In this document: one piece after another, positions 1 to 39,768 of the stretch
Layout of the letters: the number at the start of each line of letters is the position of its first letter
How positions within the stretch are numbered: the first letter of the stretch is position 1
Source: a virus
Strand: one strand, 5' to 3'
Virus record (IMG/VR): IMGVR_UViG_3300037189_007807
Location: 1-39,768 of that record
Length of the DNA stretch: 39,768 bases
Position numbers and translations under genes: made by a program
The notes under the pieces: model-generated
Told to the model about the DNA's origin: nothing
Database searches by the model: none
What the model saw: the letters and a program-made list of their open reading frames with translations, nothing else

Positions 1-117
1 CCCACCCCAGTGCGTCACTGCCACAACGGCAGCCACACCCCAGGCCAGAGCCGCCAGGGCCCAGCCAGTCGCTCTCTCCATCGGTTGTCGAGGTTCAGCC
101 CTCAGCTTACTCGTTGC

Positions 118-133
118 TGTGCATGGGTGCACA
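118..133. repeat. Short inverted repeat TGTGCA-TGGG-TGCACA
   Basis: Two perfect 6-bp arms are separated by TGGG. The size is that of an operator half-site pair or small hairpin. No T-run follows on either strand, so it is not a terminator. Its function is unknown. Confidence 0.4.
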
Positions 134-183
134 GGTCAGGGGCCGGAGAGCGTGCACTTCTCACCAACTCTTAAGCCTTGCCG

Positions 184-430
184 GTGGCAGGCAGGCCGCA
201 CCGGCGGCAGCCACTAGCCAGCCACCAGCACCAGGCCCCACCAGCCAGCACGCCACCAGCACCAGAGCCAGCCCGGCAGGCTGCAGCGGATCTCCTATCC
301 GCTCAAGCCCCAGGCCCCACCAGCCCGGCAGGGCGGCAGGGTGCCGACAGCCCCAGCCCCAGCCGGGCAGGGTGCCGGCCAGGCCCCAGCCAGCAGCCCG
401 GCAGGGCGGCCCCGGCCAGCTGGCAGCCCC
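184..430. repeat. C/G-rich interspersed direct-repeat tract
   Basis: The tract is built from reshuffled short blocks. CCAGGCCCCACCAGCC occurs exactly at 231-246 and 310-325. AGCCCGGCAGGGCGGC occurs at 322-337 and 395-410. GGCAGGGTGCCG occurs at 335-346 and 365-376. The mix of exact 12-16 bp copies suggests slippage or repeated recombination rather than coding sequence. It could be a terminal or origin-associated repeat; no function can be assigned. Confidence 0.55.
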
Positions 431-447
431 TTAGAGATAGAAGAAGA

Positions 448-464
448 CCCCCCCAGCGGGGGGG
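448..464 (-). terminator. 7-bp G/C hairpin, weak terminator candidate
   Basis: Seven C, the loop AGC, then seven G form a perfect hairpin. On the minus strand it is followed by TCTTCTTCT, a pyrimidine tract with some T. It could stop leftward transcription before the repeat tract, but the tail is not a clean T-run. A pause or structural element is equally possible. Confidence 0.3.
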
Positions 465-527
465 AAGCAGCTGCGCCCCGCGTAGGGGACACCACCGCAT
501 CACGCGACCCCAAAACGGGCGAGTGCG

Positions 528-582
528 GTGCGAACCCGGTGCGGGTCCAGCGCGCGTTCAGTGCGGATCCAGTGCGGGAGGT
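528..582. repeat. Iteron-like tandem 11-bp direct repeats
   Basis: Consecutive 11-bp units begin at 528, 539, 550 and 561, with a partial fifth at 572. The units are GTGCGAACCCG, GTGCGGGTCCA, GCGCGCGTTCA, GTGCGGATCCA and GTGCGGGAGGT, giving a consensus near GTGCGGRTCCA. The 11-bp period is close to one helical turn, so identical faces are presented to a protein. This is the usual layout of iterons in plasmid and phage origins. The array lies about 390 bp upstream of a RepL-like gene. That it is an origin is inference; the periodicity is directly visible. Confidence 0.5.
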
Positions 583-853
583 GGGAGGGATGTCTGCGGT
601 GGTGTGGAGGACCTCAGCGTTCCACGACCTGCAGCCCCCCTGTTGGAGGCGGGCCAGGGAGGGGGGAGGGGATGTATGTCGGAGTCAGGGGCCCTGGCCT
701 GCCGGAGACAGGGGGGCTGGTGGTGTTGGGTTTGCGGCTGTGATTGGACCTGGCTGTTGAAGGGTTCCCAGTAGAGAAATCAGAGTGCTTACCGATTGTT
801 GGGTGGTGGCCTGGGGGGTGATGCGGCCTAGGTGTCAGTCGAGCTACATTTTG

Positions 854-910
854 CCTAGGCACACCCCTTCCCCCCACTGGGTCGGATCCAGAGGGGGGTG
901 CAGACCTAGG
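854..910. promoter_or_regulatory. Inverted repeat with CCTAGG at both ends
   Basis: CCTAGG at 854-859 and 905-910 bracket an imperfect inverted repeat. The core stem is CCCCCC-A-CTGG (870-880) paired with CCAG-A-GGGGGG (888-898) around a 7-base loop. Just inside each CCTAGG, toward the loop, lies a CACCC block (CACACCCC on the left, GGGGTGCA on the right). Further CCTAGG copies lie at 827-832 and at 970-975 (codons 3-4 of the next gene), with the variant CCTAGT at 922-927. It is probably a control region or protein-binding site between divergent transcription units. Confidence 0.45.
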
Positions 911-963
911 GCCCTGAGGCACCTAGTAGCGGGGCTGCCTGCACAAGCGATGGATGCAAGCCC

Positions 964-1341
964 ATGAAGCCTAGGGACAACGGATCGGAGAACTTCACGA
1001 TGCTGTTCAACGAGGAGTTCAACGCCGCGGTGCTCGGTGCCGTGAGGCAGCGGCTGCTGCTGCCCCGCGATGTGCTGGTGCTGATGGGGGTGGTGACGAA
1101 CATGAACTGGCGCAGCGGCAGGGCACGGATCACGCCAAAGGCGCTGGCGGCCCAGGTCGGCATGCAGGACACCCACACCTACCTGTCGCTGAAGCGGCTG
1201 CAGCAGCAGCAGTTCCTGGCGCGGGTCTGCGATCCCCACACCGGCGAGGTGTACTTCCTGATCAACCCGCGGCTGGCCTCTGTCGGCAGCCCGCAGCGGC
1301 GGGGGCATCTGTTCCAGCAGTTCGATGAGGCCCTGGAGTGA
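964..1341 (+). CDS. RepL-like winged-helix protein (replication initiator or regulator)
   Basis: This 125-residue protein has a predicted helix-turn-helix at roughly residues 50-90 (the region around ITPKALAAQVGM and LSLKRLQQQQF). A C-terminal block follows with the pattern TGEVYFLINPRL, a short charged loop and LFQQFDEALE. That layout, wHTH then a x-LNP-x tail and a hydrophobic helix ending in F, is the one I know from the RepL family of plasmid and phage replication proteins. Small proteins of this type also act as regulators. It is the first gene of the rightward block, next to tandem repeats and an inverted repeat, and the window has no phage DNA polymerase. This makes an initiator role attractive. 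The start is the first ATG; no good Shine-Dalgarno is seen. The CCTAGG copy at 970-975 lies inside its first codons, so the protein could bind its own start region. The function is inferred from motif resemblance only. Confidence 0.6.
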   Translation: MKPRDNGSENFTMLFNEEFNAAVLGAVRQRLLLPRDVLVLMGVVTNMNWRSGRARITPKALAAQVGMQDTHTYLSLKRLQQQQFLARVCDPHTGEVYFLINPRLASVGSPQRRGHLFQQFDEALE

Positions 1342-1723
1342 GCCGGCCCTGCTGGCTACGCTGTGGCTGTCCTGCACCGCTGCAGCCGTGTCCCGGGCCC
1401 GATCGGCGAACGTCTACCTCGACAGCGCGGCACGGCAGCAGCTGGGGCTGACGGAAGGCTCGATCGTTCCGCTCTGGCGGGTGTGGGAGCGGATCACCCA
1501 GGTGTTCCCCGGCCAGGTGATCCCCTACCTCGGCCCGCCGGTGGCGGCATTCCTGGCACGCCTTCAGGCCCTGAGTGCTCTCACCAAGGCGGCGCTGGCG
1601 ACACTGCTGCAGACCACCTGGGGCGAGCAGCTCAACCCTGACGACCACAGCAAAACCGAGCTGGTGATGAAGGTGCTGGCCCATGAGGGCATCTGGGTGG
1701 ACCTTGCAACCTGGCGCGCTTGA
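1325..1723 (+). CDS. Hypothetical protein with N-terminal hydrophobic segment
   Basis: This 132-residue protein starts inside the end of the RepL-like gene (17-base overlap), which suggests translational coupling. Residues about 8-22 (ALLATLWLSCTAAAV) are hydrophobic and could be a signal peptide or membrane anchor. The rest is mixed helical with a second hydrophobic stretch (FLARLQALSALTKAALATLL). I do not recognise the family. Its place between a regulator/initiator and the large terminase would suit a small accessory packaging or regulatory protein, but nothing in the sequence proves that. Confidence 0.55.
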   Translation: MRPWSEPALLATLWLSCTAAAVSRARSANVYLDSAARQQLGLTEGSIVPLWRVWERITQVFPGQVIPYLGPPVAAFLARLQALSALTKAALATLLQTTWGEQLNPDDHSKTELVMKVLAHEGIWVDLATWRA

Positions 1724-1800
1724 GTCGCTACCCTGACGACAGCCCGCGGGGTGGTTCCCGTCGGTCGACCGCATCCGTCGTGATGTGGTGTTGGTGTGAG

Positions 1801-1829
1801 GGCCCTTCTGCCGTGACGGTGGGAGGGCC
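1801..1829 (+). promoter_or_regulatory. Hairpin overlapping the terminase ribosome binding site
   Basis: GGCCCT (1801-1806) can pair with AGGGCC (1824-1829), with an inner CCG-TGA-CGG hairpin at 1811-1819. The Shine-Dalgarno-like GGGAGG (1821-1826) before the TTG start at 1836 lies in the 3' arm, so the fold would hide it. Translation of the large terminase may be kept low until the structure opens. No T-run follows, so it is not a terminator. Confidence 0.35.
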
Positions 1830-1835
1830 TTCATC

Positions 1836-3599
1836 TTGAGCGTCTACCCGATCCCGCCGGAGCTTGGCATCGGCCGCTTCGCGTACTTCTTCTGCTACAT
1901 CCTCCGCGAGCTGGGGCTGGCGGAGGAGCCGACCAAGCAGCAGCTGCGGATCTGCGAATGGGATGAGGTCGGCCCTGATCGCACCGTGACGGTGGGCTTT
2001 CGCGGCATCGCCAAATCCACCATCAGCGGCGCCCGTGCGCTGCATCGCCTCCGCATCGACCCGGAGGGAGAGAAGATCCTGATTCCTGGCGCCACGGAGA
2101 CCAAGGCCGAGGAGATCACCACCTTCATGGCCCGCTGCATCCGGGAGATCGACCTGCTGCAATGTCTGGCACCAGGCGAGAACCAGCGGCAATCGGTGCT
2201 GGCGTTCGATGTGGGTCCAGCAATCATCGGCGGCGATGGCGCCCCTTCCGTCCGGGCCTGCGGGATCCTCAGCCCCTCGCTCACCGGCAAGCGGGCGACC
2301 ATGATCATTCCGGACGACATCGAGACGCTGACCAACTCGATCACGCCGCTCAAGCAAGAGCGGCTGTGGGCAGCGACAACGGAGTTCGAGTCCATCCTGC
2401 TGCCGGACGCTGGCCAGCCCCTGCCACGGCAGATCAGCTTCCGCGGCACCCCACACCTGGAAACCTCCATGTACTGGAGGCTGGTGCGGGAGCGCGGCTA
2501 CAAGATGCGGATGTGGCCGGCCCGCTACCCCAGCGCGGAAGCGCTGGAGGTGTACGACGGCTGCCTCGACCCGCTGATGGTCGAGGAGATCACCGAGCAC
2601 CCGGCCCTGGTGGGGCAGGCGACCGACCCGGAACGCTTCAACGACGCTGAGCTGATCAAGCGCGAGACGGGCAGCACCAAGGCCAGCTGGCAGCTGCAGT
2701 ACATGCTCAACTGCCGGCTGAGCACGCTCGACAAGTTCCCGATCCGCCTCGGCGATCTGATCGTTATGTCGCTGGACGGCAAGGCGCTGCCGGAGGTGGT
2801 GAGCTGGGCGTCGGGGTCGGAGCAGCGGATCAACGAGCTGCCGTGCGTCGGCCTGGGGGCTGACCGCTACTACCACCGGCCGATGATGGTGCAGGGCTGG
2901 CTGCCGAAAGCGGAGAAGTGGCGCAGCATCATGGCGATCGACCCCTCCGGCCGCGGCAGCGATGAGCTGGCCTGGGCGGTGGTTGCAGAGCTCAGCGGCA
3001 ACCTGTTCGTACTCGATAGCGGCGGCACCACCCGCGGCTACGAGGACGACGTGCTGGTGATGCTGGCCAACACCGCCAAGCGGTGGGGGGTGAATGCCGT
3101 GATCCCGGAACCCAACTTCGGCGACGGCATGTTCAGCAAGGTGCTGCAGCCGGTGATGCAGCGCATCTACCCCTGCTCGATCGAGGAGGCCCCCAGGTCG
3201 ACCGGGCAGAAGGAGCGGCGCATCATCGACGTGCTGGCGCCGCTGGTGCAGCAGCACCGGGTTGTGGTCAGCAGCGAGCTGGTGCGCAAGGACTGGGAGG
3301 GCGCCGAGCGGGATGCGGACACCGGCCACCCGCGATCACTGATGTACCAGCTCAGCCGGATCACGACCGACCGGGGCAGCCTGCTCTACTACGACCGGAT
3401 CGACGCCCTGGCGATCGCTGCAGCCCATTTCGTGGAGGCCGCGGCCCAGGACCAGCGGAAGGCGGCGCAGCAGCGCCAGGACGAGCTGCTGGAGGCCACC
3501 CTGGCGGCCTGGATGGACGAGACCGGCGCCAACCTCGACGCCCTGGCGCTGGGCTTCACGCCGCGGCCCAGGGGCGCCACTGGTGGGATCAGGAGATAG
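1836..3599 (+). CDS. Terminase large subunit (T7 gp19-like DNA packaging ATPase/nuclease)
   Basis: This 587-residue protein matches T7 gp19 in length and motif order. The ATPase half shows a Walker-A-like GFRGIAKST (residues 54-62) and a Walker B ATMIIPDDIE (154-163). The nuclease half shows MAIDPSGRGSDE with D369, then PEPNFGDG (E425, D430) and YYDRIDALA (D520, D523), the acidic cluster of the RNase H-like fold. It translocates DNA into the procapsid and cuts concatemers at the portal. The start is TTG at 1836, preceded by GGGAGG. Unlike T7, it lies on the strand opposite to the structural genes. Its 3' end overlaps the convergent small-terminase candidate by 11 bases. Confidence 0.95.
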   Translation: MSVYPIPPELGIGRFAYFFCYILRELGLAEEPTKQQLRICEWDEVGPDRTVTVGFRGIAKSTISGARALHRLRIDPEGEKILIPGATETKAEEITTFMARCIREIDLLQCLAPGENQRQSVLAFDVGPAIIGGDGAPSVRACGILSPSLTGKRATMIIPDDIETLTNSITPLKQERLWAATTEFESILLPDAGQPLPRQISFRGTPHLETSMYWRLVRERGYKMRMWPARYPSAEALEVYDGCLDPLMVEEITEHPALVGQATDPERFNDAELIKRETGSTKASWQLQYMLNCRLSTLDKFPIRLGDLIVMSLDGKALPEVVSWASGSEQRINELPCVGLGADRYYHRPMMVQGWLPKAEKWRSIMAIDPSGRGSDELAWAVVAELSGNLFVLDSGGTTRGYEDDVLVMLANTAKRWGVNAVIPEPNFGDGMFSKVLQPVMQRIYPCSIEEAPRSTGQKERRIIDVLAPLVQQHRVVVSSELVRKDWEGAERDADTGHPRSLMYQLSRITTDRGSLLYYDRIDALAIAAAHFVEAAAQDQRKAAQQRQDELLEATLAAWMDETGANLDALALGFTPRPRGATGGIRR

Positions 3600-3885
3600 G
3601 GGGCAGCTGCAGGGGCACAACCCGGGCCTTCTCCTCGAGAACGCCGAAGGTGGCCAGCTTGGCGGCCATCTGCGCCATGGCATGAATGGCGGTGCCCTCG
3701 ATCGGCGCTGCCGTGATGTTGTTCTGCTTCATCAGCTGCGCGAACAGGCGCACATCGTCGGGGGTTTGCTCTCCTGCTTCGAGCTTCTTGACGAGCTGCT
3801 CCACGATGATGCGATGCCCGTTGTCGTAGAGCTCTCGCAGGCTGGCGTCGGGCACGGTTGCATGGGCGCAGACTTCTGACCCCAT
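3589..3885 (-). CDS. Probable terminase small subunit (T7 gp18-like)
   Basis: This 98-residue protein has the region KKLEAGEQTPDDVRLFAQ followed by LMKQNNITAA. It resembles the helical segment of podovirus small terminases, in which a helix is followed by a short acidic turn and the pattern LK-DN-I. The C-terminal part is Ala- and Leu-rich. It would bind DNA at the packaging site and regulate the large subunit. It fills the gap between the large terminase and the endolysin on the opposite strand, with an 11-base convergent overlap at its stop. Its ATG (3885-3883) overlaps the plus-strand ATG at 3884 by two bases. The assignment rests on short local resemblance and context, so it could also be an unrelated small protein. 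Confidence 0.55.
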   Translation of the reverse strand: MGSEVCAHATVPDASLRELYDNGHRIIVEQLVKKLEAGEQTPDDVRLFAQLMKQNNITAAPIEGTAIHAMAQMAAKLATFGVLEEKARVVPLQLPPIS

Positions 3886-4456
3886 GATGCTTGTGGACGG
3901 CACGCAAACGGAATGGCGCACGGTGATCCAGGCGCTGAACCTCAGCCAGCCCGATGCGGTGACCTGCCAGGCGGCGTGCATCGGCATGGCCGTTGGCGAT
4001 CGGCAGGTGCAGAAGATCCGGCGGGGCCTGCTGGAATGGGGCTCACCGGGCAGCCCTGCGGTGATGGGCGCCGTGATCCGCACCTACGGCAAGCCGTATC
4101 GGTATGAGTTCGATGCCAGCCTGGCGGACTGCTACGAATGGCTGAAGGCCGGGGAGCTGCTGATCACCCACGGGTGGTTCACCGGCTCCGGCCATGTGAT
4201 CTGCCTGGATGGGCTGCGGCGCAATCCAAACGGCAGCCACAGCCTGAACGTGAAGGACCCCTGGTCAGAGTTCAATGCGCCGGCGTGGGCCTACAACCTG
4301 GGCTCTCGCTTCTACGACGGCTTCTACTCCGACCGCTGCATCTACGCCGCCTGCGTGTCGGGGACCAGCGTGAAGGATGCGCAGCGGGTCTACAACGCTG
4401 GGCGGCTCAACGTGAACCGCGGCGGCATGTGGGTGCATCGTTTCCTGGCGCGGTGA
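3884..4456 (+). CDS. C39-like cysteine peptidase, probable endolysin
   Basis: This 190-residue protein has a papain-like/C39 layout: VTCQAACIGM with C28 near the N-terminus, GHVICLDG with H104, and NVKDPW with D125. A Cys-His-Asp order with the GHxxxxxG and DP signatures is typical of peptidase C39-like domains found in phage endolysins and bacterial secreted enzymes. No signal peptide is seen, so it would need a holin, and two small membrane proteins are encoded by the convergent neighbours. T7 uses an amidase (gp3.5) instead, and no amidase is seen here. A role in cell-wall cleavage is inferred. The start could be 3884 or the next codon at 3887. The gene ends at 4456, directly abutting the stop of the convergent minus-strand gene. 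Confidence 0.65.
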   Translation: MMLVDGTQTEWRTVIQALNLSQPDAVTCQAACIGMAVGDRQVQKIRRGLLEWGSPGSPAVMGAVIRTYGKPYRYEFDASLADCYEWLKAGELLITHGWFTGSGHVICLDGLRRNPNGSHSLNVKDPWSEFNAPAWAYNLGSRFYDGFYSDRCIYAACVSGTSVKDAQRVYNAGRLNVNRGGMWVHRFLAR

Positions 4457-4666
4457 TCAGTCTTTGGGGCGATCGTTGCGCAGTTCAGGGTTGACGGTCC
4501 AGTAGCCGCGCTCGTAGCCGGCTCTGTTGGCTGCGCCGAGGCCCATGATTGCGAGTGCGCCATTCCATCGCTCTGCCGTCCAGCCGCCGGTGCCGGCATA
4601 CAGCAGGCCGATCAGCACCGGCACGACCAGCGACACGTCGAACTGGCCCTTGAGGAGGCCCCTCAC
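4457..4666 (-). CDS. Small membrane protein, holin/lysis candidate
   Basis: This 69-residue protein starts with GTG, and its start overlaps the stop of the upstream gene (GTGA). Hydrophobic stretches VSLVVPVLIGLLYAGTG (about 11-27) and NGALAIMGLGAA (about 35-46) could form two membrane helices. The tail is charged (ELRNDRPKD). Size, topology and place at the end of the late operon next to the endolysin suggest a holin. The family is not recognised by sequence. Its stop (TCA on plus at 4457-4459) abuts the TGA of the endolysin gene, so the two operons converge with no spacer and no visible terminator. Confidence 0.55.
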   Translation of the reverse strand: MRGLLKGQFDVSLVVPVLIGLLYAGTGGWTAERWNGALAIMGLGAANRAGYERGYWTVNPELRNDRPKD

Positions 4667-4863
4667 GAATCCTTCTCGAGGCTGCGGATCCTGGTTTCGT
4701 GGTCGCCCAGCATCGTCTGCATGCCGCCCAGAATCGTTGTGGTCTGGCCCTGGTAGAGGCCGACCTGCGCCGCGATCTTCCACAACGCCTGGACCCCTTT
4801 CCAGAGACCGCCAACGGCCGCCAGGCCAAGGCCGCCGAGGGCGATCATCGATGCGGGTTCCAT
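4663..4863 (-). CDS. Small membrane plus coiled-coil protein, holin-like
   Basis: This 66-residue protein has a hydrophobic N-terminal segment (MIALGGLGLAAVGGLWKG). It is followed by an amphipathic helix ending in LGDHETRIRSLEKD, which looks like a short coiled coil. One membrane helix plus a coiled-coil stalk is seen in phage XhlA-type and other small lysis proteins. It overlaps the next membrane gene by 4 bases, so the two are probably made together, perhaps as holin and partner or as spanin-like components. T7 has its holin (gp17.5) in the same place after the tail fibre. The function is inferred from topology and position. Confidence 0.55.
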   Translation of the reverse strand: MEPASMIALGGLGLAAVGGLWKGVQALWKIAAQVGLYQGQTTTILGGMQTMLGDHETRIRSLEKDS

Positions 4864-4921
4864 CTGGTGAAGGCTGCATGGTTGCAGCGTATCCAGCCGA
4901 GAGGGCCGAGCAAGGGTCCTA

Positions 4922-5470
4922 TCAGGCCAGGATCTCTTGGATCTTGGCGGGCAGATTTGAGGCCGCGGCCGCTGCGGCGATGGCCTGCAGCGTGGGCTCA
5001 GGAACAGCACCGGTGCGCCGGATGGACAGCCAGCAGCCGCAGAGATCCTCGGGTGACCCAAGGGTTGCCGACAGCAGGGCCGCCGGCAGGGCGAGCACCG
5101 CCAGCGGGGCCAGGGGCAGGGCGGCGGCGAGGGCGTCGTTCGTCTCTGGATTCGAGAGCATGGCCTTCTTGAACTGCTCCCAGTCCGCTGCGGGCTCCGG
5201 CGGGGGCGGTGGCACGATCGGGTCCACCTGCCACCCACGGGTCAGCGTGCCATCCAGGCCTGTGGCATCAGGGGCATCGGCCAGCCAGGCATAGGCCTCG
5301 GTTCCGGTGAGCTGCTCGGTTGCGGGATCGTGCTGCGGCTTGGGCAGTTGCACCACCTTGACCACCTTGTAGGCACTGCGGTCGAGGCCGATGACTGGTT
5401 CATCATCCGGCCGGGGATACGGCAGCAGGGCTGCGTCGCTGATGCGGTAGAGGTTGCGGGTGCTGGTCAT
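4922..5470 (-). CDS. Tail-fibre-associated hypothetical protein
   Basis: This 182-residue protein has an N-terminal region with the pattern NLYRISDAALLPYP, a Pro-rich linker (VPPPPPEPAADWEQF) and an Ala/Leu-rich C-terminal helical part (ALAAALPLAPLAVLALPAAL). The linker-then-WEQFKKAML arrangement recalls C-terminal modules that accompany phage tail-fibre genes, possibly assembly helpers. Its ATG overlaps the stop of the large LamG adhesin (ATGA), so it is translated with it. No enzymatic motif is seen. It could be a fibre chaperone or a small virion component. Confidence 0.6.
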   Translation of the reverse strand: MTSTRNLYRISDAALLPYPRPDDEPVIGLDRSAYKVVKVVQLPKPQHDPATEQLTGTEAYAWLADAPDATGLDGTLTRGWQVDPIVPPPPPEPAADWEQFKKAMLSNPETNDALAAALPLAPLAVLALPAALLSATLGSPEDLCGCWLSIRRTGAVPEPTLQAIAAAAAASNLPAKIQEILA

Positions 5471-7755
5471 GGGATCGCGGCGGCGATGGCGGAGACGTAG
5501 GCGGAGGATGCTGAGCGGAACGCAGCAGCCTGCGTCGCGTTCAGGCCAGAGGTGAAGATACCGCCAACCTGCAAAAGGCTGCGACTATTGGCCACGCCAG
5601 TAGTAGTGGAAGCAAGTCGCAAGGCAAACCAATAAAGAGACCGCGACTCAAATGCGCTGCTTACACTTGTCGTATTTGTAAATGAGGATCCGTCAGCGTA
5701 TAACGCAGCGGCATTTGCAGCCGTCCGGGAACCCACCAAGCATGAAACGGCGGCGCTTGATGTTGTTACTGGGAGCTGGCCAGGGAGGCCAGCAGCGGAA
5801 CGGAAAGCCCTGCCGCTGGCAAAACTTGCCCAAGCATCCAGCGTTAGCAATGCCGTAGCGTTGACAGTGCCATCATTGAAATGGCCGAGAAGAATCCTGT
5901 CACCAGTCGCCTCTGTGATGCTCCCGTACCATGCGAGTGCATGGCTTGACGCACCGAGCGAGTTTTGCAGCACGTTGGAGTTGAGCCACTTCGATGTATT
6001 TGACGTATCACCCAAACCCGTCTTGCGGTTATAGTCGCCGCTTACGAATCCGTTGTTCGTTGGGGCTGTGCCCTTGAGTGGCACAAGTGCGCCGGCCAGC
6101 GTGCGGGGGCCGCAGGGCAGCAGGAGTTGACCGGCTGCTGCCCATACGCCTGGTTCAATAAGGGCGTAGACAAGCTGGTAAATAGCATCCTTAACGCCCG
6201 TTTCAAGCGAAGCTCCGTCGGCTGCCTCGACTGTGGCTATGTAGTTCTGCGACGCTATTGTGGCCGCTATTGAGTTAATAAGCGTGCTCACCCTGCTGTC
6301 AAGCAGGGACAGGTCGAGGGATTCACCGATGGAGTAGAAGGCAATGCGGGCGTTGGAGTGATTGGCCACTGTGTCAGTGTTGTTCTGAGCCAGAACAAAG
6401 TAGTTGAGGGATCCTTGCGATACCGAAGTGTTTGTTATGGATGTATCGGTCAAGCCTGCGCGATAGGTGAACGCACTGCTAGTAGACCTGGAGCAGCCTT
6501 GTAGCCCGTTGGCATTGTTTGTGGATGTTTTGGTTACGCCTGCCTGTACAGCCGAGTCACTTCTAAGGCGTCTGAGTTTAAGGTCAGAGCCTCCCGGAAA
6601 ACCTTCAGCAATGTGCGACACGTACCCGCTAGCGTCTGCTGTGCCGATGTGAGTCATAAACACAGAGCCGCTTGCGGATGCTGCCGCTGATTGATACACG
6701 GCAATGTGAGCATTGTTTTGTGGATCGGCACCACTTAGGCGATTGCTGTTTAGATACTTAGTAGTGCCGTTGCCGATCAGGCCCGTCTTTCGGTTGTAGT
6801 CGCCGCTCACAAAGTTGCTGTTCGTTGGTGCAGTGCCCTTCAGCGGCACCAACGCACCGGCCAGAGTGCGGGCACCGGCCAGGATACAGCTGGCCTTGAT
6901 GGCGTCCCATGTGCTGTCGGCTTTGCAGCCGAGGACGAAAAGATTGATGGCGTCGCGGACGCCCGTTTCAAGGGCTTGGCCGTCGGCCGCTTCAACTGCT
7001 GCAAGGTAAGCCTGTGCGTCTGGGTCGGCGGGTGCGGTGTTCGGGAACGGGGCGGTCGGCGGGGTAAAGTTCGCCGAGTAGCGGGCCACGCCATTGGTAA
7101 TGCGGAGTTCCTGGATGTAACCGTTTAGGTCGTAGTTAGCGCCGCCTCCATCGCCGCCGGCCTTGGATCCGATCGTCACGGTTGTCGAGTCGCTTAGGTT
7201 GTTGGTGAATGCTGAGCCTGAAGATCCAACGCCGTTAAGATAGATTTTTAGCACGCCGCTAGCCCTCACCCATGCAACATGATTCCATGTGTTAAAAGCT
7301 GGGGCGGCAACCTTCGTGAACTCAAAGAAACCCCCAGAATACAATCCAATGCAGTTGTTAGGCGCATTGCCGTCATTCATCAAAAAGATAACGCCGGTAT
7401 TGTTTTGATGATTGCCGATCTCCAGCGCGGTAGGATACCCCGACCTGGCACTTTCGCGCACCCATGCTTCGACGGTGAAATCACCAGTTCCGAACGTAAA
7501 GGCCGAGCTAGTGGAAACCGTGGCGTAATCATTGACGCCATCGAACAGAATTGACGTCCCGCCAAACTTACTCTGAGCGGTGCTGATCTGTGCGTTGCCA
7601 ACGGCGGTGACGGTCTTTGGGCTGCCGCTACTGTCGGTGATCGCGGTGGATCCGTTGGCGCCGTCGCCGTGGAGTAGCAGGGAGACGCTGGCGAAGCTGG
7701 GATCAGTCGGGCCAGCTGGCGCGAACCGATACGGATTAATCAGGAAGCTGGTCAT
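5467..7755 (-). CDS. LamG-type adhesin with internal duplication, receptor-binding candidate
   Basis: This 762-residue protein begins with a concanavalin/LamG fold (residues about 20-230). Signs are GGTSILFDGVNDYATV, FTFGTGDFTVEAWVR and NTWNHVAWVRASGVLKIYLN, the usual strand pattern of such domains. Two copies of a second module follow, starting near residues 248 and 503. Each carries VEAADGxxLETGVxDAI, then RTLAGALVPLKGTAPTN and FVSGDYNRKTGL. The repeat is visible in DNA as well (about 6020-6115 versus 6785-6880). The gene has visibly more A/T than its neighbours, which suggests separate acquisition. It lies in the fibre cluster and overlaps both neighbours by ATGA, fitting a host-surface (probably glycan) binding protein. 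The ligand is unknown. Confidence 0.75.
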   Translation of the reverse strand: MTSFLINPYRFAPAGPTDPSFASVSLLLHGDGANGSTAITDSSGSPKTVTAVGNAQISTAQSKFGGTSILFDGVNDYATVSTSSAFTFGTGDFTVEAWVRESARSGYPTALEIGNHQNNTGVIFLMNDGNAPNNCIGLYSGGFFEFTKVAAPAFNTWNHVAWVRASGVLKIYLNGVGSSGSAFTNNLSDSTTVTIGSKAGGDGGGANYDLNGYIQELRITNGVARYSANFTPPTAPFPNTAPADPDAQAYLAAVEAADGQALETGVRDAINLFVLGCKADSTWDAIKASCILAGARTLAGALVPLKGTAPTNSNFVSGDYNRKTGLIGNGTTKYLNSNRLSGADPQNNAHIAVYQSAAASASGSVFMTHIGTADASGYVSHIAEGFPGGSDLKLRRLRSDSAVQAGVTKTSTNNANGLQGCSRSTSSAFTYRAGLTDTSITNTSVSQGSLNYFVLAQNNTDTVANHSNARIAFYSIGESLDLSLLDSRVSTLINSIAATIASQNYIATVEAADGASLETGVKDAIYQLVYALIEPGVWAAAGQLLLPCGPRTLAGALVPLKGTAPTNNGFVSGDYNRKTGLGDTSNTSKWLNSNVLQNSLGASSHALAWYGSITEATGDRILLGHFNDGTVNATALLTLDAWASFASGRAFRSAAGLPGQLPVTTSSAAVSCLVGSRTAANAAALYADGSSFTNTTSVSSAFESRSLYWFALRLASTTTGVANSRSLLQVGGIFTSGLNATQAAAFRSASSAYVSAIAAAIP

Positions 7756-8396
7756 GCCCGCACCCCGATCAGCCAGAGCTTGAGGCCAGCACCGGCGATG
7801 GTGGCGCCGATCTGGTCAACATCCACGGTGATCTCAGCGTCATCGGCTAGGGCGCTGTCAGAGATCACCGCAGCGGTCGCGGCCGTGGTGCTCGTTTTCT
7901 CTGTGGCGTCGATGCTCAGCTTGGTGGACAGGATCGATGTGCCGCCCTCGTTCACATCGACCACAAGCGTCGAGCCGGTCGGCGCTGTGGTCACGCTGGC
8001 CCGTACCGCCTGCAGGGTCATGGCATAGGGCATCCGAAATGTCACCTTGGCTGTGCCGGTGGTGAGCGCCGTGGTCTCATCCGAGCAGGCCGCGCCGATC
8101 GAAACCTCAGAGACCAACGTGGTGCCGTTGATGGTTACGCCGGGGCCGATGCTTAGAAAAGTGGCCTTGCCGGCGGAATCGTCCCAGAACCAGATGCGGT
8201 CTCCGCCAGGATCGTCGGCGCTCAGCGCACCGTCGACCAGGTTCAGCAAGTCGGTCACGCTGGCGTCAAGGGTGCCGACCCCAGCCGCTCCCGCGGGGCC
8301 CGTCGGACCAGCGGGGCCGGTCGGTCCGGCGGGCCCAGTGCCGCCTCCCGTGAAGTCGAGGCTGCCGGTTAGGGGGTTGAACTCAAAGTCCGCCAT
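7752..8396 (-). CDS. Collagen-like virion protein
   Basis: This 214-residue protein has a short head (MADFEFNPLTGSLDF), then a collagen-type run of GPTGPAG triplets at about residues 21-39. A beta-rich domain follows, with the pattern TLVSEVSIGAACSDETT, FRMPYAMTLQAVRASV and AGLKLWLIGVRA. Collagen triplets drive trimerisation in phage fibres. The beta domain resembles those often found in neck or fibre tips. Its stop overlaps the start of the LamG adhesin, so the two are probably made in equal amounts. It is likely a fibre shaft or adaptor; the target is unknown. Confidence 0.7.
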   Translation of the reverse strand: MADFEFNPLTGSLDFTGGGTGPAGPTGPAGPTGPAGAAGVGTLDASVTDLLNLVDGALSADDPGGDRIWFWDDSAGKATFLSIGPGVTINGTTLVSEVSIGAACSDETTALTTGTAKVTFRMPYAMTLQAVRASVTTAPTGSTLVVDVNEGGTSILSTKLSIDATEKTSTTAATAAVISDSALADDAEITVDVDQIGATIAGAGLKLWLIGVRA

Positions 8397-8399
8397 GTC

Positions 8400-8612
8400 T
8401 CAGCTCTTGACGACGCTGGAAACCTTGCCGTTCGCCCCGTAGCTGATCGTCAGCGTGGCGACGATTGCACCGCCTGCCTTGTAGACAACCGAGCTGACCT
8501 GATCGCTTGCGTTGTAGGCGAGATCGATTTGGTCGTGTTCAGGGATCGCCAGGCCGCGAACGGCAAGGCCAAACGGTTCGGCAGCCATTGAGACGGTCAG
8601 CGCTGGAACCAT
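8400..8612 (-). CDS. Small hypothetical tail-region protein
   Basis: This 70-residue protein contains the patterns YNASDQVSSVVYKAGG and ATLTISYGANGKVSSVV. They look like two short beta hairpins with a repeated VSSVV ending. There is no signal peptide or membrane segment. An alternative start lies at the second Met (MAAEPFG). It sits 3 bases before the collagen-like gene in the fibre cluster, so a small fibre or baseplate-type component is likely. The family is not recognised. Confidence 0.55.
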   Translation of the reverse strand: MVPALTVSMAAEPFGLAVRGLAIPEHDQIDLAYNASDQVSSVVYKAGGAIVATLTISYGANGKVSSVVKS

Positions 8613-8636
8613 TCTGCAATGCTGCAGACTTGGCCG

Positions 8637-8996
8637 CTACACCAGCTCCCAAGGCGGCTGCATCGGGACCAGTTGCGGCCCGCGCTTGGCGGCAAGGATG
8701 CCTGTCAGGCCTGCTCGCAGTTGCCCCACCGTTGGGCTGTCCTCGCCGGCGGCGGCATCGATGGCAGCTTCAACCCAGCCGGTGACAGCTGCAGGGGTGA
8801 GATCCGCGAATGGCACGAATGCCCCTGGCTCTGGCGAGGGCAGCAGCGCGCTGCCGTAGGCGTCCACGGCGTTCTGATCGTCTGCAGCAAGCAGCCGCCA
8901 GTGGATGCGCCGAACCACGTCCACCAGGCCACCCTCGGCCGGCGCAGTGTCGAGGCGTTCAATCAGCCACCCGAAGGTGACAGCGGGCTCAGGCAT
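8637..8996 (-). CDS. Hypothetical tail-region protein
   Basis: This protein has 119 residues from the ATG at 8996, which sits 4 bases after the upstream stop. A TTG 42 bases further upstream would lengthen it and overlap the previous gene. It contains TFGWLIERLDT and VVRRIHWRLLAADDQ, a pattern of short beta strands around Trp typical of small phage structural proteins. The C-terminal half is Ala-rich and helical. The place between fibre-type genes suggests a virion or assembly role. No enzymatic motif is seen. Confidence 0.55.
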   Translation of the reverse strand: MPEPAVTFGWLIERLDTAPAEGGLVDVVRRIHWRLLAADDQNAVDAYGSALLPSPEPGAFVPFADLTPAAVTGWVEAAIDAAAGEDSPTVGQLRAGLTGILAAKRGPQLVPMQPPWELV

Positions 8997-9000
8997 TGGT

Positions 9001-9846
9001 TCAGGCTCCGATGAGGCCGTGGGCGGTGAGGTCGTCAATCAGCGCCTTCAGGCGCTCGGCAAGCTGGCCAACGGTGGCCGAGGAGGTGTCAAATGCCGAT
9101 CGGGTCGCGGTGCCAGTTGGTGCGGCCCAGCCTGTACGCCTGGACGCAACAACCTTGTCTGCGCCAACCATGAGTCCGTTGCCAGATCCCATGATCCGGA
9201 CATTGCCGAAGACAGACAGCCGCTCAGTGCCTGAGGTGTTGTTGATCAGCACCAGGCCATCGGCAGTGATCATGACCCGCTCAAGCGGCGAAGCTGCGCC
9301 AGCACTCGCCGGCAGCGTGTTGAGCCGAATGTTCATGGGCACATTCTTGGCCGATGGCGTGCCCTCAACTCGGACAAAGATTTCGGCCCCGGTCATCGCA
9401 TTCCCGGCGCCATCGGACCCGGCAAAATGCAAGACTGCAACGGCATCATTGTTCTGCAGGGCGCCCGACCGATCCTTTGCGAGGAAGAACCTTACGGGGT
9501 CGTTGCTATTCTCGACCCTTGTAATCGATGCGCTCCCCTTGCTTTCGCCGCTGCCTTCAGACTGAAGCCCCGGGGTTAGCGTCCGTTCCGATGCTGACCC
9601 CGGATAGATCATGAAGTTGCTGCGCGGCGTTTCCGTGCCCACCAGCACTTCGCCGTTCGGCGTTGCGGCGATCTGCTTTCGCCACTGGTATGTGGCGCCA
9701 TGCTTCAGCGATTTGTAGGCCTGGCCATCAGTTGCCAGCACCACCGCCCCCGGCATTGCTGCAGGGTCGTAGGGGATCGGCAGCGTTGTCTCGCGCAGCC
9801 CTTCCTGGCGCAGCCGCCGGCCCGTTGCCGTCTTGATCTTGTCCAT
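9001..9846 (-). CDS. Tail fibre-like protein
   Basis: This 281-residue protein has an N-terminal beta-rich head (GAVVLATDGQAYKSLKHG) and a central region with the fibre-type pattern VMITADGLVLINN and GTERLSVFGNVRIMG. The C-terminal segment runs RTGWAAPTGTATRSAFDT, then VGQLAERLKALIDDL. That last segment is a short predicted coiled coil of the kind that ends trimeric fibre components. Its ATG overlaps the upstream stop (TGATG). It may attach to the gp17-like fibre or form a second fibre. Part of the gene (about 9.4-9.6 kb) is slightly richer in A/T than the flanks. Confidence 0.65.
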   Translation of the reverse strand: MDKIKTATGRRLRQEGLRETTLPIPYDPAAMPGAVVLATDGQAYKSLKHGATYQWRKQIAATPNGEVLVGTETPRSNFMIYPGSASERTLTPGLQSEGSGESKGSASITRVENSNDPVRFFLAKDRSGALQNNDAVAVLHFAGSDGAGNAMTGAEIFVRVEGTPSAKNVPMNIRLNTLPASAGAASPLERVMITADGLVLINNTSGTERLSVFGNVRIMGSGNGLMVGADKVVASRRTGWAAPTGTATRSAFDTSSATVGQLAERLKALIDDLTAHGLIGA

Positions 9847-10346
9847 CAGATCGCCTCCGAGTCGGGAGCGTGGTCGAGGGCCTCAAGCTCGATTGCTGAG
9901 CCGATCACCTTGATGGCGTTGGCCACCTCGGCCTGGACCTGCAGCCGGCCGCCCACCGTGTCGGCCGGGTTGGTCTTCAGCAGCCGCAGGCCCTGGATCG
10001 GCAGGTAGACGGTCTCGCCAGCGGGCACCGGCACCCGCGCGGTGAGCGGGATCGCCTGGCCGCTGGTGCCCTGCAGCAGCATCTGGAGCTCCACCCACCG
10101 GGTCGTGGCGGTGCTGTTGGTCGCAGCCAGCGGGGTTTCGATGAACACTTCGCCGGGGCGCAGCTCTCGAGCGCTGTCGGTTGGATCCGGTGTGGCGCCA
10201 TCATCACCGGACGCCGGGATCGAGAAATCGGGCGCCTCGGCCAGCGTGGTCCAAGTGGTCCCGACAAAGCCGCTGTTCGTGGCGGCAGGAATGAACAGCA
10301 GCAGAGGCTTGCCGCTGGATGGCTGATCGGTCTTGATGCGTGGCAT
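9846..10346 (-). CDS. Small beta-rich tail protein
   Basis: This 166-residue protein contains TTRWVELQMLLQGTSG, IPLTARVPVPAGETVYLP and GGRLQVQAEVANAIKVI. These are alternating beta strands with a jelly-roll feel, as in small fibre-decorating proteins of marine podoviruses and myoviruses. It lies 3 bases after the gp17-like fibre and overlaps the next fibre gene. It is probably a virion component in the fibre cluster; the family name is unknown. Confidence 0.6.
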   Translation of the reverse strand: MPRIKTDQPSSGKPLLLFIPAATNSGFVGTTWTTLAEAPDFSIPASGDDGATPDPTDSARELRPGEVFIETPLAATNSTATTRWVELQMLLQGTSGQAIPLTARVPVPAGETVYLPIQGLRLLKTNPADTVGGRLQVQAEVANAIKVIGSAIELEALDHAPDSEAI

Positions 10347-10349
10347 GGC

Positions 10350-12392
10350 TCAGTAGCTCCTGGAGATGGCAGCGCGGGTCACCTGGCTGCGGATGGCGCT
10401 GTTGAACGGCGGCCCACCCAGCTGCCCGCTGCGCGCATCGATCTGGAGGCCGCCGACGAACACCGCATTGCCGGCATCGTCCTGGCCGCTGAAGCGGACC
10501 CTGCCACCGTCGCGCTGCACGATGCTGCGCTGGATCCGGCGTGCGCTGCGTGCCGGCGGCACCCGGTAGAACTCGACCCCGGCCATCGGCCCGGTCCACT
10601 GGTGGTTGATGGCCGTGATCAGGCTGCGCAGCTTGCGGCGAACCGGCTCCACCGGCGACGGTGCCGGGCCTTGCCCCACCTCATACCAGTGGTTGTCCAG
10701 CGTCGCCTTCAGCCGCGTCACCAGGGCGTTCGTCATCGCCACGGCGCCGCCGCTGAGCTGGCCTCCAGCGATCAGGGTCGCCGCCAGCCGCTCCCAGCTC
10801 GCCTTGAACGCCGCGTGGAAGCTGTAGCTGTAGACGCAGGTGCCATCAAAGCCGAACATGCCTTCGGCGAAGTTGAGCATCGGCCGCTCAAAGCCATGGG
10901 TCAGCGATGCAGAAAGTGCATCGAGGAACAGGGCGGAGTCCTTGCGGGTGAGCGCCTCGAACCCGGCGGGCCATGACCCGGCCCCGTGGTTGGCCACCAG
11001 GAAGGCCCACACGTCGTTCACCAGGGCGGCCTTCTGCGCAGCGATGATCGTCCCCGCGGTGCCCTGGCTGGTGATCAGCGCTGGATTGATCGTCAGCGGT
11101 GCAATCTGCTGCGTGCTGCCTTCGCTCCAGAAGCTGTAATCCCCGAACTGGGAGCTGCTGCCGCTCACCACCATCTGGCCGCCATCGAGGCACATGAAAT
11201 GGCGGTGGGCGCCAACCCCGATCGCGTTGACCGGGTTGATGAATCCCCTGTTGCGGGCCACATAGCCCAGGCCATTCGCGCTGCATGGCGTGAAGCCCCA
11301 GGTCATCATGTTCGGGAACACGCTGTAGGGCGACAACACCGCCGCGTCGGCCAGGGCGCAGCCGCCTCCCTTCGGGTGGGCAGGGTTGCCGCCCGCTGCA
11401 TCCATCGGCAGCGGGGTGGGCACATCAGAGGCCAGCGAGCTGACGACGCAGTTCTGGCCATAGGGCACCCCGCCGGGGAGGATCACGGCCCCGGGCCTGA
11501 ACACCATGGCAAACCCCTTGGTGGGGTTGTCGAAATCGTCGATCTGCCAGCCGGTGAACTTCAGATTGACCAGGTGCGCGCCATTGCCGCAGCGAAACAC
11601 GTTGCGCTGCGCATTGCCGGCGGTGGGCTGGATCACCGTGCGGCGCTGGAAGTGCGCGCCCATGACGGTGCAGTTGTCGGGAACATCGAGCTCGCCTGCG
11701 GTGCTCAGCCCGTCCAGCAGCACCACGGTCCAGGGCCCCGGCTCAGCGAGGTTCTGCACCTGATCCAGGGCGTGTTCGATGTCGCGGAAGCCCTGGCTTG
11801 GGTTGCGGCCGGTGGCACGGTTGCTGCCGTCGCTGCGGACGTAGAACACCCTCGGCCGCTGGTCGATCGGCAGCGCGCCAATCGTGATCGGGGCAGTGCC
11901 GTCGAACAAGACCCCGTTGATGGTGCGGGGGGTCTGCAGCCGTGTCGCCGCCCCTGCGGTGTTCGCGTAGTTGGCGGCGCCGGCCTGGGTGGCGTAGTTG
12001 GCGGTGGTGGCGTTGCCGGCGGTTTCGGAGAGCGCGGCGTAGCGGCTGCGATCGAGCAGCTCCTGCACCACATAGAGGATCTGCTGATCAGCGGTGTTGA
12101 GGTCGAACTGGGTGAGGTTCGAGGCATCGGTCCACGGCACCAGCTGCCCGGAGCTCGGTGTCCGCCGCAGGATCGTCAGCGTGGTGCCAACTGCAGGGGC
12201 TGCCGTCAGCTGCAACGTGGTGTCGTTGACCCAGCTGAAGCCGGTCGGCTCGGCCAGCTCTTGGGTCAGCGTGTCCTCGAAATAATCCCAGCCATAGCCC
12301 ACCTTGACGTGCGCCCGCCGCAGATAGGGGAACGGCACGGCAAAGACTCTGGTGCTGCCGTCCCCGGAATAGGAGGCGTAGGAGAGGGGCAC
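10350..12392 (-). CDS. Tail fibre protein with T7 gp17-like N-terminus
   Basis: In this 680-residue protein the first ~115 residues match the tail-attachment domain of T7 gp17: YSGDGSTRVFAVPFPYL, TTLTILRRTPSSGQLVPW and FDLNTADQQILYVVQELL. A linker with NYATQAGAANYANTAG repeats is followed by a beta-helix-like centre (NCTVMGAHFQRRTVIQ, AHLVNLKFTGWQID) and a long mixed C-terminal domain. It attaches to the tail tube and recognises the host, or carries the adhesins encoded downstream. The start is GTG at 12392; no upstream ATG is in frame. It is larger than T7 gp17 (553 residues), and the C-terminal half is not recognisable. Confidence 0.88.
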   Translation of the reverse strand: MPLSYASYSGDGSTRVFAVPFPYLRRAHVKVGYGWDYFEDTLTQELAEPTGFSWVNDTTLQLTAAPAVGTTLTILRRTPSSGQLVPWTDASNLTQFDLNTADQQILYVVQELLDRSRYAALSETAGNATTANYATQAGAANYANTAGAATRLQTPRTINGVLFDGTAPITIGALPIDQRPRVFYVRSDGSNRATGRNPSQGFRDIEHALDQVQNLAEPGPWTVVLLDGLSTAGELDVPDNCTVMGAHFQRRTVIQPTAGNAQRNVFRCGNGAHLVNLKFTGWQIDDFDNPTKGFAMVFRPGAVILPGGVPYGQNCVVSSLASDVPTPLPMDAAGGNPAHPKGGGCALADAAVLSPYSVFPNMMTWGFTPCSANGLGYVARNRGFINPVNAIGVGAHRHFMCLDGGQMVVSGSSSQFGDYSFWSEGSTQQIAPLTINPALITSQGTAGTIIAAQKAALVNDVWAFLVANHGAGSWPAGFEALTRKDSALFLDALSASLTHGFERPMLNFAEGMFGFDGTCVYSYSFHAAFKASWERLAATLIAGGQLSGGAVAMTNALVTRLKATLDNHWYEVGQGPAPSPVEPVRRKLRSLITAINHQWTGPMAGVEFYRVPPARSARRIQRSIVQRDGGRVRFSGQDDAGNAVFVGGLQIDARSGQLGGPPFNSAIRSQVTRAAISRSY

Positions 12393-12440
12393 GTTCTCTG
12401 CACCGTTGCAGACCCATTGTGCCCCGCCAGGCCGTGGCCG

Positions 12441-15400
12441 CTACCGCTGCAACGCGGCGCCGGGATTGATCGCTTCCACCAGGTCGCGCAGCTCGCCGGT
12501 GGCCTCCGTGAAGCGCTTTGCCGCCATGCGTGATCGCCGATCGCGCCAATCCGTGGCGGCTGGAGTTGAGGACGCATTGAGCTGATCCAGCGTCAGCAGG
12601 TGGAAGTAGGTGTAGACCCCCTGGATCATCTGCGAGGCGGCCTGCGAGCGGCGGCGCGCCGCCGGCATGTCGCGGACCTCCAGGTCGGAGGTGGTGCCGG
12701 GTCGGTCCTGCATCCGTTGGTAGACGGGGTCGTTGAACAGCGAGGTGAAGGCCTCGAGGATCGTGCGTCCCTTGACGTGCTTGGCCAGGAACGGCGCCAG
12801 CTCAACCGTGGCGTTCTCGCCCCCCTTGGCGACAACAACCCCGGAGCCCTTGAACTCCTGGCGCAGGTCCATCGAGACCTCCTTGGGCAGCGGGAAGGTC
12901 ACCGCGACCTTCGCCCCGGCGAGCTCCATCCGCGCCTCCAGCGGGATGCTGCCCTTCACCGTGCCGTAGGTGTTGCTGTATTCCGCCTGCAGCTCATCGC
13001 TCATCGCCACGCCCTCAAGCTGCCGGCGCAGCAGGGCGTTCGGCAGGGTCAGGCGGCCCTGGGCGTCGAGCTCGGCGTAGACCCGCTGGTGGGGCCGGGG
13101 CCAGATGCGAGGCAGGAACTGGGCCTTGGCCGTGTCCGCCCAGTCGGCCCCGAACTCCAGCATGATCGGCGACCCCAGAAAGTCGTTCGTCTTGCGCGGT
13201 GCGCCGCCGGCGAGGCCCATCAGGGGGATGGTGCCAAATGCCAGGTTGCGCAGGTTGCGCTCGATCTTGGTCGCCGGGTCGTCTTCCCCCAGCGCGAACC
13301 GCTCAGCGGGGCCGGGCTGCTGGTCTCGGTAGAAGTCCGTGCCGCTGGAGCCGGTGAGGCGCTGCATGTCGCGCATGACGCCGCTGCCGGGCAGCTGGCC
13401 CTGACCCAGCCACTGCACCAGCCGCGGCATCGCGGTTTCTGGATCCAGCAGCGCATCCACCAGGCGCTGCAGCTGGCCGAAGCCGGTCTGGCGGATCAGC
13501 TGGCTGGTCAGCACCTGCGCGACGCCCCAGAAGGCGTTGTGCTGGTCGAACGAGGAGTAGGACCCGGTGACAAACGTTTCCTTGATGTCCTTCCACAGAA
13601 ACAGGGTATTGAGGATCGGCAGCCCTCCCAGGTAGGGCACCCCGCCGATGCTGTTGGGCCGGTTTCCCTCCAGCAGCCAGGCGCGCCGCGCCGTCGGGTC
13701 CAGGGGCCCGTTGCCCTCGATCAGCCCCATCATGTCCAGCCCGGCGAACATGCCCAGCAGGCCGCCGGTCACGACCCAGCCCGCCTGCACCTTGGCGATC
13801 TGCTCCTTGGTCGGGTTCTTGCCGAAGACCACATGCACCGTTTCGGCCAGCGGCCCGAAGCTCAGGCGGGTGTCGAACAGGAACTGGTTGAACGGCGCAC
13901 GCCAGTAGGGCACTAGCGAATCGATCGCCCAGTGCTCACGGCCCTTCATCACGGCCTCATCGATCTTTCCTGCGAACTCGCCGGTGGGGGCAGCCTGCAT
14001 CCGGTTGCGCAGCGAGTAATCCATCGCACCCACCGCCTCGGGGGAATCGAGGGTGGGGTAGCCATAGGTCTCCCGCACGCGATCAGCGGTGATGATTTGC
14101 GCGATCTCGCCGTCGGTGATGTCGCTGTCCTTGAGGTTGTGCTGGCGGCGGAAGCTCTTGATGTTCTCCTCGGTCGGGGCTGCCTGGTAGAAGGCCTTGT
14201 CGAGCTCGCCCTGCACCCATTCCTCGCGGCTGCGGGCATCGAACAGGCCCAGCTGGGCGCCATCCTTGCGGGCCCGGATCTCGAGGTCGTTCTTCAGCTT
14301 GAACAGGAAGGCGTCGTAGCCGAGCACGCTGTCGCTGGCGCTCATGGCCCGCAGCGCAGGGATCAGCACCGCCGGGTTCTGGCCGGTCCAGTGGTAAGCC
14401 AGCATCCGGGTGCTGGCCTGCAGCTTGTGGACGTTCATCGCCCACCAGCGCGGATCGAGCGGGCCGCCGGGTGGGTACGGGGCCTCGATGACCGCCTGCA
14501 CATCGGCCAGCAGCTTCTCGTTCTTGTTGCCCCGCGCCCCGTAGGTGTCGACGTTGCCGCCGAACGGTGCATCGCCACGGAAGAAGGAGTCGGCCGCGAG
14601 CTCCCGCCAGGCCCGCCGCACCCCGTCGTGGGAGTAGGCGGCGCTCTCCCACGCAACCCGCAGCCCCTCGCCGAACGCTTCGCGGCTGAAGCGGGTGCCA
14701 TGGGGCGTGAGGTTGCCGATGTTCTCGAAGGCCTGGTGGACGAACCCATGGGTGTTGGCCAGCCAGCTGCCGATGGCGTTGGCGCGCACCTGGCTGCCGA
14801 AGTTCAGCAGCTGGGAGTCCTTCACCAGGGCATTCCCGAAGCGCATGTGGGAGTTGGCCCAGCCCTTGCCGAGCTTGGCGCGGGGGTCGAAACCGTCGAC
14901 GCTGGCAGCGATCTTGAGCTGCTTGATCTCCTCGGGCTTCCGGCCATCGATGGCATCCATCACCTGGCCGAAGTGCTCGTCCCTCACCACCTCCTGAGCC
15001 GTGGCGCCCAGCGTCTGCTTGGCCTCGGCCATGTCGACCGCGAAGTGGTGGGGTGCGGCGAAGTCCTCCTGAAGGCTGCGCAGGGCCTGGCCGGTGTTCC
15101 GCTTGGCGGTGCTCACATGCCGCTCGGCCATCAGCGCCAGCTTGTAGGTGCTGAACCCACGCCGCCGCAGGCCGTCAGGCACCGGGGCGGAGCTGTTGTC
15201 CATGAACTCGATGATCTGCCCCAGGGTGTCGAGATAACTGCCCTTGGCCATGTCGGCGATGAACCGCAGGCGCGTCATCTTCTCCGCCAGCGCCATGAAC
15301 CCAGCGGTGTTGTTGGCCAGCGCAGCGGCGATCGTGTCGGCGTCGGTGAACTCCCGGTAGGCATCGGCGACCGACTGCAGCAGCCGATCGCGCCCGTAGG

Positions 15401-15830
15401 TCGCGGTGACGAAGGCGAAGTCCTCGGGCGCCGCCTGGCGCCAGGTGCCGACCAGCGCCTCGGTGAGCTTCGCGTACTCCTCAGCGTCTTGGATGTTGGC
15501 GTTTTCGATCAGCTGGCGATAGTTGACGAAGCGACCTTCGCTGCCGATCGGCTTGGCGCGGTTGCCCAGGCCGCGCTGCACCAGGGCATCGAGCTCCTCG
15601 GATTCGAGGCGGGCCGCGAAATCGGTGTAGGCGCGATCGATCTCGGCATCCGTGATGGAGCGAGCGCTGCCGTCCTGCATGGGGATGACCCACTGCCGCT
15701 TGGCCTCCGTGCGGAGGAACATCTCGCCGGCCTTGCGGGCCCGCTCGGAAACGTCGAGCTCCTTCTGCAGGCGGGCGTTGTCCTCCTGCAGCTTCTTCAG
15801 CTCGTCGTCGTAGTTGTTGCAGCTGGTCAT
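12441..15830 (-). CDS. Large internal virion protein, second half of a split gp16-like pair
   Basis: This 1129-residue protein starts at the ATG that overlaps the upstream stop (ATGA). Residues about 8-40 are a coiled coil (DDELKKLQEDNARLQKEL). The body is helical with REHWAIDSLVPYWRAPFNQF and a hydrophobic region VVTGGLLGMFAGLDMMGLIE. These features resemble the C-terminal part of large internal core proteins that T7-like phages eject into the cell envelope. In T7 a single gp16 (1318 residues) fills this place. Here two proteins together make over 2600 residues. It probably forms part of the trans-envelope DNA channel. The resemblance is by architecture and position, not by strong residue identity. 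Confidence 0.7.
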   Translation of the reverse strand: MTSCNNYDDELKKLQEDNARLQKELDVSERARKAGEMFLRTEAKRQWVIPMQDGSARSITDAEIDRAYTDFAARLESEELDALVQRGLGNRAKPIGSEGRFVNYRQLIENANIQDAEEYAKLTEALVGTWRQAAPEDFAFVTATYGRDRLLQSVADAYREFTDADTIAAALANNTAGFMALAEKMTRLRFIADMAKGSYLDTLGQIIEFMDNSSAPVPDGLRRRGFSTYKLALMAERHVSTAKRNTGQALRSLQEDFAAPHHFAVDMAEAKQTLGATAQEVVRDEHFGQVMDAIDGRKPEEIKQLKIAASVDGFDPRAKLGKGWANSHMRFGNALVKDSQLLNFGSQVRANAIGSWLANTHGFVHQAFENIGNLTPHGTRFSREAFGEGLRVAWESAAYSHDGVRRAWRELAADSFFRGDAPFGGNVDTYGARGNKNEKLLADVQAVIEAPYPPGGPLDPRWWAMNVHKLQASTRMLAYHWTGQNPAVLIPALRAMSASDSVLGYDAFLFKLKNDLEIRARKDGAQLGLFDARSREEWVQGELDKAFYQAAPTEENIKSFRRQHNLKDSDITDGEIAQIITADRVRETYGYPTLDSPEAVGAMDYSLRNRMQAAPTGEFAGKIDEAVMKGREHWAIDSLVPYWRAPFNQFLFDTRLSFGPLAETVHVVFGKNPTKEQIAKVQAGWVVTGGLLGMFAGLDMMGLIEGNGPLDPTARRAWLLEGNRPNSIGGVPYLGGLPILNTLFLWKDIKETFVTGSYSSFDQHNAFWGVAQVLTSQLIRQTGFGQLQRLVDALLDPETAMPRLVQWLGQGQLPGSGVMRDMQRLTGSSGTDFYRDQQPGPAERFALGEDDPATKIERNLRNLAFGTIPLMGLAGGAPRKTNDFLGSPIMLEFGADWADTAKAQFLPRIWPRPHQRVYAELDAQGRLTLPNALLRRQLEGVAMSDELQAEYSNTYGTVKGSIPLEARMELAGAKVAVTFPLPKEVSMDLRQEFKGSGVVVAKGGENATVELAPFLAKHVKGRTILEAFTSLFNDPVYQRMQDRPGTTSDLEVRDMPAARRRSQAASQMIQGVYTYFHLLTLDQLNASSTPAATDWRDRRSRMAAKRFTEATGELRDLVEAINPGAALQR

Positions 15831-18800
15831 AGTGAGCAACCCTCACTCAGGGATTTGCGGCGGATCTCGTCGATCCGCTGGTTGTTGGCCTCGATCTGCT
15901 TCCATGCCGCCTGGTCAGCAACCTTGGTGCGGGCCTTGACGGGCAGGGGGCCAGCCTCATCCGTGAGCGTCATCGGCTCCGGCCGAATGGGGGCATCAGC
16001 CAGCTTCGCCTCCATCCGCGCCGGCGTCGAGTGCAGGATGTCGTAGCGCTTTAGGTACTCCTTGAGTTCCTGGGCCCCCATGGCCTCAGGCTCCAGATAA
16101 AACTGCTTGGCGATCTCGCCGGAATAGGCGGCATCCAGGATTTCGGCCACCTCTTTTGGCGGCAGATCCGCCGACGGCCTGGGCATCCCGGGGTCAATCG
16201 CCCGCGCGACCGTCTTTGAGAACGGAGCGATTTCGTCCGTGAACTGAGCAAGAAGCTCGATTACCTCGGGGGGCAGCTCGCGGTTGAGCTTGAAGCCCAC
16301 GCCAAGCAGGTAGTTTTTGATGCGCTCCCAAATCTCGATCAGCGGTTTAAGCGCTTTCGCAGTTTTAGCAGGAGGCGGGCTGTATTCACCCAGTTTCTTA
16401 GAAAGACGATCAAGCAAGTAGTCGGCCGCGTCCACCTTGCCGGCGCTGCGGTATGTGTCGGCCATGTCCCGGAGCAACCGCGCCGCGATGACTCGCTGAC
16501 TCCCCCACGCCATAAGCTCAACATTTTTCAGGGCCTGCGCGTCATCTGCGCTCATCATCTTAGTGGCCTCTCGGCGGAAGTATTTAGCCGATTCGTCGCT
16601 TGCCAGAACTTGTAGCTGATCCGGCGTCAAAAAGCGGCGCTGCATAACATGCACTGCTTCGTGAATGGCTGTCTGGGCCACCTCCTCTGATTCATGGTCC
16701 AAAAATACCCTGTTCTTCCGAGCAATAAGAACCAGGGGCTCCCTGCCCCAGTCTTCTCCGGCCGCGCCTTCAACATACCGAACCGTGCTCGGTTCGTTGC
16801 GGCCGTAGCCCGCCATGTCTGATTCGACGTAGGCCTGATCTGCTATCACTATTTTGCCCTTGTTGCCAGTGATTCTCCTGGCAAAGTCAATAATGTCTCG
16901 CTCGATGGCATCGGCAGCCCCTTCGTCGCCCAGGGTCCACATCCCTAGCCCTTTGCGACTGCCGACCCTGTTCAGCAGGTCACGGCGCTCGAACGTAGAA
17001 AGGCTGGGCCCGTAGACGAGTTTTGCAAAGTCCAGCGAGCTTTTGTCCCCCCTCTTGGCATCGAGGGGGATGCTTGCGTCGATAGATGGCCCCCTGGGCG
17101 GCTCCGGGTCGTAGCCGTCTGCCATGCCGAGCTGCTTCTTCTCCTCGAAGCTCTTGAGCTCGTAGCCGGTCGCGTCGCGCAGCCCCTCCTCGGCGATCCG
17201 CCGCATCTGCTGGTCGCGTTCGTGGAACTCCGCCGCCAGGCGCAGCTCATCCGCTGCCGCCTGCGCGCCGCGCGTGCCCGGTTGCGGCCGCGCTCCCTGC
17301 CCGTCGAGATCAGCGGTGGCCTCGCCAAGCGGCACGGTCGGCCCGTCCGGCAGTTCCGGCAGCTGCGACTCTGGCGGGCGCACCTCGCCTTCGCCGACCG
17401 CACGGCGGATCACGTCGATCTGCGCCGCCTGGCGCTGCTCCGGCGTGAGCTGGCGCGGGCCTGGGACGATGCGATCGGTGATCTTCCCGCCGTCGATGTC
17501 CTCGATCCCTGCCGATGTCTCCAGCATCCGGCGGGCCGTTTCGGCGTTCTTGGCGGCTGAGTCGCCCAGGGACCGCGCGATGCCCTCCATTTCGTCAAGC
17601 AGGGCCTGGGTTTCCGGGTCAAGCTGAACGGCATCCAGCTCCTCGCGGGTGGGCGGTGCGTCCAGTTCCGGCGAGTTCCCGCCGACAGGCCGCGCCATCG
17701 GCAGGCCCTGGTCCTCTGAGGCCCGCCGCACGGCCTCCACGATCCGGTCGCGGATCCGGTTGGCCACCACGCCTGGCTTGGCGCCATCTGCAATCTGCCG
17801 GGCACCCTCGTCGAGCAGATCGCTCACCGGGCCCGGGGCGTACTTCACGGCATCGAAGACACCCAGCACCGCCCGGGCGTCCATCGCCTGGCTGGCGCTG
17901 CCCTCGACGCTGATCTTGTTGCCCGCCTGCTGCAGCCGCTCTGCCTTCTTGCCGACCTTGCCAAACAGGTTCTTGTCGCTGGTGAGGTCCGCCCGGATCT
18001 TGGCTGCGAGCGTGCCCTTCTCTACCGCCAGGGAGAGGGCATCGTCATTCATGCCGAACAGATCGAGCAGGGTTGTCTGCGGGTTGTCCCCTGGCTTGGT
18101 GACCGGGGCGCTGCGCACCTGTTGCAGCACCTCGTTGAACGCCGCATCGCTCATGTCCCGGTTGCCCAGGATCTTCACGGCGGCCTGCATCTGCCCCTCG
18201 TCGAAGTCGGCCCCGCCCAGGGCAATCGCCTTCCCCTGCGACAGCTTCCCGTCGATCGCATCCTGGAAGATGTTGCCCGGCAGCTTCGACAGCGCCAGGC
18301 CCTTTGCAGAGTTGCCATCGCTCATGGGCGCACCCATGCGCTGCAGCTGCTCGGCATCGGTGATGCCGCTGTCGCGCATGAACTTCGCGGCATCGAACAC
18401 CGTGCCGCGACCCTCCTTGATGTTCGACAGCGCCCCCAGGGCCCGGGCCTCCTCGGCGGTGGCGGCCACCAGCTCACGCACCGGCACGGTGGGGATGCCG
18501 AGCTGCTTCGCCCGGGCCAGCCGGTTATGGCCGTTCACCACATAGGTGATGCCGTCAGCGGGATCGGTCCACACATCGATCACGCCCTCGGCAACGGTGT
18601 CCCAGCGGCTCACGCCCGACAGGCTGTTGCCGATCTGCTCCCCCTGCTCGTTGGTGCCCTGCTTGAACTGGAACCGCTGCGGGTCCGCCTGGATTTCGCC
18701 AACCGGCCGGAATGACTGCTGCCAGTCGCGCGCCAGCAGTTCCTGCCCCGTCTCCTCCCGATACCGGGCCAGGCCCTCGATAATGTCGGCCCTGGTGAAC

Positions 18801-20407
18801 TCCTCGAAGTCGCGGCCGGTGGCCTCCGTGATGATCTGCGCCAGGTCGGGATTGTTCTCCGGCGCCGCCACGCCCCGCAGCGTTTCGAAGCGCACCGACT
18901 CCAGGGTCTGCTCGTAGGTCTGCGGCTGCCCTTCGCGGCCCATCCGTTCGGCCACATTCCCGGCCGGTGCCATCACCCGGCCCTGCTCCAGCTCGGGCTC
19001 CACCGGCAGCCCCTGCCGTGCGGTCAGCAGTTCATCGATCCGTGGCACCACGGGGCCCGGCTGCTGCAGCAGGCCCAGGAGGTCCTCGTCGTCGAGGTCG
19101 CGGACCAGGTTGAGCACCACATCTGCTTCAGGCAGGGCCGGGTCGTAGATCAGCTCGCCGGGATCGATGACCTCGCCGTCGACGGCCAGCGGGCTGTCGC
19201 CGGCACCGGCCGGCTGCTCCGGTGCAGCAGGGCGATCCGGTGCGGCCGCGGTGGCAGGCGGCTCCGGTGCAGCGGCTGGCGCTGCTCCCCCAGCGGCCGG
19301 GGCCGGTTCCGCTTCCGGGGTGCGGCCGGCCTCGATCCAGTTGTCGATCTGCTGCTGGGCCTGGGCCTCGCCTTCAGGATCACGGAACGACGTGGCGCCG
19401 GTGGTGGGGTCCGTCTCGGTGATGCCGGCCTGCTCGAGCTGCTGCCGCGCACCGGTGCGCTCGGTCCTGACGCGGGACTCCGACAGCCAGCGGCGGGTGT
19501 GACGCAGCCCGGCGACGCCAGCACCCAGGCCCGATAGCGCCACCCCCGGCACAGCGTTGGGCAGCAAGCTCTTGAACGCCGAGTCGATCCAGTCGTCGCG
19601 GCCCACGTCCACCGCCAGCGGCAGGCTCAGCCCGGCCGCCTCGCCCAGGTTGGAGATGTTGCCGCCGCGGTTGTCATCAAGGAAGGTGCTCAGCACCTCG
19701 CCAGCGGCCCAGCGCGCGCCACCAGTGAGCGCAAGGCCGGCGGCGCCGGTTCCCATGGCGGGAATCAGGGGGACAACGGCGCCGGTCGCCGCTGCGGACG
19801 AACCAACGCTGCGGACGGTGAGGTCCAGGTTCCGCTCAAAGTCGTTCTGCCGGCTGGGCGGCGTGGCCCCATAGAACGAGTAGGCGGATTCAACCAGTCG
19901 CTCGATCGCGTTGCCGGCGGGGCTCGCCTCAGGGTTGGCCCGTTGCCCCCGCATCTTCTGGCCGACGGAGACGGCGAACTTGGCGGCGTTTTCCGCCACT
20001 CCAACGGACAGAGCTGCGACCACGTTCCGGCCGGTCTGGCCGCCTGGCGGGTTGATCAGCGGGGCGGCGAGGCCAAAGCTGGGGGCGACCACCCGCCTGA
20101 TCGTGTCCGCCATGCCGGACGATTGCGCCCCCCGCCGGTTGGTCTCTGCCACCTTCCGGCCGATGTAGCGCAGCTCGTTGCCGATGACCCCGATCGGGTC
20201 GCTGAAGATGCTGCGGTTCAGCTTGCCGGTCTGCTCCAGCCGCTTGAACGATGCTGGCGACTGCCAGCGCCAGCCAGGGCCGGCCCACTGCACCCGGCGG
20301 CCGCGCAGCACAGATGCGCTGCCGATCGGTCGGTCGGCATCGGTGTAGCGCTGCTTGCCCTGGTCGGGAACGACGGGCTGCCCGGCGCCGGTGAGCTTGA
20401 GGGCCAT
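15827..20407 (-). CDS. Giant polyvalent internal virion protein (ParB-like and HEXXH peptidase domains)
   Basis: This 1526-residue protein is in the gp16 position. After a ~300-residue N-terminal part with hydrophobic Gly/Ala stretches and an Ala/Pro linker (about 370-410), a ParB-like/sulfiredoxin fold appears around residues 600-720 with YVVNGHNRLARAKQLGIP (G626-H-N-R). A zinc metallopeptidase motif HEAVH (H1249, E1250, H1253) lies in QTAIHEAVHVMQRRF. Multi-domain proteins combining ParB, peptidase and other modules are known as polyvalent proteins and are delivered with mobile DNA. It may be ejected with the genome and act on host targets. The peptidase region (about 16.3-17.1 kb) is visibly lower in GC, as if inserted. 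The start has a strong Shine-Dalgarno, GGAGGT, 8 bases upstream. Confidence 0.75.
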   Translation of the reverse strand: MALKLTGAGQPVVPDQGKQRYTDADRPIGSASVLRGRRVQWAGPGWRWQSPASFKRLEQTGKLNRSIFSDPIGVIGNELRYIGRKVAETNRRGAQSSGMADTIRRVVAPSFGLAAPLINPPGGQTGRNVVAALSVGVAENAAKFAVSVGQKMRGQRANPEASPAGNAIERLVESAYSFYGATPPSRQNDFERNLDLTVRSVGSSAAATGAVVPLIPAMGTGAAGLALTGGARWAAGEVLSTFLDDNRGGNISNLGEAAGLSLPLAVDVGRDDWIDSAFKSLLPNAVPGVALSGLGAGVAGLRHTRRWLSESRVRTERTGARQQLEQAGITETDPTTGATSFRDPEGEAQAQQQIDNWIEAGRTPEAEPAPAAGGAAPAAAPEPPATAAAPDRPAAPEQPAGAGDSPLAVDGEVIDPGELIYDPALPEADVVLNLVRDLDDEDLLGLLQQPGPVVPRIDELLTARQGLPVEPELEQGRVMAPAGNVAERMGREGQPQTYEQTLESVRFETLRGVAAPENNPDLAQIITEATGRDFEEFTRADIIEGLARYREETGQELLARDWQQSFRPVGEIQADPQRFQFKQGTNEQGEQIGNSLSGVSRWDTVAEGVIDVWTDPADGITYVVNGHNRLARAKQLGIPTVPVRELVAATAEEARALGALSNIKEGRGTVFDAAKFMRDSGITDAEQLQRMGAPMSDGNSAKGLALSKLPGNIFQDAIDGKLSQGKAIALGGADFDEGQMQAAVKILGNRDMSDAAFNEVLQQVRSAPVTKPGDNPQTTLLDLFGMNDDALSLAVEKGTLAAKIRADLTSDKNLFGKVGKKAERLQQAGNKISVEGSASQAMDARAVLGVFDAVKYAPGPVSDLLDEGARQIADGAKPGVVANRIRDRIVEAVRRASEDQGLPMARPVGGNSPELDAPPTREELDAVQLDPETQALLDEMEGIARSLGDSAAKNAETARRMLETSAGIEDIDGGKITDRIVPGPRQLTPEQRQAAQIDVIRRAVGEGEVRPPESQLPELPDGPTVPLGEATADLDGQGARPQPGTRGAQAAADELRLAAEFHERDQQMRRIAEEGLRDATGYELKSFEEKKQLGMADGYDPEPPRGPSIDASIPLDAKRGDKSSLDFAKLVYGPSLSTFERRDLLNRVGSRKGLGMWTLGDEGAADAIERDIIDFARRITGNKGKIVIADQAYVESDMAGYGRNEPSTVRYVEGAAGEDWGREPLVLIARKNRVFLDHESEEVAQTAIHEAVHVMQRRFLTPDQLQVLASDESAKYFRREATKMMSADDAQALKNVELMAWGSQRVIAARLLRDMADTYRSAGKVDAADYLLDRLSKKLGEYSPPPAKTAKALKPLIEIWERIKNYLLGVGFKLNRELPPEVIELLAQFTDEIAPFSKTVARAIDPGMPRPSADLPPKEVAEILDAAYSGEIAKQFYLEPEAMGAQELKEYLKRYDILHSTPARMEAKLADAPIRPEPMTLTDEAGPLPVKARTKVADQAAWKQIEANNQRIDEIRRKSLSEGCSL

Positions 20408-20413
20408 GGGCTG

Positions 20414-23338
20414 TTACCTCCGTCGACTGGTGATGGTGTTGCCTGTGGCGCCGATGTCGCCTGGCACCAAGACGAACACCTGCCGGGTGGCTGAGCCGTA
20501 GATCAGGGGGCCTTTCGCGCTGCCGTTCCAGAGCGTCCGGCCCCCCTCGCGGGCGATCGCCGCATCGAAGCCCCGCGACCTGGACGACGTGCCGCCCCAG
20601 TCGAACTGCGTCTGGAACACGACGGCGCCGCTCGGCACCCGCCCGGCTGCGGCCGCCGCCTGGTACTCGCTTGCGCTCATCACGTTGGCGGTGAACGCCC
20701 CGTAGGGGCTGTTGATGGTGCGCGGCTGGCCAAGGCCGGGCAGGGGCTTCCAGCTGAACGAGCGCACCAGCTGCGACGCCAGGCCGCGGGGGTTGTTGCC
20801 GGCGTCCAGCCCCGTCGCGGCTGGGTTCGGCACGCCGTTCGCCTTCATCGAATCGAGCACAGCGGTCACGCACAGCCCGGGCCTTGTCGCCACCATCCGC
20901 CCGCTGCCGAGCCTGGCCAGCGTCGGGCTGCTGAGGGCCGGCCCGGCCGGCAGCGGCGAGTTGGTCGCCACGCTCACGCCACGGTTCGCCAGGCCCACCG
21001 CTGACGGCAGCCGCATCGCCGGCGCCGCCATGGCCGGCTTGGTACCGAGCAGCATGTCGAGCATCGCCACGCTGGCCCGCTGCACCGCGCTGGCCCGGTT
21101 GCCGCTCGCCGCGCCGGCCGCCGTGTTGCGCGCCGCCTGCGCCTGCCGCCCATCGCGCAGCAGCCGCTGGCGGTCGGCCGCCGGCACCTGGATGCTGCCC
21201 GGGTAGAAGTCGAGCTGCTTGATCAGCAGGGCGCCCGGGGTGGTGCCCGCATCCCGCGCGAAGCGGCGCAGCGCAGCGCTGGGCGCCCCGCCGCTCAGGA
21301 TCCGGTTCGCTTCCTGCACCACGGCCGCCGGCTCGAGGATCGGCTGTTGCCGCCAGCGGTTCAACGTGGCGGCCCGGTCGGGGATGTTGTCGAGCTGGCT
21401 GCTCGGGTAGACCCTGCCGGTGAATGGCTTGGTGCCAGGGGGCAGCACGGGAGGTTTTGCGCCGCCCTGGCCGCCGCCGCCCGCTGGCTGCTGCCGCTGC
21501 GCAGGGCCGGCCCCCTGCTGGCCGTTCACGCCGGGGAACAGATAGCGGCGGGCGTCCTGGTCCTTCTGCCCGTATTCCTCGATCGCCTTGGTCGCCTCGC
21601 CGATCGCTTCCGCCGCCGTGAGCGGGCGGCCCTTCTGCCCCTCTGCCGCCGCGATCCGGTCGCGGACGTGGCCCTGAAAGGCCGAGAACTGCCTGCGGGC
21701 CGATTCCGCCACGTTGGCGTCGGTCCAGCCGGCCATGATCGCCTCGGTGTTGACCCCCCGCAGCGCCGCCTCGGTGACAGAGCCGGGGTAGTTGACCCGC
21801 AGATTCGCCTTGATGGCCCGATCGATCACGCCATTCACCTCCCTGGTCGTCGGCGCGGTCTCGCGGGCGTTGTTCCGCTGGCGGATGTCGGCGTACTGGG
21901 CCCGCAGCTTCGGCCGCTCGTCTTCCGGTGCGCTCGCCAGCGCGATGTTGAACTCGGCGTCGGCCTGGGCTGGGTTCCATGCGCTGCCGTAGCGGCTGGT
22001 CATGTCCTGCAGCAGGGCCGTGACCCCATCCATCGACCGGCCGAGGCCCACCACCTTGTCGATCGTGCCGCTGGCCTTCTGCTCCAGCTCCAGCCGCTGG
22101 CTCAGTGGGAGCTCCTGGAACTTGGGATCGTTGCGCAACGCCTCGATCGCCCGCAGCCGCTCCGGCCCATCCGGCAAGCCATAGGTCGCCTGGATCAGCT
22201 GGTCCTGGTAGCTGCGCCCCAGCTCCTCTTGCCGGCGCTGCTGCCGCTTGTAGGCCACCTCCCCGTATTTGATCTCGCTGTCGAGGGCCTCCTGGGCGAA
22301 CATCCCCGCCGCCGGCTGGCGGAACCCCGTGCTGTCCGGCGGCCCCACCGGGATGCTCAGTGCCAGCCGCTTCAGCTCCTCGTTCCCATCGGCGTTGGCG
22401 ATGGCCAGCAGCTGCTCGATCGCTTGTTGCTTGACTGTCGCCACCTCGCCGGGCAGCCCCATCTCCTCGACCAGCCGATCGAGGGTGGCCCCCATCACCT
22501 GGCTGCGGGCCTGATCCCAGCCAGGGTCTCCAGTCTTGACCAGCTGGCGCCGACCATCGGGGGCGAACACCTCCAGCTGCCCCTCGTCCAGCGACCTGAC
22601 ATAGAGGCCCAGCATTTCGGCCGATGCCGTCCTCGGCACCGTCCGCTTCAGGTGCGCGCTGCGGTCCTGCCAGTGCAGTTCCGTCATCCGGTCGCTGCCT
22701 TCGTTGATCTGCGGCAGGACGTTCTGGATGAACCCGGGGCTGGCCTCGGTCACCCCGTACTTCTTGAGCACGGACTGCACGGCCCGGGCCTTGATCTCGG
22801 CGAGCCGTGGGTCCCGCTCGTCGAGCTGCTCCACGCCGGGCTGGTCCCGATAGGCCGCGATGATCGCCGGCTTGACCTCCATCCCCGCCAGCTGGACCAG
22901 GGCCCGCTCTCGCCCCGACCGCCGCCACGGGTTCACCGTGTCCATCATCAGCGCAGCGACCGGATCGGCCTGCGCCAGCCGGCGGTTCTCCGCGGCGTAC
23001 TCCCGCCCCGACTGCCGCTGTTGCTCGTCCAGCAGGGCCTTGGCCCGCAGCGCTTCGTTGACGCCGCGCTGCACCTGCGAGCTGGCGTACATCGTCAGGC
23101 CGGTGCCGGCGAGCTCCGTCAGCCGCTGGTTGAAGGGCGCCAGGGCCTGCGCCATCTGCTCGAACTGGTTGATGCCCTGCAGGCTGCCGCCGCTGGCCTG
23201 CTGGATCACCCCGATGCCCTGCACCCGCGGGATCTCCACCGGCCCCGCCGGCGCCGCGATCTGCCGGCGGACGGGCTCGAGGAAGCTCGCAACCGGCTGC
23301 GCCGCCGGGCGGATCTGCCCATCAGGAAGCCTCGTCAT
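20414..23338 (-). CDS. Internal virion protein, gp15-like, with C-terminal CHAP/NlpC-like domain
   Basis: This 974-residue protein is mostly helical with long heptad-like segments, as in T7 gp15 (747 residues), which lines the ejected DNA channel. The C-terminal ~150 residues look like a papain-type (CHAP/NlpC) fold: GLCVTAVLDSMKANG with a possible nucleophile C823, GAVVFQTQFDWGG, and SRGFDAAIAREGGRTLW. In active NlpC/CHAP enzymes a His sits near the GFDAAI position; here it is F924. The domain may be inactive or use another residue. It could locally cut peptidoglycan during ejection, a job done by the lytic transglycosylase of gp16 in T7. Its ATG overlaps the gp14-like stop (TGATG). Confidence 0.75.
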   Translation of the reverse strand: MTRLPDGQIRPAAQPVASFLEPVRRQIAAPAGPVEIPRVQGIGVIQQASGGSLQGINQFEQMAQALAPFNQRLTELAGTGLTMYASSQVQRGVNEALRAKALLDEQQRQSGREYAAENRRLAQADPVAALMMDTVNPWRRSGRERALVQLAGMEVKPAIIAAYRDQPGVEQLDERDPRLAEIKARAVQSVLKKYGVTEASPGFIQNVLPQINEGSDRMTELHWQDRSAHLKRTVPRTASAEMLGLYVRSLDEGQLEVFAPDGRRQLVKTGDPGWDQARSQVMGATLDRLVEEMGLPGEVATVKQQAIEQLLAIANADGNEELKRLALSIPVGPPDSTGFRQPAAGMFAQEALDSEIKYGEVAYKRQQRRQEELGRSYQDQLIQATYGLPDGPERLRAIEALRNDPKFQELPLSQRLELEQKASGTIDKVVGLGRSMDGVTALLQDMTSRYGSAWNPAQADAEFNIALASAPEDERPKLRAQYADIRQRNNARETAPTTREVNGVIDRAIKANLRVNYPGSVTEAALRGVNTEAIMAGWTDANVAESARRQFSAFQGHVRDRIAAAEGQKGRPLTAAEAIGEATKAIEEYGQKDQDARRYLFPGVNGQQGAGPAQRQQPAGGGGQGGAKPPVLPPGTKPFTGRVYPSSQLDNIPDRAATLNRWRQQPILEPAAVVQEANRILSGGAPSAALRRFARDAGTTPGALLIKQLDFYPGSIQVPAADRQRLLRDGRQAQAARNTAAGAASGNRASAVQRASVAMLDMLLGTKPAMAAPAMRLPSAVGLANRGVSVATNSPLPAGPALSSPTLARLGSGRMVATRPGLCVTAVLDSMKANGVPNPAATGLDAGNNPRGLASQLVRSFSWKPLPGLGQPRTINSPYGAFTANVMSASEYQAAAAAGRVPSGAVVFQTQFDWGGTSSRSRGFDAAIAREGGRTLWNGSAKGPLIYGSATRQVFVLVPGDIGATGNTITSRRR

Positions 23339-24147
23339 CAGACCTTCCTCAGCTGCGAGTGGATGGCCAGGCCGGACTGCACCCCGCCCATGAGGGCCGA
23401 GCCGATGCCCAGGACCGATGCGCCGCGCGACGGGCCGGTGCCGGTCATCGTTGGCGCCGGTGGTGCCAAGAGCGTCGGCAGCGGCTGGAACGGCCGCATC
23501 GGTTCGAGGTAGGGCTGCTGCTCGTAGAACTGCTGGCTGTTGTACCTGTTCAGGTACTGCGTCACCTGGGCCGCCTGCTCCCGCGTGTACTGCCTGCTTT
23601 GCAGGCCCCGGTTGATCCGCTGCAGCGTGTCGTAGTCGCCCATTTGGCGGGCGTAGTCGCCCATCAGCCGATCGATGCTGGCGCCCTCCCTGCCGCTGGC
23701 CGCGACTGCCGCGCGCGCCTTCAGCGCTGCGACCTGATACTGCTGATAGGCCACGGCGTCAGCCATCGAGGCCTCGCTGAACCGCTGGCTGAGGGCCTCC
23801 GACTGCTGCACGAACTCGGCGCCGGCGGCGGCCCTGGTGCCGGCCACCACCTCGGCCTGGGCGAGGGCCTTGCTCAGCTCGTAGTTCCGCAGGCTGTTGA
23901 CGTAGGCCAGCTGCTGGTTGTGGGCCAGCGTTGACTGCCAGAACTGCTGCTGCTGGTTGGCGTCGGTGTAGCGGGCCGTGAAGGCCGCCTGCCACTGCGC
24001 GAAGCGGGTGGAAGCGCTCTGCATCGCGCTCTGGTTCATCCACTCCTGCCGCGCGGCAGCGCCCTGCTGCCCGGCGCCGAACATCGACAGGGCACCGTTG
24101 ACGCCACCCAGGGCCAGCGACGCGGTGAGGGGGCTGATCACCACCAT
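23338..24147 (-). CDS. Internal virion protein, gp14-like
   Basis: This 269-residue protein has a Gly/Ala-rich hydrophobic N-terminus (LTASLALGGVNGALSMFG) followed by a long Gln/Ala-rich helical body. The stretch GREGASIDRLMGDYARQ corresponds to the GSSMDRI segment of T7 gp14, which inserts in the outer membrane as the first ejected protein. I chose the ATG at 24147. It overlaps the gp13-like stop (TGATG) and has AGAGGTGG upstream; the GTG 9 bases before it is less likely. It works with the gp15- and gp16-like proteins to build the ejection conduit. Confidence 0.82.
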   Translation of the reverse strand: MVVISPLTASLALGGVNGALSMFGAGQQGAAARQEWMNQSAMQSASTRFAQWQAAFTARYTDANQQQQFWQSTLAHNQQLAYVNSLRNYELSKALAQAEVVAGTRAAAGAEFVQQSEALSQRFSEASMADAVAYQQYQVAALKARAAVAASGREGASIDRLMGDYARQMGDYDTLQRINRGLQSRQYTREQAAQVTQYLNRYNSQQFYEQQPYLEPMRPFQPLPTLLAPPAPTMTGTGPSRGASVLGIGSALMGGVQSGLAIHSQLRKV

Positions 24148-24602
24148 CAGCGCCACCTCTCGAAGTGAACGAACAGCTCAGCGCATGGCCCCATGGGGAC
24201 GGGGTTGTCGATCGTGAAGCCGAGCGATTTCAGCCAGCGCAGGGTCGTCGCGTTCTTCGCCAGCGCATAGTTGTGCAGCGGTCGCTTCACGTCGTCGTCT
24301 GCCAGCAGCGCATCGACCCACTGCTTTGCACCCCTGATGAATTGTCGCCGATGGCTGGGGGTGGCCAGCAGCCCATCGGTCGCCAGCAGCCAGATCCGCC
24401 CTCCTTGGCCAATGCCAGCGATCCCCACGGGCCTGCCGTCGTCTCCGTCTATGCAACGGCAATCGGGGGAAGATCGCCAGCTCTCGAACACTGCTTCGGC
24501 TGGCTGCATCCCATGGCTGCAGAACACCTCGATGGCGTCCTGGCGGCGGAGGTTGGCGGCGATCACTGCCACCCTCTCGAAAGTCGGCGGGGCCCAGCGC
24601 AT
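24147..24602 (-). CDS. Internal virion protein A, gp13-like (GNAT-related fold)
   Basis: This 151-residue protein starts at the ATG overlapping the tail tube B stop (TGATG). It resembles T7 gp13, a degenerate acetyltransferase-like protein of 138 residues. GRPVGIAGIGQGGRIWLLAT matches the central strands, and NYALAKNATTLRWLKSLGF corresponds to the gp13 segment around NTSHIRFLKTIG. The last motif is the family's most recognisable part. In T7, gp13 is needed for virion assembly and is lost before ejection is complete. No catalytic acetyltransferase activity is implied. Confidence 0.85.
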   Translation of the reverse strand: MRWAPPTFERVAVIAANLRRQDAIEVFCSHGMQPAEAVFESWRSSPDCRCIDGDDGRPVGIAGIGQGGRIWLLATDGLLATPSHRRQFIRGAKQWVDALLADDDVKRPLHNYALAKNATTLRWLKSLGFTIDNPVPMGPCAELFVHFERWR

Positions 24603-27073
24603 CACAGCAACCTCGCTTTGGCGGACAGCCGCCCCACCCACTCACAGGTCGAGAACCGGCACGGCGCCGGCGTGCTGTTGTGCAGCTCGATCACGCACGT
24701 TTCCCCCTTGCTTTGGATCGGGATGGTGAACACCCCATCGAGGGAGCCGTCTGCCAGGTCTGCCTCGAGCACGCTGTTCCGGGAGCCCAGCATCGTGCCG
24801 TCCCAGACATAGACGGCCCGGGGCCGGTGCTCGGCTGTCACCCACGCCTGGAATGCGGGCGTTTCGTGATAGCGGAGCTTGGCGTGCCGAACCTGGGTGC
24901 GGGTGGCGTTGACCGCGACCTTGCCGCCGCCCTGCTCCTTGTAGAGCTTGAAGCGGGTGAAGGTGTAGGCGAAGTCGTATTGCTCCCCGAACCACACTTC
25001 CCTGTTTCTCCAGTCCCCGCGGCCGATGATCTGGTTGCCGCTGCTCGCCTCGCCGAGCATCACGCCGCCAACCTGCCCCGGGGCAAAGCCTGACCAGGCC
25101 TGGGTGCGGGCCCGGATCGTGTAGGGCAGCGTCCAGGTGGTGGTCTGGGCCAGCGGATCCCACACCCCGGACGGCACCCGCATCGCCGCTGGCGTCTGCG
25201 ATGTGGTGGACACCCGCCGATCGAGCAGCAGGGGGTAGCCGCCAGCCGGCGCGGCGCTCAGCCGATCCGCGACCGGAATCTTCTCCAGCCACACCTCGGA
25301 GCCGTACTGCACCAGGGCGAATAGCTCCTCGCGCACGCACAGGATCTGCAGGATCTGATCGGCGCCGTTGAACTGCCAGTAGCTCCAGCTGCTCTGGGCG
25401 CGCTCTGCCCCGCCGCCGGTGTTGCGGTAGAGGAACTTGTAGACGTAGATCCGATCCTGATAGCCGGCCTTGGCAGAGATTGCGAACCAGGCATTGCCGG
25501 TGTCGTTGGCGGCAAGCCGCGTCACCTCGCTGGGGATGTAGCTGGAAACGTGGCCGGTCAGCTCGTCCGCGTCTGCCACCAGGGCAGTGCCTGCGCCGCG
25601 CACGCTGAACTCTCGGAACCGCGACCACTCGCCGTTCGCCTGGCACATGATGATTGCGCCGGCGACCGGGATCGGCCGCACGTCCGGGTCGATCTCGTAC
25701 TGGGTGAGCACCGTGATCTGGGCCGTGGCTGGGCTCAGCAGCGCATCGGCCGAGCTGAACCGGAACTGCAGCTGATCGGAGAAGACGATCAGCTCGTCCT
25801 GGTAGGGGATGGCGTAGCGCAGCACGGCGACCCTGGCATTGCTGGCCTTGAGGTCGATCGGGTCCGTGTCGAGCGTGGCGGTGACGGTTTCCGGGAAGAA
25901 CTCAAAGAAGTCCCGCGTTCTGCTCAGGACGATGTTTTCGTCCGCCAGCATCCCCAGCCGGTTTTTGTAGATGAATACATCCTGGATTGGGTATCCAATG
26001 AAGCTGGGATCCGGCGCGGTTTCGTAGTCGCCTGCCGTCCGCTCACCCCAGGCCGGAACCGTTACGCCGCCCTGCGTGCTGCCGTTGGCAGGGCCGAAGT
26101 AGAAGCTGCCTGCAGGCAACCGCACCAGCACATGCGGCATGGTGGCGGCATCGATCCGGTACTGCACCCCAGGCGCGACGGTCTCCTCCCAGGTGCCCTC
26201 GCCGAAGCTGCCGACCCTCGGCTGGAACTGGACGTAGAACCCGTCGAACTTGTTGCTCGGATCGCCCGCCACCTCCACCTGGTAGCCGGCCGGCGCGATC
26301 GTGGGCAGCTCGGTGAAGGCCTGCACCCGGCTGGTGATCGCCGTGATGTCGGCGTTCGCCCTGGCATCGGTGGCCGAGACCGTGATCGGGCTGGCCGACT
26401 GCAGCCAGAGGACGCTGCCGGCCCTGCTGATCGTCACGCCGGGGACCCCGGCGAGCGCTGTCAGCAGCGACTGGGCGATCGTCTCTGAGCTGATCCGGTT
26501 CTCGGTGGTCGTGCTGCCGGACACCACCACAGCGGCGACCGGGGTCTGCACCGTGACCTCGGTGCCGTTGACGTTGACCCGGTAGGTCTGCCCGTAGTTG
26601 GCCGCCTTCACCCACACCAGGCATTCATGGGCCGCCGGCCGCGGCGTCGCGGGGGCCACCGCAGCAGCCATCGCCGGCACCTTCCGCGTGTTCGAGATGA
26701 ACGAAAAATCCGCGATCGTGGCGGCGCGCAGGTCCTGCCGTGGGCTCGTCGCGGTGGAGAGGTAGCTGAACCCCAGCGGGGCGCTGACCGTCTTCTCCAC
26801 CCCGTCGAGGTCGAACACCTGCACGGAGGACCGGCCGATGACCACCAGGTACTTCTCGAGCGTGTCCCGCTCGATCTGGTGGAAGAACGCATCGCCGAAG
26901 GCCGTCTGGCTGACCCGGGCGATCGCCTGGCTGGGTTCGCGCTTCCGCAGCCCCTCGGCCATGGAGCTCATGGCGTTCACCTGCGCTTCCGCCTGGGTGG
27001 GGTCGCGCTGCCCGTCCGGCTGCTGGCTGACGCCCTGCACCAGGTTGGGGATGAGGTAGCTGACCAGGCTCAC
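24602..27073 (-). CDS. Tail tubular protein B (gp12-like nozzle)
   Basis: This 823-residue protein is close to T7 gp12 (794). The N-terminus, YLIPNLVQGVSQQPDGQRDP, followed by QVNAMSSMAEGLRKREP, is the family signature. It forms the hexameric nozzle at the tail tip below gp11 and carries the fibres. The start is GTG at 27073, overlapping the gp11-like stop (GTGA), so it is coupled to the adaptor. No truncation is seen. Together with gp11 it forms the short non-contractile tail. Confidence 0.95.
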   Translation of the reverse strand: MSLVSYLIPNLVQGVSQQPDGQRDPTQAEAQVNAMSSMAEGLRKREPSQAIARVSQTAFGDAFFHQIERDTLEKYLVVIGRSSVQVFDLDGVEKTVSAPLGFSYLSTATSPRQDLRAATIADFSFISNTRKVPAMAAAVAPATPRPAAHECLVWVKAANYGQTYRVNVNGTEVTVQTPVAAVVVSGSTTTENRISSETIAQSLLTALAGVPGVTISRAGSVLWLQSASPITVSATDARANADITAITSRVQAFTELPTIAPAGYQVEVAGDPSNKFDGFYVQFQPRVGSFGEGTWEETVAPGVQYRIDAATMPHVLVRLPAGSFYFGPANGSTQGGVTVPAWGERTAGDYETAPDPSFIGYPIQDVFIYKNRLGMLADENIVLSRTRDFFEFFPETVTATLDTDPIDLKASNARVAVLRYAIPYQDELIVFSDQLQFRFSSADALLSPATAQITVLTQYEIDPDVRPIPVAGAIIMCQANGEWSRFREFSVRGAGTALVADADELTGHVSSYIPSEVTRLAANDTGNAWFAISAKAGYQDRIYVYKFLYRNTGGGAERAQSSWSYWQFNGADQILQILCVREELFALVQYGSEVWLEKIPVADRLSAAPAGGYPLLLDRRVSTTSQTPAAMRVPSGVWDPLAQTTTWTLPYTIRARTQAWSGFAPGQVGGVMLGEASSGNQIIGRGDWRNREVWFGEQYDFAYTFTRFKLYKEQGGGKVAVNATRTQVRHAKLRYHETPAFQAWVTAEHRPRAVYVWDGTMLGSRNSVLEADLADGSLDGVFTIPIQSKGETCVIELHNSTPAPCRFSTCEWVGRLSAKARLL

Positions 27074-27711
27074 AGGAACAGGCCTCCCAGCTGCCGATCA
27101 GTCAGGCCCTCGCCAGGCCGGAAGGTCGGGAAGCGGTTGCGGCCGGTGATGGCGTTCGGCGCCTCCTGGCTGTTCTCCACCCGCAGCAGCTCGATCAGCG
27201 CCTGCTGCTCGTCCGCCAGGGTGAACTGAACCCCGCTCACATCGCCGATGGTGCGCGCGCTGAAGACCCGCGCTCCCCTGATCAGGGTCCAGCGGTTGAA
27301 GGCCTCTGGGCATTCGTCCCACGACAGCAGCCAGACCACATCGGCCGGCAGCTGGGCCACATCCAGCTGGTAGCTGCGGGCGGTCTTGTCGTAGACCCGC
27401 TGGCCCCGGAGCTGATAGCGGTGCTGGAACTGGTAGGGGTCCGGCTGCCAGCTGACCACATTGGCCGGCACCACGATCTCGCCCGCCGTGTTTCGCGTGA
27501 AGGGGTAGGCGCGCTCCGTGTTCCAGCTCCACCCGCGGGTCTGCCCTTCCTTGTGGACCTCGAGGATCGTTGCCTCGGCGGTGCGGGCCTCCAGAACCTG
27601 CTCGTTCTCCAGGGTGGACACCGGCTGCTCGCCAATGTTCATCAGGGCAACGTTCACAGCCTCCAGCAGGGTTGTGCGGCCAGGCTGTCGCCCCTGGTTC
27701 TCGACCCCCAT
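27070..27711 (-). CDS. Tail tubular protein A (gp11-like adaptor)
   Basis: This protein has 213 residues from the ATG at 27711; T7 gp11 has 196. The segment AVNVALMNIGEQPVSTLE, then RGWSWNTE, then WDECPEAFNRWTLIRGAR, matches the gp11 pattern (ILASIGEPPVSTLE, SRGWTFN, EMPECFRYW). It forms the ring between portal and nozzle. The frame is open further upstream, but the chosen start lies just after the capsid terminator and gives the family length. There is no clear Shine-Dalgarno. Confidence 0.93.
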   Translation of the reverse strand: MGVENQGRQPGRTTLLEAVNVALMNIGEQPVSTLENEQVLEARTAEATILEVHKEGQTRGWSWNTERAYPFTRNTAGEIVVPANVVSWQPDPYQFQHRYQLRGQRVYDKTARSYQLDVAQLPADVVWLLSWDECPEAFNRWTLIRGARVFSARTIGDVSGVQFTLADEQQALIELLRVENSQEAPNAITGRNRFPTFRPGEGLTDRQLGGLFL

Positions 27712-27752
27712 CTGCTCTGCAGCCGTGCCGATCAATGCTATCGGGCGCCATG

Positions 27753-27780
27753 AAAAAGCCCACCGCAACAGCGATGGGGC
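27753..27780 (-). terminator. Rho-independent-type terminator after the capsid gene
   Basis: On the minus strand GCCCCATCGC pairs with GCGGTGGGC around a TGTT loop: nine pairs, one G-T wobble, one bulged C. Five T then C follow directly. It lies 29 bases after the capsid stop, the place of T7 terminator T-phi, which reduces expression of the tail genes relative to capsid. This is the clearest terminator in the window. Confidence 0.85.
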
Positions 27781-27809
27781 CGCCCTTCCCAGCAGGAACC
27801 AGCTGAAGG

Positions 27810-28844
27810 CTAGGGCACTTCGATCACGGCCGCACATTCCGCACGGAGGATCCCCATGCCGATCGCCATGCGCGCCACAAACAGCTGCGACTGATAGACC
27901 ACGTTGTAGTCGCCGCCGGGATCGGTCATCTGCAGCTGGGGCCGCCGCAGAGTGAGGACGCCCATGCAGTCGCGGTGGAAGATCAGCGCCCGGCACTTGC
28001 TCAGGTTCTGAGCGTAGGCAGCGTTCCGGTCGAAGGTCTGCAGGGTGTAGGCGGACTGGGTGACGTGGTTGGACCACATCACAGGCAGACCCTTCACCCG
28101 ACCGATCGAGCCGGCGCCATAGGTGCCGTTGGGCGACCCCTGGTTGTAGTCGGCGTTGATCACCTTCGACCCCTCGTTGAGGTAGTCGAACTCGTCGGGC
28201 GGCACCACGACGACCAGATCGTCGACGGGCACGTCCTTCTTCTGCAGCGCCACCTTGATGTCGCCGATCACCGAAGCGAGCTCGTCGCCCCGGGCGGTCT
28301 TCGAGGCAGTGGCGTAGCCGGCGGACAGGGTGCGAGCGGTGCCGGTGCGGCCGGCGTTGCTGGCCTTGCCCAGCGGTTCGGTGGTGCGCTTGGCAGCCGC
28401 GTAGATGATGCGCGCAATCCGCGCATCCTTCTCGCGGGCCAGGGCCTCACCGAGCTGGTGCATCATGTCCTGCCGATACTGAACATCCTCCATGAGGTCG
28501 TCCAGGTCGTAGACCGTATCCGGTGCCACCAGCAGGCCATCGAGATTGATGACCTCCTCGTTGCGATCCGAAGGCGCGTTCGAGGGGTTCGGGTTGTTGG
28601 CGTCGGTGGGAACGTTGGTGATCGGCGTGCCGGGGGTGTGATACCCCGCAGTGCGCCGACCAGTCACCTTGAACCGGGCGCTGTGGCCGCCACGGATGGA
28701 CCGCTCCTTCACCCGGCCGGTGAAAACGGTCTTGCGATCGAAGGCAGTCAGTACCTCCGACATGCCCAGTTTCAGGAACAGGGCGTAGTTGTCTGCGGCA
28801 GAGCCTTTGACTTGGCCGAGCCGCGATGGCGTAATAAGCGTCAC
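27810..28844 (-). CDS. Major capsid protein (gp10-like)
   Basis: This 344-residue protein is almost the length of T7 gp10A (345). It shares NYALFLKLGMSEVLTAFDR with gp10 (KLALFLKVFGGEVLTAF), then RSIRGGHSARFKVTGR and INLDGLLVAPDTVYDLDD (T7 ITIDGLLTADVLIYDIED). It forms the HK97-fold shell. The start is GTG at 28844; an in-frame TAG lies 24 bases upstream, so no ATG is available. The Shine-Dalgarno is weak. It is flanked by a CCTAGG-centred palindrome upstream and a strong terminator downstream, so it is probably the most strongly transcribed gene. No frameshifted minor form is evident. Confidence 0.96.
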   Translation of the reverse strand: MTLITPSRLGQVKGSAADNYALFLKLGMSEVLTAFDRKTVFTGRVKERSIRGGHSARFKVTGRRTAGYHTPGTPITNVPTDANNPNPSNAPSDRNEEVINLDGLLVAPDTVYDLDDLMEDVQYRQDMMHQLGEALAREKDARIARIIYAAAKRTTEPLGKASNAGRTGTARTLSAGYATASKTARGDELASVIGDIKVALQKKDVPVDDLVVVVPPDEFDYLNEGSKVINADYNQGSPNGTYGAGSIGRVKGLPVMWSNHVTQSAYTLQTFDRNAAYAQNLSKCRALIFHRDCMGVLTLRRPQLQMTDPGGDYNVVYQSQLFVARMAIGMGILRAECAAVIEVP

Positions 28845-28896
28845 TGGTGAAATGGCTGCGAGCCTCTACCACCTCAGGCATGCGCGAGCAGGGTGT

Positions 28897-28908
28897 CGGC
28901 CTAGGCCG
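28897..28908. promoter_or_regulatory. CCTAGG-centred palindrome upstream of capsid, promoter candidate
   Basis: CGGCCTAGGCCG is a perfect 12-bp palindrome about 50 bases upstream of the capsid start, in the only sizeable gap of the structural operon (28845-28950). On the minus strand it reads CCTAGGCCGACACCC. A closely similar CCTAGGTCTGCACCC occurs at the left intergenic region (minus strand of 896-910). T7 has its strongest late promoter, phi10, at the equivalent place. A phage RNA polymerase promoter or processing site is the inference. Confidence 0.4.
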
Positions 28909-28950
28909 GCCTGTGCTTTGCGTGAGTGCAGATCAACTCATGCACACCTT

Positions 28951-29892
28951 CTACAGGAAAATCGGCGACCTCGCAAACTTGGCGTCGATGTAGCGCCGGT
29001 ATTTCTCATCCACCAGGTAGCGAACCTTTCCGCCCTTGGTGAGCACCTCCTTCGCCTCTGTCGCCTCCTGCTCGGTCTCGAACACGTCAAGCGCAGGGTT
29101 GGCGCTGCCGCCAGAGGCCATCACCAGCTCCGGCTCGCGGTTTGCAGTGGCGGCCCTGCCGGCCAGCCAGCGCACCGCCGCGCGGGCTGCCGCTGCGCTG
29201 CCGGTGTTGACCGCATCGTTGTAGTCGGCCAGCTCCGCCTCGGTGAGGTTGGCCAGGGCCCACTGGCTCAGCTGCTGAAACTTGGCATCGCCGCCAGCCT
29301 CAGCGCGGATGGCCGCGGCGTCCTCGTCGCTCAGCCCCGCCGCTGCGGGCTCCACAGCAGCAGGGCGGAAAGCCTGCTCGTACCGCTCGATCAGTGTTGC
29401 TGGCAGGCCCAAGGCCCCGGCCAGCTTGTCGCGCAGCGCGCTGGTGTCCTCGCCGCGCTGCACTGCGGCATCCCACTGGGCCAGGTCGATGCCCTCCTGC
29501 TCGGCTGCCGCCACAACCGTTTCCCCATAGCCGGCCACTGCCTCGTCGCGGCTGAGCGGCCGCGCTTCCGCCGGCGGGGCCTTCGGCTCCTCGGTGGCCC
29601 GCTGCCCCAGCTTCTTCTGGAGCTCGAGGTAGGCCTTCTCCAGCTCCTCCGGGGACTTGAACTTCCCGGCCAGGGGGCGCTGCTCGCCTTCCGCCGTGGG
29701 CTCGGCGTCCTCGCCCTCCACCGTGAGGGTGCTGTAGTTGGGGGCGGCGGGGCCTGGGGCCTGGACCCGGCCGGTGGCGAGTGCTGCGTCCTCCTCCTGG
29801 ATCTCCTGCAGGAAGGTGGCCAGATCGTCCTTGCCGTAGCCCGGCCCCGCCAGCGCCATCTGCTGGGGGGTCGGCTCGTTCAGCGTCGTCAT
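28951..29892 (-). CDS. Capsid assembly scaffold protein (gp9-like)
   Basis: This 313-residue protein is acidic and Ala/Glu-rich, with the expected low complexity of scaffolds. FKSPEELEKAYLELQKKLGQ matches the early helix shared by podovirus scaffolds. The C-terminus is basic (GGKVRYLVDEKYRRYIDA), as needed to grip the capsid protein. Its length is near T7 gp9 (307). Its ATG overlaps the portal stop (ATGA). It is expected to leave the procapsid before packaging. Confidence 0.9.
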   Translation of the reverse strand: MTTLNEPTPQQMALAGPGYGKDDLATFLQEIQEEDAALATGRVQAPGPAAPNYSTLTVEGEDAEPTAEGEQRPLAGKFKSPEELEKAYLELQKKLGQRATEEPKAPPAEARPLSRDEAVAGYGETVVAAAEQEGIDLAQWDAAVQRGEDTSALRDKLAGALGLPATLIERYEQAFRPAAVEPAAAGLSDEDAAAIRAEAGGDAKFQQLSQWALANLTEAELADYNDAVNTGSAAAARAAVRWLAGRAATANREPELVMASGGSANPALDVFETEQEATEAKEVLTKGGKVRYLVDEKYRRYIDAKFARSPIFL

Positions 29893-31526
29893 GCGGGCTG
29901 TTCCTCAGGTGGTTGTTGCATCTGCTGGACGGTGGCGGCAGCAGTCGCCAGCTTCTGCGGATCCGCCGCTGCGGTCTGCATCAGCTGGGCCTGCTGCTGC
30001 GCCTGCTGCGCCTTGGCCTGCTCCTTGTCGATCTGCTGCTGCGTCTTGATCAGCCCCAGCGTGTCGATCCCCATTGCCGCTGCCAGCCGGCTGATCAGCT
30101 CAGCGGGGAACAGGTACTGCAGGGTGCCTTCCGGCGTGATCGTCTGCTGCAGAATCTGCATGAAGCGGGCGTGGCGCTCCAGGTCATTCCCCCGGCCCAC
30201 GGCCGCCAGGCCGACGGACACCACCGGCTTGATGGTGCCCTCCGGCAGCTTGGGCAGGCCGCCTGCCTCCGTCAGCAGGTGCAGCCGGCGAAGGATGTAG
30301 GGGTACTGGAACTCGGTGGTGAGGATGCTGTAGACGCTGCCCAGGGAGTTCTCGATCTGCTGCGCCTGCAGCCGCACCTCCTCGGCGGTGGTGCGCTCGG
30401 AGTCCCGCACGTCGTTGAGCATGAACGCACTGGCCAGCCGGGCCTGCACCCGCTGCAGCCGCTGCTCTGCCACCGCCAGGTCAGAGGCCTTGCCGACCTG
30501 AACCGCTGTGATGTCCTCCGGGTTGCCGGTCAGACATGCACCGTTGGCGGCCTCGTTGAACTGCTTGGCGGTGACCGCTGCGCCCGGCTTGCAGAGGAAC
30601 TTGACCTGAGCGCTGACCAGCGCTCCCTCGGTCACGGCGCGGGTGAGGGCGTTCGCGGTTTGCAGATCCGCCATGGTGGCCGCCTCGACGTAGCCGGGGC
30701 TGTAGTCCTCGGCGTCGATGCGGAACATGCGCAGTGGGATCCATGGCGCTGTGGCCCGATCGGTGCTGCCCTCGCTGCCTTCAATCCGGCGCCCCTTGAT
30801 CTCCTGATGCCAGCGGCACTTCTCCTTCTCCCATCGAATGTGGGTGTAGACGCGAACCCACCGCTCATCTGGCTGCTCCTCGGTGCCGCCGCCGGGGAGC
30901 TCCTCGATCAGCGGCTCAGCCGGCTCCACCTGGTCGAGCACGGCCCGGGCCGCGGCAGGCAGCTCATCGGCCAGGATGCGCTCGCACACCACCGACTCAG
31001 CAGGGCGCCCCATCGGGTCGCGGCGCAGCACATAGCGGTAGAGGTTGAACACCTTGCAGCCTTCCCGCGGCAGCCACAGCAGGCAGCCGCCGGCGACAAC
31101 CAGGTGCAAGAGCGCCTCATGCACGGCGGTTCTGTCGTTGGAAGTCTCGATGCTCCGCAGTACGGCTCGCTCCATCTGGCCGAGCGTCTTGTCGATTGCG
31201 GTCTTGATCTCGGCCAGCTGGTCAGGGGTGTAACCGTTGGCGGCCATTTCTGCCTGCTGCCGCGCCAGCGCCATGTCGTCGTGGACGAACCGGAAGAACG
31301 TCTCGGTTGGCGGCAGCAGGGCCAGCAGCAGCCGGCTGGCGATGTTGTGAACCCCGCGCTGGCCGATGCCATCCCAGGGGTGATCAATCCGTTCGAGGCT
31401 TTGCGGCTCCGGCTCGCCATCAAACGGCAGTAGCCAGGGGAGGGTGAGCTTGGCGGCCGCTCGGGCGCGATCGATCCAGTGGTTGCGGGCTGGCTCGAGC
31501 TTCTTGTAGCGGGCTTCTGCGGTCAT
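29889..31526 (-). CDS. Portal protein (gp8-like head-tail connector)
   Basis: This 545-residue protein matches T7 gp8 (536 residues) in architecture: RYKKLEPARNHWIDRAR at the start, HPWDGIGQRGVHNIASRL, AVHEALLHLVVAGGCLLWL, and later RDSERTTAEEVRLQAQQIE with the portal helix. The C-terminal tail is Gln/Ala-rich (QAKAQQAQQQAQLMQ), typical of the barrel extension. It forms the dodecameric DNA entry point and binds terminase. The ATG lies 4 bases after the stop of the upstream small virion gene. Confidence 0.95.
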   Translation of the reverse strand: MTAEARYKKLEPARNHWIDRARAAAKLTLPWLLPFDGEPEPQSLERIDHPWDGIGQRGVHNIASRLLLALLPPTETFFRFVHDDMALARQQAEMAANGYTPDQLAEIKTAIDKTLGQMERAVLRSIETSNDRTAVHEALLHLVVAGGCLLWLPREGCKVFNLYRYVLRRDPMGRPAESVVCERILADELPAAARAVLDQVEPAEPLIEELPGGGTEEQPDERWVRVYTHIRWEKEKCRWHQEIKGRRIEGSEGSTDRATAPWIPLRMFRIDAEDYSPGYVEAATMADLQTANALTRAVTEGALVSAQVKFLCKPGAAVTAKQFNEAANGACLTGNPEDITAVQVGKASDLAVAEQRLQRVQARLASAFMLNDVRDSERTTAEEVRLQAQQIENSLGSVYSILTTEFQYPYILRRLHLLTEAGGLPKLPEGTIKPVVSVGLAAVGRGNDLERHARFMQILQQTITPEGTLQYLFPAELISRLAAAMGIDTLGLIKTQQQIDKEQAKAQQAQQQAQLMQTAAADPQKLATAAATVQQMQQPPEEQPA

Positions 31527-31529
31527 GAC

Positions 31530-31874
31530 TCAGCGTCCGATGTTCAGGCCAGCGCCGGCGGCGGCCTGGGTGCTGCCGATCGAAAGGCGCCCGCCGGCTC
31601 CGGTCTCGCGGGTGCGGCGGCGGCGGCCGGCAGTCCCCGCCTCCCGCGCGGTGGGGGCGGCCGATGCCGCAGCGGGGCCGGCGATCGCCGTTGTGGTGGT
31701 GACGGGCTGCGCTGCGGGCGCCGCCGGCATCGGCGGCAATGCAGGCATGGGGGGCAGCGCCGGGATTGGCGGCAGGGCGGCAGGCTGATCAGCCTCCTGG
31801 CCCAGCTGCGCGCCCTGGCGAATGGCGGATTGACGGATGGCCTCGACGGCCTGGCGCGAGTTGGCCATGCACAT
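31530..31874 (-). CDS. gp7.3-like virion protein, paralogue 1
   Basis: This 114-residue protein starts MCMANS and ends GAGGRLSIGSTQ then AAAGAGLNIGR. T7 gp7.3, a virion protein needed for infection, ends with AGGKKSLSVARSSGGGINI. The shared order is basic patch, L-x-[IV], Ser/Ala linker, then G-x-G-[LI]-N-I. The centre has Pro repeats (IPALPPMPALPPMPA). It is the last of three tandem genes with the same MCM start and GLNIG end. It probably sits in the tail or connector and is ejected. Confidence 0.65.
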   Translation of the reverse strand: MCMANSRQAVEAIRQSAIRQGAQLGQEADQPAALPPIPALPPMPALPPMPAAPAAQPVTTTTAIAGPAAASAAPTAREAGTAGRRRRTRETGAGGRLSIGSTQAAAGAGLNIGR

Positions 31875-31876
31875 GA

Positions 31877-32257
31877 TCAGGCTCCGATGTTGAGGCCGGC
31901 GCCGGCCGTGGTGGCCGTGGCGGCCTGGGCGATGCGCAGGTTGCTGCGCTGGACCTTCCGCTGCTCCATGGTTTCGGTGACCTGTGGATTCGCGGCCTGG
32001 GCCTGGGCCGTGGTCACCCCGTAGCTGCCCTGCACGGCGGCGGGGGAATTGGCTGCCATGGCCGCAGCCTGCTGCTGGGCCTGCTGGGTCTGGGCTGCGA
32101 CCGCATCGATCTGCTGCTGCAGCTGATCACGGAAGGCAGTGGATTGCAGCTCGGCCTGCTGCTGGTAGGCCGCCAGCTGCTGCTGGTAGGCCGCCATGTC
32201 CTGCTGGCTGGGGCCCTGCTGAACGATTCGCGGTGCTCGCGGCTGAGCCATGCACAT
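31877..32257 (-). CDS. gp7.3-like virion protein, paralogue 2
   Basis: This protein has 126 residues from the ATG that gives MCMAQP; a GTG 6 bases upstream (MIMCM) is less likely, because the paralogues start at MCM. The body is Gln-rich helical (MAAYQQQLAAYQQQAELQ). The C-terminus reads QRSNLRIAQAA then TAGAGLNIGA, with the same L-x-I and GxGLNI elements as its neighbours and as T7 gp7.3. Its 3' end and start region share about 50 bp of near-identical DNA with the next copy. Only 2 bases separate it from paralogue 1. Confidence 0.65.
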   Translation of the reverse strand: MCMAQPRAPRIVQQGPSQQDMAAYQQQLAAYQQQAELQSTAFRDQLQQQIDAVAAQTQQAQQQAAAMAANSPAAVQGSYGVTTAQAQAANPQVTETMEQRKVQRSNLRIAQAATATTAGAGLNIGA

Positions 32258-32259
32258 GA

Positions 32260-32655
32260 TCACGCTCCGATGTTGAGGCCAGCGCCTGCAGCGGTGGTGG
32301 CCGTGGCGCTGCGGTCGATCCGCAGCCGTGCCTTGCCCTGCGGCCGGCTGCGGCCGGCGCGATCACTGGCAACCGCCGGGGCCTGGGCGGTGGGCTCCGG
32401 CGCCGGGGTGCCGATCAGTGCCGCGATGCGCTGGGCGTTGGCGGCAGTGTCAGCGGCCCGGGCCTCGGCCGCACGGTTGAGCTGGGCCAGCGCCGCCTGC
32501 TGCCCCAGGACGGCCTGGTTGAGGCGCTCCTGCTGCAGCAGCATGTCCTGCTGGCTGCGGCCGTTCATCAGCGCGATCTGCTGATCCGCCAGCCGGTCAT
32601 AGGCGCCGGTGTCCGGCACCGTGATAGTGGCCTGTGGTGCGGAACCCATGCACAT
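32260..32655 (-). CDS. gp7.3-like virion protein, paralogue 3
   Basis: This protein has 131 residues from MCMGSAPQ; the open frame extends upstream, but that start overlaps the previous gene's stop as TGATG. The body has NGRSQQDMLLQQERLNQAV, which echoes GPSQQDMAAYQQQ in paralogue 2, and an Ala-rich coil. The C-terminus reads KARLRIDRSATA then AAGAGLNIGA. It is the first of the three tandem copies. The motif places it with gp7.3-type tail assembly/ejection proteins; the centres of the three proteins have diverged. Confidence 0.65.
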   Translation of the reverse strand: MCMGSAPQATITVPDTGAYDRLADQQIALMNGRSQQDMLLQQERLNQAVLGQQAALAQLNRAAEARAADTAANAQRIAALIGTPAPEPTAQAPAVASDRAGRSRPQGKARLRIDRSATATTAAGAGLNIGA

Positions 32656-32825
32656 CAGCTGAGTGCCTCCCGTTGCTCTGCATGCCAGCGCCGGATGCAA
32701 TCGAGCACCCGACGCTCGCCGATCCAGTGGTCGATCTCGCGGTGGGTCATTGATGCGTCAGGGACTCGACCGAAGTTCGCGTCGAGCTTGTCCATCAGTT
32801 CGTCAGGGACCAGCAGCGGGAACAT
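32655..32825 (-). CDS. Small hypothetical protein (56 aa)
   Basis: This protein begins MFPLLVPDELMDKL and ends with EQREALS. It has charged helical content with RVPDASMTHREIDHWIGE. The stop overlaps the start of gp7.3-like paralogue 3 (TGATG), and the start lies 18 bases after the exonuclease stop, so it fills the operon gap exactly. The family is not recognised. Reading frame, couplings and amino-acid balance support a real gene. Confidence 0.6.
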   Translation of the reverse strand: MFPLLVPDELMDKLDANFGRVPDASMTHREIDHWIGERRVLDCIRRWHAEQREALS

Positions 32826-32843
32826 TGCACCATTGCAGTGCTC

Positions 32844-33599
32844 TCAGCCTACCGGGGGCACCCAGAGGCGGACAGCCTGATTCTCCATGTCGTACTCGCC
32901 AGCGCGCAGGATCCGCGCGCAGCGGGCCTGAGTGATGGCGTAGTAGGGCGATAAAGCCTTCCGCGCGTATGCGCTCACGACAGCGGCCCACATTTCCGCT
33001 TCCGTGGTGCAACCGGCCAGGGCCTTCTCGGCAGCGACCGGACCGCAACCGGGGCAGCCCGGGTAGTTGTCCGTCGCGTCCCCGGTGAGGACCTGGGAGT
33101 AGAACGCCCGGTCGGCCTGCAGCCGATTCACCTCCAGGATTTCCCCGTCGCGCAGATGCAACCCAGGGATCGTGAGGATGTCCTTGTCCACTGAAGCGAT
33201 CACGTCGCCTTCCTGGTAGAGGACGCCGAGCACGTCATCGCCCTCGATGTCAGGCAGGCAGGCCACCTCCCATTCACGGGCCGGCCCGGCGGCGTGGACC
33301 CACTCGACCAGCTGCCGGTAGCCAGCTGGCCGCCGGTATCGCTTGCGGTTGGCCTTGTACTGGGGCCACACGCCATAGCGAAAGGAGGAACGATCGCTGA
33401 ACACCAGCGTCACCCGATGGTCTGGGACGGTGCTGCGGATCTCGCCGATCATGTCCTGAAACTGGGCCTTGGCATCGCCGTGGCGACAGGTATAGGTCCA
33501 GTCATCAGGCGCCCATTCCGTCTCAACCTCACACGCTGCGGCGGCGCGATACAGGTAGACCTCAGTGTCGATCAGAACGCGGGGGGGTGGTGTAGTCAT
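32844..33599 (-). CDS. 5'-3' exonuclease (T7 gp6-like, FEN family)
   Basis: This protein has 251 residues from the ATG that overlaps the upstream stop (ATGA). The metal-binding acids of the FEN/gp6 family are present: LIDTE (D11), VFSDRSSFR (D69), DIEGDDVLG (E119, D121, D122), SVDKDILTIPG (D138, D140) and TGDATDNYPG (D174, D177). YKANRK (81-86) matches the same motif in T7 gp6. It removes RNA primers, digests host DNA and takes part in recombination. In T7 it acts beside the phage polymerase; here no phage polymerase is encoded in the window. Confidence 0.93.
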   Translation of the reverse strand: MTTPPPRVLIDTEVYLYRAAAACEVETEWAPDDWTYTCRHGDAKAQFQDMIGEIRSTVPDHRVTLVFSDRSSFRYGVWPQYKANRKRYRRPAGYRQLVEWVHAAGPAREWEVACLPDIEGDDVLGVLYQEGDVIASVDKDILTIPGLHLRDGEILEVNRLQADRAFYSQVLTGDATDNYPGCPGCGPVAAEKALAGCTTEAEMWAAVVSAYARKALSPYYAITQARCARILRAGEYDMENQAVRLWVPPVG

Positions 33600-33787
33600 C
33601 GCCTGCCCGCGGAATGCTGGCAAAGCAGGCAATCAGCACCGAGCAGGTCGGCACCGCGCAGGTCGGCGCCGGTCAGGTCGGCACCGAGCAGGTCGGCACC
33701 GAGCAGGTCGGCCCTAACGGCATTGGGCTCATGATTTAGCCATGCCTTGTGCAGTCGGAGGATTTCGGTGAGTTGTTCGGGTGTCAT
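33596..33787 (-). CDS. Small pentapeptide-repeat protein
   Basis: This 63-residue protein has an N-terminal helix (MTPEQLTEILRLHKAWLNH) followed by five pentapeptides of the A-D-L-x-G type (residues about 26-50). It ends CLLCQHSAGRR, with C-x-x-C-x-H, which could bind metal. Pentapeptide proteins form a right-handed quadrilateral helix, and some mimic DNA to inhibit gyrase. Five repeats are too few for a full gyrase mimic. It overlaps both neighbours by 4 bases. The function is unknown. Confidence 0.65.
   Translation of the reverse strand: MTPEQLTEILRLHKAWLNHEPNAVRADLLGADLLGADLTGADLRGADLLGADCLLCQHSAGRR
33635..33709. repeat. Five tandem 15-bp units encoding pentapeptides
   Basis: Units with plus-strand consensus GCACCGAGCAGGTCG repeat five times without gaps, three of them identical. 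Near-identity at DNA level, including third positions, points to recent slippage expansion. Confidence 0.85.
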
Positions 33788-33930
33788 GAGCGGCTCAGTT
33801 CGTTAGCAATGGCCCGCAGCGTGTCGGGCGTGATGGGCTGGCGTTCCATCTGGCTGGCCAGTTCCAGCAGTGTGGCGACTGCGACGGTCACGTCAGACGC
33901 GCCATCGCAGGCATCAATGACATCCAACAT
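33784..33930 (-). CDS. Small hypothetical protein (48 aa)
   Basis: This protein begins MLDVIDACDGASDV and ends RAIANELSRS. It is a mostly helical acidic peptide with TVAVATLLELASQMER. The stop overlaps the start of the pentapeptide gene (ATGA), and the start overlaps the upstream gene by 17 bases. The family is unknown. It is supported by coupling and by continuous coverage of the operon. Confidence 0.55.
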   Translation of the reverse strand: MLDVIDACDGASDVTVAVATLLELASQMERQPITPDTLRAIANELSRS

Positions 33931-34090
33931 TTTCTGCCCCGCCGGGGTACTCGGGGCGGGCGGCGAACTTGTAAGGTTTGCTGATGAGTTGTGCTCCAGC
34001 CGCCTGGCTGATCTTGATGACCTTGGGTTCTACGACCAGAGACGGTGTGGCTGCCATGGGTGTGGTGGTGGTGGTGGTGGTGGTGCTCAT
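33914..34090 (-). CDS. Small hypothetical protein with Thr run (58 aa)
   Basis: This protein starts MSTTTTTTTTPMAATP, the Thr run coming from a CAC/ACC trinucleotide tract at about 34059-34086. It continues with EPKVIKISQAAGAQLISKPY. The ATG overlaps the upstream stop (ATGA). The trinucleotide tract can slip, so the number of Thr residues may vary. No domain is recognised. Confidence 0.5.
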   Translation of the reverse strand: MSTTTTTTTTPMAATPSLVVEPKVIKISQAAGAQLISKPYKFAARPEYPGGAENVGCH

Positions 34091-34311
34091 GGTTGAACCT
34101 CTGCGGTGCAGTCGGGCCAGCGGTTGCGGCAGTAGCTGCTGGCCTTGGCCTTGCTCGGTGCCGGGATGGTGACCACCATCTTGCGCCGATCGGGCCATGC
34201 CACCAGCACGCGATACATGCGGGTCCGCTCATTCGGCTTGGGTCGGCTGACACCAGGCCCCAGGCTTGGCGTTGGCCCATCCAGAAGCGGCCTTGGCTGG
34301 AAATAGCTCAT
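34087..34311 (-). CDS. Small basic hypothetical protein (74 aa)
   Basis: The ATG overlaps the upstream stop (TGATG). The N-terminal third is Pro-rich. The C-terminal part has RMYRVLVAWPDRRKMVVT and SSYCRNRWPDCTAEV, with two Cys and many Arg/Lys, suggesting nucleic-acid or protein binding. The end resembles short DNA-associated phage proteins, but I do not recognise a family. Confidence 0.55.
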   Translation of the reverse strand: MSYFQPRPLLDGPTPSLGPGVSRPKPNERTRMYRVLVAWPDRRKMVVTIPAPSKAKASSYCRNRWPDCTAEVQP

Positions 34312-34484
34312 CACTCATTCTCCATTTGTAGGATGGTGTTGATGGCGTGAAGGTAGCCCTCCCACCATGTGGTGCTGTAGCTTTCGCGTTCCCTGCATTT
34401 GCTCAGCGTTTGTCGGGCGTTGTCCCGAAGTCGAACGATGGCGGCTCGCTCAACGTCGAGCGTTTCTTGTCGGGTGCTGGACAT
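34311..34484 (-). CDS. Small helical hypothetical protein (57 aa)
   Basis: MSSTRQETLDVERAAIV is followed by KCRERESYSTTWWEGYLHAI, ending NTILQMENE. It is a charged helical protein with a Trp pair. It overlaps the end of the upstream gene by 82 bases in another frame, which is unusually long for this operon. One of the two starts or genes may be wrong. The stop couples to the next gene as TGATG. Confidence 0.5.
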   Translation of the reverse strand: MSSTRQETLDVERAAIVRLRDNARQTLSKCRERESYSTTWWEGYLHAINTILQMENE

Positions 34485-34651
34485 TCGATGTTGCGTTGGT
34501 CGTGGATGTTTACGGTGATTTGGCTGTTTCCGCGCAGGATCACAACCATGCAGCTCCGGCTGCGGACAGCGACCACTTGCGCGCTGGCCCAGCCGCCCTG
34601 GTAGCGGACCCGCACCGGGTCGCCGACGGTGTAGGCATCGGTCCAGGTCAA
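34403..34651 (-). CDS. Small hypothetical protein, SH3/Tudor-like pattern (82 aa)
   Basis: The start is TTG overlapping the upstream stop (TTGA). The pattern YTVGDPVRVRYQGGWASAQV followed by SRSCMVVILRGNSQITVN resembles a small SH3/Tudor-type beta barrel, where GD-V-V and a Trp begin the first strands. Such barrels bind proteins or nucleic acids. The C-terminal 25 residues are low-complexity and overlap the next gene in another frame. Confidence 0.5.
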   Translation of the reverse strand: MTWTDAYTVGDPVRVRYQGGWASAQVVAVRSRSCMVVILRGNSQITVNIHDQRNIECPAPDKKRSTLSEPPSFDFGTTPDKR

Positions 34652-34866
34652 AACCAGGTCCTCCTGCCCACACCTCGGGCGAACGCCTCCATGTCCCGAA
34701 ACGCCCGGTCGTAGAACTCCGGGTGCTCGGTCAGAAAGCCGGGCTGAGGCAGCACATGCTCACCGGGCCTGCTGCTGCGGTTGAACTGGTCGATCGACCA
34801 CAGGCCGCCGATCAGGCCGCGTTCGAGGATGCGCTGGAGTTCAGGGCCACCGATCAGGGGCTGCAT
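34648..34866 (-). CDS. Small hypothetical protein (72 aa)
   Basis: MQPLIGGPELQRILERGLIG starts inside the end of the previous gene (13-base overlap). The C-terminal half has PGFLTEHPEFYDRAFRDME. It is helical with aromatic residues. The family is not recognised. It lies among small replication-region genes. Confidence 0.55.
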   Translation of the reverse strand: MQPLIGGPELQRILERGLIGGLWSIDQFNRSSRPGEHVLPQPGFLTEHPEFYDRAFRDMEAFARGVGRRTWF

Positions 34867-35399
34867 GCTTCCGCCTCCGCGTGTCGCTGTGCGGCCTCCC
34901 ATTCGGCGACGCTCGCCAGGTAGGCCTGCCAGTCCTCGTCCGTGATGCCGCGCGCCTCCTCGCTCTGCCCTGCTGGCAGGGCCGGCCGGCCTGGGGCCGT
35001 CACGGCGTAGGCGCCAGAGTTGTGCGAGTCGGGCGGCGGCAGCTGCGACTGCGGCTGACCGGGCAGCTGCGCCAGCTGGTCGGGCTTGAACGCCACGAAA
35101 GCGGGCAGGTCGGGCCTCGGTCCCCAGCTGCGGTTCGCCAGCCCCGCCTCGCAGCGGAACAGGGGCGCCATCAGCTCCCGCCAGGTGGGGTAGCGATGGA
35201 AGCCACTGTCGAGGCCCTGAATCCAGCGCTCGGCGGCCCACATGAACTGGGCTTCGCTGATCTCGGGGAACTCGCTGGTGAACGAGTGGAACTTCAGACG
35301 GCAGACGTGTGGCGTCCACCGATCGACCTCCTTCAGTCGCAGATGGGCGGCGACCATTTCGGCCACCGCCAGAAAGGTCTCCGGTGTCAGGCTGGCCAT
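34854..35399 (-). CDS. Hypothetical replication-region protein (181 aa)
   Basis: The ATG lies inside the end of the upstream gene (13-base overlap). The N-terminal ~100 residues form a helical domain with RWTPHVCRLKFHSFTSEFP, AQFMWAAERWIQG and FHRYPTWRELMAPLFR. The last pattern, a Trp-rich helix followed by P-TW-ELM-PLF, recalls phage helicase-loader or replication-accessory proteins, but I cannot name a family. The C-terminal half is a Pro/Gln linker plus a short acidic helix. It sits where T7 would have primase-helicase, so a role in recruiting the host replisome is possible and unproven. Confidence 0.6.
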   Translation of the reverse strand: MASLTPETFLAVAEMVAAHLRLKEVDRWTPHVCRLKFHSFTSEFPEISEAQFMWAAERWIQGLDSGFHRYPTWRELMAPLFRCEAGLANRSWGPRPDLPAFVAFKPDQLAQLPGQPQSQLPPPDSHNSGAYAVTAPGRPALPAGQSEEARGITDEDWQAYLASVAEWEAAQRHAEAEACSP

Positions 35400-35989
35400 T
35401 GCTCCAGCGCGGCGAGCATGGAGGGGTGCTGCGGCATGGGGCGGCCGCTGGCCGTCGGCACCTTGGCCCGGCCGTGGTCGAGGTAGTCGACCTTGAGCGC
35501 CTGCCAGCCGTTCTCGACGCCGGCTTGGCAGAGGGCCAGCTGCTGATCTGCGGGCAGATCGCCGACACGCCTGCAGCTGCTCAGCCAGGCCGCCTCGGTC
35601 CAGGTGGCACGGTTCCCCCACTTGGAGCGCCGCGCCTCGCGCCACCACTGCAGCAGCAGCGGCGCGGCCTCGGCGGCGATGCCGAAATCCTGCGGCGCCT
35701 CGGAGGGCATGAACCGCGCGCGGCGGGTTCTCGGCTCGGGCTCAGGCTGGGTCTCGGGCAGCGTTACTGGGATTCCAGTAGCGGGGGCCTGCTCTGGATC
35801 TGGGGCGGCCGGGGGATCCTGAGATACCTCCATCCAGCCGGTTCTGGGCCCAAACCAGACTGCGACCCGCTCGATCGTGGAGAAGGTGCGGCCGCAGCTG
35901 CGGCAGAGGCGGATGCGGCGGTCGCCTCCCTTGTCGGCCCTGGTTTCGGTGACCCGGTGCCGATCGTGGTTGCAGTGGGGGCAGTTCAT
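35387..35989 (-). CDS. NrdR-like zinc-ribbon protein with helical C-terminal domain
   Basis: This protein has 200 residues from the ATG that overlaps the upstream stop (ATGA). MNCPHCNHDRHRV and LCRSCGRTFSTIERV give a four-Cys zinc ribbon (C3, C6, C29, C32) very like the NrdR N-terminus. The ATP-cone that follows in NrdR is absent. Instead there is a Pro-rich linker (residues about 58-90) and a helical domain with LLLQWWREARRSKWGNRATW and ALCQAGVENGWQALKVDYL, a pattern seen in phage replication-organiser proteins. It may bind DNA through the ribbon and recruit replication proteins through the C-terminal part. This is inference. Confidence 0.65.
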   Translation of the reverse strand: MNCPHCNHDRHRVTETRADKGGDRRIRLCRSCGRTFSTIERVAVWFGPRTGWMEVSQDPPAAPDPEQAPATGIPVTLPETQPEPEPRTRRARFMPSEAPQDFGIAAEAAPLLLQWWREARRSKWGNRATWTEAAWLSSCRRVGDLPADQQLALCQAGVENGWQALKVDYLDHGRAKVPTASGRPMPQHPSMLAALEQWPA

Positions 35990-36171
35990 CGCTCCTCCTT
36001 CGGGGCCCACTCGCCGCACCAGTCCTGGAAATGGACCTCGGGCCAGGCGTTGGGGCCCTGCTCTTGCACAGGCCGCGGCGCATGCCGTCGGCACTCACCC
36101 ACCTCTGCGTCTGGAGGTAGCAAGTAGCGGCAGTTCTCGCATCGTTGTTGCTTGACAGGAAGGAAAGACAT
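35986..36171 (-). CDS. Small Cys-rich protein, putative zinc finger (61 aa)
   Basis: The start is at the ATG overlapping the RusA stop (TGATG); an ATG further upstream would overlap RusA by 55 bases. C11 and C14 (RCENCRYLL), C27 (GECRRHAP) and C52 (DWCGEW) could bind one zinc. The pattern C-x2-C ... C-R-x-H-x-P ... W-C-G-E is found in many tiny phage proteins of unknown function. It is located in the replication cluster. Confidence 0.6.
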   Translation of the reverse strand: MSFLPVKQQRCENCRYLLPPDAEVGECRRHAPRPVQEQGPNAWPEVHFQDWCGEWAPKEER

Positions 36172-36524
36172 CACCAAATCACGGACAAAAGGATGGTTTG
36201 ACTGTGCCGTGGGGCTTGTTTCCATTCGGCCTCAATCCGCCGAATCACGGTCACCCGGTCGTCGATCCAGATAATCCCCCGGCCGGCGTCGAGAACGGCG
36301 CCGGCCAGGTTGTCGAGGTCGCTGGTGCCAGGACCGCAGAAGGTCAGCTGAAGCGCGATGACTTCGCCCTTGCCGAGCGGCGGCCGGGTCCACCATTCAG
36401 CCAGGATTGCGCGCGCTGACCGCATCCACTCCCGGTAGCGGTCGCTGGTGTAGGCATGGCCAGAGAAGCGCGGGCGTGCTTTGGGCTGCAGCGGCAGGGG
36501 CAGCTCGAAAAGGGCTTGCTGCAT
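36171..36524 (-). CDS. RusA-like Holliday junction resolvase
   Basis: This 117-residue protein is about the size of E. coli RusA (120). PLQPKARPRFSGHAYTSDRY is the N-terminal signature (PxxKxRPRF, Y-W). The acidic cluster SDLDNLAGAVLDA with D69, D71 and D79, then IIWIDDRVT (D88, D89), matches the RusA metal site. It cuts four-way junctions before packaging. T7 uses endonuclease I (gp3) for this task, so the enzyme has been replaced. The ATG overlaps the SSB stop (TGATG). Confidence 0.9.
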   Translation of the reverse strand: MQQALFELPLPLQPKARPRFSGHAYTSDRYREWMRSARAILAEWWTRPPLGKGEVIALQLTFCGPGTSDLDNLAGAVLDAGRGIIWIDDRVTVIRRIEAEWKQAPRHSQTILLSVIW

Positions 36525-37174
36525 CAGAACGGCGCTTCCTCGTCGTCGAGGTCGTCCTGAACAGCCGCACGCCGCTGCAGCCGCTGGCTGGGCGGCAGCG
36601 TGTCATCGGTCTCGCCAGCCGAAGCCGGCGGAGCGGTGACATAGCCGTTCTCCTTCTCGAACGCATCCGCCGGATCGCGCTGCTGGTACGGCACCAGGTC
36701 GAGGATCTGCACGGCCTCCAGCGAAAGCGAGACGCCTTTGCGGCCGAACTTGTCTTCCCAGCCCCAGCAGCTGAATGCGACCTTGGCCTTGCTGCCGTTG
36801 CCGATCAGCAGGCCCTGGGGCCACGGGTTCTTGTGCGAGTCGTAGACCGCCGGCGCCTGCAAGACGCTGCCCTTCTTGGTGGTCTCGTTCTTCTTGAATC
36901 GGAACTCGAGCAGGCCCGTTGCGGTGCCCTCCCGGTCCACCTGGTCGCGGAACGGCCATGCGTTCTTGGATGGCTTCGCCCCTTCCCCATGCAGGCGGGC
37001 GAACTCGCCTTCGATGGTCTGCATCAGGGCGACCGTTTCGGGGTCCCGCACGTCCCCGCACCAGCTGATCGACCAGCTGCGGGGCTTGCTCTCGTCGAAG
37101 CGGTCTTCCTCGGGCTCAAAGAGCTTGGCCCAGTAGGCATCGCCTACTGGGGTCACGACCGTTTGCCGCGCCAT
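36524..37174 (-). CDS. Single-stranded DNA-binding protein (gp2.5-like)
   Basis: This protein has 216 residues from MARQTVV; an ATG 9 bases upstream is also possible. The strongest sign is the C-terminus, QDDLDDEEAPF: an acidic tail ending in Phe, the hallmark of T7 gp2.5-type SSBs that contact replication partners. The middle is beta-rich with KAKVAFSCWGWEDKFG and VSLSLEAVQILDLVPYQQ, as expected for an OB fold. It coats ssDNA and promotes annealing. It is the first gene after RNA polymerase. An AGGAGG (37209-37214) lies about 25 bases upstream of the first possible ATG, farther than usual. Confidence 0.8.
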   Translation of the reverse strand: MARQTVVTPVGDAYWAKLFEPEEDRFDESKPRSWSISWCGDVRDPETVALMQTIEGEFARLHGEGAKPSKNAWPFRDQVDREGTATGLLEFRFKKNETTKKGSVLQAPAVYDSHKNPWPQGLLIGNGSKAKVAFSCWGWEDKFGRKGVSLSLEAVQILDLVPYQQRDPADAFEKENGYVTAPPASAGETDDTLPPSQRLQRRAAVQDDLDDEEAPF

Positions 37175-37208
37175 GTGCTGCATCCATGCAGAGTTCTGTA
37201 GCAGTCTG

Positions 37209-37240
37209 CCTCCTAGTAGCTGCAGTGGCAACCACCTAGG
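37209..37240 (-). promoter_or_regulatory. Gap between RNA polymerase and SSB with CCTAGG/CCTAGT
   Basis: CCTAGG (37235-37240) spans the RNA polymerase stop codon, and CCTAGT (37212-37217) lies 20 bases on, next to AGGAGG. Both hexamers resemble the elements in the left intergenic region and upstream of capsid. It could hold a promoter or RNA-processing site for the middle genes. Chance is possible, because one copy contains the TAG stop. Confidence 0.3.
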
Positions 37241-39632
37241 AGAACAGGTACGGGTTCGAGCCGATGCGCTCCGGCGCCAGGTCGCCCACCATGGGCGGCG
37301 CCATGTAGGGCGGAATCCCTGCAGCGCAGGCGATCTCGCGGCCGATCTCCGGCAGCCAGTCGGGCTGGTAGAGCGTTCGTGCTTCGCGCGAAAGCGTCGC
37401 AGCAAGCCAGTCGGCATGGCAGGGCGACACCGCGAAACAGTCGTGATTCGGCAGCATGTCGATGCCATGCACTGCAGCCCTGCAGCACACCTCCCAGGCC
37501 AGCGCGGCGTCGAAGCTGTGGATCAGGTTCGCGGTGATGCCCCTGGCGGTTTCCCGCGCGCTCAGCTCCCCCGGCTGCGGCTGATCCATCACGGTTTGCC
37601 AGCTCCGGCGACCGTGCAGCAGGGTCGGAACCCGCGACCGTGCCGCCACGGGCCGGCCGATCTGGATTGGCAGGCCCATCGGGGCGGTCCATGCCAGCGG
37701 TCGGTTGCGCGCCATGCAGGCCCTGCTCAGCCCCCGCAGCCAGGCCTGGAGCTCCATCGCTGGCCGCAGCCGGGCGCCCACCACCACCCCAAACCGCTGC
37801 GCGAGGTAGCGGGCTGGCACCAGGCGCTCGGCCTCCAGCCGGCCCAGCGACACCTCGCCTTCCGCCTCGTCCAGCAGGGCGGCCAGCTGCTCACCGACCC
37901 CCAGCAGCTGGGCCCCGTACACGCCCGTCATCACCGGGCCCTTTGCCATGGCGCGCGTGATGCCCCGCTCCAGCCACACCGCTGCCAGCCGCTGCTCTCG
38001 GATCGTCCCGGCCTCGAGGTCGCTGCGCAGCAGCCGTGTCACCTCCTCGGCCACCTGGGCGTAGAGGTCGTGGCGGCTGGTGCCGATCAGGTTGGTCGCA
38101 CGGGCCAGGCCCCGATCGCGGGTCAGCGCGGCGATGATGCCCGGCCCTGATGTGGTCTGATCCAGCCGGATCAGTTGGCGGATCGGCTGGGAGGGGTCCT
38201 GCCGCCAGAGCTGCAGGGCACGGCAGAGCGAGAGGAACTGCCAGGGGTCCTTGGCATCACGCCAGAGATCAACCCTGTCCAGCGGCTCCTCGGCGCAGGC
38301 GAGCATCTGATCGATCCGCTCCTGCCCCCACGCCAGCCGTTCATCCCATGTGCCCCGGTGCCCCCAGTGACCGGCGGCAGCCTTCAGGATCCAGCCGACC
38401 GCAGCGCTGTCGCACGGGGCGCCGGCCACCAGGACCGCAGCCTTTTCGTGGTCCGGGCCCTGATGCGTGGCGCCCCGGTTGACCGTGTAGATCCTGCCCC
38501 TGAAATCCAGGCTGTAGCTGAACCAGCAGGGGCGGCCGGCGACCTCCTCCATGCGGCGCAGCGACCGCTCGATCTGAGCCCGGGCATCGGCGCCGGTGAT
38601 GCGATCCCGATGCGCCCGCTGGCTGTCGCGCTGCCAGCGGCGGAACGCTTCGGGGCCGACGTGCTCCTCCGGCCGCGGCGGCGCCGTGATCGGATCGCGC
38701 TGGATGGGGAACAGCCCGCGCAGGTTCGCGTCCCATGCCTGGCGCTGGTGCTGCACCATCCAGGGGTCGATCTCCAGCGGCTGGCGCTGCAGGGCGTTGA
38801 TCACCGCGCAGGCGCGATCCAGCCGGCCCTCCAGGTAGTCGAGGCTGAGGCCTTGGCGAGAGCGCACCAGCGGCTCGCGGCTGCCGAGATAGCCACCGCC
38901 GCGCATGCCCTGCCACGGCCGCGGCGGCACCAGCATGGGCAGCCGGCTGGGCCTGTGCGGTGCCGGCGGGTGGGCGGCGATGACGGCAGCCAGCTCAGGG
39001 CCGGGCTCCAGCTGCTGGCCGCGGCGGCCTGAGGTTGCCGTCGTTCGCACAAGGCCGGTTTCGGCCTCGATGATGTGGAGCAGGAATGCCCCGGCCTGGA
39101 ATCGCTCGGCAGCGCTCCATGGCCTGGCTTCAATCCGCAGCTGCTTCAGCCGCGCCACGCTGGCCAGGGCCTTCCCGTGGCGGCGGCGCGCAACCCGCAG
39201 CAGATCGGCGCCGCGCTCCTCGATCGGCAGCGCGCGCGTTTCCAGCTCGATCGCGGTGCCGATCGCGCTTGCGGTGGCGCGGTGGCTGCTGCGCCGGCTG
39301 ATGCGATCGATCAGGGCGCCGAGCGCCACCGCGGCAATGGCCCGGGGCCCCTTGCGGCCCAGGCCGACCAGCTGGGCGATGCCTGCGTGATACGGGCCGG
39401 CGACCAGCTGGCGCGAGATCGCCTGGCCGATGGCGTGCTCGAGCGCCAGCGCCACGGCTTCGCCATGGGCGGCGAACAGGGCCCGCCCGTATTCGGTGAC
39501 GGACTCCCGGCCCTGCCGCTTGAGCCTCTCGCGGGCGATCCGGGCGCCCTGCGCTGCAGCCTCCAGGGCCTGGATTTCCAGATGCCGCTGGGCCGCCTCA
39601 TCGCCTGTGGATGAACTGCCGGATGCAGACAA
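37236..39632 (-). CDS. T7-like single-subunit DNA-directed RNA polymerase
   Basis: This 798-residue protein compares with 883 in T7. Catalytic motifs are present. Motif A is LIRLDQTTSG with D491 (T7 D537). Motif B is ITRAMAKGPVMTGVYGA with R560, K564 and Y572 at the exact T7 spacing (R627, K631, Y639). Motif C is LPNHDCFAV with H730 and D731 (T7 H811, D812). Also seen are LDFRGRIYTV (375-384) and PPRPWQGMRGGGYL. Motif A has SGPGI where T7 has SGIQH. The N-terminal domain is shorter and Arg/Ala-rich. The start is TTG at 39632; an in-frame TGA lies 39 bases upstream and no in-frame ATG exists. It transcribes the phage middle and late genes from its own promoters, after host transcription from the right edge. 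Confidence 0.95.
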   Translation of the reverse strand: MSASGSSSTGDEAAQRHLEIQALEAAAQGARIARERLKRQGRESVTEYGRALFAAHGEAVALALEHAIGQAISRQLVAGPYHAGIAQLVGLGRKGPRAIAAVALGALIDRISRRSSHRATASAIGTAIELETRALPIEERGADLLRVARRRHGKALASVARLKQLRIEARPWSAAERFQAGAFLLHIIEAETGLVRTTATSGRRGQQLEPGPELAAVIAAHPPAPHRPSRLPMLVPPRPWQGMRGGGYLGSREPLVRSRQGLSLDYLEGRLDRACAVINALQRQPLEIDPWMVQHQRQAWDANLRGLFPIQRDPITAPPRPEEHVGPEAFRRWQRDSQRAHRDRITGADARAQIERSLRRMEEVAGRPCWFSYSLDFRGRIYTVNRGATHQGPDHEKAAVLVAGAPCDSAAVGWILKAAAGHWGHRGTWDERLAWGQERIDQMLACAEEPLDRVDLWRDAKDPWQFLSLCRALQLWRQDPSQPIRQLIRLDQTTSGPGIIAALTRDRGLARATNLIGTSRHDLYAQVAEEVTRLLRSDLEAGTIREQRLAAVWLERGITRAMAKGPVMTGVYGAQLLGVGEQLAALLDEAEGEVSLGRLEAERLVPARYLAQRFGVVVGARLRPAMELQAWLRGLSRACMARNRPLAWTAPMGLPIQIGRPVAARSRVPTLLHGRRSWQTVMDQPQPGELSARETARGITANLIHSFDAALAWEVCCRAAVHGIDMLPNHDCFAVSPCHADWLAATLSREARTLYQPDWLPEIGREIACAAGIPPYMAPPMVGDLAPERIGSNPYLFS

Positions 39633-39744
39633 GGTGCGGCAGAGGTAGCGGCATGCACTTATTACACCTCACCCCTGCAGAGCGCAGGATGCAGGCCCCA
39701 GGCCCAGGCCGGGCCAGTCATCTGCAGGGCTGCAGAGTTTGAGA

Positions 39745-39761
39745 ACGGATTATGAGTCCGC
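39745..39761 (-). other. tRNA-Met(CAU)-type anticodon arm, possible attachment-site core
   Basis: On the minus strand GCGGA-CTCATAA-TCCGT forms a 5-bp stem (one G-T) with a 7-base loop. The anticodon CAT sits at the canonical position between CT and AA. The flanks GCA before and T after also fit bacterial tRNA-Met. Beyond that, no T-arm (TTCGA) follows in the window, so this is not a complete tRNA gene. P-SSP7-type podoviruses carry a tRNA-matching segment, so an attP core is plausible. The 5' half would lie outside the window. Confidence 0.5.
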
Positions 39762-39768
39762 TGCATTC

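Follow-up and report, generated by a model that had tools for sequence, protein, structure and literature searches.

The textbook example of a self-contained replisome is that of T7-like phages, and among plasmids iterons are the hallmark of Rep_3 replicons. For the marine MPP-C cyanopodoviruses the mode of replication has been stated to be open (PMC9860041). Plasmids of the RepL (pSN2) type have been placed among the rolling-circle replicons, with a dso that is said to be recognisable, even if RepL initiation itself is poorly understood (PMC5703833); in pBAS2, neither an obvious nick site nor a single-stranded intermediate was found (PMC5779722). Literature searches on RepL together with either cyanophages or the Autographiviridae brought up no earlier report.

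The sequence analyzed here (the window) is the whole of IMG/VR virus record IMGVR_UViG_3300037189_007807 (39,768 bp, end repeats absent), an incomplete linear contig from a T7-like cyanophage of the S-SRP02 lineage. Ahead of its large terminase gene lies the gene of a winged-helix protein, preceded by a conserved divergent intergenic region of some 0.9 kb (about 82-963) with a short tandem array, which a first-pass annotation had read as the iterons of a plasmid-type origin (Table 1).

Table 1. Features of the intergenic region, its neighbours and the second operator locus in the window
Feature	Position	Strand	Remark
Start of divergent ORF, truncated at the left contig end	1..81	-	ArdC- or clamp-containing early operons at this place in relatives
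Perfect dyad AGCGGAT-N5-ATCCGCT (recurring form GCGGAT-N5-ATCCGC)	285..303	.	Kept in many relatives, with differing spacers
Box A, GACACCACCGCATCACGCGACCCCAAAACGGGC	488..520	.	Varies least of the lineage's non-coding elements; the array starts at its end
Imperfect 11-bp tandem array	519..577 (core 528-577, weak extension to 519)	.	Private to the window genome
Box B, CCAGTAGAGAAATCAGAG	768..785	.	Ahead of the RepL-like gene at a nearly fixed distance (-191 to -224)
CCTAGG copies	827-832, 854-859	.	Operator comparison with relatives
Leader hairpin CCCCCC-A-CTGG (GTCGGAT) CCAG-A-GGGGGG	870..898	+	Loop conserved; stem pairs covary modestly
CCTAGG (905-910) and CCTAGT (922-927)	905..927	.	Degenerate form of the paired ACWCCTAGGWGT palindromes of relatives
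RepL-family (PF05732-like) winged-helix protein, 125 aa	964..1341	+	Pfam, hhalign, motif and structure; candidate replication initiator
CCTAGG within repL codons 3-4	970-975
Small ORF between the repL-like gene and terL	1325..1723	+	Positioned as a small terminase subunit (candidate by position)
T7-type large terminase (terL)	1836..3599	+	Downstream of the repL-like gene, same direction
gp2.5-like ssDNA-binding protein gene	36524..37174	-	Behind the RNAP-SSB operator
Second operator locus, RNAP-SSB junction	37212..37240	-	CCTAGG 37235-37240 and a degenerate copy 37212-37217, 23 bp on

The phage lineage and its replication genes

The T7-like character ascribed to the phage at first sight is borne out by a T7-type TerL, an RNAP, a Gp10A-like capsid protein, a nozzle protein and a T7 tail-fibre domain, alongside which the window encodes a portal and a gp2.5-like ssDNA-binding protein. 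The nearest annotated relative is the freshwater Synechococcus phage S-SRP02 (MW822601; TerL 61% identical), a complete genome deposited as circular. In S-SRP02 and in IMG/VR relatives, the RNAP gene is separated from the winged-helix gene by several kb of early region, comprising an ArdC or clamp-like gene, a MarR gene and an integrase gene. The window lacks this region because the right end of the contig stops within the att-like core that in relatives lies between integrase and RNAP. This end (39741-39768) carries on the minus strand of the window a core identical to that of GCAGCGGACTCATAATCCG in relatives; GCAGCGGACTCATAATCCG lies between int and RNAP in G001, G002, G003, G013, G017 and G018 and is found within host tRNA-Met (CAT) genes of two cyanobacterial genomes. 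It is likely to be the attP core, and the T7-like phages of this lineage are probably temperate. Elsewhere in the window, a hairpin-like leader, GAGGGCCCTTCTGCCGTGACGGTGGGAGGGCC, stands directly before terL (1799-1832), with a similar one in S-SRP02, and a GCCGGCCTAGGCCGAC-type palindrome upstream of the major capsid gene (28893-28912) is restricted to the subgroup of the window (G001, G002, G003, G005).

A family A DNA polymerase (DNA_pol_A) was detected in none of 22 records, and DnaB_C and primase-helicase in none of 14 lineage records, with S37-C6 and P-SCSP1u positive in the same searches. The missing polymerase pointed out in the first-pass annotation is thus a true property of the lineage, but it could not have been concluded from a fragment contig alone, and the loss extends to the helicase-primase. 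The marine relative S37-C6 keeps the helicase-primase and shows no RepL match at the position of the RepL gene. Most records encode an ArdC-type protein (ArdcN plus zincin) in a divergent early operon opposite the RepL-like gene, and in 8 of 22 records a clamp-like gene, with weak matches to DNA_pol3_beta_2 and to a PHROG processivity factor, diverges from repL. Divergent early operons with the ArdC-type protein, and in some phages also a small clamp-like protein, can be seen in L022 (8162-9142, minus strand) and L024 (5925-6611, minus strand). The S-SRP02 gene at 22389-23129 (record L007) is annotated as 'DNA polymerase I' and matches only 5'-3' exonuclease models; the gene list of the concatenated tree in the S-SRP02 paper includes 'DNA polymerase'.

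A winged-helix protein of the RepL family

Alignment of the 125-aa protein with 25 relatives, which are 38-59% identical to it, concentrates the invariant residues at the C-terminus (NPxxAxVGG...RRGHLxQQF). Residues N101, P102 and G108, an N-P...G pattern following the wing, are invariant in the 26 members, and such a motif has been described for RepL (PMC5779722). Several members pass the curated cut-off of the Pfam RepL model (PF05732; 20.3 bits) near full length (20.7-23.2 bits, residues 4-122), including those of L016 (21.3), L020 (21.5), L024 (23.0) and L029 (22.4) and those of genomes G009, G012, G014, G018 and G021; the window's own copy (12.4 bits) and that of S-SRP02 (17.3 bits) fall below it. 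No Pfam family other than RepL exceeds its own cut-off among the members, MarR_2 staying at or below 22.7 bits where its cut-off is 27. Comparison by hhalign with eleven genuine RepL proteins, drawn from plasmids, phages and a single genome, yields a probability of 95.7% (E 9.5e-9) over 107 columns, the N-P...G motif included, as against 10% for a MarR control profile and 16% for the winged-helix protein that S37-C6 has at the same position. Coverage is the telling part of this evidence, since RepL against MarR reaches 87% over the 27-column HTH only.

The AlphaFold2 model of the window protein (mean pLDDT 83.6) finds in the PDB generic, mostly MarR-type winged helices at low confidence, and among viral models an S38-C3 protein (TM 0.79/0.81) and a RepL-annotated phage protein (TM 0.63/0.66). 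PHROGs contain no match for the window's protein, and a tblastn search of plasmids with one member returned weak matches and no significant relative; one homolog resides in a 3.8 kb Cyanobium MAG contig. Taken together, the Pfam, hhalign, motif and structural matches uphold the RepL-like layout proposed for the protein, the full-length profile comparison with RepL having come out in its favour, and confirm that the product of the gene is related to plasmid RepL at the family level. RepL-family genes were also observed in further phages of marine origin, namely in Alteromonas phage PT11-V19 (L087, 3001-3393), near a divergent RNA polymerase gene, and in Pseudoalteromonas phage HS1 (L086, 2917-3369), near a primase-helicase-type gene.

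In some members MarR_2, HTH_36 and similar models match with E-values of about 1e-4, as good as those of RepL, and this, together with the low score of the window's own protein and its merely generic fold matches among solved structures, weakens its reading as an initiator. The same matches, the MarR-type folds and the operators directly before the gene would suit a phage transcription regulator without replication role, which would itself bind CCTAGG and control its own terL operon, the MarR-integrase genes and the SSB operon. We deem such a regulator unlikely, though a serious competitor, given that no transcription-factor family rises above its cut-off and RepL does, and that the MarR control profile stays so low; the distribution of the operators, discussed below, bears on the same point.

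The repeat array and the conserved intergenic region

The array is detected by TRF with a period of 11, 4.5 copies, 71% matches and a score of 44. Against the consensus GTGCGGRTCCA, its units match at 8/11 (528), 11/11 (539), 8/11 (550) and 11/11 (561) positions, followed by a 6-bp partial unit at 572. Of the initial description as four full units and a partial fifth, the array and its period therefore stand, but only two units (539-549 and 561-571) are perfect copies. Its location in non-coding DNA is supported by comparison with relatives, and the distance to the gene, given as about 390 bp, is 387 bp to the ATG at 964. The periodicity is above local chance, being reached in only 0-1 of 300 Markov-1/2 simulations for any period from 7 to 30. 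The array ranks only sixth in strength among the short-period arrays of the window, similar arrays are found also within coding regions, and single matches to the consensus (up to two mismatches) are about as frequent across the genome as chance predicts (40 against an expected 38.8).

Its conservation was assessed in 36 relatives (L002-L006, L008-L037, L039 and S-SRP02), each with an intact neighbouring gene and upstream DNA. The array is absent in all 36, with alignment scores within the range of shuffled array copies, and it mostly falls in a gap of the close-relative alignment, flanked on both sides by conserved DNA. A real 11-bp periodicity upstream of a RepL-like gene is what would be expected of iterons bound by an initiator that opens an iteron-type theta origin. 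We nevertheless consider this interpretation, advanced in the first-pass annotation, very improbable: the array is unconserved between conserved flanks, an outcome that the annotation itself had named as a refutation, it has only two perfect units, similar arrays lie inside coding regions, and descriptions of RepL replicons do not class them as iteron-type (PMC5703833). By the settings used, a 1.55-kb minimal RepL plasmid is free of direct repeats, and iterons are therefore not expected with RepL; no Rep_3 match appeared among the Pfam matches of the 26 members, within the first 25 of 26 families. The array is most simply read as a tandem duplication that arose locally in a rapidly changing spacer. 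The first 1000 bp of the window have a GC content of 67.8%.

Five kinds of element do recur in the intergenic region of relatives, namely the dyad, Box A, Box B, the leader hairpin and the 12-bp palindrome. Box A is itself duplicated at 31 or 38 bp spacing in some relatives. Box B is unlikely to be a promoter of the phage RNAP, close matches to it occurring once per genome. Several pairs of the hairpin stem have changed on both sides, and covariation over the hand-made structure is modest but exceeds that of slid controls. No known RNA family reached its gathering threshold for the leader hairpins in the window, L022 giving sub-threshold chance matches only, and RNAalifold on the MAFFT alignment gave no useful structure. 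Box A and the hairpins are only positional candidates for dso/ssoA. Cumulative GC skew, an origin check initially proposed, is uninformative and does not point to the intergenic region, gene orientation and the contig end acting as confounders of its extremes (11.6 and 18.2 kb in S-SRP02; 0.5 and 16.4 kb in the window). An origin within the repL coding sequence was also considered and set aside, high synonymous conservation being confined to the first ~16 codons (0.95/0.85); beyond these, conservation is near the level of terL, except at codons 41-48.

The region could alternatively serve chiefly for packaging or as the genome end, carrying divergent promoters and no origin. Its synteny beside terL and the early region, the single-copy invariant boxes A and B and the hairpins would fit such a role, and in T7 the genome ends lie between the terL side and the early genes. 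S-SRP02, on the other hand, is deposited as circular, and packaging leaves both the RepL-family gene and the common operators unexplained, so that we regard it as improbable in place of an origin. It is at the same time compatible with an origin in the same region, which may also hold a packaging site because it lies between terL and the early genes.

The common operator and a proposed model of replication control

The palindrome ACWCCTAGGWGT occurs exactly four times in S-SRP02, twice before the winged-helix gene, once before the MarR gene and once between the genes for RNAP and the ssDNA-binding protein, and not once in 15 simulations under a third-order Markov model. Long relatives have it at the same three locations, sometimes in degenerate form, and the two RNAP-SSB sites are 23 bp apart in S-SRP02-type genomes, a spacing which the window shares. 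This distribution looks like that of a transcriptional operator, as opposed to iterons clustered at one origin, and through the common operators repL comes under joint control with the ssDNA-binding-protein gene. At 13599 in S-SRP02 and its equivalents, the MarR operator reads ACT CCT AGG AGT in an apparently open upstream frame; it is identical in nine genomes, and the neighbouring codons vary.

Between subgroups with the common operator, the integrase-linked MarR shows hardly any change in its recognition helix, whereas that of the RepL-like protein differs strongly. The marine phage S38-C3, moreover, has CCTAGG just before MarR and not before its RepL-like gene. Both observations argue against the RepL-like protein as a regulator acting on these sites, and for this reason the integrase-linked MarR is probably the binder of CCTAGG.

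Phages that borrow the host replicase need an initiator, and the RepL-family match at this gene is the sole one in each phage genome searched. A replication role for its product is plausible because polymerase and helicase are absent, because it is the only such match and because it has an operator in common with the ssDNA-binding-protein gene. The divergent clamp-like gene of some records and the missing RepL match in S37-C6, with its retained primase-helicase, likewise speak for this role. We infer that the RepL-family protein would act as an initiator, binding a site in or near the intergenic region and bringing in host DNA polymerase III, with the phage clamp-like protein helping in some members and the ssDNA-binding protein, RusA and the 5'-3' exonuclease assisting. 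Expression of repL would be tied to the replication operon by the CCTAGG operators, which stand ahead of repL and of the MarR-integrase genes as well as at the RNAP-SSB junction and to which MarR probably binds. The best explanation as a whole, in which we place about even confidence, hence combines a RepL-family initiator in a T7-like lineage without polymerase and helicase-primase of its own, replication by host Pol III, control through CCTAGG and an array outside the functional core of the origin. That a lineage of apparently temperate T7-like cyanophages has swapped the T7 replisome for a plasmid-type RepL initiator recruiting host Pol III, with replication, SSB operon and integrase-MarR module wired by one operator, is a broader proposition that we put forward more tentatively, at somewhat less than an even chance.

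Among known systems, the RepL plasmid proteins (PF05732; pSN2/pIM13/pBAS2 type) resemble the window's protein in size, winged-helix layout, full-length profile match, N-P...G motif and the position of the gene beside a large non-coding region, but here the gene is carried by a T7-like phage beside terL. Iteron (Rep_3) plasmid origins share with this locus tandem repeats upstream of a replication gene, although here the repeats are short (11 bp), degenerate and unconserved, and accompany no Rep_3 protein match. S-SRP02 and the uvMED phage MedDCM-OCT-S38-C3 have in common with the window's lineage the RepL-like gene before terL, a divergent early region with MarR and integrase, a T7-type RNAP and the lack of polymerase or helicase; they differ in that S-SRP02 is without the array and none is seen by eye in S38-C3, and in both the gene is annotated as 'hypothetical protein'. 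The MPP-C cyanopodoviruses (P-SCSP1u) are likewise T7-like and devoid of DNA polymerase, but they retain a primase-helicase, lack any RepL match and are annotated with neither an integrase nor MarR. The lineage described here goes past MPP-C in that the helicase-primase is undetected too, and it offers candidates for the initiator and for the origin region, a set of operators and an isolate, S-SRP02 on Synechococcus SR-C1. If true, the proposed mechanism would suggest a way in which such phages start DNA copying with host machinery.

Follow-up and report, generated by a model that had tools for sequence, protein, structure and literature searches.

Analysis of a viral window (record IMGVR_UViG_3300037189_007807, the whole stretch of 39,768 nucleotides) identified a gene that probably encodes the front half of an ejection protein of the internal virion protein D (IVP-D) type, split over two genes and carrying a predicted ParB clamp and an exchangeable zincin-type effector cassette. 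We put the probability of this reading at roughly two in three. The gene occupies positions 15827-20407, begins with an ATG that is preceded by a GGAGG ribosome-binding site (20417-20421), and encodes P0001, the polyvalent half of the protein, with 1526 amino acids. An initial annotation had reported a reading frame of this length at this place; the frame is real, and we add that it lies on the minus strand, as do all of the features located below.

A nozzle protein of the T7 gp12 type (24602-27073; Phage_nozzle in Pfam, E 5.7e-225) is followed on this strand by a 974-amino-acid gene that is in the gp15 position and has a homologue in S31-C1 (20414-23338), the P0001 gene, a 1132-amino-acid gene (12441-15839) that overlaps it, and a tail fibre with the T7 gp17 N-terminal domain (10350-12392; Phage_T7_tail in Pfam, E 2.6e-24). 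P0001 had been assigned to the position of T7 gp16; the assignment holds for the pair of genes, which fill this position jointly, but not for P0001 alone, as the 1132-amino-acid gene lies between P0001 and the tail fibre.

In the long-form relatives, a P0001-like protein is joined in one chain with a C-terminal half akin to annotated IVP-D, and in the window the detached counterpart of this half is the separate next gene; from this comparison, the ejection protein of the gp16 position seems to be split in two. Among 78 distinct complete ParB proteins, the IVP-D-like half was fused in 15 and adjoining in 31 more (these counts and those below cover 80 of 213 relatives and the loci collected earlier, and the mode of fetching shapes the shares). 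The next-gene family matched the long-form C-terminal half in hhalign at 86% (E 4.8e-6) with the larger alignment and at 12% (E 0.002) with a smaller one, and matched IVP-D at 91.5% (E 8.6e-7), with 80, 10 and 34% against single IVP-D proteins. Proteins annotated as IVP-D that were matched by the C-terminal half came from the Roseobacter phages CRP-114 and CRP-804 and the Desulfovibrio phage ProddE. The 1132-amino-acid protein itself matched phrog_6651, 'internal virion protein' (E 3e-5); when five further C-terminal halves were compared with PHROGs, only that of L009 matched this family.

The N-terminal region of P0001 (residues 130-300; 19508-20020) is modestly hydrophobic and, at the level of the family profile, weakly similar to the N-terminus of IVP-D. 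The profile of the window protein with L011 and L012 matched at 48% (E 1.8e-4; reversed control 0.1%) and the long forms at 93.5% (E 2e-7), with the reversed control run on the short family and on some of the long forms; by itself, the window sequence gave no match to the IVP-D N-terminus in hhalign. Hydropathy showed modestly hydrophobic regions on both sides of the P0001 modules, an arrangement also described for T7 gp16. In hhalign, the P0001 and next-gene families showed no similarity to T7 gp16 itself (0.1-0.6%), and annotated IVP-D proteins also failed against it (0.1-0.2%). No Pfam family of lytic transglycosylases was found in P0001; an N-terminal lytic transglycosylase is also absent from P22-like gp16, according to the available text of PMC8954989.

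P0001 had further been described as an internal virion protein that is also a polyvalent protein. The evidence supports a polyvalent architecture with a link to an ejection protein, while the internal-virion half proved to be the next gene; the linkage to this half is the basis on which the delivery of P0001 is predicted. P0001 could instead be made late and act in the producing cell, or serve as an assembly factor, and not be ejected, since its gene is simply one of the late genes. We consider this the least probable of the alternatives, as the long forms are one polypeptide with the IVP-D-like half and that half adjoins in the 31 further proteins. In addition, P-SCSP1a g21, which we took as locus tag 00021, is a long form, and the available text of PMC9860041 gives the authors' guess, from size and position, that P-SCSP1a g20 and g21 are internal virion proteins.

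The ParB module of P0001 (residues 563-906; 17690-18721) comprises an NTPase-fold domain, a helix-turn-helix domain and a helical extension. The GHNR motif noted near residue 626 is present at residues 626-629 (18521-18532) and takes the place of the GERR of Noc and ParB in the profile alignment; its G and R were invariant in 18/18 aligned sequences, and H and N were kept in at least 90%. The AlphaFold2 model of the module (pLDDT 78.7) matched ParB, Noc and KorB over the NTPase and helix-turn-helix domains (Foldseek E 2.4e-5), and matched VIA with a Z of 10.5. Against Noc and KorB, 197-199 residues were aligned (Z 8.9-9.3, rmsd 5.0-6.3), and the profile match to Noc (E 9e-4) reached position 204, helix-turn-helix included. 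The ParB-like domain is thus borne out, with the correction that, as modelled, it is of the ParB/Noc/KorB type, with an NTPase-fold N-domain bearing GxxR, then a helix-turn-helix. A DdrB-like ParB was considered and rejected: neither P0001 nor the 18 ParB sequences, the window's included, matched ddrB-ParB (PF18763), the family that P1 DdrB itself matched at 2e-39. A search of the window for a parS-like repeated palindrome was negative, with 23 perfect 12-mer palindromes, one of which occurs twice, against 17.6 in five letter shuffles.

The HEAVH motif was likewise found where it had been reported, at residues 1249-1253 (16649-16663), and both motifs look more than chance from their conservation in aligned homologues. 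H1249, E1250, H1253 and E1297, the predicted third zinc ligand 48 residues past the first histidine (16517-16519), were invariant in 22/22 homologues, three of which (L007, L009 and L010) were fetched by a pattern containing HE[SA]xH. E1297 was also kept in 24/24 sequences of a second zincin alignment; its members were picked by HE[SA]xH or HESFH (L007 and L010 by HESFH), so that H, E and H are present there by choice and the glutamate is the sole independent test. An ExxA was present downstream in 51 of 52 proteins picked by their own HE[SA]xH, the remaining one being cut off. A leave-out HMM, from which the window and three S31-C1 copies were omitted and in which L012 was retained, found the zincin domain of the window with 44.7 bits at residues 1173-1380, within domain limits taken from a profile that included the window. 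Two profiles, one for each flank of HExxH, were built with the motif and the window omitted and matched 61 ORFs each, with HE..H on the expected side in 60/61 and 59/61; the three exceptions were cut there by the contig end.

Structure prediction, which recovered the ParB fold, did not confirm a zincin fold. The AlphaFold2 model of this domain was poor (pLDDT 53.5, strands under 50); the order of helices and strands fits a zincin, but no match of useful significance was found in the PDB or BFVD. Two Pro-Pro endopeptidases (PPEP), which are zincins, appeared at insignificant rank only. No Pfam peptidase was found in P0001, and among the 24 zincin members there were one SprT-like match (E 0.099) and one to Peptidase_S11 (E 0.0057), neither convincing. 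Matches to FtsH around TAYHEAxH were weak (E 0.09 to 1.3). An N4-like virion RNA polymerase also matched weakly (E 6) and was rejected as chance because HExxH was absent in the stretch read. It is improbable, if slightly less so than the reading in which P0001 is not ejected, that the domain lacks protease activity and that HEAVH is left in it as a remnant, degenerate or structural. The missing fold match would fit such a remnant, as would the low identity of the window zincin to those of L064, L065 and L073 (17-19%; 19% for L064) and its escape from detection by the motif-free flank profiles; against it, the four catalytic positions were kept in all 22 homologues while most other columns drift. 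P0001 has, judged by these conserved residues, a predicted zincin-type metallopeptidase active site, and its proteolytic activity is a prediction.

The zincin-like domain occupies an exchangeable slot (residues 1101-1472; 15992-17107), recognised from the comparison of relatives and the leave-out HMM match within it, between a conserved linker (residues 983-1100; 17108-17461; 58-71% identity to 12 relatives) and a conserved C-terminal tail (residues 1473-1526; 15830-15991; last 34 residues 61-71% identical to the same 12). These relatives share 56-63% identity with the window protein in the N-terminal region and 64-80% in the ParB module, and their slot may hold an ADP-ribosyltransferase (ART)-like module, another module, or almost nothing. 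L067 and L066 are alike in N-terminus (92% shared) and linker (99% shared) but differ in the slot, while L064 bears a zincin and has a chassis with 89/86/94% identity to that of L067. L072 and L076 have the first 633 ORF residues in common, with a slot that is almost empty in L072 and ART-like in L076. The chassis and slot identities were computed over aligned pairs with gaps excluded, for 13 of the 15 proteins in which chassis motifs had been found (L069, identical to L068, and L076, which is cut off, were dropped). None of the ART-like cassettes reached a curated Pfam cut-off (for PARP, 24.1 of 26.7 bits), and neither did the weak matches to ART-PolyVal in the cassettes of three relatives. 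None of the Pfam polyvalent domains (LPD, MPTase, ART) was detected in P0001; LPD38 was found (E 1e-50) in a related protein of Ruegeria phage 45A6.

The presence of the zincin changed four times on the best N-terminal (chassis) tree and three to five times in bootstrap trees, with only two changes forced by well-supported (starred) branches and eight branches open; L076 was in the tree and excluded from the zincin count. Such repeated change would not be expected of a required maturation protease, and a delivered effector could behave so. The zincin could still act on its own protein alone, releasing or trimming it either ahead of packaging or once inside the cell, without any target in the host; we regard this as unlikely, although clearly less so than the other alternatives. 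A precedent was proposed for P1 DdrB and is discussed by Iyer et al. (PMC5512222, available text), and a releasing peptidase could matter where zincin and ART-like module occur together, as in L071, L122 and the P-SCSP1 group. Against this, HE[SA]xH was missing in 8/46 complete IVP-D-linked ParB proteins that retained the chassis motifs, which suggests that the chassis can do without the zincin. That close relatives exchange the enzyme while the rest stays much alike suggests a payload meant for the infected cell, and it lends indirect support to the notion of a delivered effector.

P0001 resembles the polyvalent proteins of Iyer et al. (PMC5512222), as described in the available text, in being a large multidomain phage protein that unites disparate domains, a ParB-superfamily domain and a metallopeptidase-type site, at a late structural locus beside virion genes, and in the ART-like domains, here carried by its relatives. 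The family differs in its ParB, which is not DdrB-like, in its carrier, an IVP-D-type ejection protein either split or fused, and in that cassette exchange can be observed directly, with the chassis conserved; in that text, recombinational cassettes are suggested for loci of one bacterium. P1 DdrB similarly has a ParB-superfamily domain in its N-terminal part and an HExxH (HELGH) near its C-terminus, but it is a myophage head protein, and no profile similarity to it, as a single target sequence, was detectable in the ParB or zincin of the P0001 family. T7 gp16 and IVP-D share the gene position ahead of the tail fibre, and the C-terminal half matches annotated IVP-D, whereas the P0001 family adds the ParB and the cassette and occupies two genes in the window. 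The long form of the P-SCSP1 (MPP-C) cyanophages (g21) is collinear from N-terminus through ParB to zincin (E 1.6e-65, 21% identity), but is one protein (2563 amino acids in P-SCSP1g) with an extra ART-like module, annotated 'hypothetical protein' in the records. MuF polymorphic toxins (PMC5576092, available text) also bear toxin domains on a phage structural protein family, but their carrier is the MuF protein of the packaging module in temperate phages of Firmicutes, whereas the slot of P0001 lies inside an ejection protein of T7-like type. For podovirus virions, mass spectrometry has already revealed a giant polyvalent-type protein, the DarB-like gp69 of the Bcep22-like podovirus JC1 (PMC9144972); it has 4515 amino acids and is described as an antirestriction protein, and the available text describes no link to IVP-D. 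Polyvalent proteins are thus already known, and the ejection chassis with swapped cassettes looks like a new form of them; no description of cassette exchange in an IVP-D protein was found in the open-licence literature available.

Under the preferred reading, the N-terminal region of P0001 and the next gene would form the ejection chassis, with the ParB-type DNA-clamp module and the exchangeable effector cassette between its parts. The protein would be packed in the virion and ejected early, whereupon the ParB module may grip the entering genome and the zincin may cleave a protein of the host, perhaps one involved in defence; both roles are drawn by analogy with T7 gp16. The available text of PMC8954989 describes a model in which the middle part of T7 gp16, flanked by two membrane regions, lies in the host cytoplasm; this part binds DNA. 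More tentatively, and at somewhat less than even odds, the cytoplasmic projection of the ejection protein in these T7-like phages may have turned into a ParB-type clamp that holds the incoming genome at the membrane and doubles as a dock for interchangeable enzymes (zincin, ART-like and others); the whole would be a polymorphic effector system that reaches the cell ahead of the DNA. No virion proteomics for the P0001 family was found in the literature, and the P-SCSP1u cryo-EM paper (PMC10575957) names, in its available text, only portal, adaptor, nozzle, fibre and capsid.

According to the available text of PMC5512222, Iyer et al. did not settle whether polyvalent metallopeptidases process their own proteins or attack the host. 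Natural relatives that have a conserved chassis and differ mainly in the slot help to separate these readings and could serve as matched sets for experiments. The finding would also attach a functional annotation to a P-SCSP1 cyanophage protein for which those who described the genomes could find none (PMC9860041, available text), and these cyanophages are in culture.

The open reading frame (ORF) under study lies at 15827-20407 on the minus strand, has a good ribosome-binding site, and encodes a protein of 1526 aa (P0001). The GHNR motif (residues 626-629) and the HEAVH motif (residues 1249-1253) described in the initial annotation are, like the ORF itself, real. The window is a complete IMG/VR record of a T7-like phage, with genes for a head-tail adaptor in the portal position, head assembly protein, capsid, tail protein, nozzle and T7-type fibre, as well as terminase, a gp2.5-like SSB, an exonuclease and a T7-type RNA polymerase (37236-39455, minus strand). 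A 974-aa protein in the gp15 position (20414-23338, minus strand) has ~150 C-terminal residues in common with cyanomyovirus proteins, at identities of up to 49%, and its N-terminus resembles a Synechococcus phage protein annotated as an amidase. A 762-aa protein downstream of the tail fibre (5467-7755, minus strand) carries a concanavalin/LamG-type lectin domain.

The ParB-like domain proposed at GHNR was borne out by structure prediction. An AF2 model of residues 556-913, built from an alignment of 18 sequences, had a pLDDT of 78.7, and all 19 Foldseek matches in the PDB at E up to 0.001 were ParB, Noc or KorB. The model aligned with Noc and KorB over 197-199 residues (VIA Z 8.9-9.3), and with Myxococcus ParB over 159 (Z 10.5) at an rmsd of 12.2, a high value that presumably reflects different hinging of the domains. 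A ParB profile searched against PDB sequences matched Noc (E 9e-4), the alignment extending through the helix-turn-helix region. A DdrB-type ParB was rejected: Pfam ddrB-ParB, which matches P1 DdrB at 2e-39, matched neither P0001 nor any of the 18 aligned sequences, and hhalign detected no relation between the module and the single DdrB sequence. The module is therefore a ParB/Noc-type core and not of the DdrB type.

No Pfam family was matched by P0001. In PHROGs, residues 568-896 matched phrog_21, labelled portal protein (E 1e-41), together with weak ParB-like families. As the phrog_21 match covers positions 1022-1348 of 1362, portal proteins fused to this module may exist as well. The same module was seen in five ORFs of 4328-4611 aa (L134-L138), in which no HE..H was found after it; four of the five are cut by the contig end. 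Two long-form relatives (L007 and L010) keep the zincin and the IVP-D-like half described below, with neither a ParB profile match nor a GHNR-type motif found, so that ParB may be dispensable too.

The zincin assignment drew its support from conserved residues. H1249, E1250, H1253 and E1297 were invariant in 22/22 sequences, and residues 1173-1380 scored 44.7 bits against a profile of relatives built without the window and the S31-C1 copies. The same four were the sole invariant columns in a wider set of 24 sequences (30% mean column identity), where only the Glu is informative because the set was chosen by motif. Separate profiles of the stretches before and after the motif, from which the window was left out, each matched 61 ORFs at E < 0.01; HE..H stood on the expected side in 60 (before) and 59 (after), the three exceptions being ORFs that stop at the contig edge on that side. 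The window's zincin was found by neither profile. An ExxA lay 41-53 residues beyond the motif in 51/52 proteins with HE[SA]xH after the ParB module, the remaining one being cut off. However, the strands of the AF2 model were poorly modelled, no fold library gave a useful match, and Pfam yielded only stray weak peptidase matches among 24 members (one SprT-like, E 0.099; one Peptidase_S11, E 0.0057).

The tie to the ejection apparatus comes from a P-SCSP1-type single protein (the long form). The window family (window, S31-C1 and L012) spans the first 1246 of its 2429 columns end to end (hhalign 100%, E 1.6e-65, 21% identity). The next gene of the window aligned with the remainder at 86% (E 4.8e-6), against < 1% for the reversed and unrelated controls; a smaller alignment gave 12%. 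This IVP-D-like half matched proteins annotated as internal virion protein D (IVP-D) in CRP-114, CRP-804 and ProddE. By hhalign the long forms reached 99.8% (E 2e-29) and the window family 91.5% (E 9e-7), with reversed controls < 1%; by tblastn the half from one relative (L009) matched the three at E 4e-4, 1e-3 and 6e-5, respectively. Both L009 and the window's next gene matched phrog_6651 ('internal virion protein'); four other C-halves tested did not. The N-terminus matched IVP-D at 93.5% (E 2e-7) for long forms and weakly, at 48%, for the window family; that of the window sequence alone gave no match. T7 gp16 was matched by neither the window family, the long forms nor the annotated IVP-D proteins, so the label 'D' depends on the depositors. 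Among 78 distinct complete ParB proteins, 15 were fused to the IVP-D-like half, 31 were followed by it and 32 had neither; the gene after the ParB protein matched the profile of the window's next gene in all 12 close relatives.

Thirteen proteins, including the window's, share an N-terminal region, the ParB module, a 118-residue linker (983-1100) and a C-terminal tail, the 12 relatives being 56-63%, 64-80% and 58-71% identical to the window in the first three. The slot between linker and tail (1101-1472) holds the zincin in five (window, L064, L065, L071, L073), an ART-like module in two (L066, L094), another module in one (L067) and 21-63 residues in five (L068, L070, L072, L074, L095); extra modules also precede the linker or follow the tail. 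The slots of L066 and L067 differ between N-termini 92% and linkers 99% identical, and L072 and L076 have their first 633 ORF residues in common, the slot being nearly empty in L072 and ART-like in L076. Zincin presence required four changes on the N-terminal tree (3-5 in bootstrap trees; two when only starred branches are trusted). The Pfam matches behind the ART assignment, PARP for one cassette (E 3e-5) and ART-PolyVal for three different ones (E 0.01-0.04), were all below curated cut-offs. In the long forms, the first ART-like module occurs alongside the zincin. Mosaicism extends to the ParB module: L067 and L068 are 92-100% identical in residues 1-480 and 95-100% identical in the linker, against 40-80% in 561-920. 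The ParB module of L067 is 66-67% identical to those of L068, L070, L071 and L074 on N-termini 88-94% identical, which suggests recombination within it.

Earlier reports already describe polyvalent proteins that contain ParB and metallopeptidase domains (PMC5512222), podovirus virions in which a giant DarB-like protein is present (PMC9144972), and polymorphic toxins of the MuF type (PMC5576092). If P-SCSP1 g21 is read as locus tag 00021, it corresponds to the long form; the P-SCSP1 authors could not annotate g20/g21 and, judging by their size and position, guessed that they are internal virion proteins (PMC9860041). Within the scope of our searches, three features are new: the IVP-D chassis, the ParB module of Noc type, and the direct evidence for cassette exchange.

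A protease required for assembly or maturation of the chassis should not vanish where the chassis is kept; a payload could. The DNA-binding part of T7 gp16, which has been modelled in the host cytoplasm, lies between two membrane regions (PMC8954989), and here two modestly hydrophobic stretches flank the modules, at ~130-300 of P0001 and ~690-750 of the next gene's protein. By analogy with that topology, ParB and the cassette would be exposed to the host cytoplasm, where the ParB module would grip the incoming DNA.

Follow-up and report, generated by a model that had tools for sequence, protein, structure and literature searches.

A T7-like cyanophage lineage without DNA polymerase and primase-helicase genes, and a candidate replacement pair at the gp4 slot

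T7 is the textbook example of a phage with a self-sufficient replisome. How would a phage with T7-type transcription copy its DNA when the gp5 DNA polymerase and the gp4 primase-helicase are both missing? The question is raised by IMGVR_UViG_3300037189_007807, a single linear IMG/VR record of 39,768 bases without an end repeat, which was analysed at its full length and is referred to here as the window. The genes at issue lie on the minus strand between positions 32844 and 39632, and the features on which the argument draws are as follows, with matches to the isolated cyanophage S-SRP02 where these are informative.

964..1341, plus strand: conserved gene, homologue of S-SRP02 p013; no other conserved gene lies between it and the left break
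1836..3599, plus strand: TerL, 61% identical to S-SRP02; strand opposite to the virion genes
32844..33599, minus strand: gp6-like 5'-3' exonuclease (PF02739, E 2.8e-12; phrog_107, E 4.7e-52)
34648..34866, minus strand: 72-aa gene after p029, present in 23 of 34 records examined
34854..35399, minus strand: p029, a protein specific to the lineage; its gene shares 13 bases with that of p028
35387..35989, minus strand: p028, zinc ribbon of NrdR type followed by a C-terminal domain, in the gp4 slot (PF22811, E 3.8e-9)
36171..36524, minus strand: RusA-like Holliday junction resolvase (PF05866, E 2.5e-8; phrog_140, E 1.9e-12)
36524..37174, minus strand: gp2.5-like SSB, 71% identical to that of S-SRP02 (phrog_112, E 8e-23, obtained on the longer frame 36524-37468)
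37236..39632, minus strand: T7-type single-subunit RNA polymerase (phrog_414, E 1.4e-122; PF00940, E 3.1e-43)
39712..39768, no strand assigned: tRNA-like block, probable attP, at the right break; integrase expected next

A preliminary description made from the letters alone had recognized the RNA polymerase, SSB, RusA and exonuclease in this block, and PHROG and Pfam matches on the minus strand bear this out. The RNA polymerase, whose S-SRP02 match extends to 39599, keeps D, K, Y and D at the columns of T7 D537, K631, Y639 and D812, which we take to be the catalytic positions; the Y639 column holds F in two of the 32 rows of the alignment. The virion set reported earlier is also present, since a T7-type set was found together with TerL: the portal, scaffold, capsid, tail A/B and internal proteins and TerL all match S-SRP02 counterparts. 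The statement that every stretch is occupied by genes was too strong, as 33600-34650 is weakly coding (GC3 of 0.60 and 0.55 for the ORFs at 33888-34280 and 34311-34673, against 0.77-0.87 in seven other genes measured), and of the two Cys-rich zinc proteins proposed there is one, being the only minus-strand frame of at least 40 aa in 32700-37300 with two CxxC pairs. The p028-p029 pair does not figure in that description. In a search for promoters, the only 16-base words common to the S-SRP02 gaps came from an AC-rich leader preceding early genes; across five records such leaders stand before 1 to 5 ATG-ORFs against 0.0 to 1.6 expected, and in the window before one against 0.5 expected.

Profile searches of the window returned no match to family-A DNA polymerase (DNA_pol_A), the phrog_239 (gp4-type) primase-helicase, Pol III alpha or Pol B, so the reported lack of T7 gp4 and gp5 counterparts stands. 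The same searches gave no DNA_pol_A match in any of 63 records and no Pol III alpha or Pol B match in any of 33, while in 14 control genomes the three polymerase profiles matched in 10, 10 and 5, respectively. Three of the 63 records (S37-C6, S31-C1 and G023) carry phrog_239, and none of these has the p028-p029 pair. Absence from several complete relatives had been proposed as the supporting observation, and neither gp5 nor gp4 was matched in 10 complete-looking relatives bearing the pair: the isolate S-SRP02, deposited as circular; S38-C3, with an end repeat of 50 bases; and eight IMG/VR records with end overlaps, exact at both ends in G020, G024, G042 and G012. On the other side, the IMG/VR class of the contigs is linear. 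Records G025, G026 and G039 were rejected as complete, each having an internal duplication and no clean wrap-around; the second TerL of G039 is 41% like that of S-SRP02, versus 92% for the first. The absence of DNA polymerase and gp4 is real and is the property of a lineage, and a literature search, mostly at the level of listings, found no paper whose title or opening abstract reports the double loss.

The window itself represents part of the genome of a cyanophage of S-SRP02 type, the hosts of which are probably the freshwater cyanobacteria Synechococcus/Cyanobium. Reading it as a complete genome was rejected, because it has no end repeat and lacks a segment present in relatives. By coordinate subtraction it is shorter by approximately 4.3-5.2 kb than its four nearest relatives (G024, G025, G026 and G031, of which only G024 is complete-looking; TerL 89-92% identical). 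The full genome is probably around 44-45 kb, and the likeness in size to T7 remarked on earlier is accidental for the reason that the contig looks truncated. This truncation gives some footing to the earlier suggestion that the replication genes lie outside the window, and T7 gp4 and gp5 together need about as much room as the missing 4.3-5.2 kb. The missing segment can nevertheless be placed: it lies at the right end, beyond the tRNA-like block, and the matching stretch in the four relatives holds integrase, MarR-type and ArdC-type genes and no polymerase, with neither DNA_pol_A nor phrog_239 matched anywhere in these four records. Five relatives have the block, at 84-88% identity across 50-57 bases, between integrase and RNA polymerase; as the last 57 bases of the window correspond to it, the next gene should be an integrase. 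That the two enzymes are encoded in the absent part is thus very improbable. Loss of both core replication enzymes could also mark a defective or satellite-like T7 relative dependent on a helper phage, but this record retains virion and packaging genes, and S-SRP02, whose genes are laid out in the same way, has been isolated, with a growth curve and a burst size estimated at 50 (PMC8790148); growth of that single phage, as published, speaks against helper dependence. We regard this last explanation as hardly credible.

What stands in place of gp4? The gp4 slot is the interval between RusA and the exonuclease; two relatives, S37-C6 and S31-C1, have gp4 there, and the window has the p028-p029 pair. 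Among 28 records not chosen through p029, the gene is found in 24, none of which carries phrog_239; the remaining four comprise the three phrog_239-bearing records named above and one with p028 alone (G022). In the records searched, p029 and gp4 never co-occur. The 72-aa gene following p029 was not found in S37-C6 or S31-C1 among the 34 records examined.

The N-terminus of p028 is a zinc ribbon of NrdR type. PF22811 is matched in 41 of 43 family members (E<=0.5) and the ribbon matches PDB 7p37 (E 2.3e-7); the NrdR ATP-cone is absent from the Pfam list of the window's p028 (E<=0.5) and from the 25 of 49 families listed for the 43 members. An O-type N-terminal (origin-binding) domain is likewise absent from p028. 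The C-terminal domain of the family appears weakly related to phage replication protein O, a resemblance in sequence that recurs across several routes; comparison by fold gave this domain no clear assignment. The profile phrog_678, 'replication initiation O-like', is matched in 7 of 43 members (E<=0.1, best 1.4e-5), though not in the window's own p028; all seven matches listed fall at profile positions 213-312, and lambda O aligns at positions 4-216. With one p028 C-terminal domain as a tblastn query, the best matches outside the family were eight Pseudomonas phage records at E of about 2, seven of them annotated as replication genes. An HMM was built from 12 O C-terminal domains, the first four chosen by eye for a motif from 10 O-position proteins and the other eight found by similarity to one of these four (VW-6S, zjk6, Edno5, 64E30.1, PAS61 and lambda were left out because the motif was not visible by eye at their C-termini); so composed, it ranked p028 members 1-5 of 3,345 sequences, with the window's p028 seventh (E 1.8) behind one control ORF (E 1.6). 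Alignment of p028 with the 12 O domains by hhalign gave a probability of 6.8%, equalled by one of 100 column shuffles. On these grounds p028, in the gp4 slot, is a candidate replisome organizer.

For its neighbour p029, 62% identical between the window and S-SRP02, searches by family, sequence and fold brought nothing significant from beyond the lineage, the Pfam scan covering the copies from S-SRP02 and S38-C3. Nothing convincing came from the fold comparisons: the best of 10 Foldseek matches to the PDB at E<=10 had E 1.4, and the top Z of VIA-align over 25 chains was 3.3; two BFVD models named 'replisome organizer' were matched weakly, at E 1.2 and 6.0. Kinship with lambda P was considered and rejected, there being no signal and comparison with P proteins doing no better than shuffles. 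By its position p029 is possibly a helicase loader. A further gene, short and clamp-like, occurs in 5 of 33 records, and S-SRP02 has one; the clamp-like p014 matches phrog_947 (E 2e-8) and, below the curated cut-off, PF02767; its two matches among PDB sequences include no clamp, and the segment of the window corresponding to it is missing.

Two further explanations have to be weighed against this background. A polymerase or primase-helicase could be encoded in a form too divergent for the profiles used, given that many early ORFs have no match, and Cai et al. leave this option open for MPP-C phages (PMC9860041, in the passages on this point). Nevertheless, in the early and gp4-slot segments, as listed for the strand of the RNA polymerase, no ORF is longer than 392 aa. 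The largest unexplained ORFs, of 342, 342 and 392 aa (in G020, L187 and G015, respectively), fall short of the 528 aa of S31-C1 gp4, and none of them is in the window. With profile libraries run on part of the ORFs of these genomes, we consider such hidden enzymes unlikely. The stronger competitor agrees that the host replisome is used, but takes p028 as a zinc-ribbon regulator, with replication set off either by transcripts that the RNA polymerase makes or by recombination through SSB, exonuclease and RusA, and neither p028 nor p029 acting as initiator or loader. The T7 origin is primed by T7's own RNA polymerase, the p028 ribbon is of the NrdR type, the window's p028 gives a weak O-like signal and p029 has no match. 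This explanation sits less easily with the sharing of one slot by p029 and gp4, which never occur together, with the lack of the ATP-cone in the p028 lists and with the recurrence of the O-like signal in several members by different routes. We hold it to be a real but minority prospect, at odds of about one against three.

The reading we prefer, with a probability of roughly 0.6, is that the lineage has kept T7-type transcription, a T7-type virion and, as the recombination arm of T7 replication, SSB, exonuclease and resolvase, and that replication proceeds through an O-like organizer and the host replisome. The earlier suggestion of host replication combined with the phage's own transcription, in the manner of lambda, is thereby the better supported of the two originally offered: the RNA polymerase retains its catalytic residues and the protein family at the gp4 slot has a domain weakly related to O; the use of host enzymes itself is inferred. 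The zinc ribbon of p028 would bind the phage origin, and p028 together with p029 would load host DnaB helicase, after which host primase (DnaG) and host Pol III would copy the DNA; SSB, exonuclease and RusA would process recombining concatemers for packaging, and the clamp-like protein of some relatives could aid capture of Pol III. No phage origin or iterons were identified. The fuller proposition, that a polymerase-less T7-like branch exchanged gp4 for an unrelated, unnamed pair (the zinc-ribbon, O-like p028 plus p029), joining T7-type transcription to a lambda-type hijack of the host replisome and adding in some members a short beta-clamp-like protein, we place at even odds.

With a phage that can be cultured and that combines T7 transcription with the lack of both replisome enzymes, the swap can be put to the test; such a phage also suggests that transcription and replication are separable modules in T7-like phages. 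If the reading is right, p028 and p029 would offer possible points of access to the cyanobacterial DnaB/Pol III replisome. Surveys that count cyanopodoviruses by the DNA polymerase gene would overlook the S-SRP02-type lineage. The published S-SRP02 tree is itself affected: the paper gives ORF 34 as 'DNA polymerase I' and includes a 'DNA polymerase' in its concatenated tree (PMC8790148), and by Pfam the gene so annotated is a 5'-3' exonuclease.

The closest known system is S-SRP02 (MW822601; host Synechococcus SR-C1), for which an 'S-SRP02-like cluster' is described in a main text where 'primase' and 'helicase' have zero occurrences and whose relevant passages do not report the absence (PMC8790148). 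It shares the gene order of the window, has no polymerase or gp4 match and carries p028-p029; identities are 61% for TerL, 67% for the exonuclease, 62% for p029 and 47-48% for RNA polymerase, and the window belongs with the cluster on synteny and on RNA polymerase and TerL relatedness. T7-like cyanophages without DNA polymerase are already published: the MPP-C cyanopodoviruses (P-SCSP1) lack the gene, but a DNA primase/helicase is core to them according to the passages concerned and to the P-SCSP1a annotation (PMC9860041). The window, an incomplete record, shares the missing DNA polymerase gene and differs in lacking gp4; P-SCSP1a has a single-subunit RNA polymerase, as here, but has endonuclease I, whereas the window has p028-p029 and RusA; in the RNA polymerase tree P-SCSP1a falls outside the window lineage, but on a long branch. 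S37-C6 and S31-C1 (MedDCM group G9; Oinezvirus, Nohivirus) lie on the same side of a 100/100 branch as the window in a 27-row RNA polymerase tree, share its synteny, give no polymerase match and carry integrase and MarR genes; unlike the window they carry gp4 in the slot (phrog_239, E 8e-124 and 6e-119), lack p029 and, where p028 would be, encode only a zinc protein of 87 or 61 aa. The integrase-bearing T7-like phages LUZ100 and ProddE possess RNA polymerase, SSB, exonuclease and integrase genes, with MarR in LUZ100, and retain both gp4 and gp5. With T7-like phages generally (Autographiviridae, as labelled in the records) the window shares the RNA polymerase and the virion and packaging set; it has RusA where T7 has endonuclease I, and it and its 10 complete-looking relatives depart from them at gp5 and gp4. 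In replication the nearest parallel is offered by lambdoid and PAJU2-type phages. The gene following O, visible at 10 of the 12 loci with an O C-terminal domain, is annotated as P or DnaC-like at eight, as ATP-binding at one and as hypothetical at one. p028 bears a zinc ribbon in place of the N-terminal domain of O and p029 shows no relation to P, but O and its P or DnaC-like loader form two adjacent genes, as p028 and p029 do.

Judged from its sequence, the window is a T7-like phage; it is an entire IMG/VR virus record of 39,768 bases, classed as linear, and self-comparison found no repeat joining its ends. Among isolates, Synechococcus phage S-SRP02 is the nearest one found, and it shares the window's gene order. 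The features needed here are:

37236-39632, -, single-subunit RNA polymerase
35387-35989, -, p028 (zinc protein)
34854-35399, -, p029
1836-3599, +, large terminase
window, -, SSB, RusA, gp6-like exonuclease and T7-type virion genes

The preliminary description held that RNA polymerase and exonuclease occur here without a DNA polymerase or primase-helicase, and profile searches of the window and 62 relatives bear this out. The DNA_pol_A profile, which represents T7 gp5, matched none of the 63 records (the window, 27 related and 35 further), many of which are fragments, so that completeness bears on the absence counts. The 35 further records are contigs of more than 21 kb, absent from the first set, from loci among the 80 best of 115 relatives; a T7-type RNA polymerase is present in 32 of the 35. 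The gp4-type primase-helicase profile, phrog_239, matched 3 of the 28 first-set records and 0 of the 35 further ones, and the Pol III alpha and Pol B profiles each matched 0 of 33 records. In 14 control genomes, DNA_pol_A was matched in 10, phrog_239 in 14, Pol III alpha in 10 and Pol B in 5.

Completeness was gauged by self-comparison of 34 records. Eight IMG/VR records with the p028–p029 pair have end overlaps. In G020, G024 and G042 (127 bases each) and in G012 (87) the overlap is exact and reaches both ends; it is longer and imperfect in G008 (355 bases at 91%) and G050 (1,545 at 95%); and in G019 (297 bases at 98%) and G006 (126 identical bases) it stops a little short of an end. The deposited record of S-SRP02 is circular, and the pair-bearing relative S38-C3 has an end repeat of 50 bases. 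There are therefore ten apparently complete genomes from which both enzymes are missing. G024 is one of the window's four nearest relatives (TerL 89%, RNAP 62%) and the only one of these with signs of completeness, which are not seen in G025, G026 and G031. Records with odd internal duplications (G025, G026 and G039) were left out of the complete set. In G039 (58,560 bases) both the RNAP start and TerL recur at 43839-58560, this further TerL being 41% like that of S-SRP02 against 92% for the first; the contig is probably two related phages joined via a shared 4.2-kb stretch. Another record, G046, has genes in several pieces at 18246-20294 and elsewhere, with RNAP as six matches, and is either a low-quality assembly or a decayed copy.

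The alternative that the two genes lie beyond the window edge can be weighed against the same relatives. The interval that runs round the genome between the RNA polymerase start and the 5′ end of the p013-type gene (964-1341 in the window) measures 5.4-6.3 kb in G024, G025, G026 and G031 and 1.1 kb in the window; by subtraction of coordinates, about 4.3-5.2 kb is therefore missing. In all four relatives this segment carries MarR and integrase genes, together with an ArdC-type gene that is confirmed by Pfam in G024 and alike by sequence in the other three. The last 57 bases of the window (39712-39768) match the integrase/RNA polymerase interval of G024, G025, G026, G031 and G033 at 84-88% over 50-57 bases, and 20 of 21 bases in part of this block match the complete tRNA-Met of S31-C1, which there overlaps the integrase end; none of the other 13 stretches run through ARAGORN gave a complete tRNA. 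We infer that the contig probably broke at a tRNA-derived attP, with integrase as the next gene. Given this gene content and the tRNA-like end block, a polymerase or helicase beyond the edge is not expected. Several relatives encode an ArdC-type antirestriction protein in their early segment, confirmed by Pfam at L159:10101-11084 and recognized by sequence likeness only at L155:7237-8187, L152:14952-15890, L162:14865-15833, L054:17940-18890 and L146:13758-14732.

In the relatives S37-C6 and S31-C1, gp4 sits between RusA and the exonuclease; the same region in the window, S-SRP02, S38-C3 and IMG/VR relatives holds p028 and p029, which overlap by 13 bases in the window, and a conserved 72-aa gene follows the pair in 23 of 34 records. 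Among 28 records not chosen through p029 (the window, 23 found by RNA polymerase and 4 named), p029 is present in 24, none with a phrog_239 match. A phrog_239 match without p029 occurs in S37-C6, S31-C1 and the distant G023, and G022 has p028 with neither a detectable p029 nor a phrog_239 match. Across 50,697 phage records, p029 is found in 2, S-SRP02 and S38-C3; among bacterial genome assemblies it has relatives on 2 contigs, each in a Cyanobium bin. When 32 RNAP rows are placed in a tree, a 100/100 branch sets apart the 27 rows of the lineage, S37-C6 and S31-C1 among them; on the best tree the pair needs two changes, and one origin appears in 25% of bootstrap trees.

Several further features were observed. 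The S37-C6 gp4 profile match (L025:21648-23561) crosses an in-frame TGA. A pentapeptide-repeat-like ORF, recognized by eye, lies at window 33596-33787 with a 4-base overlap with the exonuclease start and 15-base tandem repeats at 33633-33712; G020 has a longer such ORF between p029 and the exonuclease. Where BLAST found no RusA, a protein whose sequence starts with an IDPGP motif lies between SSB and p028 (L049:13817-14311 in G015, L187:7335-7811, L043:6575-7042 in G012); by eye it resembles a RuvC-type resolvase, which suggests an exchange of junction resolvases. Near-identical AC-rich leaders lie some 20-31 bases before the S-SRP02 (L024) early-gene starts at 10903, 11692, 12103 and 13986; the window has 1, before the ORF at 33914-34057, against 0.5 expected.

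The N-terminus of p028 is an NrdR-type zinc ribbon: at E<=0.5 it is found in 41 of the 43 members, a PDB NrdR sequence matches at E 2.3e-7, and residues 1-43 align with the NrdR fold (Z 5.1, rmsd 1.6). The C-terminal domain, which is helical and has invariant WW and GW pairs, gives a match at E<=1 to the C-terminal portion of phrog_678 ('replication initiation O-like') in 13 of 18 members. At E<=0.1, phrog_678 is matched by 7 of 43 p028 members (best 1.4e-5, in L022), and the window's own p028 has no match to it. A tblastn search of all phages with the L022 domain region returned S38-C3 and S-SRP02, then 8 Pseudomonas phage records at E ~2 and a tail of 2 hypothetical matches at E 7-10; the 8 are one gene type, annotated as protein O or O-like (6), replication protein (1) and hypothetical (1). 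An HMM of 12 O-type C-terminal domains with no p028 included, 4 of them chosen by eye from 10 because they showed the motif, was run on the 43 p028 and 3,302 lineage control ORFs, which still contain p028 frames. The five top-ranked sequences are all p028, the best at E 2.8e-4, and their ranks are not independent because p028 members are related; a control ORF follows at rank 6 (E 1.6), and then the window's p028 at rank 7 (E 1.8). The hhalign signal is weaker: p028 scores 21.2 against the 12 domains versus 7.6 reversed, but a score of 21.3 came up once in 100 column shuffles; against the first 4 domains it scores 21.6, and 40 shuffles gave at most 15.0. A relationship between the p028 C-terminal domain and the O-type C-terminal domain is likely, not proven.

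For p029, no PHROG match at E<=0.1 was found in 17 members (best 0.31), no PDB sequence matched, and a model of fair quality (mean pLDDT 82) had no convincing match among PDB folds. In BFVD the S38-C3 homologue alone is significant, and the weak matches comprise two 'replisome organizer' models (E 1.2 and 6.0) alongside 25 others. Against P-type loaders p029 scores 15.6, no better than 40 shuffles (up to 18.6). In 10 phage loci where the gene after the O-type domain is visible, annotation gives 8 as P or DnaC-like, 1 as ATP-binding and 1 as hypothetical; on this positional ground p029 may be a candidate helicase loader.

A short beta-clamp-like protein occurs in 5 of 33 records:

L024:10903-11607, S-SRP02, 234 aa
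L008:5038-5802, G008, 254 aa
L020:4494-5222, G020, 242 aa
5922-6611, G050
8101-8787, G053

The S-SRP02 copy matches phrog_947 (phage DNA polymerase processivity factors) at E 2e-8 and a RusA-like PHROG at E 4e-8, with the clamp domain below cut-off. A TDGHR motif and the ending LLMPVQIR resemble bacterial DnaN; there are perhaps two clamp domains, not three, and such a protein could help to recruit host Pol III. It is restricted to some members of the lineage, and its segment is absent from the window. The RNA polymerase retains its catalytic residues, SSB, exonuclease and resolvase genes are present, and no DNA polymerase or helicase is recognizable. During replication, p028 would mark the origin, host DnaB would be loaded by p028/p029, host DnaG and Pol III would carry out synthesis, and phage recombination proteins would handle concatemers.

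S-SRP02 was described by Zhang et al. (PMC8790148), whose main text contains neither 'primase' nor 'helicase'. Their listing names ORF 34 'DNA polymerase I', and a 'DNA polymerase' goes into their concatenated tree. By Pfam and PHROG, ORF 34 (L024:22389-23129) is a 5′–3′ exonuclease, to which the S37-C6 'DNA polymerase I' (L025:20750-21481) aligns. In the literature searched, of partial coverage, neither the double loss nor the p028–p029 pair was found to be reported; the pelagiphages with PolA in PMC9599517 have no bearing on the window. Cai et al. (PMC9860041) describe cyanopodoviruses without DNA polymerase, for which they propose host Pol I, host Pol III or an unrecognized polymerase. These are polymerase-less like the window, but their nine core genes include DNA primase/helicase, whereas the window has no gp4 match; the annotation of P-SCSP1a (1-12000) likewise has gp4 and no polymerase. 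LUZ100 (PMC10134795) and ProddE are T7-like phages with an integrase, yet both, by annotation, keep gp4 and gp5.
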